Below, piece by piece: positions 1 to 37,806 of a DNA stretch of 37,806 bases. Within the stretch, counting starts at the first letter, position 1; every line of letters starts with the position of its first letter. A model generated the notes under the pieces. The model ran no database searches and was not told the origin of the DNA. It saw only the letters and a program-made list of their open reading frames with translations. Source of the stretch: an uncultured Verrucomicrobiota bacterium (GTDB taxonomy: Bacteria > Verrucomicrobiota > Verrucomicrobiia > Limisphaerales > CAIQOK01); assembly GCA_903873415.1 (NCBI GenBank), contig CAIQOK010000140.1, positions 1-37,806 of the forward strand, in the 5' to 3' direction. The translations under genes were made by a program, and so were the position numbers.

Positions 1-69
1 TCATAGGTTTAAAGTGTCGGATGCGTGATCTGGATTCAGGGTTTGCGTCGCAAGTCAGGTTCTCGGGTG

Positions 70-3000
70 TCAGGGAGCCACGGTCAAGTTGGCGTTGTCG
101 GTCATACGGTTCAACTGGAACGTGCCGGCAGACTGGAACGATCGCGAATTGGAACCCAATCCCAGCACGTTGAAGGTTTCCGCGTAAGTCCCGCTCAGCG
201 CCGTCGCCGCTCCGATCCGGCTCGCAAAGTCATCCCCCGTGCCTTGGAAATACAGCGTGATCTTGCGCTGCAGGTCATACGACTGCGACCCGCGCGCCAG
301 CATCGCACTGAACGTGGCGTTCAGATTGTTATGATCCGGATGATAGGCGTGGACGAACGGGTTCGCCGCCCGGTCGTTGTAATCCACAGACACCGTGGTG
401 GAGAGGGTGCTGCCCCTGGCCAATGCCCCATTGAAAGACCAGAGCGTGTTGGTGGGCGTCCAAGGGAGGTGCACCGCCGAGATGCGGCGCGCTTGGGTGA
501 GGAATTTCGCGTTCAGCGCCGATTCACCGCTGGAGATAATCGAGTTGGTGTAGGCGTCCAGACCGGCATAGACCCGCTGCATAAGAACGGCGGGCGATCC
601 GTTGGTCGGATTTTGAATGATTAAGCGCAACGGATAAGCGGCCGGAACGGCACCCAGATTGGTGTTGAGCGTGGAGAGATAAGTGCCCGTGGACGGGAGC
701 ATGATCACCCCGCTGGCGGCGTCGATGGAATACACATTGAACTGGCGGGAAAGCGTGTAAATGGCCGCGTTGGTGTTGCCCAAGGTGGACGCCACGACCG
801 CCAGGCGCGTGCCGTCACCGGAACTCGCCAACCCCGACCATTGGCTGGCCAAACTCCGGTTGTTCCAGGTGTTCCCTGCGTCGTCGGAGGTGTAAATCGG
901 ACTGCCCGGACCGGCGGCGACGATGTGCAATCCGTCCATGGAACAAGCCACCTTCGCGCCGGGGATGCTCAAGGTGCTGGTGCTAAAAGCCATGCCCGAG
1001 CTTTGGGAGATGGAAATCTGGCCGTTGGTGGAGACGGTGACCAGCGTGGTCAGGGTGGCATCGGCTGCCGCGGCCACGGTGGAACGGCCACCGCCGATCG
1101 CTGAATTCCAGGTGACGCCCATGTCGGAGGACTTATAGGCGCGGCCATCGTTGATGAAGGCAAGCACGTTACTGGCGTTGGCGGATTGCACCAGGGCGCC
1201 CCAGCTCTCGTTGGTGTTTGAGGTGGGCCGTGTGGCCGCCCAAGTCACCCCGGCATCGGGCGAGCGCAGGATAACTCCCACCGCAGTGATGGCGTAGAAG
1301 ACTGTGCCGTCCTGGGAGACGGAGATAGTCGTCCACGTGTTGGACCCGTAAGAGGCGGCGGTGGTGGCCCAGTGCGCGCCGTAGTCGCTGGAGAGATAGA
1401 GCGGGCCGTTGGTCACCGCCGCAAGAACCACCTTGCCGGAACTGGAACATGCCAGGGCCGACCAGGGTTTGTTCGTGACGGTGCCGGAGGGGTTGTTCGT
1501 GGCCACCGACGACCAGGTCTGGCCGTAATTGGAGGAGACATAAATTTGCCCCCCCGTGGAGTTGGTGCCGGCATCGGCGGCAAAGATGCGGCTGCCGTCC
1601 GCCGAAGAGGCCACAGCACTGTAATTGCAAGTCAGCACCGGGGCCAGACCGACGCCGTCCAGCAACACCGCCCCGAAGTCGGATGGGGAATTACTGGCAG
1701 TAATAAAAGAGAGCGTCATGGTGCTGTTGCTGGCGACAAAAGGCATACTCCACACCTCGGTGTAAGGGGTGGAAAAAGTCCCGGCGGCAGCCACCGGCAG
1801 GACGGTGTGGGCGGGAACGATCATCTGGCCGACATTGGCCGCAGTGCCAATAATCACCCGGGAGGTGAGATAACCGGCGTTCGTGACTGCCAGGCCGCCG
1901 TTGGCGGTGTCGCCGATCAGTTTGAACGCCGCGGCTGAGAAAGTGGTGTTCGTGCCGTAATTGGCACTGAATTCGAGGGATGCGGGGCCCACGCGCTGCC
2001 AATAAACCAGGCGGATGGGATAAACGCCTGCAACCATGTTGGTGAAAACGGTAATCCGGTCATCCGCGGTTTTATTCAGGTCGCACACCGCCACGTTGGT
2101 CCCGAGGGTAAAACGAAACCCCTCATCGCTGTTCACATGAAAAGAGTAAGTCCCGTTGGTGGGGATGGTGATTTGGGCGGTGGCTTCCAGGACCCAATTG
2201 GTGGTGGCGCTGCCCAGGCCGGGAAAGTTCGCGTCGTTGGCGAACTGGCCGCTGAGTCCGGCGTTGTTGGTATAATTAAGCACGGCGGCGTTGGTGGAGA
2301 AGAGAGTGGATTGGACGCCGGAGTTGGTGTTCGCCAGCAGAGCTTCGGCTTGAGCCACCGTGCCGACCGTGCCGGCGGCCAGCGTGCCGTTGCCCACCAC
2401 GACTTTCAACTTCCAGCCCGAAACCCGGGTGTTATTGTTAGTCACCGCAGCCTCGGCGTTCTCGAAATAATGCACCTGATAAACACCGCCCACCTGCAGA
2501 TTACTCACCACCTGGGAAAGAACGTTGCTGCCCTGGAGAAACGCCGTCTGCGTCCCGACGGGAATAATCCCGTTGTCGGCATAAGGCGAAAAAGAAACAC
2601 CGCCGGCCGCGCCGGGATTGATCCCGGTCAAGCCCGTCGCCGTCCAGCCTGTGAGATTCGTGTAACCGGGGAAGACAGTTACGGTATCGGTCTGGAAGCT
2701 GGGATTGATGAGAGGGATGCCTTGGGCATTGACCCAAGCGGCGCTGCTCAGCTCGGAGTTGGGGGCGCCCAGCCCGGCGGAAGCCACCGCCGAAGCGAGG
2801 GTAGACACAGAGTTACTGGCATAAGTCTTGAGATATTCGCCCACCTGACTTACAGAAGCATTGCCTACCCAGAGTCCGCCCAATGACCCGACTTGGGCCT
2901 GAACGGGAATGGGGACCTGCATGAAGCCCAGTGAATCGGTGAAGGTGATGATGCCGGCCAGAACGGAGCCTTGCGGGTAGGTGATGGCGGAGCGGTCCAA

Positions 3001-3972
3001 GCCCAAAGTAACAGCCAGAGAGGAGCCGGAAGTGCCGTAGGGCGCCAAAGTCCAGCTATAAGTCTGACTGGTGGAAAGCACGCTGTAACCGTAAGTGAGG
3101 TTGGTGGTATTCAGGGAACCCTTGATCAAAAGCGGCGGCACTCCAGCCAGAGCCGGCTGCCCCGCGGGCGGGGTGTCGGAGGCCGAGAGAGTGGCGGTGA
3201 TGGTGAGGGAGTTGGTGGAGAGATTGTTCAGTCGGAAAACGCTCTGGCCCAGGCTGGTTCCATAATTGATGCCGCCGGAGGCGACACTCACCACCTCGAA
3301 CGGGCCGAAGTAATTATTGAACACCGTGCCGGACCGCATCCAGTAAGCCTGTCCCCGGGCCATGGACGTAAGGGTGAAGAGAGCGGAACTAAGGAGTTTT
3401 GGATTGGTTCCTGCGACCAGCTCGCCGCCGACGTAATAATCCACCTCCGGGCTGACAGTCTGGAGGGCTTGGGATTGGCCGAAAAACGAGGCGAAGGTGG
3501 GGGGCGCATTGCTGACAACGGGAAAACCAATCAGGTTCAGGCCTGAGACGGTCCAAGTATGGCGGGGCGGCACGGGCTGGCCTTTGACCTGCCACTTGTA
3601 ATTGACGTTGGTGGCGCTGGACACATAGACGAGATAGGCGGAATCGCCGACGAGGTTCTGGAGAGTGGTGACGGAACTGTTGGTGCGGTTCCAGCACAGC
3701 CAGTCGAGGGTGGCGGTGGGGGTGGCGGGACTGTTGACGAACTGGGTGCGCAAGGAGGGGTTCCAGCGCCAGATCTGGGTGATGGGGTTGGAGGCGTCGG
3801 TGGCGACGAGGTTGCTGATGGAGTTATAGGAGGCGTCGACGTGGAGAAAGACGGCGTTCCAGCCGTTGGTGACCTGAACTGTCTGGGTGACCCACTGGGC
3901 GTTGGACCGGAGGACGCCGGCGGCCAGAAATATTGGCAGCAGGAGGAATCGGAGGTAAAAGGTGCAGTTCAT
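70..3972 (-). CDS. Large secreted protein with PA14 domain and BNR/sialidase-like propeller
   Basis: This 1300-residue protein begins with a clear signal peptide (residues 1 to about 26, hydrophobic LRFLLLPIFLAAGVL core, cleavage near SNA-Q), so it is exported. Residues about 410-500 (FQTDTV, GWTATG, VYQVHYFENAEA) look like a jelly-roll/DUF642-like binding module. Residues about 570-675 match a PA14 domain (YSFHVNSDEGFRFTLG, YPIRLVYWQRVGPASLEF). Residues about 780-1075 carry repeated Asp/Ser-box-like units (SSNYGQTW, SSDYGAHW, SPDAGVTW, SSDMGVTW, SDDAGNTW), which predict a beta-propeller. The C-terminal 220 residues are unassigned. The composition is rich in Ser, Thr, Asn, Gly and Ala, as is usual for secreted proteins of Verrucomicrobiota and Planctomycetota. 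No membrane anchor or sorting tail is obvious. The partner or substrate is unknown; carbohydrate binding is an inference from the PA14 and propeller folds. It stands alone with its own promoter at 4016-4045. Confidence 0.85.
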   Translation of the reverse strand: MNCTFYLRFLLLPIFLAAGVLRSNAQWVTQTVQVTNGWNAVFLHVDASYNSISNLVATDASNPITQIWRWNPSLRTQFVNSPATPTATLDWLCWNRTNSSVTTLQNLVGDSAYLVYVSSATNVNYKWQVKGQPVPPRHTWTVSGLNLIGFPVVSNAPPTFASFFGQSQALQTVSPEVDYYVGGELVAGTNPKLLSSALFTLTSMARGQAYWMRSGTVFNNYFGPFEVVSVASGGINYGTSLGQSVFRLNNLSTNSLTITATLSASDTPPAGQPALAGVPPLLIKGSLNTTNLTYGYSVLSTSQTYSWTLAPYGTSGSSLAVTLGLDRSAITYPQGSVLAGIITFTDSLGFMQVPIPVQAQVGSLGGLWVGNASVSQVGEYLKTYASNSVSTLASAVASAGLGAPNSELSSAAWVNAQGIPLINPSFQTDTVTVFPGYTNLTGWTATGLTGINPGAAGGVSFSPYADNGIIPVGTQTAFLQGSNVLSQVVSNLQVGGVYQVHYFENAEAAVTNNNTRVSGWKLKVVVGNGTLAAGTVGTVAQAEALLANTNSGVQSTLFSTNAAVLNYTNNAGLSGQFANDANFPGLGSATTNWVLEATAQITIPTNGTYSFHVNSDEGFRFTLGTNVAVCDLNKTADDRITVFTNMVAGVYPIRLVYWQRVGPASLEFSANYGTNTTFSAAAFKLIGDTANGGLAVTNAGYLTSRVIIGTAANVGQMIVPAHTVLPVAAAGTFSTPYTEVWSMPFVASNSTMTLSFITASNSPSDFGAVLLDGVGLAPVLTCNYSAVASSADGSRIFAADAGTNSTGGQIYVSSNYGQTWSSVATNNPSGTVTNKPWSALACSSSGKVVLAAVTNGPLYLSSDYGAHWATTAASYGSNTWTTISVSQDGTVFYAITAVGVILRSPDAGVTWAATRPTSNTNESWGALVQSANASNVLAFINDGRAYKSSDMGVTWNSAIGGGRSTVAAAADATLTTLVTVSTNGQISISQSSGMAFSTSTLSIPGAKVACSMDGLHIVAAGPGSPIYTSDDAGNTWNNRSLASQWSGLASSGDGTRLAVVASTLGNTNAAIYTLSRQFNVYSIDAASGVIMLPSTGTYLSTLNTNLGAVPAAYPLRLIIQNPTNGSPAVLMQRVYAGLDAYTNSIISSGESALNAKFLTQARRISAVHLPWTPTNTLWSFNGALARGSTLSTTVSVDYNDRAANPFVHAYHPDHNNLNATFSAMLARGSQSYDLQRKITLYFQGTGDDFASRIGAATALSGTYAETFNVLGLGSNSRSFQSAGTFQLNRMTDNANLTVAP

Positions 3973-4015
3973 TGAACTAATTTAAACTAAAAAGTTACTT
4001 CTTTACTTATTGGCA

Positions 4016-4045
4016 ATTGTATTTGAAGGTCGCGGGATCAGTCAA
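4016..4045 (-). promoter_or_regulatory. Promoter of the PA14/propeller gene
   Basis: On the minus strand TTGACT (4040-4045) and TACAAT (4016-4021) are separated by 18 bp, each matching the sigma-70 consensus at five of six positions. The predicted start lies near 4009 and leaves a 5' leader of about 36 nt with no Shine-Dalgarno sequence. Confidence 0.6.
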
Positions 4046-4350
4046 CAACATCCTATAGGTGAGGATTGCCCGCGAGTCTTGGTCTTTGCGGACTGACTGC
4101 TTGCGGTTCCCCCTGCAGCCGGAATTCGCCTCCCGGAGTTTCTTTTGCTTGGGGGAGCAGTGACTTTGCCCCTAAATTTAAATTCCATCCCGCTGTGCTG
4201 CAGGCTTTTGCAATCACACAAGACCGCGGCTGCAGAGCTTGGACTTCCGCCTGATTACGGCCGATGCGACCCGGCAGAAATTCATTGGGCAGCGGGAATG
4301 CTGAGGCTGCCGGCCAGAGCCGCGGAGCCAAGTTCAGACTTCCGACCCGA
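4046..4350. other. Gene-free spacer of about 305 bp
   Basis: Short open frames exist on both strands, but none has a recognisable domain, a ribosome binding site or protein-like composition. I see no clear terminator for the halogenase-like gene that ends at 4351, and no repeat or RNA gene. Confidence 0.5.
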
Positions 4351-5880
4351 TCATATTGATGAGGGATGTGCGCGTGAAAACCAAGTGCGCCAGCCCTCGG
4401 TCAATTCGAGCCAGCCCCATCCGGCCAAAGCCCGGAGCAGGGGCAATGAGGTTTTTGGGGAGAAAGTGAAACCGGAAATCAATTCGCGGCGTCCATCATT
4501 GCGACGCCCCCAGAGGCCGCGCTGGCGTCGGATCCGGGCCATTTGGGCGAAACGTCGGTTGTAGAGGCGCATGAAGCAGAAAAACGGGAGGGAATGCGGG
4601 GTGGAAAAGGCGGGAGACGCCAGAGCCATGGCCCCGAGTTTGAATGGTTGGGATGCCACCCCGAGGTAATAGAGTCCCAGATCGAGCTGAAAGGCGCGGC
4701 GCATCAGCTCGTATTCACCCATGTATTCGTATTTGTCCTGATACACGGCCGCAAACCACCTCTGGTAGCTGTCGGTAAAAGCCTGATTAAGCCGGGCAAT
4801 CCGGGGGGGCAAGGGTTCGCCTCGTTGGCCGGCCAGAACCAATTGTGCGGCCGACCAGGTGCTGTAGGAAATCCAGTCCATGCCCGGGCTGTAGAATGGA
4901 TCAAGAAATGCCGCGGCATCGCCCACCAGGACAAAGCCATCACCGGCAAAGGTGGCGCTGGAATAAGCAAGATTTTTTCGGGAATGCACATCCCCTTCAC
5001 GCCACTGCGCCTGGGCCATCAACTCGCGGCCGACGGGGTGCTGGAGCAGAAAGTTTTTCAATCGATCCCCCGGCAGGCCCTCCGCCGGCCACGATACCAG
5101 ACGCTGATCAAACACCACGCCCACACTCATGTCCCCGCCCTTGAGGGGAATAATCCAAGCCCACCACCCCGACCCGAGGAGATGATTGGTGGCCGTGCCG
5201 CGAACGCCCTTGCAGGCTACAGCCCAGGCGGGGAATTTGCCGGCCAATTCAAGGCCATCCCAGTCCTTCACCCCCGTCCATCGGGCCCAGACCGCCGAGG
5301 TGGGATGGGCTGTATTGATCCGCCGCCACCCCTGTTGGCGTGCGAGCAGGGCGACCACGCCTGAAGCGTCCACCACCCAACGAGCCGAGACCTTGCGCAC
5401 GGTGCCGCCATGCCGCACCTCCAGAATTTGCCGGCCGCCTGGGCAGAGTTCTATCCTCCCCACACTGGCTGGCCGGCATACTTGGGCGCCCACCTCTGCG
5501 GCGCGGCGCAGAACCTCCTCATCCAGTGCCGCGCGGTCCACCTGAAACGCGGGGACTCGCGACAGGTATTCCCCCCCGATCTCAGTGGCTTGGTCCAGGG
5601 TGGTGGCGCGCGGGTTGGCGAACCAAAAACGCATCCCCTGCTTGACCAGATGCGATTCGTTGAGGTATCGGGTCAGGCCGAGAACACGGCAGAGAAAATA
5701 ACCACTCACCTCCACCGTTGCCTCCCCCACCCGCCGATTGAAGGCCGGGGATTTTTCGAGGATCAATACCCGCAACCGCGGCTGCTCCCGCAAAAGCAAA
5801 ATCGCCGTGGCAGCACCCGAGAGCGCCCCCCCCACCACGGCCACATCAAAAGAATCCGCATCCGGGCAGGTGGCATTCAT
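4351..5880 (-). CDS. Flavin-dependent halogenase-like FAD oxidoreductase
   Basis: This 509-residue protein starts with a Rossmann FAD-binding segment (VAVVGGALSG, residues 13-22, a GxGxxG variant with Ala in the third position). It carries WAWIIP near residue 238, matching the WxWxIP signature of flavin-dependent halogenases. It also carries FLDPFYSPG near residue 325, matching their Fx.Px.Sx.G motif just after the FAD-contacting VLVGDAA. Lys80 in HLVKQGMRFW sits about where the catalytic lysine of PrnA/PltA-type enzymes is found. From family knowledge such enzymes use FADH2, O2 and halide to halogenate an activated substrate, often one tethered to an acyl carrier protein. A longer open frame to 6021 is rejected because it overlaps the upstream gene; ATG 5880 precedes the FAD motif by a normal distance. 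It lies 26 bp downstream of the periplasmic-protein gene, apparently in one operon, and divergent from a KS/CLF/KR/ACP set. A non-halogenating reductase or hydroxylase of the same superfamily is possible. Confidence 0.75.
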   Translation of the reverse strand: MNATCPDADSFDVAVVGGALSGAATAILLLREQPRLRVLILEKSPAFNRRVGEATVEVSGYFLCRVLGLTRYLNESHLVKQGMRFWFANPRATTLDQATEIGGEYLSRVPAFQVDRAALDEEVLRRAAEVGAQVCRPASVGRIELCPGGRQILEVRHGGTVRKVSARWVVDASGVVALLARQQGWRRINTAHPTSAVWARWTGVKDWDGLELAGKFPAWAVACKGVRGTATNHLLGSGWWAWIIPLKGGDMSVGVVFDQRLVSWPAEGLPGDRLKNFLLQHPVGRELMAQAQWREGDVHSRKNLAYSSATFAGDGFVLVGDAAAFLDPFYSPGMDWISYSTWSAAQLVLAGQRGEPLPPRIARLNQAFTDSYQRWFAAVYQDKYEYMGEYELMRRAFQLDLGLYYLGVASQPFKLGAMALASPAFSTPHSLPFFCFMRLYNRRFAQMARIRRQRGLWGRRNDGRRELISGFTFSPKTSLPLLRALAGWGWLELTEGWRTWFSRAHPSSI

Positions 5881-5906
5881 CGGAGGCGCAGAAAGGAAGT
5901 GGCCGC

Positions 5907-6512
5907 TCAATCCACCCGGTCGATGTGAAGATCGACTTTGAGCACAGTGCCGTCGGCCGCGGAGATGTAGACATCCCCAATGCTGGTGTCGTCGTTGGGG
6001 TTCTTGAGGCGGGCGGCCCAAAGACGCACCTTCCAGACGGGGGATTCCAAGGAGGGATCGAACTTGAACCTGGAATTCAGGGACAGCTGGGTTGCGCGGA
6101 GCGTGATGTTCTTCAACAGTGGCTGGGCGGAAGCAATTTGGATGGCCTTATTGGAGTCGGTGTGCAGTTTTTTAGGATCGAAAATATTTTCAGCTTTGAT
6201 GTATTCGATCATGCGCAGGGGCCGGGAGACAGCCAGCTTCTGGCCCGCGCCGAATTTCACCTCGGTGCTTTTAAAGGTTGCGTCAGCATCGTAGTAGACC
6301 ACCCACCAAATCGTGGGAAAAAGGCTGCCGATGGATTTTTCGGAGCGGATTTGGACCACTTTGTCTCTGGAATCCTTGCCGACGTAATCATTGCCGGCCT
6401 TGATGAGCTCAAAGGCGGTGGGTTCGGCGGCGAAGGCCGCTTGGCAAAGCAAAGCCATGGCCAGAGCGGCCAATCGGAGTGTTTTTTGGAGACCGGGGTG
6501 TTTATTCATCAC
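5907..6512 (-). CDS. Exported protein with PepSY-like C-terminus, function unknown
   Basis: The protein has 201 residues (200 from the adjacent ATG at 6509). It begins with a signal peptide (about residues 10-29, LRLAALAMALLCQAAFA) and is otherwise soluble, so it is probably periplasmic. The C-terminal half has alternating strands ending in VWKVRLWAARL and GDVYISAADGTVLKVDLHIDRVD, which resembles the PepSY-type fold seen in small periplasmic proteins. This is a judgement by eye. No catalytic motif or lipobox was seen. It is the first gene of a two-gene unit with the halogenase-like gene, and divergent from the ketosynthase operon. A role in handling or exporting the product of that locus is a guess from position only. 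The promoter at 6519-6547 predicts transcription starting at the GTG, so the message may be leaderless. Confidence 0.7.
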   Translation of the reverse strand: MMNKHPGLQKTLRLAALAMALLCQAAFAAEPTAFELIKAGNDYVGKDSRDKVVQIRSEKSIGSLFPTIWWVVYYDADATFKSTEVKFGAGQKLAVSRPLRMIEYIKAENIFDPKKLHTDSNKAIQIASAQPLLKNITLRATQLSLNSRFKFDPSLESPVWKVRLWAARLKNPNDDTSIGDVYISAADGTVLKVDLHIDRVD

Positions 6513-6518
6513 GCGGAG

Positions 6519-6547
6519 AGTCTAGCCCAGGCACTGGAGGGTGACAA
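6519..6547 (-). promoter_or_regulatory. Promoter of the periplasmic-protein/halogenase unit
   Basis: On the minus strand TTGTCA (6542-6547), a 17-bp spacer and TAGACT (6519-6524) end exactly six bases before the GTG at 6512. Transcription would start at or next to the start codon. Confidence 0.55.
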
Positions 6548-6566
6548 TCTGGAAAAGGGCGCTTCG

Positions 6567-6595
6567 TTGACTTGCAGGCGTGTTCACTCTTTAAT
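6567..6595 (+). promoter_or_regulatory. Promoter of the ketosynthase operon
   Basis: TTGACT (6567-6572), a 17-bp spacer and TTTAAT (6590-6595) match sigma-70 boxes at five of six positions each. It is back to back with the minus-strand promoter, with the two -35 boxes 19 bp apart. The -10 box overlaps the first ATG of the ketosynthase frame (6594), which argues for a start codon further in. Confidence 0.55.
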
Positions 6596-7856
6596 GGCGG
6601 GGCAGCCTAGTGACATTGTTGTGTTATTTCCTGTTTCCAAATCCGCTCATCCGCACCGCGTGGTCGTCACCGGCGCGGGGATTCTCACCGCTCTGGGTGC
6701 CGGATGGCAGCCCAACGCGCAGGGCTTTCGGGCCGGGCGCGTGGCGATGCGGCCGGTGTCCCTTTTTCCCGTGGACCGGCAGCGGATTGGGCTGGCCGGG
6801 GAAGCGGACCTGCCGCCCCTGCCGTCCACCCGGTTGGGTGCCCGGCAAATGAAACGCATGGACCGGGCGGCCACGATGCTGCTTTTCGCCGCGCATGAGG
6901 CCTGGATTCAATCCGGCTGGGGACCATCGGATGATTTGCCGCTGGTGCTAGGCACCACCAGCGGAGGGATGATGCTGGGGGAAACCTACTACCGCCAAGC
7001 CATCCAGACGCCTGACCTGCGGCGAGGCCAGGCCGAGCGCGTCCACAATTACCTTGCCCAACGCCAGGGCTTGAATCTGGCCGATGCCTTTGGATTCAGC
7101 GGACCGATGACGATCATTGCCAACGCCTGCGCCTCAGGGGCCAACGCTATTGGGCATGCCTTTGAGCTGCTGCGCCGCGGCGGGGCCCGGCGGGTTCTGA
7201 CAGGCGGTTACGACGCCCTGAGCCAAGTGGTGTTTGGGGGATTTGACTCTCTGCAAGCCCTCTCCCCAACGCGCTGCCGGCCATTTGATGTGCGGCGCGA
7301 TGGACTGGCGCTGGGAGAAGGCGCGGCTGTGCTCGCTCTGGAAACGCTGGACTCAGCGCGGCGACGCGACGCTTTGATTCTGGGCGAAATCGTCGGCTAC
7401 GGCGCGGCGAACGACACGCATCATTTAACCCAGCCCCATCCTCAGGGAGAAGCAGCCGTGACCTCGATGAGTGCGGCCTGCACCTGCGCCGGGCTCAGTC
7501 CGGAGAAAATAGATTATCTCAACGCGCACGGGACCGGCACCCCGCTGAATGACTCCGCAGAGGCGGCGGCAATCAACAAATGGGCCGGCACTCATGCCGC
7601 GCGGCTGCCTGTCAGCTCCACCAAATCGAGCATCGGCCATCTTCTGGGGGCGGCCGGGGCGGTGGAAACCGTGGTTTGCCTGATGGCTCTGCAGGGCCAA
7701 TGGCTGCCTCCCACCTCCACACTGGAAACACCCGACCCGGCCTGCGGTTTTCCTCTGGTGCAAACCCCCGCCGACGCCGCGCTGGAATATGCGCTGACCA
7801 ATTCATTTGGATTTGGAGGTGCCAACGCATCGCTCATCCTTCGGAGGCATCCATGA
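6594..7856 (+). CDS. Beta-ketoacyl-ACP synthase, FabF/KS-alpha type, catalytically intact
   Basis: The 420-residue protein has the full ketosynthase catalytic set: Cys179 in NACASG, His312 in NAHGTGT, Lys344 and His349 in STKSSIGH. Family knowledge assigns it decarboxylative Claisen condensation of a malonyl-ACP extender onto an acyl chain. The open frame continues upstream to 5925, but that part is antisense to the neighbouring gene and is discarded. ATG 6594 is given as the start; GTG 6621 or GTG 6660 (just before VVTGAG) may be the true one, because the predicted -10 box covers 6594. A start at 6621 would give 411 residues, very close to the usual FabF size. Its stop overlaps the start of the next, active-site-less ketosynthase by four bases, which suggests a KS/CLF heterodimer as in type II polyketide and aryl polyene systems. 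Since the partners are not fatty-acid genes, this is probably not the housekeeping fabF. Confidence 0.85.
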   Translation: MAGQPSDIVVLFPVSKSAHPHRVVVTGAGILTALGAGWQPNAQGFRAGRVAMRPVSLFPVDRQRIGLAGEADLPPLPSTRLGARQMKRMDRAATMLLFAAHEAWIQSGWGPSDDLPLVLGTTSGGMMLGETYYRQAIQTPDLRRGQAERVHNYLAQRQGLNLADAFGFSGPMTIIANACASGANAIGHAFELLRRGGARRVLTGGYDALSQVVFGGFDSLQALSPTRCRPFDVRRDGLALGEGAAVLALETLDSARRRDALILGEIVGYGAANDTHHLTQPHPQGEAAVTSMSAACTCAGLSPEKIDYLNAHGTGTPLNDSAEAAAINKWAGTHAARLPVSSTKSSIGHLLGAAGAVETVVCLMALQGQWLPPTSTLETPDPACGFPLVQTPADAALEYALTNSFGFGGANASLILRRHP

Positions 7857-8896
7857 GCGGGGTTTTTATAGCCGGTCTGGGCGCGGTGTCACCGGCTGGG
7901 TGGACTGTCGCATCCCTGCGCTCAGCCCTGGCAATCGGGCTGCCCCTGCCTGCGGTGGATCTGCCTCGCCCGGGGTGGGCCCGGCGGCCCCTGAGCGTCC
8001 GACAGGTCCCGCCACCAGAGCAGCGCCCCGCCTTCGTCACACACCCCCGGCTGCGCCGGACCAGCCCGGTGGCACATCACACCCTGTCGGCCGCCTTGGA
8101 GGCACTAGGAGTGGATGCGGCTCTGATTTCCAGCGGGGCCCTGACTCTGGGAATCATCTACTGCACGATGAACGGGTGTGTGAATTATTCGCGCCGTTTT
8201 TACGACGAGGTGCTCAAGGACCCGCGCACCGCCAGCCCGCTGCTCTTTCCGGAAACCGTGTTCAACTCTCCAGCCAGCCATCTGGGTTCGCTGCTGGGTG
8301 CCACGGCTGTTAATTACACTCTGGTGGGCGATGCCGGGGTTTTTCTCCAAGGCTTGGCACTGGCCGCCGAGTGGCTGACCGACGGCCGGGTCGGAGGCTG
8401 TTTGGTGGTGGGGGCGGAGGAGACGGACTGGCTGCTGGCCGACGCCCTGAGGCTCTTTGACAGGCAGGCAGTTGCCGCCGCCGGCGCGGGCGCAATCTAC
8501 CTGCGAACCGGACCGGAGAGGGGCGCGGCGGTGCGGCTGAGCGCCGTCACAAACCCGCACCTCTTCCGCGCTGGAATCCCGCGCCGACACGCCGCACAAT
8601 TGGCCCGCGAGGAAATTGCCTTCAACCCGCCCCCCGCCCTGCTCTGCGACGGTCTGCAAGGTTCGGAGCGGTCGGACCGGGATGAGCGCGAGGTGTGGGC
8701 AGACTGGACGGGAATCCGGATTTCGCCCAAGCGGATTTTAGGCGAGGGGTTCACGGCGGCAGCGGCCTGGCAATGCGTGGCCGCCGCAGACATGCTGGGG
8801 CGGGAGCCCTTCTCCGCGGCGACCGTGAGCGTGGTGGGCTGCCATGCGCAAGCCATTGCCGGCCAATTTATAAAAACAAACCCGACTGAATCCTGA
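7853..8896 (+). CDS. Ketosynthase-like protein without active site, chain-length-factor-like
   Basis: This 347-residue protein has a thiolase-fold start (FIAGLGAVSPAG) and KS-like spacing, but its catalytic residues are gone. In the segment equivalent to TACASG it reads LVGDAG, with Gly159 in the nucleophile position. The His of HGTGT has no counterpart (LLCDGLQGS), and the last His is Glu298, while Lys293 of the STK-like SPK segment remains. This is the pattern expected of a chain length factor that pairs with an active KS. Known factors usually carry Gln in place of Cys, so Gly is unusual. The ATG overlaps the stop of the KS gene (ATGA) and has a strong GGAGG at 7843-7847, five bases upstream, which decides the start. 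Stoichiometric, coupled translation with the KS is likely. A diverged KS with another acyl-transfer role is the alternative. Confidence 0.75.
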   Translation: MSGVFIAGLGAVSPAGWTVASLRSALAIGLPLPAVDLPRPGWARRPLSVRQVPPPEQRPAFVTHPRLRRTSPVAHHTLSAALEALGVDAALISSGALTLGIIYCTMNGCVNYSRRFYDEVLKDPRTASPLLFPETVFNSPASHLGSLLGATAVNYTLVGDAGVFLQGLALAAEWLTDGRVGGCLVVGAEETDWLLADALRLFDRQAVAAAGAGAIYLRTGPERGAAVRLSAVTNPHLFRAGIPRRHAAQLAREEIAFNPPPALLCDGLQGSERSDRDEREVWADWTGIRISPKRILGEGFTAAAAWQCVAAADMLGREPFSAATVSVVGCHAQAIAGQFIKTNPTES

Positions 8897-9628
8897 ATGA
8901 ATTTGCGCGTTGTATTGATCACCGGTGCCAACGGGGGGGTGGGCCAGGCCATCGCCCGGGATTTCCTTGGAGAGGCGTCGGAGAATTTTGTCTGGATGGG
9001 AGTGCGCGAGCGGCGCGAGGCGGCCGCCGGGTTGGCCGCGCAATTTCCCGAGCGCTGCCGATGCCTTGAACTGGATGTGACGCGGCCCGAGTCCTGGAAA
9101 ACCGCTGTGGATTCCATCCTGTCGGTGCATTCGCGCCTGGACGTTCTGGTCAACAACGCAGGCAAACACCAGGACGCCCTGCTGGCCACCATGCCCGCCG
9201 ATGCTTGGGAGTCGGTGCTGAGTTCCAATCTGGACGGCGCCTTTCACGGGTGCCAAGCCGTGCTGCCGGCAATGATTTCGCAACGGGGGGGGCGGATTGT
9301 GAACATCGCCTCACTCAGCGCGCTGATGGCGCCTGCAGGCCAGGCGAATTACGCCGCCGCCAAGGCCGGCGTGGTGGCCCTGACCCGGTCCCTGGCCAAG
9401 GAGGTGGCGCGCTTGAACATCACCGTCAATGCGGTTTGCCCGGGGTTTGTGGAGACCGAGGCCCTGGCAACCTTGGGACCGGATGAGCGCAAAGCCGCGC
9501 AGAGCCGCATCCCAATGCGCCGCTTTGGCCGGCCCGAGGAGGTCGCCGCCGCCGTCCGCTTTCTGGCTTGCGCCCAAGCCTCTTACATCACAGGCTCGGC
9601 GTTGAAAATTGATGGCGGCATTTTTTGA
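8897..9628 (+). CDS. 3-oxoacyl-ACP reductase, FabG-like SDR
   Basis: The 243-residue protein is a classical short-chain dehydrogenase. It has a TGANGGVG nucleotide-binding loop near residue 10, NNAG near residue 90, the catalytic triad Ser139, Tyr152, Lys156 with the FabG-like spacing, and a PGFVET segment after the fifth strand. From the family it should reduce the beta-keto group on an ACP-bound chain with NADPH. The start codon follows the stop of the preceding gene with no spacing, so translation is coupled. In context it is the ketoreductase of the KS/CLF/ACP set. No dehydratase follows it, so either the product keeps a hydroxyl or a dehydratase elsewhere in the genome acts in trans. Confidence 0.85.
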   Translation: MNLRVVLITGANGGVGQAIARDFLGEASENFVWMGVRERREAAAGLAAQFPERCRCLELDVTRPESWKTAVDSILSVHSRLDVLVNNAGKHQDALLATMPADAWESVLSSNLDGAFHGCQAVLPAMISQRGGRIVNIASLSALMAPAGQANYAAAKAGVVALTRSLAKEVARLNITVNAVCPGFVETEALATLGPDERKAAQSRIPMRRFGRPEEVAAAVRFLACAQASYITGSALKIDGGIF

Positions 9629-9657
9629 GCCGCCCAAAACGCCGGCTGTTTTTCATC

Positions 9658-9924
9658 ATGGAAGATTCAATTGCCCTGAAAAAAAGGCTCAAGACGATGC
9701 TGGTGGAGAACCTCATGCTCCAGCTCACCATCGACGAAATCACCGATGACCAGGCGCTCTTTGGCCCGGAAAGTCTCGGACTAGACTCGGTGGACGCGCT
9801 GCAGCTGGTGGTGGCGCTCGACAAGAATTTCGGCCTGAAAATCCCCGACCCGGCCGCGGCGAAGATCGTGCTGCAGAGCGTCAACTCGATGGCACAGGCG
9901 GTGCAGGACCTCCCGACCGCCTGA
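9658..9924 (+). CDS. Acyl carrier protein
   Basis: The 88-residue acidic helical protein carries the phosphopantetheine site GLDSVDALQL with Ser44. Size and motif are typical of an acyl carrier protein. DSVD instead of the DSLD of housekeeping AcpP fits a dedicated pathway carrier. ATG 9658 is chosen; a TTG at 9625 overlapping the FabG-like stop would add 11 residues. It is the last gene of the KS-CLF-KR-ACP operon, 29 bp after the reductase. It faces rsmB, whose stop is only seven bases away, with no visible terminator between them. It presumably tethers the growing chain, and could also present the substrate to the divergently encoded halogenase-like enzyme, as PltL does for PltA in pyoluteorin synthesis; that is inference. 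Confidence 0.85.
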   Translation: MEDSIALKKRLKTMLVENLMLQLTIDEITDDQALFGPESLGLDSVDALQLVVALDKNFGLKIPDPAAAKIVLQSVNSMAQAVQDLPTA

Positions 9925-9931
9925 GCCCCTT

Positions 9932-11071
9932 TCAGTCCGCTCTCCGCCAGGCGGCGATGAACATGCCGTTTCCGCGATGATCCTGGGGCCACAGGGTGCG
10001 GGTGGCGGGAAGTGTGGGGGCAGTAGGAGCGCCGGCCGTGCCGAAGATATCCGGCAACTCGAGGGGTTTGAGTTCCGGATGCGCGCGGGAAAACTGGTCC
10101 ACAACCCCGCTGGTTTCCGCACCTGTCAGCGTGCAGACGGAATACACCAGCTTGCCGCCGGGGCGCAGTGCCGGGGCTGCGTGATTGAGCAACTTCAACT
10201 GGATCGAGGCCAACTCCTGGACATCCTGCGGCGTGGTGGTCCAACGCGCATGAGGATTGCGCTGCCAGGTGCCCAGACCGCTGCACGGAGCGTCGAGCAG
10301 GATGCCATGGAATTTGGTCTTGGTGGGCAGTTTGGCGCCGCCGTCCCAGAGGGCGGAGCGGAAATTAAACACTTGGGCACGGGCGGCCCGGCGTTTAAGC
10401 TGCTGCAAGCGCGAGGCAGACCGGTCACTGGCCCAGATCAGTCCTTTGTTTTCCATCAACCCGGAGAGCTGCAAGGTTTTACCGCCCTGCCCGGCGCAGG
10501 CATCCCACCAGGTCTGACCCGGCTGCGGGCTGCAGAGAAAGCCCACGGCCTGGGAATTGAGATCCTGAATCTCGAATTCTCCTGCATGAAATTCCGGACG
10601 CCGGAACAGGTCCTCCAAGCCCAGATAAAGCACCGCGTCGGGCAGAGGTGACTTCCAAGTGGTGCCCAGCTTCTCGGAAAGGATCAGGCCCTGACCACGG
10701 CGGGCGCGCAACCACAACTTGGGTTCGGCTTGAATGGCGCGGACCCACGCCGGGGAAAGGCTCAGCTCCGCTTGCACCCAAGGCGGCACAGCCCGCTCCA
10801 CCAGAGTCTCGTCGGAAAAGGATTGGGGGCGCTCGGCGAAGGTGCGGGCCAGTTCGAGCGCCGCTTGGATTTGCGCCGTCAGGGGACTTTCCCGCTCCAG
10901 CCAGTTCCACCAGCGAAAGTAGCTGAACACGGCCCGGCTGATTTCCCGGGTCTCCTCGCTGGTGGGCAATCGGCGGGAAGCCAGCGCGTCGCGCAAAACC
11001 ACATCGGCCGGGTGCTCACGACTGGCATGACCCACCACTTCGGCCGCAATTTGAAGAACCAGAGAACTCAT
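9932..11071 (-). CDS. rsmB: RsmB/NOP-family rRNA (cytosine-5)-methyltransferase
   Basis: This 379-residue protein has the features of SAM-dependent RNA m5C methyltransferases: a DACAGQGGKT SAM loop, motif IV DAPCSGLGT with its release Cys, and motif VI YSVCTLTGAET with the catalytic Cys. The N-terminal 140 residues are helical and resemble the NusB-like domain of RsmB, which methylates C967 of 16S rRNA. The symbol is the closest family name; substrate position is not proven, and the protein is somewhat shorter than E. coli RsmB (429 residues). ATG 11071 is chosen because a TAAGAT hexamer (11078-11083) ends six bases before it, suggesting a leaderless message; a GTG at 11077 would add two residues. 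It is convergent with the ACP gene. Confidence 0.8.
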   Translation of the reverse strand: MSSLVLQIAAEVVGHASREHPADVVLRDALASRRLPTSEETREISRAVFSYFRWWNWLERESPLTAQIQAALELARTFAERPQSFSDETLVERAVPPWVQAELSLSPAWVRAIQAEPKLWLRARRGQGLILSEKLGTTWKSPLPDAVLYLGLEDLFRRPEFHAGEFEIQDLNSQAVGFLCSPQPGQTWWDACAGQGGKTLQLSGLMENKGLIWASDRSASRLQQLKRRAARAQVFNFRSALWDGGAKLPTKTKFHGILLDAPCSGLGTWQRNPHARWTTTPQDVQELASIQLKLLNHAAPALRPGGKLVYSVCTLTGAETSGVVDQFSRAHPELKPLELPDIFGTAGAPTAPTLPATRTLWPQDHRGNGMFIAAWRRAD

Positions 11072-11077
11072 CCGCAC

Positions 11078-11083
11078 ATCTTA
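11078..11083 (-). promoter_or_regulatory. -10 hexamer of rsmB
   Basis: TAAGAT on the minus strand ends six bases before ATG 11071. No good -35 box is seen 16-18 bp upstream, so support comes from the repeated spacing pattern in this window. Confidence 0.35.
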
Positions 11084-11153
11084 CACAAAGCTGCGGCGGG
11101 AATACAGAGAAAGCACCGGCGGTTTCATGGCGAAGCCCTCCATCACATTAAAG

Positions 11154-11679
11154 CTAAAAACCGCAGTTGGAGTTCAACCGGGCGGAGCGGGCGCGGCGGG
11201 CGGACCATTCGAGGGGAATATCAATGGTTTTGCGGATGGTCTGGCGCAGAAAGTCGCTGGAGATGAAGGTTGCTGCGCCCGGAACGGGGCGCACTCCGCA
11301 AACCAAAACCGTCGCCTTGGGTTCCAACTGCGGCGCAGTTATCGCCAACCACGTCCGCAGCCGCTCGTAGCAGCCTTTCAACATCTGCCACCACTCCCCG
11401 TTCACCGCCATAGAGCAGTGCCACCTGTTCGGGCTTCGCCAAGCCCCGATCCGGGTCCGCAAATTCACCGTGATTTCATCCCCGGGCGCTTCCGGAACTG
11501 ATTGTGCGGGTGATCCCCAGGTGGTTGAGAAAGCCGCTCCACGTAGAGAGGCCGCCGTAAGGCGTGAGCACCTCTTTCGTTCGTCTGACCGTGAATTTGC
11601 CCGGCAAGTTGCCCAAGGAACTCTCGTCCTTTCCTTCACCCGCGAGATAAACCGAAACCAACGATGTAAAAGTGCTCAT
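11154..11679 (-). pseudogene. Probable truncated, frameshifted transposase remnant
   Basis: Reading from 11679 on the minus strand, a frame starting MSTFTSL runs through KFTVRRTKEVLTPYGGLSTW and GFLNHLGI, then stops at 11476. The LTPYGGL...FLNHLGI segment resembles the N-terminal start of DDE transposases of the IS1380/IS4 kind. A second frame on the same strand (stop at 11154) takes over near that point and ends in a plausible C-terminus (FISSDFLRQTIRKTID). This fits one gene broken by a frameshift and heavy deletion. The total is about 525 bp against some 1.2-1.5 kb for an intact transposase, and no DDE motif is visible. No terminal inverted repeats were found. The family assignment is weak and rests on one short motif. 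The region otherwise fills a 740-bp gap between rsmB and xseA. Confidence 0.35.
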
Positions 11680-11691
11680 CGCCCACGATTT

Positions 11692-11814
11692 TATTCACTC
11701 ATTCACTCCTTAACCGTCCTTAACCGCCACTTCAACTGCGGAGATTAGGTGAAAACACTGTGAATAAGCCCTCCGCCTTGTGTCACCGGGGGATTCAGAC
11801 CTGGCGGATGCTTA
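11692..11814. repeat. Short direct repeats in the spacer downstream of xseA
   Basis: Two adjacent 8-base copies of ATTCACTC (around 11693-11708) are followed by TTAACCGTCC and TTAACCGCCA, two near-identical 10-base units (around 11710-11729). No gene is visible. The repeats lie beside the transposase remnant and may be a scar of insertion or deletion. Confidence 0.3.
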
Positions 11815-13242
11815 TCAGGTCCCGGGGGGTGTCAGCTCGACCCGGCTGAAGATCTGACCGTCCTTGAGGCGGGTTTTGAGCAGCTGTCCGTCGGAAATCT
11901 GGGCGGCACCGCGCACGATCAAACCCGTTTCGGCAGAAAGGGTGATGGAATAACCACGCCCCAAAACCTGCTCCGGACCGAGCAGCCGGACCCGGGTTTC
12001 CAATCCATCCACTCTGGTCTTAGCTAAACGAAGGCGGCCGCGCACCATCTCCTGCAAACGAAGGTCGTGCTGGGCCAGCGACTCGCGCTGCAGACGCAGC
12101 CATTGAGCAGGTCGCACCCGGGCCAAACGGTCGGCAAGAGTGCGCCAAGCCGTTGCCTGTCCACGGAGAGCAGAGCGGGCGCAACGCAGCATGGCCGACT
12201 GAAAGTCATCCAGGCGCTGCAACTGCTCGTTAAGACGGCGGCGGGGGTGCACCCGGGCCAAACGCCTGGACAATTGCGCGGACAGCTCCCGGTCCCGGCT
12301 CCATCGGCGCCGGGCGCGCTGCGCCAAACGGAGTGCTGCGGCCGCCACGAATTGACGGCTGGCAAACATGCCTTCGGTGATGATTTCCGCGGCGGCGCTG
12401 GGGGTGGCGGCGCGCACATCGGCAACAAAATCCGCTATGGTGAAATCAATCTCGTGCCCGACCGCAGACACCACGGGAATGGCCGATTCAAACACAGCGC
12501 GGGCGACCACTTCCTCGTTGAAGGCCCACAAATCCTCAAGAGACCCGCCCCCGCGGGTGATCAGAATCAGATCCAGGCGGCAGTGGGGCGGCCGTTCGTT
12601 GGCTTCATTGAGCAGGCGGATGGCTGCGGCGATCTCGGCGGCGGCGCCATCGCCCTGGACCCGGCACGGTGCCAGAATAATCTCCAACCCGGGCTGACGC
12701 CGCTGAATCACGTGCAACACGTCGCGTATGGCCGCGCCGGTGGGCGAAGTCACCAGGCCGATGCGCTGGGGATACGCGGGCAAGGGTCTTTTGCGCTGGG
12801 GCGCAAAAAGACCCTCAGCGGCGAGCTGGCGCTTCAATTTTTCAAACTTCAATTGGAGCGCCCCAACCCCCTGCAACTCCACCTCACGCACCAGCAACTG
12901 ATATTGGCCGCGCGCCTCGTAGACCGTCACCTCCCCATTCAGCAGGACTTTTTGTCCGTCGGCCACCAGGCTGCGCTGCGCGGTCGCCGCTCCCCGGAAT
13001 AAAACACAACTGAGCTGGGCCGATGCATCCTTGAGCGTGAAATACATGTGCCCTGAACCTTGGAGACGCAGATTGGTCACCTCGCCGCCGACCCAGACCT
13101 GACCCACCTGCCGTTCCAAAAGACTCTTGACCCGGGTCGTCAGCTCGGACACCGACATCACCGCACGGCTGGGAGGCGGGGAAAACAAGTCCCCGAAGTC
13201 CCACTGGGATTTGGATGGTTTCGCGCTCAATTCAGGCACCAT
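11815..13242 (-). CDS. xseA: Exodeoxyribonuclease VII large subunit
   Basis: The 475-residue protein matches XseA along its length. It has an N-terminal OB-fold (VWVGGEVTNLRLQGSGHMYFTLKD, residues about 48-72), and the catalytic core contains IGLVTSPTGAAIRDVLHV, LILITRGGGSLEDLW and VVSAVGHEIDFTIADF with the family's conserved Asp, Arg and His residues. A long basic helical region follows, and the short C-terminal domain carries LGRGYSI. With XseB it degrades single-stranded DNA to oligonucleotides in repair. No xseB is adjacent in this window. The first ATG is used; MSVSEL at residue 29 is a possible shorter start. It lies 67 bp downstream of pdxJ on the same strand and may be co-transcribed with it. 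Confidence 0.92.
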   Translation of the reverse strand: MVPELSAKPSKSQWDFGDLFSPPPSRAVMSVSELTTRVKSLLERQVGQVWVGGEVTNLRLQGSGHMYFTLKDASAQLSCVLFRGAATAQRSLVADGQKVLLNGEVTVYEARGQYQLLVREVELQGVGALQLKFEKLKRQLAAEGLFAPQRKRPLPAYPQRIGLVTSPTGAAIRDVLHVIQRRQPGLEIILAPCRVQGDGAAAEIAAAIRLLNEANERPPHCRLDLILITRGGGSLEDLWAFNEEVVARAVFESAIPVVSAVGHEIDFTIADFVADVRAATPSAAAEIITEGMFASRQFVAAAALRLAQRARRRWSRDRELSAQLSRRLARVHPRRRLNEQLQRLDDFQSAMLRCARSALRGQATAWRTLADRLARVRPAQWLRLQRESLAQHDLRLQEMVRGRLRLAKTRVDGLETRVRLLGPEQVLGRGYSITLSAETGLIVRGAAQISDGQLLKTRLKDGQIFSRVELTPPGT

Positions 13243-13309
13243 TAAGCCAGAGATTCAGGCCACAGCAAACTCAAACCCGCTTCAATCGCGGCGGAGGCCA
13301 CCCCCTCAA

Positions 13310-14050
13310 TCAGGCCCGATATCCTTCCAGAAGCAAAAGCATCTCGGTGACCGCGCCGGGCAGTCCAACCATGACGGCCCGGCTGACCACGCTATGACCT
13401 ATGTTCAACTCCGCCAGATGCGGGACTTGCCGCAGCGCGGGCAGATTTTCGTAGTTCAGCCCATGCCCGGCATTGACTTTAAGGCCCAAGCCATGAGCCT
13501 GCTTGGATGCGGCGACCAACCTTGCCGTCTGGAAATCGCGGCGGTTCAGGTCGTCGAATTGCCCGGCAAAAGCACCGGTGTGCAACTCCACAAATTGCGC
13601 CCCCACCCGCGCCGCCGCAGCCACCTGCCCTTCCTCCGGAGCGATGAACAGGCTGACATCAATTCCGGCATCGTTCAGCCGCTGGCGCGTCCGGCTCAGA
13701 TCCCCCTCCGCGGCCACCACGTTCAATCCGCCCTCGGTTGTAACCTCCTCCCTCCGCTCAGGAACGATGCAGACGATTTCGGGCTTGATCGCCAGCGCCA
13801 AAGCGACGATCTCCGGGGTGTCGGCCATTTCAAAATTCAGGCAGGTGCGGATGGATTCGCGCAAGCGCCAGACGTCCCGGTCCTGGATATGGCGGCGATC
13901 CTCGCGCAAATGTGCGGTGATGCCGTGGGCGCCGGAGGCTTCACAGGCCAGCGCTGCCGCCACCGGATCGGGCTCCCCACGGGCGCATCCTCGATAGCGG
14001 GCCTCGCGCAAGGTGGCGACGTGATCAATGTTGACGAATAACTTGAGCAT
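13310..14050 (-). CDS. pdxJ: Pyridoxine 5'-phosphate synthase
   Basis: This 246-residue protein fits PdxJ in size and motifs: LFVNIDHVATLREAR at the start, EASGAHGITAHLREDRRHI, a CIVPERREEVTTEGGL loop, and the C-terminal GHGLNYENLP and LNIGHSVVSRAV segments. PdxJ condenses 1-deoxyxylulose 5-phosphate with 3-amino-2-oxopropyl phosphate to make pyridoxine 5'-phosphate, the last ring-forming step of the DXP-dependent vitamin B6 route. The promoter at 14057-14085 ends six bases before the ATG, so the message is predicted to be leaderless. The gene is divergent from the vanZ-like gene and upstream of xseA. Confidence 0.95.
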   Translation of the reverse strand: MLKLFVNIDHVATLREARYRGCARGEPDPVAAALACEASGAHGITAHLREDRRHIQDRDVWRLRESIRTCLNFEMADTPEIVALALAIKPEIVCIVPERREEVTTEGGLNVVAAEGDLSRTRQRLNDAGIDVSLFIAPEEGQVAAAARVGAQFVELHTGAFAGQFDDLNRRDFQTARLVAASKQAHGLGLKVNAGHGLNYENLPALRQVPHLAELNIGHSVVSRAVMVGLPGAVTEMLLLLEGYRA

Positions 14051-14056
14051 GTAAGA

Positions 14057-14085
14057 ATCCTAGGGTATGGAAAGCTCGTTTTCAA
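14057..14085 (-). promoter_or_regulatory. Promoter of pdxJ
   Basis: On the minus strand TTGAAA (14080-14085), a 17-bp spacer and TAGGAT (14057-14062) end six bases before the ATG at 14050. This is one of the clearest examples of the leaderless layout in the window. Confidence 0.6.
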
Positions 14086-14133
14086 AACCGATCTGAGAAT
14101 TATTTGCCAACCCTTGGAATTCACCCCCCCTTC

Positions 14134-14649
14134 ATGACTCCTTTTCAATCCTTTTTAAAATACTGGTTTCCGATTGTGGCTTGGTGGGCTCTGATCTTCA
14201 CCGCCTCATCGGACGCGGGTTCCTTCAACCATTCCTCGCGGCTGGTGGAGCCTTTACTGCGCTGGCTGGTTCCGGATATTTCAGAGGCTGCGGTGAGAAC
14301 GGCAGTGCTCGTGGTGCGGAAAGGAGCGCATCTGACCGAATACGCTACGCTGAGCATCCTTTGCTGGCGGGCCTTGCGCAAACCGATCCGGCGCGATCCG
14401 CGCCCATGGTCGTGGCGCCAGTCCGCCGCAGCCCTGCTGCTGGTGGTCCTTTATGCGGCCAGCGACGAATGGCACCAGACCTTTATTCCCAGCCGCGATG
14501 GTTGCGTGCGGGATGTGCTGATCGATTCCTCGGGCGGCGTGGCGGGATTGCTTGGGCTGTGGTGGCTGGGAAGCCGGCTGGGTTGGTGGGCTGCAGCGCC
14601 CGGAAAAACGGGCTCGGAACCGCGGAGCGATTTCTGTTCACAGCCTTAA
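14134..14649 (+). CDS. VanZ-family membrane protein
   Basis: The 171-residue protein has about four hydrophobic segments and the VanZ hallmarks: RKGAHLTEYATLSIL (KxxHxxEY) and SDEWHQTFIPSRDGCVRDVLIDSSGG (SDExHQ, R, DxxxDxxG). VanZ proteins are linked to teicoplanin resistance and are otherwise poorly understood integral membrane proteins. The ATG at 14134 is preferred over an upstream TTG at 14104. comEC follows after 21 bp, so the two are probably co-transcribed. A functional link to DNA uptake is not implied. Confidence 0.8.
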   Translation: MTPFQSFLKYWFPIVAWWALIFTASSDAGSFNHSSRLVEPLLRWLVPDISEAAVRTAVLVVRKGAHLTEYATLSILCWRALRKPIRRDPRPWSWRQSAAALLLVVLYAASDEWHQTFIPSRDGCVRDVLIDSSGGVAGLLGLWWLGSRLGWWAAAPGKTGSEPRSDFCSQP

Positions 14650-14670
14650 GAAGCCGGAGTAAGGTGGCGG

Positions 14671-17097
14671 GTGTTGATGAGACAGCCGCTGGTCGGGGTG
14701 GCGATGTTTTATGTGGGTGGTTTGCTGCTGGGGAATTTACAGCAACCTCCGCCCCTCTGGCTGCTTACCTCCACACTGTTGCTCTGCCTGACCGCCCTTT
14801 GTCTGGGCAGGCTGCGAGCGGGCCTGATTCCGCCTTTGGCCCTGATGTCGGGTTGGACGGGACTGGTCTGCCACACATCCATTCTTTCCCCGTTGGACCT
14901 GCGCGCTTTTTCAGGTTCCAATCCGGCTCTGGTTACGGTGCGGGGGCGGCTTGAGGAAACGCCCCGGCGAAAACTGCTGATCCGGAATGACCAGGAGCTA
15001 TGGCGCACGCAGGCGGAGCTGAAGATCACAAGTATCCGTCTGGACAAGGACTGGCAGGCGGCGACCGGAAAAATAATGACTCTCAACGCGGGACTTTTGC
15101 CTCCCCTTTTTTTTGCCGGCCAGCAGGTGGAGGTGAGCGGAGTGCTGGCCCCGCCGCCAAGCCCCTTGGCGGAAGGTCTCTTTGACTACCGCACCTACCT
15201 GCGCCGCAGGGGGATTTATTATCAACTCAAGACCGAGAGCGCCAATGATTGGCAGCTGCGCGATCCGGTAAAAAAAAGCCCCCCCTTGAGTGACCGGTTT
15301 CTGGCCTGGGCGCGCGTTGCCCTAGCACGAGGACTCCCGGCAGAAGACGAGGCTTTGCGGTTGGAGTTTGCCCTGACACTGGGCGATAAGACGGTGCTCA
15401 ACGAGGATGTTTCCGAGCCTTTCGTTCAAGCCGCAACCTATCATATTTTTGCCGTCGACGGCCTGCGCATGGGCATCCTGTTTGGAATCTTCTTCACCCT
15501 TCTGCGGGTTGCTCGACTGCCCCGATGGCTGGCAGGAATGCTGCTAATTCCTCTAATCTGGTTTTATGTGGGCCTGACCGGATGGGCGGCGTCAGCGATC
15601 CGCGCGACGGTCATGCTGACCATTGTGATTGCGGGATGGGCCTTGAAGCGCCCTACGGACCTGATCAATTCGCTCTTTGCGGCAGGGCTCGTGATTCTGG
15701 TTTGGGATCCGCAACAACTATTTCAAGCCGGATTCCAGCTCTCCTTTTTTGTGGTGCTTTGCATCATCCTCGTGCTGCCGGCTTTTGACCGGATGGGCCG
15801 GGTCCTGCTCCGGGACGATCCTCTGGTGCCGCAGGAGATGAGGCCGCGCTGGCAGCAGAAGCTCAAAGCTCCGGGCCGGTTTTGCGGGGATTTATTCTGC
15901 ACCTCGCTGGCGGCGTGGCTTGGATCCATCCCGTTGGCGGCCTATTATTTCCATATCATCACCCCGGTTAGCACGCCGGCCAACATTGTGGCGGTGCCGC
16001 TCTGCGCCCTGGTGCTGGCGGCCAACTGGAGCAGCCTTCTGGTGGGGGGCTGCTTTCCACCTGCGGCCCAACTGTTCAACCACGCGGGATGGTTTCTGAT
16101 GGAATCAATCCGTGTGACCAGCCAGTGGTGCGCAGAGTGGCCTGGAGCTTATTTTTATGTTCGAGCCCCCGCTTGGCACACCACCGCATTCTACTACGCG
16201 GTTCTTCTGGCCGTGTTTTCGGGTTGGCTCTTCAAACCCCGCTTTCGAGGCTGGAGGTTTTTCGGACTGATCAGCCTGACTCTGGCTTGGGGCTGGCAGT
16301 GGCAGCGGCAGCGGAGCGCCACGCGCCTGAGCGTGTTGCCGCTCAACGGGGGCAGTGCCGTTTTCTGCCGTTCTGCCGCGGGGGAAAAAACCTGGCTGGC
16401 CGATTGCGGCAACACCAACAGCGTCGAGTTCGTCCTAAAACCCTTCCTGCGGGCGCAGGGCATCAACCATCTTCCGTGCTTGATACTCACGTGCGGCGAG
16501 ACCCGCCAGATGGGCGGAGCGGAGTTGCTTGCAGGACTCTTCACCCCATCCATGATCGCCTCCGGCAGTGCTTCCTTCCGCTCTGCCAACTGCCGCCAAA
16601 TCATCGAACACCTCGCAAAAACAGGGATTCCCATGCGCATGCTCAATCCCGGGGAGACTCTGGGACGCTGGACCGTGGCATCGCCTCCCCGGCAGACGCC
16701 CCTGCCCAGGGCTGCCGACAACACCATGGTCCTTCGCGGGGATTTCCCGGAGGCGCGCGTGCTCTTGCTCTCACAACTGGGCCGGGCCGGCCAGACCGCG
16801 CTGCTAGCCAATGCAATGGATCTGCGGGCGGACATCGTTGTATGCGGGCTGCCCCTCAACGAACCTCCCCTGGGAGAAAACCTCTTAACGGCCATAAACC
16901 CCAAAATAATAATCCTGGTGGACTCTGAATTTCCAGCCCAGTTTCGGGCCGGCACGGCACTGCGAGAACGCCTAAGCCGTCGCGGATGCCGGGTGATCTG
17001 CACCCGAGAGTCCGGGGCGGTGACAATCACCCTTGGGAAGGGTGCTTGGAAAGTTGAAACCATGGACGGTTTATCCGTTTCCAACCCGTCCGACTGA
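14671..17097 (+). CDS. comEC: ComEC/Rec2-type DNA-uptake channel with degenerate lactamase domain
   Basis: This 808-residue protein has the ComEC architecture: N-terminal membrane segments, an OB-like soluble part (VTVRGRLEETP), a polytopic Competence domain (residues about 215-510) and a metallo-beta-lactamase-like C-terminal domain. From the family it forms the inner-membrane channel for single-stranded DNA in natural transformation. Two key sites differ from the norm. The channel motif usually read as H-x-x-A-V-S-G-L is HIFAVDGL. In the C-terminal domain the T-H-x-D-x-D-H metal motif has become Thr607 to Gly616 TCGETRQMGG, with no His, so nuclease activity in that domain seems lost. The start is GTG 14671, or ATG 14677 with the GGTGG stretch upstream. 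It follows the vanZ-like gene by 21 bp. Confidence 0.88.
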   Translation: MLMRQPLVGVAMFYVGGLLLGNLQQPPPLWLLTSTLLLCLTALCLGRLRAGLIPPLALMSGWTGLVCHTSILSPLDLRAFSGSNPALVTVRGRLEETPRRKLLIRNDQELWRTQAELKITSIRLDKDWQAATGKIMTLNAGLLPPLFFAGQQVEVSGVLAPPPSPLAEGLFDYRTYLRRRGIYYQLKTESANDWQLRDPVKKSPPLSDRFLAWARVALARGLPAEDEALRLEFALTLGDKTVLNEDVSEPFVQAATYHIFAVDGLRMGILFGIFFTLLRVARLPRWLAGMLLIPLIWFYVGLTGWAASAIRATVMLTIVIAGWALKRPTDLINSLFAAGLVILVWDPQQLFQAGFQLSFFVVLCIILVLPAFDRMGRVLLRDDPLVPQEMRPRWQQKLKAPGRFCGDLFCTSLAAWLGSIPLAAYYFHIITPVSTPANIVAVPLCALVLAANWSSLLVGGCFPPAAQLFNHAGWFLMESIRVTSQWCAEWPGAYFYVRAPAWHTTAFYYAVLLAVFSGWLFKPRFRGWRFFGLISLTLAWGWQWQRQRSATRLSVLPLNGGSAVFCRSAAGEKTWLADCGNTNSVEFVLKPFLRAQGINHLPCLILTCGETRQMGGAELLAGLFTPSMIASGSASFRSANCRQIIEHLAKTGIPMRMLNPGETLGRWTVASPPRQTPLPRAADNTMVLRGDFPEARVLLLSQLGRAGQTALLANAMDLRADIVVCGLPLNEPPLGENLLTAINPKIIILVDSEFPAQFRAGTALRERLSRRGCRVICTRESGAVTITLGKGAWKVETMDGLSVSNPSD

Positions 17098-17479
17098 TGG
17101 CTTCCCCCGGATGCGAACTTGCCACCCGGACGAGCCGTGACAAAGTGTTTTCTGGAAACCGGGTTTACTACGGACTGCTTCTCCCCCGGAATTTCCTCCC
17201 CGGCTTGGCAGGACGGACGGGTTGCTGGCAGGATGTTGAAAGCCTTTTAAAAAGACCCACGCACCCAAAACGAATGGTTTTGCAGGGTAAAGGCCGGAAA
17301 ACCAATCTCAAAATCGGCTCCTAGGCATTTGAACGCGCCTGTGCTAGGATGGGGACATCACGAACATTGCGGCACCAGCAGCCGTCAAATTGCTTTCATG
17401 AAAGGAGCCAGGAACAGAGTGCAAGATTTTGGGCGACCACAACGGCGGCAGTCCGCCAAAACAAAAACAGTAGCATACC
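17098..17479. other. Gene-free spacer of about 380 bp
   Basis: There is no convincing coding frame, tRNA or RNA gene. A loose inverted repeat (GGTTTT near 17275 and AAAACC near 17300) has a long loop and no T-run, so I do not call it a terminator. The promoter of the CBS-domain gene presumably lies in the right part but no good box pair was found. Confidence 0.45.
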
Positions 17480-17926
17480 ATGCCCTGCACAAACACCATC
17501 AGCGAAATCCTTAAACTCAAGGGTTCCCATGTCTGGAGCATCTCCCCGGAATCAACAGTCTTTGAGGCCATCAAGATGATGGCCGAGAAAGATGTGGGGG
17601 CGCTGCTGGTCACAGAAGGGAATAAGCTTCTTGGACTGGTCACGGAACGGGACTACACGCGCAAGATCGCCCTCAAGGGAAGATCCTCCAAGGAGGTTAA
17701 AGTGCGCGGGATCCTTTCCGAACGCCTGGTGGCTGTGAGCCCTGCCCACAAGGTCGAGGACTGCATGCGACTGATGACGGAAAACCGGGTCCGGCATCTG
17801 CCGGTTCTGGAGGCGGGCATCATCCAAGGCCTGGTGTCAATCGGGGATTTGGTCAACTCGATCATCTCCGAGCAGGACACCACCATTCATCAACTGCAAA
17901 CCTACATCAGCGGCCACCCGGCCTGA
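17480..17926 (+). CDS. Two-CBS-domain protein
   Basis: The 148-residue protein is almost entirely a tandem CBS pair. The first copy spans about residues 10-65 (VFEAIKMMAEKDVGALLVTEGNKLLGLVTERDYTRKI) and the second about 75-130 (VEDCMRLMTENRVRHLPVLEAGIIQGLVSIGDLVNSII). Such stand-alone pairs bind adenine nucleotides and act as regulatory or energy-sensing modules. The partner is unknown, since neighbours on both sides are unrelated and the next gene faces the other way. The ATG at 17480 has no Shine-Dalgarno sequence. Confidence 0.85.
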   Translation: MPCTNTISEILKLKGSHVWSISPESTVFEAIKMMAEKDVGALLVTEGNKLLGLVTERDYTRKIALKGRSSKEVKVRGILSERLVAVSPAHKVEDCMRLMTENRVRHLPVLEAGIIQGLVSIGDLVNSIISEQDTTIHQLQTYISGHPA

Positions 17927-18118
17927 AAAGAGATTCGGCACGAACGGTGGAGGGACCCCGCCGGAAATGGAATTTCAATGCCAACCCGGCGGAAAAGACT
18001 CCCTGTTCAAGCAATGCTTTAATTGAAAAACCGGGGGTGATCCATTGTTTTGCCGTGGGCGGGCAAGCCGGAGTCGACTGCTTTTCAAAGCGGCCCCGGG
18101 AGCGGAGACCGCAGCAAT

Positions 18119-18475
18119 TCAACTGCGCGACTGGGTTCGCCCCAGGGCAACCGAAACATAGCGGGCTTCCTTGATGGGGAATTTTTTCACCTCCACATTC
18201 ACGGTCAGCGGCTTGTATTTGACCATAATCAGGTCGGCGAGATTAGCCGTGAGCTTTTCAATCAACTTCCAACTGCGCCGTTCGCCGTAGTGCAGCAGCT
18301 CCTGGGCGAGATCGTAATAATTGATGGTCTTCTCCAGGCGGTCACTCACTTCGGCAGCAACCGTATCGGCAGTCATGTCGATTGTCAGCAGGAGCCGCTG
18401 GGGCCGGCTGCGCTCCTCATCGGTGATGCCCACGTGATAAAAAACTTCCAGATCAACAATGCTGATTCGCGACAT
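18119..18475 (-). CDS. folB: Dihydroneopterin aldolase
   Basis: The 118-residue protein is the size of FolB and has its motifs: IVDLEVFYHVGITDEER with the substrate-binding Glu, INYYDLAQELLHYGERRSWKLIEKLTANLADL, and VEVKKFPI with the catalytic Lys. It cleaves 7,8-dihydroneopterin to 6-hydroxymethyl-7,8-dihydropterin and glycolaldehyde in folate synthesis. It starts 16 bp after the end of the HAD-Nudix fusion gene on the same strand, which strongly suggests one operon. The fusion's two domains match the two chemical steps that precede FolB. Confidence 0.9.
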   Translation of the reverse strand: MSRISIVDLEVFYHVGITDEERSRPQRLLLTIDMTADTVAAEVSDRLEKTINYYDLAQELLHYGERRSWKLIEKLTANLADLIMVKYKPLTVNVEVKKFPIKEARYVSVALGRTQSRS

Positions 18476-18491
18476 AAAATTTCCAATATTT

Positions 18492-19559
18492 TCAACTTTT
18501 GCCCGAAACGCTGAGCAGGAGCAGCCGGGTAGGCTGGTTGACCGGCAGATCCAGCGCCTGCTTTGGACTGACCCAGCGGAATTCTTGGGCTTCTTCGTTC
18601 AGAACCACCTGAGCGACGCCCGCGGCCCGGCATGTATAATTGAGCAATATGAAATGCGCATCACGATAAAACTCTCGTGACGCGATGCAATCCTGAACCA
18701 ATACAAACCGGATATACCCCACCTCCAGCCCGGTTTCCTCCAGCAGTTCGCGGCGCAGGGCGTCCTCGGAAGTCTCGCCCCGTTTGATCTTGCCGCCGGG
18801 GATTCCCCACAAATCGGACCACTTGTGAGTGCGAACCAGCAGGACCTGTCCGGCGTCATTGAAAACAAGCCCGCCGACCGTGGGAATGGGATGCGCATCT
18901 TTGGCGACGCCAAGGGACGCCGGGGACAACCTCATCCCATTGTCCTCCAACAGGAACTTCAACTCCCCCAGATGCTCCACAATCAGATCAGGTCCGGCGG
19001 CGCGCAATTGCTCCAGGGTGTTGTAACCCGTGAGGACCGCGCAGGATTGAATGCCGCCGTGCCGCGCGGTTTCAATATCATGCCGCATATCGCCCACAAA
19101 GAGGGTCTCCTCCGGCGTCAGGGAATGCCTGGCCAGGATCTCATGAATTTTCTCCCGCTTGTCCCGGACATCCAAGTAAGCGGTGTCGAGGAACTCGCCA
19201 AATCCGGTCGCCGCCGCCTGTAGGGCGAAGTGCTCGTGATGCACCGTGCTGAGCAAAAAAGTGCGCATCCCCCGGGCACGGCAGAACTGAAGGAAGTCCA
19301 GCGCATGGGGCAGCGGGCAAACCGAAGCCTGCACCTGGCGGAATTTGGAATGGAACCAGTCCTCCAGCTGCGGCAGCGGGATATGCGGCGTATGCCGCTG
19401 ATAAAAGCCGGTGAACGGCAGAGCGAACTCGGAACGAAACGCCTCGAGCGACAATTCCGCGCACCGCGCCTGAGCCAGCACGAAATTGGTGGCCTGCCAG
19501 ACCGCAGGCAGGTCGTCCACCAGGGTGCCGGACCAGTCAAAGATAATATTGCGAACCAC
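18492..19559 (-). CDS. HAD phosphatase-Nudix hydrolase fusion, candidate dihydroneopterin triphosphate dephosphorylase
   Basis: This 355-residue protein joins two hydrolase domains. Residues 1 to about 205 are a HAD domain with DWSGTLVDD (nucleophile Asp8), LLSTVHH (motif II), a Lys in RDKREK and VGDMRHDIETA (motif IV). Residues about 225-350 are a Nudix domain with a complete Nudix box, GKIKRGE then RRELLEETGL (GX5EX7REUXEEXGU), at about 254-276. The general acid position of HAD motif I, usually Asp, is Ser10. It is directly upstream of folB. A Nudix pyrophosphatase and a monophosphatase are what is needed to turn dihydroneopterin triphosphate into dihydroneopterin, so a folate role is a reasonable inference, though unproven. 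The alternative is general house-cleaning of nucleotides. The start is GTG 19559, six bases after a TACACT -10 box. Confidence 0.85.
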   Translation of the reverse strand: MVRNIIFDWSGTLVDDLPAVWQATNFVLAQARCAELSLEAFRSEFALPFTGFYQRHTPHIPLPQLEDWFHSKFRQVQASVCPLPHALDFLQFCRARGMRTFLLSTVHHEHFALQAAATGFGEFLDTAYLDVRDKREKIHEILARHSLTPEETLFVGDMRHDIETARHGGIQSCAVLTGYNTLEQLRAAGPDLIVEHLGELKFLLEDNGMRLSPASLGVAKDAHPIPTVGGLVFNDAGQVLLVRTHKWSDLWGIPGGKIKRGETSEDALRRELLEETGLEVGYIRFVLVQDCIASREFYRDAHFILLNYTCRAAGVAQVVLNEEAQEFRWVSPKQALDLPVNQPTRLLLLSVSGKS

Positions 19560-19565
19560 GCGCGG

Positions 19566-19593
19566 AGTGTAGCCGTCCGGGGCGGAGAGGCAA
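19566..19593 (-). promoter_or_regulatory. Promoter of the HAD-Nudix/folB unit
   Basis: On the minus strand TTGCCT (19588-19593), a 16-bp spacer and TACACT (19566-19571) end six bases before GTG 19559. A leaderless message is predicted. Confidence 0.45.
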
Positions 19594-19646
19594 CAGAATC
19601 AAAAGACGCTTTCGCTGCCGGCGCCCAAACGCCACAATGCGTGAAG

Positions 19647-20210
19647 ATGTTGATCGCCTTTCACAAACCCTACGGCGTGCTGTCCCAATTCACACCCGAC
19701 GGCTCGCCCAACCGTTCTCTGGCAGAATTCGCCTTCCCGAAAAATGTCTACCCTGTCGGCCGCTTGGACGCCGACTCGGAAGGATTGCTTCTGTTAAGCG
19801 ACGAACCCGGATTAAATGAGATCCTGCTCCATCCCCGCCACGCTCATGAGCGTGAATATTGGGTGGAGGTGGAAAACGTCCCCACGCCCGACGCCTTGAT
19901 CCAGCTTGAGCAAGGCGTTGTCCTTCAGGGCCGGAAAACCCTGCCCTGCCGAGCCCGGCGAATCGAGCCCCAACCGGAACCGCCCCCCCGGGTCCCCCCA
20001 ATCCGCTTTCGCAAGACCGTGCCGACCTGCTGGCTTGCACTCGAGTTAATCGAGGGAAAAAACAGGCAGGTGCGCCGGATGACCGCCGCCATCGGACACC
20101 CGACACTGCGGCTGCTGCGGGTCCGGATCGGCCGCTATGAGCTGGTCGGACTGCCGCCCGGAAGCTGGAAAGTTCTCGTGCCGCAGGATCGCCAGCTGGC
20201 CCTGAGCTGA
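19647..20210 (+). CDS. rluE: 23S rRNA pseudouridine synthase, RluE type
   Basis: The 187-residue protein is a short RsuA-family synthase without an S4 domain. It begins LIAFHKPYGVLSQFT and carries the catalytic Asp in GRLDADSEGLLLLSD. Its C-terminal PPIRFRKTVPTCWLALELIEG and NRQVRRMTAAIGHPTLRLLR closely follow E. coli RluE, which makes pseudouridine 2457 in 23S rRNA. The frame is open far upstream, but that portion is antisense to the HAD-Nudix gene. ATG 19647 (or GTG 19641) directly precedes the first conserved strand. It is divergent from the HAD-Nudix/folB unit with an 87-bp gap. Confidence 0.9.
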   Translation: MLIAFHKPYGVLSQFTPDGSPNRSLAEFAFPKNVYPVGRLDADSEGLLLLSDEPGLNEILLHPRHAHEREYWVEVENVPTPDALIQLEQGVVLQGRKTLPCRARRIEPQPEPPPRVPPIRFRKTVPTCWLALELIEGKNRQVRRMTAAIGHPTLRLLRVRIGRYELVGLPPGSWKVLVPQDRQLALS

Positions 20211-20251
20211 TTTAAAAACAGCCGAGCGCTGTCCTTGAGCGCAAAGGCTGT
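20211..20251 (-). terminator. Intrinsic terminator of the two-helix membrane protein gene
   Basis: Read on the minus strand, ACAGCC pairs with GGCTGT around an inner GCGC/GCGC stem, followed by TTTTAAA. There is no T-run on the plus side, so it serves the minus-strand gene ending at 20260. Confidence 0.6.
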
Positions 20252-20259
20252 GGATTGAC

Positions 20260-20475
20260 TTAGACCCGGCCTCGCAACAGATAGATGAGTGAAATCAGCG
20301 CAAGCGAGACCAAGGACATTGCCAGAGCGGATGAAATAAAGTAGGAAAACCCGATCAGGGCGAGGCCACCGAACAAGGGCAACATCTCCTTTTGTTTCCA
20401 GCCGTAAGCCGCAAAACCGGAGCCCACCGAGCCCCAGACAAGCGATGCGATCAGTGTGTTTGAGTCAAAATTCAT
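20260..20475 (-). CDS. Small two-helix inner-membrane protein
   Basis: The 71-residue protein has two or three hydrophobic stretches (LIASLVWGSVGSGFAAYGW; LPLFGGLALIGFSYFI; SLVSLALISLIYLL) and ends in a basic RGRV. It resembles small conserved hypothetical membrane proteins found across Gram-negative bacteria. No function can be assigned. It is supported as a real gene by a GAGG eight bases before the ATG and by its own intrinsic terminator. It stands alone, convergent with rluE. Confidence 0.65.
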   Translation of the reverse strand: MNFDSNTLIASLVWGSVGSGFAAYGWKQKEMLPLFGGLALIGFSYFISSALAMSLVSLALISLIYLLRGRV

Positions 20476-20588
20476 CGGGCTGCCTCGACGGATTGAATAT
20501 CGGACGGGGCTTTATGACCCGCACACTTTACAATCCGTCGTGACTTGCGGCCAGAACTCATTTAATGTGGCGCGCAAAAGAAGCGTTC

Positions 20589-20882
20589 ATGTCCGTTCCA
20601 AATTATTTGCATGAGCAGGTCGGCGGGGTGTTGCTCTCGATCAAGCTTCAGCCGCGGGCTTCGGCAAATGAGATAGGCCAACCGCTTGGAGACGAACTGC
20701 GCGTCAAAGTCACCGCCCCGCCAGTGGATGCGGCCGCCAATGAGGCTTTAATACGGCTGCTGGCCGACAAATTGGGCTGCGCCCGCGGCCGGGTGGAAAT
20801 CTTGCGCGGCCGGACCTCGCGGCATAAGACGCTCAAGCTGCACGGTTTAACGGCGGCAGAAACCCTCAAACTGCTGGGGTGA
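20589..20882 (+). CDS. DUF167/YggU-family protein
   Basis: The 97-residue protein matches the small DUF167 family: LLSIKLQPRASANEI near the start, ELRVKVTAPPVDAAANEALIRLLA in the middle, and VEILRGRTSRHKTLKL at the end. The family is widespread and of unknown function. ATG 20589 is chosen because conserved sequence begins shortly after it; ATG 20565 would add eight residues. It precedes the leuC-type gene by about 145 bp, with its own promoter in between, so the two are probably separate units. Confidence 0.8.
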   Translation: MSVPNYLHEQVGGVLLSIKLQPRASANEIGQPLGDELRVKVTAPPVDAAANEALIRLLADKLGCARGRVEILRGRTSRHKTLKLHGLTAAETLKLLG

Positions 20883-20992
20883 GAGGAGGGAAGCCCTGGG
20901 GTGGCGGATAGCCTGATGCGCAAACCGGCATTCCCTCCTTGGTATCCCGGCTCAGCGAAGCGCCGCGGCCCTCAATGAATCCATGTTCCCGG

Positions 20993-21021
20993 TTGAACTC
21001 ATCCCCGGCCTTGGTTAACAT
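20993..21021 (+). promoter_or_regulatory. Promoter of the leuC-type gene
   Basis: TTGAAC (20993-20998), a 17-bp spacer and TAACAT (21016-21021) end seven bases before ATG 21029, again predicting a leaderless or nearly leaderless message. Confidence 0.45.
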
Positions 21022-21028
21022 CAGGCCC

Positions 21029-22402
21029 ATGACGTTGACAGAAAAGATTCTGGCACGCGCGGCGGGCAAGGCCAGCGTCCAGGCAGGCGACAATATTTGG
21101 GTGAACGCGGACGTGCTGATGACGCACGATGTCTGCGGACCGGGCACCATAGGAGTGTTCAAGCGCGAATTCGGCAGGGACGCCAAAGTCTGGGACAAAA
21201 CCCGGGTGGTCATCATTCCGGATCACTACATTTTCACCGCCGATTCCAAATCCAATCGGAATGTGGATATCCTCCGGGAATTCGTGAAGGAGCAGGGTAT
21301 CGAGTATTTCTACGACGTGATTGACGACCCGAATGGCAGCTGGGTCTATGACGCGGCCAAAGGCAACCGTCAGCGCCAGTATGGCTCGCGCTATGCCGGG
21401 GTCTGCCACACCGCCCTGCCCGCCAAGGGCCACACGCGGCCGGGGGAAATCCTCTTTGGCACCGACTCGCACACCTGCATGGCGGGCGCGTTCAACCAGT
21501 TCGCCACCGGCATCGGCAACACCGACGCGGGGTTTGTTCTGGGCACGGGCAAGCTGCTCATCAAGGTTCCAGAAACCATGCGTTTCCGGCTGGAAGGACG
21601 ACTGCAACCCGGGGTCATGGCCAAGGACGTCATTCTCCACTGCATTGGAGAGATCGGGTTTGACGGAGCGACCTATCGGGCGATGCAGTTCGACGGCCCC
21701 GGCGTTGCCTCTCTTTCGATGGATGACCGAATGACAATCGCCAACATGGCGATTGAGGCTGGAGGCAAGAACGCCATTTTCCCCTTCGATTCCCGCACGG
21801 CCGAATACGTCGACGCCCGGGTCAAGCTCAACGGCACGAAGGCCGGCTACCAACCGGTGGAGGCGGACCGAGACCAAACCTTTGTTTACGAGCTGGTGGT
21901 GGACTTGGACCAGCTCGAACCAACCGTGGCCTGCCATCCCGATCCGGGCCAGCGAAAGAAGGCCAAGGACATGGATATGAAACTGGACCGGGCATATGTG
22001 GGCTCCTGCACGGGCGGCAAGACCAGCGATTTTGTGGAGTTTGCCCGGGTGCTGCGCGGCAAAAAAGTGGTCATCGATACCTTTGGAGTTCCTGCCACGC
22101 CGGAGATTGTCCGCGATCTGCAAACAACCTATTGGGGGAGCCAGACCATTTGGGACGTGATGGTAAGCGCCGGGGTGCAAATGACCGAAAACGCCGGCTG
22201 CGCCGCGTGCCTCGGCGGCCCCGTCGACACCTTCGGCCGCATCAACAAATCCGGCATCAAGTGCATCAGCGCGACCAACCGCAATTTTCCCGGCCGCATG
22301 GGTGACAAGGAATCCCAGGTCTTTCTCGCCTCGCCCGCCACGGTCGCCGCCAGCGCCCTGACGGGCCGGGTCACCGACCCGCGCGGTCATTTGGGCAACT
22401 AA
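21029..22402 (+). CDS. leuC: 3-isopropylmalate dehydratase large subunit (aconitase family)
   Basis: The 457-residue protein is an aconitase-superfamily large subunit with the 4Fe-4S ligands Cys327 (GSCTGG), Cys391 and Cys394 (NAGCAAC), and the family's GTDSHTC and TGKLLIKVPETMRF segments. The expected role is isomerisation of 2- to 3-isopropylmalate in leucine synthesis. The LeuC/HacA branch also holds homoaconitase and citraconate/methylmalate dehydratases, which motifs alone cannot separate. The usual small-subunit gene leuD is not next to it or elsewhere in this window. A longer frame from 20939 is unlikely since it begins before the promoter. The next gene is unrelated. Confidence 0.85.
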   Translation: MTLTEKILARAAGKASVQAGDNIWVNADVLMTHDVCGPGTIGVFKREFGRDAKVWDKTRVVIIPDHYIFTADSKSNRNVDILREFVKEQGIEYFYDVIDDPNGSWVYDAAKGNRQRQYGSRYAGVCHTALPAKGHTRPGEILFGTDSHTCMAGAFNQFATGIGNTDAGFVLGTGKLLIKVPETMRFRLEGRLQPGVMAKDVILHCIGEIGFDGATYRAMQFDGPGVASLSMDDRMTIANMAIEAGGKNAIFPFDSRTAEYVDARVKLNGTKAGYQPVEADRDQTFVYELVVDLDQLEPTVACHPDPGQRKKAKDMDMKLDRAYVGSCTGGKTSDFVEFARVLRGKKVVIDTFGVPATPEIVRDLQTTYWGSQTIWDVMVSAGVQMTENAGCAACLGGPVDTFGRINKSGIKCISATNRNFPGRMGDKESQVFLASPATVAASALTGRVTDPRGHLGN

Positions 22403-22532
22403 AAAACCACCACCCTCCCCGCAATGAGTACCGGAGTCAACCTGACCGGAAGAAAAGCCGGATGGCGATGGCGGATCGCCGCGTCCACGGCCTGTTTGAG
22501 CAGTTGACGTGACCTTATGGGAGTTTTTTTAG

Positions 22533-24449
22533 ATGCGCCGCCAGATGAATCGCGAAAGTTTGGACCGCGGTTGTGAGCGCGGAATTCTCGGACTCGTGTT
22601 CACCATCCTGGTGTTCGGCCCTCTGGCCACCGGGGCGGTTCGCACTCCCGACTTTCTGGCAATTCAAACGCTCACTCTAGGCGTGATGGTTCTCTGGGGG
22701 CTGCGGCTTTGGCTGGTGGAACGTCCCCGACTCCTCTGGCCTCCAATCTGCTGGGCCGTGCTGGCCTTTTCGGCATATGCCTTGGGGCGTTACCTGACGG
22801 CGGATCTCGAATATGTGGCGCGGGGTGAGGTGGCCCGGGTGCTGGTTTATGCCTTCCTTTTTTTGGCCATTCTAAACAACCTCCACCGTCAGGAGCATCT
22901 CCAGCCCCTGCTCTTGACGATGGTTTTCCTGGGTATGGGCATTGCATTCTATGCCGATTTTCAATTCGCCACCAAGTCCAGCAAAGTCTGGTCCTTCACC
23001 TCGCCCTATCAGGGCCGGGGCACGGGCACCTTCATCTCAGCCAACAATCTCGGAGGGTTTCTCGAGATGCTTCTGCCCGTCGCGCTGGTGTGGCTCCTGG
23101 TCAGCCGCGCCAAACCCCTGACAAGAATTTTTGTGGCCTATGCCGCCCTGGTGATCATCTCCGGCATCATCGTCACCATGTCACGCGGCACCTGGATTGC
23201 CACCACCATCACTTTGGCGTTTCTTTTCGCCGTGCTGCTCTTTCATCGGACCTACCGCCTGCCCTCCGTGATCCTGCTGATGCTGATGATCGGGGCGTGT
23301 GTTTTTCTGTCGCCGCGGGCGACGCTGTTCAAGGCGCGCTTGCAAAAGCTGGCCACAGCGGATGGAAAACTGGATGACGACGCGCGGTTCGATCTCTGGC
23401 GACCTGCCCTGCAACTATGGCGTGAAAACCCCTGGTGGGGCATCGGCCCAAACCACTTCGACTACCGTTTCCGCGCCCTTCGCCCCGAAACAATCCAACT
23501 GCAACCCGACAGGGTGCATAACGATTATCTCAACACGCTGACGGACTGGGGAGCCGCGGGTGCGGGGTTGGTGGCGGCTGCCTGGGTCCTGCTCTTTGCC
23601 GGCGTTTGCAGAACCTGGCGGCGGGTGTCCGGAACGGCGGCCGACTTGGGATCGCGCCAAAGCAACAAGTTCGCCTTGTTGCTGGGGCCCCTGCTGGGTC
23701 TCACGGCCCTGCTTCTTCACTCGTTTGTCGATTTCAACTTTCATATCCCGGCCAACGCGATCCTGGCGATAACTCTTATGGCTGTTGTGAGCAGCTGCCA
23801 GCGTTTCAGCACAGAGAAGCATTGGAAGGCGCCCAAGCTCCCGGCCAAACTCCTGCTCACCCTGCTGCTCGTCCTCGGGTTGGCTGGTTTGGGCTGGCAA
23901 GGGCAGCGCAGCGCGCGTGAACACCACTGGCTGAGCCTTGCCGAACACGCCCCGGACGGCTCCCTGACCCAGATGGCAGCGCTCGAAAAAGCTTTCGCCA
24001 TCGAACCCAGAAACAGCAACACCGCCGGCGCGCTCGGCGAAAACCTGCGCCGCCAGTTCTGGGATGACGAGGCGGAAAGCACCGCCGCCCGCGCGTTGGA
24101 CTGGTTGAGCCTGACCCGCAAGCTCAACCCCTACGATGGCTACGCGTCCCTGCGCTCGGGCCTCTGCCTGGACCGGCTGGGGCGCAAAGAGGAATCCGTA
24201 CCGTTCTACCGGGAGGCCCTGCGGCTGGATCCCAACGGCTATTTCACGGCGGCCTATTTGGGCTGGCATTATGTTCAGCTCCGCGACTACGCGGCGGCCA
24301 GAACGTGCTTCGAACGCTCCCGCAGGCTTAGCTGGCAAAACAACCAAATTGCCGATTCGTATCTGCCTCTGGTCACGGAGAAACTGATGATGGCGGCCAC
24401 CAACACCACTCCCGACGTGCTGGTGGAACCTGGGCAGCTAAGTCGCTGA
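22533..24449 (+). CDS. O-antigen ligase/Wzy-like membrane protein with C-terminal TPR region
   Basis: This 638-residue polytopic protein has about ten to twelve transmembrane segments. In residues about 285-345 it has the Wzy_C/O-antigen-ligase signature: RFDLWRPALQLWRENPWWGIGPNHFDYRF then DRVHNDYLNTLTDWGAAGAGL. After the last membrane span (about 435-455) a soluble tail of about 180 residues holds TPR-like repeats (YASLRSGLCLDRLGRKEESVPFYREALRLDPN; AYLGWHYVQLRDYAAARTCFERSRRL). From the family it would ligate or polymerise lipid-linked polysaccharide on the periplasmic side. The TPR tail suggests a protein partner. No other glycan genes lie nearby. Start ATG 22533 or the in-frame ATG 22545; a TTGACG at 22504 hints at a promoter just upstream. 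Confidence 0.85.
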   Translation: MRRQMNRESLDRGCERGILGLVFTILVFGPLATGAVRTPDFLAIQTLTLGVMVLWGLRLWLVERPRLLWPPICWAVLAFSAYALGRYLTADLEYVARGEVARVLVYAFLFLAILNNLHRQEHLQPLLLTMVFLGMGIAFYADFQFATKSSKVWSFTSPYQGRGTGTFISANNLGGFLEMLLPVALVWLLVSRAKPLTRIFVAYAALVIISGIIVTMSRGTWIATTITLAFLFAVLLFHRTYRLPSVILLMLMIGACVFLSPRATLFKARLQKLATADGKLDDDARFDLWRPALQLWRENPWWGIGPNHFDYRFRALRPETIQLQPDRVHNDYLNTLTDWGAAGAGLVAAAWVLLFAGVCRTWRRVSGTAADLGSRQSNKFALLLGPLLGLTALLLHSFVDFNFHIPANAILAITLMAVVSSCQRFSTEKHWKAPKLPAKLLLTLLLVLGLAGLGWQGQRSAREHHWLSLAEHAPDGSLTQMAALEKAFAIEPRNSNTAGALGENLRRQFWDDEAESTAARALDWLSLTRKLNPYDGYASLRSGLCLDRLGRKEESVPFYREALRLDPNGYFTAAYLGWHYVQLRDYAAARTCFERSRRLSWQNNQIADSYLPLVTEKLMMAATNTTPDVLVEPGQLSR

Positions 24450-24524
24450 ACGGGCTCCCTTTGACATGGAATCCCCTCCGCCCCGAGCAGAGCCCCCCGC
24501 CCGAGAAAATCGGTGACATTGGGG

Positions 24525-24552
24525 TTGACACTGATAAGCCTGCGGCTAACCT
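24525..24552 (+). promoter_or_regulatory. Promoter of the FecR-domain gene
   Basis: A perfect TTGACA (24525-24530), 16-bp spacer and TAACCT (24547-24552) give a predicted leader of about 48 nt before ATG 24607. The -10 match is only moderate. Confidence 0.4.
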
Positions 24553-24606
24553 TGCAAGTAATTTAACGGGCAACAGCTAACTAGGTAACGGCTAAACATA
24601 CTTCTT

Positions 24607-25425
24607 ATGAAAAATATTCGTCCAATGATGCGCTTGTGCGTGACAGGTGTATTTCTGCTAGGTTTATCCGCCAGCTTGCATGTTCAGGCCGGCCAGCTTG
24701 GAACAGCAAAAGTGGTTCAGATCAAGGGATCCGCCCGATACATGATTGCCAGCGGCGGCACATGGCAGCCCCTGACGGTAGGCACGGTTGTCACTCAAGG
24801 AGCCATCATTCAGACGGCCGACGCATCCTATGCGGACTTGGTGCTCAACGACACCTCCGCCAAATCCGGGTTGGAGAACGCCCCCAACAACGCGGACGCG
24901 AACAGAAGCGCCACCGCAAGTACCGCAGTGAGCCAGAACGAATCCATGGTCAAACAGGACGCCATCCGCGTTTTGGAAAACTCGGTGCTCAGTGTTGAAA
25001 AGCTCTCCGTCACCCAGACCGGGGCTGACGCTGTGACGGACACCGAATTGGATCTCAAGGCGGGAACCCTTTTCGGCACGGTGAAAAAACTTTCACCCGC
25101 CTCAACCTATGAAATCAAGATCCCCACCGGCGTGGCGGCTGTTCGCGGCACGGTCTACATGATCAGCGCCGGTGGCGTTGTGGATGTGCTTTCCGGCAAG
25201 GTGCTCATTTCTTATGTCAGAAACGGCGTCGCCAAGGTGGCCACCGTGACTGCAGGCCAGCAGTTCGACCCCAAGACCGGCATTGTCAGCAGAATCCCGG
25301 AGAGGACCTTGGAAAAACTGCAGGAAATCGTGGAAAACGTCGGCTCAAAAGCCCTTACCAAGGCAACCACGTTCACCAAAGACAACACTGTCTATAACGT
25401 CTCCCCGGTGCAAACCAAGCCGTAA
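24607..25425 (+). CDS. Exported FecR-domain protein
   Basis: The 272-residue protein has a signal peptide (residues 1 to about 28, CVTGVFLLGLSASLHVQA). A FecR domain follows: QIKGSARYMIASGGTWQPLTVGTVVTQGAIIQTADASYADLVL, then after a polar linker LFGTVKKLSPASTYEIKIPTGVAAVRGT, YMISAGGVVDVLSGKVLISY and VTAGQQFDPKTG. Stand-alone periplasmic FecR-domain proteins are common in Verrucomicrobiota and often sit beside CHASE2 cyclases, as here. It is not a classical anti-sigma factor, since it has no membrane anchor and no ECF sigma gene nearby. A perfect terminator follows the stop by about 30 bp. Confidence 0.85.
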   Translation: MKNIRPMMRLCVTGVFLLGLSASLHVQAGQLGTAKVVQIKGSARYMIASGGTWQPLTVGTVVTQGAIIQTADASYADLVLNDTSAKSGLENAPNNADANRSATASTAVSQNESMVKQDAIRVLENSVLSVEKLSVTQTGADAVTDTELDLKAGTLFGTVKKLSPASTYEIKIPTGVAAVRGTVYMISAGGVVDVLSGKVLISYVRNGVAKVATVTAGQQFDPKTGIVSRIPERTLEKLQEIVENVGSKALTKATTFTKDNTVYNVSPVQTKP

Positions 25426-25455
25426 AAGCCGGTTTTCCGGATACCGTATTTTACC

Positions 25456-25487
25456 AACCCCGGAGCATCGCTCCGGGGTTTTTATTT
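25456..25487 (+). terminator. Perfect intrinsic terminator between the FecR and cyclase genes
   Basis: An 11-bp perfect stem (AACCCCGGAGC and GCTCCGGGGTT) with a three-base ATC loop is followed by TTTTTATTT. It ends only 12 bases before the GTG of the cyclase gene. Confidence 0.85.
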
Positions 25488-25499
25488 AGTCCACACCCC

Positions 25500-27857
25500 G
25501 TGAAACCCGCCCTGCACCGCACCCCGTTACTGCTCACTCTAGGGGTTGTCTGTCTGGTTTCCCTGGCGCGAATTTTGCAACCGGAGTTTTTTGAACGGCT
25601 TGAGCGCATCACCTATGACCTGCGAGTCCGGAGCAGCCTCCATTTCCCACACCCCGCAGCCTCCAATCTCGGCTTCATCTTTATCAGTGATGAAAGTATT
25701 TCGGCAATCAACAACGGCAGCCTTGGATTCCGCTTCGGTCTCTATTGGCCCCGCCAGATCTACGGATTGCTGACCCGTGAGCTCTCCGCCCAAGGCGCGC
25801 AGGCGGTTGCCTTCGACCTGCTCTTCCGTGAACTGCGACCCGATCATGCCCAGGTGCCGCTGAGCAGCGCTACCGAGGTTGAGTTGCCGCACTTTCTTGC
25901 GGCAATCCACCCGGGCGGAAAACCCGTCACCTACGACTCCGATGGCCAGTCAATCACTCTGGTGGAGTCGGATGACTACTTTGCCTGGCAACTCAAGCGA
26001 TCGGATCGCGCCATTCTGGCAGCCCAGCGCGATGTAGCGCCCCACCCGCTGTTTGCCACCAATGCGGCGGCCTTGGCGGACGTCTATGCCGAGCGGGATT
26101 CGGACGGTGTGCTTCGTCGGGCAAAGGCGTTCGAGGTGGTGACCAACTGGCACTTCGCGTTCCGCCAGGTCGCCGCAGATCCGGGCTACGGGATCAATCT
26201 GGCCCGGGCACGGGTGGAGAAAAATCAAATCTTCCTACCTCGAACCCCAGGCGCGGGACAAAGCGAACCGCCGCCGGACATCAAGGTTCCGCTGGATGCC
26301 GATGGAAACTTTTCACTGGCTGATTTTGGGGGCGAAAAACTCCCGACCGGCGTTCCCAACCGCGCGAAACCTTTCACCCTCCAACACCTCTGGCATATGG
26401 GCATTGTGCTGGCAGCAAGGGAACTCCAGTTGGATTTGGACCATGCCCAAATAGAACCGGACCGCGGACGGATCATTCTGCATGGTAAAAACGGCCTGAT
26501 CCGGATTATCCCCGTGGACGCCGGCGGCTATCTCTACATCAACTGGGAACTGGCCCCCACCGACCCCCAACTCAGGAAAGAATCCATAGAAAGTTTGCTC
26601 GCTCAAGACCGGGCGCGCGCCGCCGGGCGCACGGCGGGACTGACCAACCGCTGGATGGGGCGCCTGGCAGTCATCGGTTCCAGCGCCACCGGCAACGACC
26701 TCACTGACCGCGGTGCCACACCTCTGCAATCCGACACACTGCTGGTCAGCAAACACTGGAATGTGGTCAATTCCGTCCTCACCGGACGTTTTGTCCGGCG
26801 CTCCTCCCTATCCATTGATCTGCTGCTCATCGCCTTGATGGGGGGCCTTTCAGCCCTGATCAGCTGGAGGGCGCGAATGCTGCAGGCCTCCGCTCTCGTG
26901 CTGCTTCTGCTGGCGGTCTACGCCGGCCTGGGAGTGTTTTTTTATATCCAGTCTCGCTACTGGCTGCCTCTGGTCCTTCCCATGCTCGGATCGGCTATCC
27001 TGATCCATCTTTGCCTGGTGACCTGGCGGGTCTTGTTTGAACAGGCCGGGCAACGCCACGTCCGCGCCGTCTTCGCCAAAATCGTTTCTCCCAACATTGT
27101 CCAGGAACTGCTCAACTCCGAGTCCCTGTCCCTCGGTGGGGCGCGGCGCGAAGTCACAGTGCTGTTTGCCGATGTGCGGGGCTTCACTCAATTCACCGAT
27201 GGCAAACAGGATCAGGCCGAGGCTTATGCGTCGGAACACCAACTGTCCGGCGCGGAACGAGAGGCGTATTTCGACCAGCAAGCCAGGCAAACCTTGGCGA
27301 CCGTCAACGCCTACCTCTCCCGCGTCGCCGACATGGTCAAGCAGTATGACGGCACACTGGACAAGTTTATCGGCGACTGTGTGATGGCGTTCTGGGGAGC
27401 TCCGACCCCCAACAACAGGCACGCCGTGGCCTGCGTGCGCGCCGCCATTCAGGCACAACTTTCAATCCATCAACTGAATCGGGAACGGCTTGCAACCAAC
27501 CGCCTGATGGAAGCCGAAAATCCGGCCCGCCTGGCCGCCGGTCTGGAACCTCACACCCCGCTGCCCTGCCTGCTGCTGGGCAGCGGCATCCACACCGGCA
27601 TCGTCACCGTCGGGCTTATGGGTTCCGAGTCGCACATCTCCAACTACACCGTCTTTGGACGGGAAGTGAATCTGGCCAGCCGCTTGGAAAGCATTTCCGG
27701 TCAGGGCCGCATCGTCATCAGCGAGACCACCTACGAACACTTGCGCCGCGAGGCACCGGATTTGGCCTCGACCTGCATCCCGCTGCCCGACACCCAGGTC
27801 AAAGGCATCCGTCTGCCGGTCAAGATTTATGAGGTGCCCTGGCATCCACCTGCCTGA
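25500..27857 (+). CDS. CHASE2-domain class III adenylate/guanylate cyclase
   Basis: The 785-residue protein has an N-terminal membrane anchor (LLLTLGVVCLVSLARIL). A large periplasmic CHASE2 sensor follows (residues about 30-430; FFERLERITYDLRVRSS, FIFISDESI, VAFDLLF), then three transmembrane helices (about 437-510), a short coiled linker and a class III cyclase domain (about 550-770). Metal-binding Asp558 (LFADVRGFT) and Asp626 (FIGDCVMAFWGAP) are present, as is the NYTVFGREVNLASRLE segment. The metal Asp residues are about 68 apart, against roughly 44 in typical enzymes, because of an inserted stretch rich in Gln and Glu. It probably makes cAMP in response to a periplasmic signal. The start is GTG 25500, directly after the terminator, with no room for a normal promoter. 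recN faces it. Confidence 0.88.
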   Translation: MKPALHRTPLLLTLGVVCLVSLARILQPEFFERLERITYDLRVRSSLHFPHPAASNLGFIFISDESISAINNGSLGFRFGLYWPRQIYGLLTRELSAQGAQAVAFDLLFRELRPDHAQVPLSSATEVELPHFLAAIHPGGKPVTYDSDGQSITLVESDDYFAWQLKRSDRAILAAQRDVAPHPLFATNAAALADVYAERDSDGVLRRAKAFEVVTNWHFAFRQVAADPGYGINLARARVEKNQIFLPRTPGAGQSEPPPDIKVPLDADGNFSLADFGGEKLPTGVPNRAKPFTLQHLWHMGIVLAARELQLDLDHAQIEPDRGRIILHGKNGLIRIIPVDAGGYLYINWELAPTDPQLRKESIESLLAQDRARAAGRTAGLTNRWMGRLAVIGSSATGNDLTDRGATPLQSDTLLVSKHWNVVNSVLTGRFVRRSSLSIDLLLIALMGGLSALISWRARMLQASALVLLLLAVYAGLGVFFYIQSRYWLPLVLPMLGSAILIHLCLVTWRVLFEQAGQRHVRAVFAKIVSPNIVQELLNSESLSLGGARREVTVLFADVRGFTQFTDGKQDQAEAYASEHQLSGAEREAYFDQQARQTLATVNAYLSRVADMVKQYDGTLDKFIGDCVMAFWGAPTPNNRHAVACVRAAIQAQLSIHQLNRERLATNRLMEAENPARLAAGLEPHTPLPCLLLGSGIHTGIVTVGLMGSESHISNYTVFGREVNLASRLESISGQGRIVISETTYEHLRREAPDLASTCIPLPDTQVKGIRLPVKIYEVPWHPPA

Positions 27858-27902
27858 GCCGGCAGCCCCGGCGAAAAGAAAGGCGCAGACGGACCGAGGC
27901 TC

Positions 27903-29615
27903 CTACTTTCCCTTAAGCAGCGCCTCGGCGTGCCGCCGGGCCGCCTCGCTTTGACCACCAAGCATTCGCGCCAATTCAGCCACGCGCTCCTTGCGCTCCA
28001 GCAAGCGCATCTCGGAAACCGTACGGCCGTCCTTAAGCTGTTTGGCGACCAGAAAATGAGCGTGCCCCGAAGCCGCCACTTGGGGCAAATGCGTGATGCA
28101 CAAAACCTGCCGTTTGCAGGCGATCTGCCGCATTTTCTCCCCCACGGCGTGGGCTGTCTCACCGCCCACATTGGCATCCACCTCATCAAAGACGAGCACG
28201 GGGATTTCGTCTTCGCCGGCCAGGACCGTTTTGAGCGCCAACATCACCCGGGCCAGCTCGCCGGAGGATGCAATCGCACGCAACGCCTTGGCAGGCTCGC
28301 CGGGGTTGGGCGCGAACTGGTATTCGACTGTGTCGAAGCCGCTCAACTGAGGTTTTGGCGCCGCCTGCGCGGGCAAACCGCCGCCCCCCGCCTTCATGGT
28401 CGAAAACTCCGGTGTGGTGATAGCCACATCAAACCGGCTTTGCTTGAAGCCCAGATCGGCCAACTGCCCGCTCACGGCCTTGCGCAAAGCGGGCACAACT
28501 TTATTCCTTTGCGAGGAAAGCTCCCGGCCCGCTTCCAGAATCTCCATGTCCAGCCTGGAGAGTTGCCCGTTCAATCGCACCAACTCCGAGTCGCGCTGCT
28601 CCAGCGAATGCAACTGATGCCGGGCGGATTCGCCGAACTGCAGCACCTCTGCGAGTGAAGCCCCGTACTTGCGCTTGAGCGCATGGATCAAATCCAGCCT
28701 TGCCTCCAGCTGCGCCATCCGCTCGGGGTCCAGATCCACCTTGTCCAAATAACGCGAGAGGCCGCTTTGCAGATCCCGCAACAGGCCGACGGCCTGCACC
28801 TGTGTATCAGTCAACACCGCCGTTTCCGGGTCAATGCGCTGCAAGTCCTGCAACGTGCGCCCCAGGCTGCCTGCCTGGGTCAACAAGGACTGGTCATTCT
28901 CCGCGAGAAGATCAAGAGCGGACTGCGCGAGTTGAAGCAGTTTGGCCGCATTGCTGGCGCGCTGATAATCCTGTTCAACAGCCGCTTCCTCGCCGGGTTG
29001 GAATTTGGCCGAGCCGATTTCATCCACCTGAAAGCGCAGCAGATCAAGCTGCTGGGCGTAGGTTTTTTCATCCACGATCAACGCGGCCTTCTCCCTCTCA
29101 AGTTCGGCACGGCGGTGCATCAGCCCACCAAAAGATTCCCGCTCCTTTTCCAGTCCGCCAAAGGCATCCAAAATGGACAACTGCCTGGCCGGATGCAGCA
29201 GGGATTGATGGTCATGCGGGCCGTGAATGTCCACCAACAATTCCCCCAGCGCGGCCAGAGCGGCCAGTGTGGCGGGAGAGCCGTTGACAAACTGGCGGTT
29301 GGCCCCCGAAATGGTCAGGGCGCGCTTAAGAACCAGCTGGTCGTCCTCACACGCTTCAAGCCCGTTGGATTCCAGCAGTGCGCCCAGAGGCGTCCGCAGG
29401 CCGCTTATGTCAAAAACCGCCTCCACCGAGCACCCATCGCTGCCGCTGCGAATCAGCGTGCGATCAGCCCGCTCCCCCAGAATCAAGTTCAAAGCCCCGA
29501 TCAGAATGGACTTGCCGGCGCCGGTTTCACCGGTGATAACGTTGCAACCGGCCTGCAGCTCGAGGGTCAGGTCTGCAACCAGGGCCAAATTCTTGATACG
29601 CAGCGTGGTTAACAT
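27903..29615 (-). CDS. recN: DNA repair protein RecN
   Basis: The 570-residue SMC-like ATPase has Walker A (GETGAGKS, near residue 32), long coiled-coil arms, the ABC signature region (SSGELARVMLALK) and Walker B (PVLVFDEVDANVGGETA), followed by the LCITHLPQVAASGHAHFLV switch segment. RecN acts in double-strand-break repair and chromosome cohesion. ATG 29615 (MLTTLRIKNLALV) matches the normal RecN start; an open frame to 29687 adds an unlikely N-terminus. It is divergent from the MBL hydrolase gene and convergent with the cyclase. Confidence 0.95.
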   Translation of the reverse strand: MLTTLRIKNLALVADLTLELQAGCNVITGETGAGKSILIGALNLILGERADRTLIRSGSDGCSVEAVFDISGLRTPLGALLESNGLEACEDDQLVLKRALTISGANRQFVNGSPATLAALAALGELLVDIHGPHDHQSLLHPARQLSILDAFGGLEKERESFGGLMHRRAELEREKAALIVDEKTYAQQLDLLRFQVDEIGSAKFQPGEEAAVEQDYQRASNAAKLLQLAQSALDLLAENDQSLLTQAGSLGRTLQDLQRIDPETAVLTDTQVQAVGLLRDLQSGLSRYLDKVDLDPERMAQLEARLDLIHALKRKYGASLAEVLQFGESARHQLHSLEQRDSELVRLNGQLSRLDMEILEAGRELSSQRNKVVPALRKAVSGQLADLGFKQSRFDVAITTPEFSTMKAGGGGLPAQAAPKPQLSGFDTVEYQFAPNPGEPAKALRAIASSGELARVMLALKTVLAGEDEIPVLVFDEVDANVGGETAHAVGEKMRQIACKRQVLCITHLPQVAASGHAHFLVAKQLKDGRTVSEMRLLERKERVAELARMLGGQSEAARRHAEALLKGK

Positions 29616-29732
29616 GAATGTCAGCTTCGGAGAGGACAATGGGGTTTGTTCCGCCACGGAGCAAACCGAAAAAGAGCGGGCGCGCAAAAATGTTCCCCGC
29701 CAACACCTCTCCTGCTAACATTTCCCCGGTAG

Positions 29733-29738
29733 TATAAA
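29733..29738 (+). promoter_or_regulatory. -10 hexamer of the MBL hydrolase gene
   Basis: TATAAA ends six bases before ATG 29745. No -35 box is evident, but the spacing repeats that of other genes here and predicts a leaderless transcript. Confidence 0.4.
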
Positions 29739-29744
29739 TCAGCC

Positions 29745-30539
29745 ATGCCCCTTTCATTTACTTTCCTAGGAACCGGCACCTCGCAGGGAGTGCCCATTAT
29801 CGGATGGGATTATCCCCCCGGCTTCTTGGCCAACCCGAAAAACTGGCGGACCCGGCCCTCCATCCATGTCGCCACCGGCGACGTCAAGCTGGTCGTGGAT
29901 ACCACCCCGGAATTCCGGCTGCAGTGCCTGCGGGAAAACCTACGGTGGCTGGACGCCGTGATTTTCACCCACGCCCACGCCGATCACGTCATGGGCTTGG
30001 ACGATTGCCGGAGGTTCTGCGACCTGCGCGGTGGAGCCCTGCCCGTCTACGGAAACCGGGAAACCTTGGAGGTGCTTCGGCGCGTTTTCCAGTATGCCTT
30101 CCATGACGGCCCTTGGCCCAAAGGCTATTTCATTCCCGAACCCCACGTGGTCGACGGCCCCTTCACTCTGGGCGACTTGGAGATCATCCCCCTGACCCTG
30201 CCCCACGGCCGCATGAATACCAACGGCTACCTCTTTGTGCAGCAAGGCGTCAAGCGTCTGGCTTACCTGAGCGACTGCAAAGAAGTGCCCCCCGCGGCCG
30301 TGGCCCAAATCCAAGGTGTCCAAGTCGCGGTGCTCGACGCCCTCCGCCCAGCTCCGCATCCAACCCATATGTGCTTGGACGAGGCTCTGACGGCGGCGCG
30401 CCGGATTGGCGCGGGCCGGACCTACCTGACACATCTGACCCATGATTACGATCATGACCGATCGGAAGCAGAATTGCCTCCGGGCGTCATGTTGGCTTAC
30501 GACGGACTCCAGGTGACCTGCGCCGACACGCCATCATGA
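29745..30539 (+). CDS. MBL-fold metallohydrolase, PhnP-like
   Basis: The 264-residue protein has a complete metallo-beta-lactamase metal site: [14 protein letters not shown] (HxHxDH), LPHG, LSDCKE and THLTHDYDH at the end. The start [15 protein letters not shown] and overall size match the PhnP/RNase Z-like branch, which hydrolyses phosphodiesters such as cyclic ribose phosphates. No phosphonate (phn) genes are nearby, so the substrate is open. Its stop overlaps the start of the next gene (ATGA), so the two are coupled. Confidence 0.85.
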
Positions 30540-32269
30540 ACCCGAACCCAGCCGTCGACCACCGCCACCGTGAGCATGCGGCGCGGCGCGGCCTGCGCCA
30601 CTGGGGCCTCGCCCTGCTCCTCCTCCTGTCGCGAATATGTTCGGGTGCGGCAGAACCGGGGGACGAAGTTGTGGTGGCCTATAACTCACGCATCCCGGAA
30701 TCCCTCACCCTGGCACGCTATTATGCCCAAGTCCGCCATATCCCCACCAATCAGATGTTCGGATTGGAATGCGGCACCGGGGATGAGGTTTCGCGCACCG
30801 AATTCGAGGTGGGCATTCAGCGGCCCTTGGCCCGTTGGCTGGAGCAAAAAAACCTCTGGCAGATCCGCGCGGAAATCCTCTCCGCCACCAATGGTCAACC
30901 CGCGCGCATCGTCCGCAGCGTCAAGGATTCCTTCGTCCGGTATCTGGTCCTCTGTTATGGGATCCCGTTTCGAATCAAGGAGGATCCCAACCTCAAGGAA
31001 TCCAACGTTGAAACCCTCCGCCCGGAATTGCGCCGCAACGGGGCCGCCGTGGATAGCGAACTGGCCACTCTCCCCATGATCGAACAACATCCCCCACTGA
31101 CCGGACCGCTGCGCAATTGGGTTTATACCAGTACCAACAGGGCGTTCCTGCATCCGACCAACGGTCTGCTGATGGTCTCGCGGCTGGACGGTCCGGACGC
31201 AAACATCGCCAGGGGACTGGTGGACAAGGCGCTGCAAGCCGAGGCGGACGGCCTTTGGGGCCGGGCCTATTTTGACCTGCGCAGCATCACCAACACGGAT
31301 TACAAACTCGGGGATGAATGGATTCGCGGCGCGTCGGAGTTGTGCCGCCATTGGGGGTTTGAGACCATCGTCGATGAGCAGCCGGAAACCTTTCCGGCCG
31401 AATTTCCGATGAGCCAGATCGCCTTTTATTGCGGCTGGTATGACCCCGCAGCTTCCGGCCCGTTCGCCCGCCCCACAGTAGAGTTCATGCCCGGCGCCTT
31501 CGCCTATCATCTCCACTCCTACAGCGCGGCCCGCTTGCGCAGCCCCACCGAGAACTGGGTGGGCCCCTTGCTCGCCCGGGGAGCCACCATTTCCATGGGC
31601 AGCGTGGAGGAACCTTTTTTAAGCGGCACACCCGACATCGCCGTCTTCACGGCCCGCCTTCTCTATCAGGGTTTCAGTTTCGGCGAAGCAGCCTATGCCG
31701 CGCAAAGTGTTCTTTCTTGGCAGACCACCGTTGTCGGGGACCCCCTTTACAGGCCCTTTGCCAGAACCCCCGCCCAGCTCCACACCCGATTGGAACAAAC
31801 CCGGAATCCTCTTCTGGACTGGTCGCTGCTTGGACTGGCCAACCTGAATCTGGCCAAAGGGACACCCATAGACGCCGCGGTGGATTTTCTGGAGCACAGC
31901 GAGGCCACCCGGCGCAGCGCCGTGCTGACGGAAAAACTCGGCGATCTCTATCAGGCCCAAGGTAAACCCTCTTCGGCGGCCGCAGAAGTTGAACGCGCGC
32001 TCCGCCTCAATCCAACCCCTCAGCAGCGGGTACGCCTCCAACTCAGCTTGGCCGGGCGCCTAACGGCACTGCACCGGGAGGCCGAGGCTTATCGGGTTCT
32101 GCGCCAACTCTTGGAATCAAGTCCGGATTACCCTGCCAGGGCGGCACTACTGCGGCGTCTCCAAACCTTGGCCGGCCAAGCCAAAGACACGGTGGAAATG
32201 AACCGCTGTGAGGCCGAACTCAGAGCGTTGTCCCCGGGGGCTGCCGCCGGCCAACCACCGCCGCGCTGA
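30536..32269 (+). CDS. TIGR03790-like exported protein with C-terminal TPR-like repeats
   Basis: The 577-residue protein has a signal peptide after a basic N-terminus (about residues 20-38, [20 protein letters not shown]). A domain running to about residue 430 follows, with [28 protein letters not shown] near its start and [13 protein letters not shown]. This resembles the TIGR03790 family of Planctomycetota, Verrucomicrobiota and Acidobacteriota, which has no known function. The segment [16 protein letters not shown] and a conserved GDPLYRPF close the domain. Residues about 440-570 contain tetratricopeptide-like helices ([31 protein letters not shown]). It overlaps the MBL hydrolase gene by four bases, so the two proteins are probably made together. 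Confidence 0.75.
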
Positions 32270-32286
32270 GGTTTTCCCGGGCGCAC

Positions 32287-32315
32287 TTGTTTTTTAACAC
32301 TCCGCACCCTACACT
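32287..32315 (+). promoter_or_regulatory. Promoter of the bifunctional-nuclease-family gene
   Basis: TTGTTT (32287-32292), a 17-bp spacer and TACACT (32310-32315) end six bases before ATG 32322. The -35 match is weak and the -10 moderate. Confidence 0.4.
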
Positions 32316-32321
32316 TGCCGC

Positions 32322-32783
32322 ATGAAGAACGATGTCGTCCCGGTTCAGATTCGCGGAATTCTTCCGGCCAACAGTGGATGCGCGCTCTTTGTCGGCAATG
32401 AGGAAAAGGTTTTCGTCATCAACGTCGAACCCCAGATGGGCGCCATCATCAGCATGTTCCTGCGCGACACACCCAAGGAACGCCCCCTCACACACGACCT
32501 CATCCAGAATATTTTCAAAGGCTTCAACATCTCAGTGGAGCGCATCGTCATCACCGACCTCAAGAATTCCACCTACTTCGCACGCTTGATTTTGCAGGAG
32601 CAAAACGAACTGGCCCGCAAGGTGGTGGAGATCGACGCCCGGCCGAGCGACTGCCTTGCTCTGGCCACGGCCCAGAAACGCCCCATCTTCGTCGCCGCCA
32701 AACTCTTCGAGCAGGTGGAGGACATGAGCGAACTGCTCGACCGCATCAACGAAAACGGCGGCGAAACCGGCGAAACGGAATAG
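32322..32783 (+). CDS. Bifunctional nuclease family protein (DUF151)
   Basis: The 153-residue protein matches the BFN/DUF151 family: VFVINVEPQMGAIISMFLR, HDLIQNIFKGFNISVERIVITDLKNSTYFARLIL, and EIDARPSDCLALATAQKRPIFVAAKLF. Members have reported DNase/RNase activity in plants and are widespread in bacteria with unclear roles. It has its own promoter-like site yet sits three bases before holA, so it is probably the first gene of an operon. Confidence 0.88.
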   Translation: MKNDVVPVQIRGILPANSGCALFVGNEEKVFVINVEPQMGAIISMFLRDTPKERPLTHDLIQNIFKGFNISVERIVITDLKNSTYFARLILQEQNELARKVVEIDARPSDCLALATAQKRPIFVAAKLFEQVEDMSELLDRINENGGETGETE

Positions 32784-32786
32784 TCC

Positions 32787-33941
32787 ATGCCCCCCCCCAG
32801 CGCCAAGTCCCCCGCCCCGCTGCTTCTGGTTTTCGGAGACGACGAATTCTCTGTCAAGCAACGCGCGCGTCAGACTTGGGAAAAGTGGACCGCAGAACTG
32901 GGCGGAATGGATCATGAGATCATTGACGCCGCAGTCGGGAACAGCGGAGATGCCTTGCGGGTGGTGGGGCGGTTGCGCGAAGCCCTTCAAACCCTTCCCT
33001 TCTTCGGCGGCGGCAAGGTGGTCTGGCTCCAAAACTGCAGTTTTCTCGGCGACGACCGCACGGCCTCCTCCCTGGCCGTCACCGCAGCCTTGGTCGAATT
33101 ATCCCAGGAGCTCAAAGCCTTCACATGGCAAAACGTGCGCCTGCTCATCAGCGCCGGTAAAACCGACAAACGCAAGGTCTTCTTTAAAACCCTCGACAAA
33201 CTCGGCACCGTCGAAGGGTTCAGCTCTATCTCCGTGAACGACCGGGATTGGGTGAAGCAGGCCGAAACCTGGGCCCGCCAAGCCATCCACGCCAGACATC
33301 AAGACATCACCGACGCCGCCTTGGCGGAACTGGTCTCGAGGATCGGCCCGCAGCCGCGGCAGCTCGAAAGCGAAATCGAGAAGGTCTCGCTCTTTGCCGG
33401 CAACCGCCAGGAAATCCAGGTCGCCGACGTGACGGCGGTCTGCTCCCGCAACAAACAAGCCCGCGCCTTCGCCCTTGGTGACGCCTTGGGCGATCGCGAT
33501 CTGCGGCTGGCCCTTCAATGCCTGGACGAAGAACTCTGGGAAATCCGGCTGAAGATCGACAAGGACAAATCCGAAATCGGCCTGCTCTACGGGCTGATCA
33601 GCAAAGTGCGGATCATGCTCCTGCTCAAGGAAATGGTGCGCGAGGGCTGGATCAAGTCGGACGCCGACTACCCGCGCCTTAAATCCCAACTGGAACGGGT
33701 GCCCTCGGACGCGTTTCCTGCGGACAAAAAATTCAACCCCTTGGCCATGCATCCGTTCATGCTCCACCGGGCCCTGACCCAGGCCAGGCGTTATTCCACC
33801 CCCGAACTCATCGCCGCCATGGAACTGCTGCTCCAATGCAATCAACGCCTCGTCACCCGCGGACTGGACGGGGCGCTGGTGCTGCAACAGGCGCTGGTCG
33901 GGATTCTTGGGGGCGGGCCGACCCGCCCCGGCAAACGCTGA
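32787..33941 (+). CDS. holA: DNA polymerase III delta subunit
   Basis: The 384-residue protein matches HolA: LLLVFGDDEFSVKQRARQTW at the start, LPFFGGGKVVWLQN, LLISAGKTDKRKVFFKTLDK, a helical lid (LVSRIGPQPRQLESEIEKVSLFAG) and the C-terminal collar (MHPFMLHRALTQARRYS, ALVLQQALVGI). Delta opens the sliding clamp during loading on DNA. It follows the DUF151 gene by three bases. Length is slightly above the usual 340 residues because of extended termini. Confidence 0.88.
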   Translation: MPPPSAKSPAPLLLVFGDDEFSVKQRARQTWEKWTAELGGMDHEIIDAAVGNSGDALRVVGRLREALQTLPFFGGGKVVWLQNCSFLGDDRTASSLAVTAALVELSQELKAFTWQNVRLLISAGKTDKRKVFFKTLDKLGTVEGFSSISVNDRDWVKQAETWARQAIHARHQDITDAALAELVSRIGPQPRQLESEIEKVSLFAGNRQEIQVADVTAVCSRNKQARAFALGDALGDRDLRLALQCLDEELWEIRLKIDKDKSEIGLLYGLISKVRIMLLLKEMVREGWIKSDADYPRLKSQLERVPSDAFPADKKFNPLAMHPFMLHRALTQARRYSTPELIAAMELLLQCNQRLVTRGLDGALVLQQALVGILGGGPTRPGKR

Positions 33942-33965
33942 AACGGCAGTGGCGCTGACTCTCTC

Positions 33966-33971
33966 TTTACT
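33966..33971 (+). promoter_or_regulatory. -10 hexamer of the STAS gene
   Basis: TTTACT ends six bases before ATG 33978, with no -35 box recognised. It is listed because it repeats the spacing seen at other genes. Confidence 0.3.
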
Positions 33972-33977
33972 GTAACT

Positions 33978-34514
33978 ATGAAGGCCATGACCATGCCCGT
34001 GGGCCAGATGCTGGTGTCAGTCCGCGCCCCTTGCGCCTGCGTTAAAATCGCCGGCCGGGTGACCTTTACCTCCAGCCTTGATTTCAAGGCACTCCTCAAC
34101 GAACTGCTCCGCCAGGGCTTCACCCGCTTCGTGATCGACCTGAGCGAATGCGTCCTCATGGACAGCACCTTTCTGGGGGTCTTGGCCAGCTTCGGCTTGA
34201 AATTCCACACGCCCCAGCCCGACCTGATGCAGCGGTCCCTCGATCTCTTCAACCCCAGTGAACGGGTGATGGAACTCCTGGACACCCTCGGGGTGCTCGA
34301 ACTTTTTCATGTCGTCCGTGGAGAAACCGCCCCGACGCAGGACGCGGAGGCCCGGGCCCTGACGCCCACTAACCCCACCCGGGATGAGGTCAAACGCAAC
34401 TGCCTGGAAGCGCACGAATTGCTCATGGCCGTCAACCCCGCCAACATCGCCCGGTTCAAGGATGTCGCCGCATTCCTGACGGAAGACCTGAAAAAAAACA
34501 ACACCCCCGTCTGA
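33978..34514 (+). CDS. STAS-domain protein, anti-sigma-factor-antagonist-like
   Basis: The 178-residue protein has a STAS domain over residues about 10-110: CVKIAGRVTFTSSLDFKALL, FVIDLSECVLMDSTFLGVLASFGLKF. Ser in DST is at the position phosphorylated in SpoIIAA/RsbV proteins. The last 70 residues form a helical extension (ALTPTNPTRDEVKRNCLEAHELLMAV) not present in the minimal domain. No anti-sigma kinase or sigma factor lies nearby. It probably takes part in partner switching. Confidence 0.8.
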   Translation: MKAMTMPVGQMLVSVRAPCACVKIAGRVTFTSSLDFKALLNELLRQGFTRFVIDLSECVLMDSTFLGVLASFGLKFHTPQPDLMQRSLDLFNPSERVMELLDTLGVLELFHVVRGETAPTQDAEARALTPTNPTRDEVKRNCLEAHELLMAVNPANIARFKDVAAFLTEDLKKNNTPV

Positions 34515-34574
34515 CCCGACGGCCCCGGGCTCACCTTGGTTTCAAAGTCACACGCCCCCATCCCCGTATATCTT

Positions 34575-35318
34575 ATGACCCCATTGCCCAGCCACAACGC
34601 CCGCGCCGACGGCCGCAAACCCGATCAGCTCAGGCCTCTGCGATTGCAAAACCATTTCGCCCCCCACGCCACCGGATCCACCCTCATTGAGTGGGGCAAC
34701 ACCCGCGTCATCTGCGGCGTCATGGTCGAAGAATCCGTGCCGCGCTGGATGAAGGAGCAAAACGTCCCCGGCGGCTGGATCACCGCAGAATACTCCATGC
34801 TCCCCTACTCCACCCGGCCCCGCAAAACACGCGACATCACCAAGGGCAAACTGGACGGCCGTTCACAGGAAATCCAACGACTCATCGGCCGCGCGCTCCG
34901 GGCGGCCATCGATCTTGAAAAACTGGGACCGCGCACCATCTGCGTGGACTGCGATGTCCTCCAAGCCGACGGGGGAACCCGCACGGCCGCCATCACCGGC
35001 GCTTTTGTCGCTCTTTCCCTCGCAGTTCGCCGCCTGATGTCCGAGGGCCTGCTCAAAAACAACCCCCTCCAGCATTCCGTGGCTGCCGTCAGCGTTGGAA
35101 TTGTCCAAGGCCAACCCCTGCTGGACCTCTGCTACACCGAAGACGCCGCAGCCGCAGTCGATTTAAATCTGGTCATGAATTCCGCGGGCGAGTTCATCGA
35201 ATTGCAAGGCTCGGGCGAGGAATCCACCTTCAGCGAGGCGCAATTGGCCCAACTGCTCACCCTTGGCAAGGCGGGCATCCACCAGTTGCTTCATGCCCAG
35301 CAGGCCGCCTTGGCCTAA
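34575..35318 (+). CDS. rph: Ribonuclease PH
   Basis: The 247-residue protein has the RNase PH landmarks: RADGRKPDQLRPLRL, STLIEWGNTRVICGVMVEESVPRWM, EYSMLPYSTRPRKTRD, GRSQEIQRLIGRALRAA, ICVDCDVLQADGGTRTAAITGA and NLVMNSAGEFIELQGSGEE. It is a phosphorolytic 3'-5' exonuclease that trims tRNA 3' ends. ATG 34575 fits the family start; an upstream in-frame start at 34536 is less likely. It is followed after 22 bp by the histidine phosphatase. Confidence 0.95.
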   Translation: MTPLPSHNARADGRKPDQLRPLRLQNHFAPHATGSTLIEWGNTRVICGVMVEESVPRWMKEQNVPGGWITAEYSMLPYSTRPRKTRDITKGKLDGRSQEIQRLIGRALRAAIDLEKLGPRTICVDCDVLQADGGTRTAAITGAFVALSLAVRRLMSEGLLKNNPLQHSVAAVSVGIVQGQPLLDLCYTEDAAAAVDLNLVMNSAGEFIELQGSGEESTFSEAQLAQLLTLGKAGIHQLLHAQQAALA

Positions 35319-35340
35319 ACCCCAACCTCCTCTTTAAGCC

Positions 35341-35964
35341 ATGAAATCCAGCACTCATCTCTGGCTCATCCGCCACGCGGAGGTTGAGCAAACCTACCAG
35401 AAGGTCTTTGGCGGGCGCATTGACATGAATATTTCGGAGCGCGGGCATGAGCAGTCCGCCGCGCTGGCTCAGTGGCTTGAACGCCAACCTATCGAGTTCA
35501 TCTACGCAAGCCCCATGAAACGCGTGCAGCAAACCCTCGCCCCGACACTCCTGCGCCACGCCCACTCACCGGTGATCCTGCCGGATTTGCGGGAGGTCGA
35601 TTTCGGGGATTGGACCGGACACTCGTGGGACTCGATACAGGAAAAATTCGGCGTGAGCGCCTTCACTTGGCTCGATCAACTGGAGACTGGCACCATTCAA
35701 AACGCCGAGACCGCGGCAGGCTACCGGGGGCGCGTCGAACCCTGCGTCAGACAGATTCTGGAGGAGCAAACCGGACGCAACGTGGCCGTCTTCTGCCATG
35801 GCGGCGTCATCCGCATGATCCTCTCCATCCTGCTGGACCTGCCACTGCGCAAGATGGGGTCGTTTGAAATCGATTACGCCAGCGTCACCAAAGTCTCCCT
35901 CTTCCCCCATAAGATCGAGGCGCAATTCCTCAATTTCGCCCCGTGGCGCGAAGTCCTCCCATGA
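35341..35964 (+). CDS. Histidine phosphatase (phosphoglycerate-mutase-like)
   Basis: The 207-residue protein has the RHG-type motif LIRHAE with phospho-accepting His12, YASPMKRVQQT, LREVDFGDWTG and the second His in VFCHGGVIRMIL. This is the CobC/GpmB-type branch, whose members dephosphorylate various small molecules; the substrate cannot be read from sequence. Its stop overlaps the prmA start by four bases, so translation is coupled. Confidence 0.88.
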   Translation: MKSSTHLWLIRHAEVEQTYQKVFGGRIDMNISERGHEQSAALAQWLERQPIEFIYASPMKRVQQTLAPTLLRHAHSPVILPDLREVDFGDWTGHSWDSIQEKFGVSAFTWLDQLETGTIQNAETAAGYRGRVEPCVRQILEEQTGRNVAVFCHGGVIRMILSILLDLPLRKMGSFEIDYASVTKVSLFPHKIEAQFLNFAPWREVLP

Positions 35965-36854
35965 AAAACACACCCCTCTGCAAAATCTCCGTCTCCACCT
36001 CCATCGAAGCGGAGGACGCTGTCGCCCACCTCTTCCAAACCCTCTTCGGCCAACCAGCCTCCAGTTACGTTGACGCCGATACCCGCGCCACCACCGTCTC
36101 AATTTTCCTGCCCCAATCGCAGGACCATCGCGCGATCCGAACAGCGCTGTCCGCCGGATTAAAACGGATTAGCCAATGCGGACTGGATCCCGCCCCGGCG
36201 AAAATCTCCCTGCGCAAAGTGCGGCAGTTGGATTGGGCCGAGTCTTGGAAACGGCATTTCAAACCCATAACGGTTGGCGCCAAACTCCTTATCAAACCCA
36301 GTTGGAGCCGGCGCGCCGCACGCCCCGGACAATCTGTCGTTATTCTGGATCCCGGCCTGAGCTTCGGAACCGGACAGCATCCCACCACGGATTTCTGCCT
36401 ACAGCAACTCTGCGCGCACCGCCACCCCGCAACCCTCCAGTCCTTTTTGGACATCGGCACCGGCTCCGGCATTCTGGCCATTGCCGCAGCCAAGCTGGGC
36501 TTCACCCCGGTGGAGGCTTTTGATTTCGACCCGGAATCGGTCCGGGTGGCCCAAGAAAACGCCCAACGCAACGACGTCCTGGATAAAATCAAACTCCATC
36601 AGGCCGACCTGACCAGGCTTCCCCGCCGCAGCGCGCAAAAGCACGATCTTCTCTGCGCCAACCTCATCTCCAACCTGCTCCTGGCCGAACGGGAGCGGAT
36701 TCTCGCACGACTCAAACCCGGCGGCGTGCTGGTGGTGGCTGGGATTTTAAAAACCGAGTTCGCCGGCGTCCGAACAGCCTTTGAAAAAGCCGGGCTCAGG
36801 CTTCTGGCCGACCGGGCTGAGAACGAATGGCAATCCGGATCCTTCCGATCTTAA
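35961..36854 (+). CDS. prmA: Ribosomal protein L11 methyltransferase
   Basis: The 297-residue protein has the PrmA layout. The N-terminal substrate-recognition part contains LDWAESWKRHFKPITVGAKLLIKPSW. It is followed by LDPGLSFGTGQHPTT, the SAM-binding FLDIGTGSGILAIAAAKLG, FDFDPESVRVAQENA, and LLCANLISNLLL in place of the usual N-I-x-A segment. It trimethylates ribosomal protein L11. Gln in GTGQHP replaces the common Thr. ATG 35961 overlaps the previous stop (ATGA). Confidence 0.92.
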   Translation: MKNTPLCKISVSTSIEAEDAVAHLFQTLFGQPASSYVDADTRATTVSIFLPQSQDHRAIRTALSAGLKRISQCGLDPAPAKISLRKVRQLDWAESWKRHFKPITVGAKLLIKPSWSRRAARPGQSVVILDPGLSFGTGQHPTTDFCLQQLCAHRHPATLQSFLDIGTGSGILAIAAAKLGFTPVEAFDFDPESVRVAQENAQRNDVLDKIKLHQADLTRLPRRSAQKHDLLCANLISNLLLAERERILARLKPGGVLVVAGILKTEFAGVRTAFEKAGLRLLADRAENEWQSGSFRS

Positions 36855-36999
36855 TAGCACAGAGATTTCCGGTGTTCGAAAGAAGCGTCACCCCGTGTGA
36901 ACATAGCTGCCCTCCGTGTAACCAATCCCCCTCCGGCAGCTCCACAAATCCCGCTCATGACAGCGGCGACCCGGAAGGCTTTTGGTAAATTGAGCAGTC

Positions 37000-37144
37000 A
37001 CAACCGCGAATCATCGCGAGGGACGCGAAATGAAAAGCGTCTTGGAGAAATGTGCCCTTCAGCCCGTCGGGCAAAGGGTTTTACCGATGAAGACTCCTGT
37101 CCATCGCTAATAATTTCCCGTGTTTCGTGATGATTGGCGGTTCT
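37000..37144. repeat. Imperfect inverted-repeat element, 145 bp
   Basis: The left arm 37000-37031 (ACAACCGCGAATCATCGCGA onward) and the reverse complement of the right arm 37113-37144 agree at 25 of 32 positions. An 81-bp centre holds a hairpin. The arms recall the CGCGAAT/TTCGTG-type intergenic repeats I associate with environmental Gram-negative genomes. It may be a degenerate MITE-like or REP-like element. Confidence 0.5.
37055..37082 (+). terminator. Possible hairpin terminator inside the inverted-repeat element
   Basis: CCCTT and GCCC pair with GGGC and AAGGG around a short GTC loop, followed by TTTT. It lies 200 bp after prmA and could end that transcript. The T-run is short. Confidence 0.35.
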
Positions 37145-37364
37145 TACCATCTGCGGTTTTCAGGTTGAACCCCTGGGACATCAAAATGCGGAAATGGTTG
37201 ATGCTTCGTCGGATGCTCTTGAGATTCATGGAGAGACGGCTCTTGCGGAAGTGTCAACACGGCTTCGGCCCGGATATTTTGTTGCAGCCGCGTTGGGCTG
37301 AGGTTTTCAAGACGGCGCATCGAATCGAAGAAGACCGTTCCGCAGCCCTAAAACCGCCCGCATG

Positions 37365-37806
37365 TCAGGAGATCGGTGTGGCGGCGGGTTTGGAGTCCAG
37401 ATAGGCCCGGAGCTGGGGCACGATTTGATTGGCAACGAACCCTTGTTTGACAACAAGCTCATGGATACGGCCACTCAAACGTTTGCGGTCTTCGCTGGTA
37501 ATATCCTTGGCGGTCAGCACAATGACCGGCGTGTGAACAAAACGGGGGTCCAGACGGAAGTGATTCAAAAACTCGAACCCGTCCATCTCGGGCATCATCA
37601 GATCCAATAGGACCAACCCGGGCTCGGTCGTCTTGATCAGCTCCAGCGCCAGCCGTCCGTTGGCCGCACTGAGCACCTGCCATCCCGCTTTCCCAAGCGT
37701 CCGCTCCAGCTGGTCCCGCGTCGCAGCATCATCCTCCACCACCAAAACAGGCCGCCCCCCCTGAACACCCCGCAAGCGCCCCAGCGTCGCTGAAAGCCGC
37801 TGCCAA
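37365..37806 (-). CDS. C-terminal receiver domain of a signalling protein, partial at window edge
   Basis: The visible part is a full response-regulator receiver domain: VLVVEDDAATRDQL acidic pocket, phospho-acceptor Asp in LVLLDLMMPEMDGFEF, and conserved Lys in VIVLTAKDI. The frame stays open to the window edge, reading WQRLSATLGRLRGVQGG just before the domain. This linker and the closing segment SEDRKRLSGRIHELV are typical of the last receiver of hybrid histidine kinases. The gene therefore most likely begins outside the window as a larger sensor kinase. A TTG at 37775 could start a stand-alone 136-residue regulator, but that is less likely. Confidence 0.8.
   Translation of the reverse strand, partial: WQRLSATLGRLRGVQGGRPVLVVEDDAATRDQLERTLGKAGWQVLSAANGRLALELIKTTEPGLVLLDLMMPEMDGFEFLNHFRLDPRFVHTPVIVLTAKDITSEDRKRLSGRIHELVVKQGFVANQIVPQLRAYLDSKPAATPIS

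Follow-up and report, generated by a model that had tools for sequence, protein, structure and literature searches.

The window, that is, the whole stretch of 37,806 nucleotides that was analysed, is a complete contig (C140) of an uncultured Verrucomicrobiota bacterium whose genome amounts to 3.8 Mb over 189 contigs. An open reading frame of 509 aa is found at exactly 4351-5880 on the minus strand with its ATG at 5880, and this start is backed by two related loci (L001 and L002), whose proteins both begin M-N-A there. We call this protein and its relatives family A. The 201-aa protein encoded directly upstream matched nothing in Pfam and NCBIfam, and its homologues adjoin family A in L001 and L002 only among the loci searched; at least one of the other clusters, that of L054, contains a LolA-like gene. 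A divergent operon on the other strand encodes a ketosynthase (KS), a KS-like protein, a ketoreductase and an acyl carrier protein (ACP), and an active-site cysteine of the KS-like protein, sought by eye in its sequence, was not seen. The ACP, which an earlier note on this DNA had placed next door to a putative halogenase, is indeed encoded here as the fourth gene of the operon, but it lies on the other strand, 3.8 kb from the family A gene and separated from it by four genes. The layout in L002 matches that of the window: the ACP, SDR, second KS and KS genes are on one strand, and the small gene and the flavoprotein gene are on the other. Downstream of the family A gene, Pfam points to a 1300-aa protein with PA14 and sortilin/BNR-like stretches (70-3972, minus strand), and after the cluster, at 9932-20210, to housekeeping-type genes for RsmB/F methyltransferase, exonuclease VII large subunit, PdxJ, ComEC, a CBS protein, a NUDIX/HAD fusion and a pseudouridine synthase.

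Table 1. Genes and sequence features around the family A gene, in window positions; A1 is the 33-row family alignment.
Feature	Position	Strand	Basis or remark
Flavin-dependent-halogenase-like protein (family A), 509 aa	4351..5880	-	Pfam, NCBIfam and PDB matches; 33-row alignment
GGALSG, residues 17-22, FAD-binding loop, GxAxxG	5815..5832	-	Middle Gly is Ala in 31/33 rows, Ser in 2/33
Lys80, candidate catalytic lysine	5641..5643	-	Lys in 33/33 rows of A1 and in 8/8 solved-halogenase fragments
WAWIIP, residues 240-245 (WxWxIP)	5146..5163	-	W240, W242 and I244 in 33/33 rows; P245 in 32/33
FLDPFYSPG, residues 325-333 (FxxPxxSxG)	4882..4908	-	F325, P328, S331 and G333 in 33/33 rows; same S-P-G in MalA'
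Small protein, 201 aa, signal-peptide-like N-terminus	5907..6512	-	Directly upstream of the family A gene, same strand
Ketosynthase, active-site Cys in NACASG as judged by eye, start uncertain	6594..7856	+	Pfam ketoacyl-synt N and C; NCBIfam FabF-like
Degenerate second ketosynthase / chain-length-factor-like, start uncertain	7853..8896	+	Weak KS matches only; homologue in L002
FabG-type SDR ketoreductase	8897..9628	+	Pfam, NCBIfam; FlxB model 210.9 bits, under the 340-bit cut-off
Acyl carrier protein, LDSVD site	9658..9924	+	Pfam PP-binding

Relatives of the family A protein were collected by scanning genome contigs with patterns of the window protein, and the 25 candidate stretches obtained gave nine Verrucomicrobiota loci and a fragment of 36% identity in Pleomorphomonas, the best match being L001 ("Verrucomicrobia subdivision 3 bacterium UBA3939", 71% identity). 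A search of 288 genomes of the phylum at E 1e-30 gave matches to family A in 23, and a profile search at 1e-40 found it in 30 of 387, 29 of which belong to the class of the window and one of which lies outside it. The family comprises a close group (46-71% identity to the window protein) and a distant one (36-42%). The close group is represented by 27 loci (the window, L001-L009 and L039-L055), some with short flanks; KS and ACP homologues are present inside the fetched flanks in nine of these loci, and no KS plus ACP was found near family A in the other 18, some short flanks included. At the loci of the distant group, no KS or ACP homologue was found; the family A gene there adjoins a gene of another family, F3, in five of eight loci (L056, L059, L060, L062 and L063), and F3 is weakly lipid-A-acyltransferase-like, under the Pfam cut-off. 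When viral contigs were searched with the family profile, no family A was found among 16 candidate stretches, one of which holds a relative: the halogenase-like protein of an IMG/VR viral contig (L065:5001-6002) shares 25% identity with the window protein and falls in a clade with CtcP and PltM (100/100).

Conservation was examined in alignment A1, whose 33 rows (25 close and 8 distant family members) consist of the window protein, seven of the nine Verrucomicrobiota loci from the pattern scan and 25 further loci; L007 and the truncated L009 are absent from it and were used only in a 10-row alignment. The earlier note had read three flavin-dependent halogenase (FDH) signatures in the protein, and two of these, WxWxIP and FxxPxxSxG, are complete and in the order given there, with Lys80 and all the residues listed as invariant in Table 1 kept in every row down to 36% identity. 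The third did not hold in its strict form, because GxGxxG occurs nowhere in the 509-aa protein, and GxAxxG or GxSxxG takes its place in all the rows. When the protein sequence was shuffled 200,000 times, WxWxIP arose in 194 of the shuffled versions, FxxPxxSxG in 1,432 and the two together in the right order in only one. GxGxxG or GxAxxG arose in 121,475, and therefore the glycine motif alone is uninformative. GxGxxG is described as common to almost all flavoenzymes (PMC8407142), and FDHs with GxGxxA in its place have been described (PMC12871659). Because the strict GxGxxG is absent, we regard the protein as a variant that would work like an FDH and not as a plain member; judging from its sequence, family A may be a side branch of this well-known enzyme group with an altered FAD-binding loop.

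As controls for the two longer motifs, both are present in eight of eight solved-halogenase fragments and in none of three E. coli flavoproteins (FixC, UbiH and UbiI). The proposal that Lys80 is near the usual catalytic lysine position is borne out by the same fragments, all of which carry Lys in this column, six of them sharing K-x-G; among the E. coli controls, Lys is found in FixC, in a poorly aligned stretch, and not in UbiI or UbiH. Pairwise HMMER alignments put Lys80 opposite the Lys of CndH and CtcP; CmlS and PltA have two neighbouring Lys at this point, and Lys80 pairs with one of them. The roles of the motifs, the halide site and Lys87 of PltM are treated in PMC5945002, PMC6424973, PMC8407142, PMC12871659, PMC10696468, PMC7336383 and PMC4859513. 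In BrvH and RebH, the halide is held by backbone amides at x and G of SxG (PMC5945002). We considered Pro332 of the S-P-G as a possible bar to halide binding and rejected this objection, because MalA' also has S-P-G and the family member L054 has S-S-G.

Sequence profiles place family A near the FDHs. The Pfam Trp_halogenase model gives 54.4 bits for the window protein (cut-off 21), but it also exceeds its cut-off in five of 14 control genomes, including E. coli and three archaea, and thus membership in this Pfam family alone is not specific. The best NCBIfam model is CmlS, at 103.9 bits far under the equivalog cut-off of 900, and the best matches in a sequence search of the PDB are CndH, CmlS, FasV and PltA. 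When the profile of A1 was compared with solved structures, 18 halogenase sequences (11 enzymes, mutants included) scored 78-125 bits, among them CmlS 125, CndH 122, PltA 113, FasV 108, CtcP 103 and, lowest, MalA' 78. A Cytophaga flavoprotein (3nix) scored 91, the first clearly different protein (3oz2) 41.5 and QhpG 22.3; a Trp-5-halogenase (5uao), which belongs to a proven halogenase group, reached only 28.5, under 3oz2. Among the matches listed, the identity of the window protein to solved halogenases is 17-24%.

The structure predicted from the 10-row alignment has a pTM of 0.83 and a mean pLDDT of 81, with pLDDT under 50 at residues 331-333. In a Foldseek search with this model, rows 1-45 are halogenases except for the chains of 3nix, and they contain PltM, 3nix, CtcP, ChlB4, FasV, PltA, Bmp2, CndH, Mpy16, CmlS, MalA' and RadH; reductases and hydroxylases rank behind. 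By VIA-align, the halogenases and 3nix have Z values of 25.2-28.1 and the hydroxylases 23.1-25.0 among the 50 matches listed, the lowest halogenases being tied with the highest hydroxylases. The longest fold alignments are those with PltM and CtcP, which cover 430-438 residues and reach model residue 476-487; those with PltM extend over 431-438 residues versus 404 for PltA.

A tree of 37 rows unites the close and distant groups of family A in a single clade (100/99) with a stem of 1.77. After three other rows were removed, with the long FixC and UbiH rows kept, family A formed a clade with FixC at a support of 54/17, and in the same reduced tree neither a grouping with UbiH/UbiI (p-AU 0.113) nor one with CtcP/PltM (p-AU 0.45) was rejected. 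Because of these competing deep placements, we use the tree only for the unity of family A, and we have dropped it as proof of descent from halogenases. Profile scores speak against a clustering with reductases or hydroxylases, but the reduced tree does not reject one. Taken as profile score, fold, conserved Lys80 and two of the three motifs, the evidence supports a nearness to FDHs, and the assignment to the halogenase family made in the earlier note most likely stands in substance.

A second FDH-like gene, which we call B, was found within the flank in 13 of the 27 close loci, in some of them touching or overlapping the family A gene; examples among L039-L054 are L054:11067-12416 and L048:11287-12567, both on the minus strand. 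The Lys, WxWxIP and FxxPxxSxG are present in all 17 second flavoproteins that were compared, two of which are of a more distant type and one of which is an unlinked gene of the window's own genome. One copy of B was searched against solved structures and matched ChlB4 at 204 bits and PltA at 185. Going by the sequence of this one PltA/ChlB4-like copy, B rather than A may be the stronger candidate for a halogenase in these clusters. The nearest B-like gene in the genome of the window is on contig C40, close to an NAD kinase gene, and is not linked to family A. A third, very divergent type of FAD protein with MLSPGMW was observed near family A at L039:12714-13997 (plus strand) and L047:6143-7462 (minus strand).

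The operon beside the family A gene contains, at 6594-9924, genes expected of an aryl-polyene type II PKS cluster, namely a KS, a chain-length-factor-like (CLF-like) partner called from weak matches, an ACP and a ketoreductase. Among the 20 window ORFs scanned, Pfam recognised no exporter, acyl- or glycosyltransferase, dehydratase or head-group gene, and the clusters of some relatives carry MMPL exporter, glycosyltransferase, acyltransferase and LolA-like genes, as aryl-polyene clusters do. The MMPL exporter of the relatives is present in eight of the 18 genomes in which the search at E 1e-30 gave close family A and was not found in the other ten, including the genome of the window; conversely, an exporter match above 300 bits was obtained in 17 genomes, and eight of these have close family A. 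On these counts we rejected the idea that family A is bound to aryl-polyene clusters. The KS/CLF-like pair comes with a halogenase gene in published examples of such clusters, those of Lysobacter and Xylella excepted, and pigments with 0-2 Br are reported for Xanthomonas, which has the halogenase gene, and a pigment without Br for Lysobacter, which lacks it (PMC3691225). In the open-access literature searched, nothing was found that joins aryl polyene, halogenase and Verrucomicrobia, or flexirubin, halogenase and aryl polyene.

The explanation that we prefer, and to which we give about an even chance, is that family A is a halogenase-like lineage, so far uncharacterised, and that the probable target of its halogenation is made by the type II polyketide/fatty-acyl pathway encoded alongside. 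From the motifs, conservation, proximity in fold and sequence, and neighbourhood that were observed, we infer an activity, a halide, a substrate and its free or carrier-bound state along the following lines. FAD, reduced by a flavin reductase, would react with oxygen and halide, and HOX would travel through a tunnel, with WxWxIP and FxxPxxSxG at its sides, as far as Lys80, which would steer it to an electron-rich position on the acceptor molecule. This substrate would most likely be a product or intermediate of the divergent KS, CLF-like, ketoreductase and ACP pathway, and an aryl-polyene-like or fatty-acyl phenolic lipid would be the likely class. That the model aligns over such a length with PltM and CtcP speaks slightly for a free rather than a carrier-bound substrate.

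The main rival, which appears to us somewhat unlikely, is a flavin monooxygenase on the halogenase scaffold, which would hydroxylate or epoxidise what the neighbouring pathway makes, at its aryl head or its polyene, and in which Lys80 would have another role. QhpG provides a precedent, since this Trp dihydroxylase has a CmlS-like fold with Trp181 and Trp183 in its flavin channel (PMC7876137); because it keeps these tryptophans and yet hydroxylates, WxW in the channel is by itself no bar to hydroxylation. A further precedent is the arc cluster of Azoarcus, in which arcA is annotated as a halogenase and yet the pigment, C41H52O4, is halogen-free (PMC3949708). Judging by analogy with these two cases, the motifs do not prove halogenation. 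The atypical GxAxxG points in the same direction, as does Asp335, the second residue past the SxG glycine, which is present in all 33 rows of A1 and is replaced by S, H, T or I in eight solved halogenases. Against the monooxygenase stand the completeness of WxWxIP and FxxPxxSxG in family A, the low score of QhpG with the family profile and the invariance of Lys80; no Lys is named among the QhpG channel residues in the accessible part of PMC7876137.

A narrower form of the preferred explanation, in which a PltA-like halogenase would modify a substrate while the neighbouring ACP carries it, had been suggested from the presence of the carrier gene. The divergently encoded KS, CLF-like protein, ketoreductase and ACP, an arrangement that recurs in L002, leave room for it, but the model shares more of its fold with PltM and CtcP than with PltA, the SPG stretch is closest to that of MalA', the PltA/ChlB4-like type is represented by the paralogue B, and KS and ACP are missing near most family A genes; we therefore take this special case as possible but not favoured, and quite unlikely. 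A reductase or another redox enzyme of the geranylgeranyl-reductase/FixC type is very improbable, because its points of support, a TIGR02032 match of 61 bits and the loose grouping with FixC in the reduced tree, are set against a cut-off of 158.8 bits for that model, scores of 25-42 bits for solved proteins of this kind with the A1 profile versus 78-125 for most halogenases, and an E. coli FixC without WxWxIP and FxxPxxSxG.

Within the explanation as a halogenase, a more elaborate scheme takes the second flavoprotein into account. Family A could be a separate Verrucomicrobiota halogenase lineage that works in tandem with a nearby PltA/ChlB4-like B, each enzyme modifying its own positions on an aryl-polyene-like lipid of the envelope; in the organism of the window, where no partner is linked to it, family A would act alone on what a reduced KS, CLF-like, ketoreductase and ACP module produces. 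We regard this scheme as tentative and, as a whole, rather unlikely.

That halogenases of this phylum are little characterised, as had been remarked, agrees with the open-access literature searched (including PMC6644159 and PMC4926216), in the accessible parts of which no characterised halogenase from Verrucomicrobiota was found; PMC6644159 mentions "previously reported halogenases from Verrucomicrobia". If family A is active as a halogenase, the FDHs would gain a branch on which no experiments have been done, and its GxAxxG and S-P-G loops would serve as a test of which motif positions are truly needed. If it proves to be a hydroxylase, this would be at least as useful, because Lys, WxWxIP and FxxPxxSxG together would then be no guarantee of halogenation, and a current annotation pipeline relies on the latter two motifs (PMC12871659).

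Among the known systems, the variant-B FDHs CmlS and CndH (PDB 3i3l and 3e1t) are the best profile matches, and their Lys, WxWxIP and FxxPxxSxG align with those of family A. They differ in that identity is 20-24%, that their loop is GxGxxG and that of family A GxAxxG, and that family A has S-P-G-M-D in place of S-Q-G-V-H or S-S-G-V-H; of the 900 bits of the CmlS equivalog model, family A reaches 104. PltA, ChlB4 and Mpy16 have the same Lys and longer motifs as family A but match one paralogue B much better (174.9-204 bits). ChlB4 and Mpy16 are carrier-dependent. The peptidyl-Trp dihydroxylase QhpG (PDB 7ctq) shares the fold (VIA Z 23.3) and channel tryptophans, and differs in its profile score of 22.3 bits and in that it hydroxylates. 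The phenolic and tetracycline halogenases PltM and CtcP (PDB 6bza and 7v0b) give the longest structural alignments at 17-20% identity to family A; in PltM, Lys87 is catalytic and the C-terminus includes a helical region, and its substrate is phloroglucinol, that of PltA being a carrier-loaded pyrrole (PMC6424973). The SPG stretch of family A is matched best by MalA' (PDB 5wgr and related), a halogenase crystallised with premalbrancheamide, whose chain of 667 residues aligns with family A in sequence only in this stretch and in the N-terminal part, and the two proteins share there RKxLAYxS...GDAxxFxxPxYSPG, S-P-G included.
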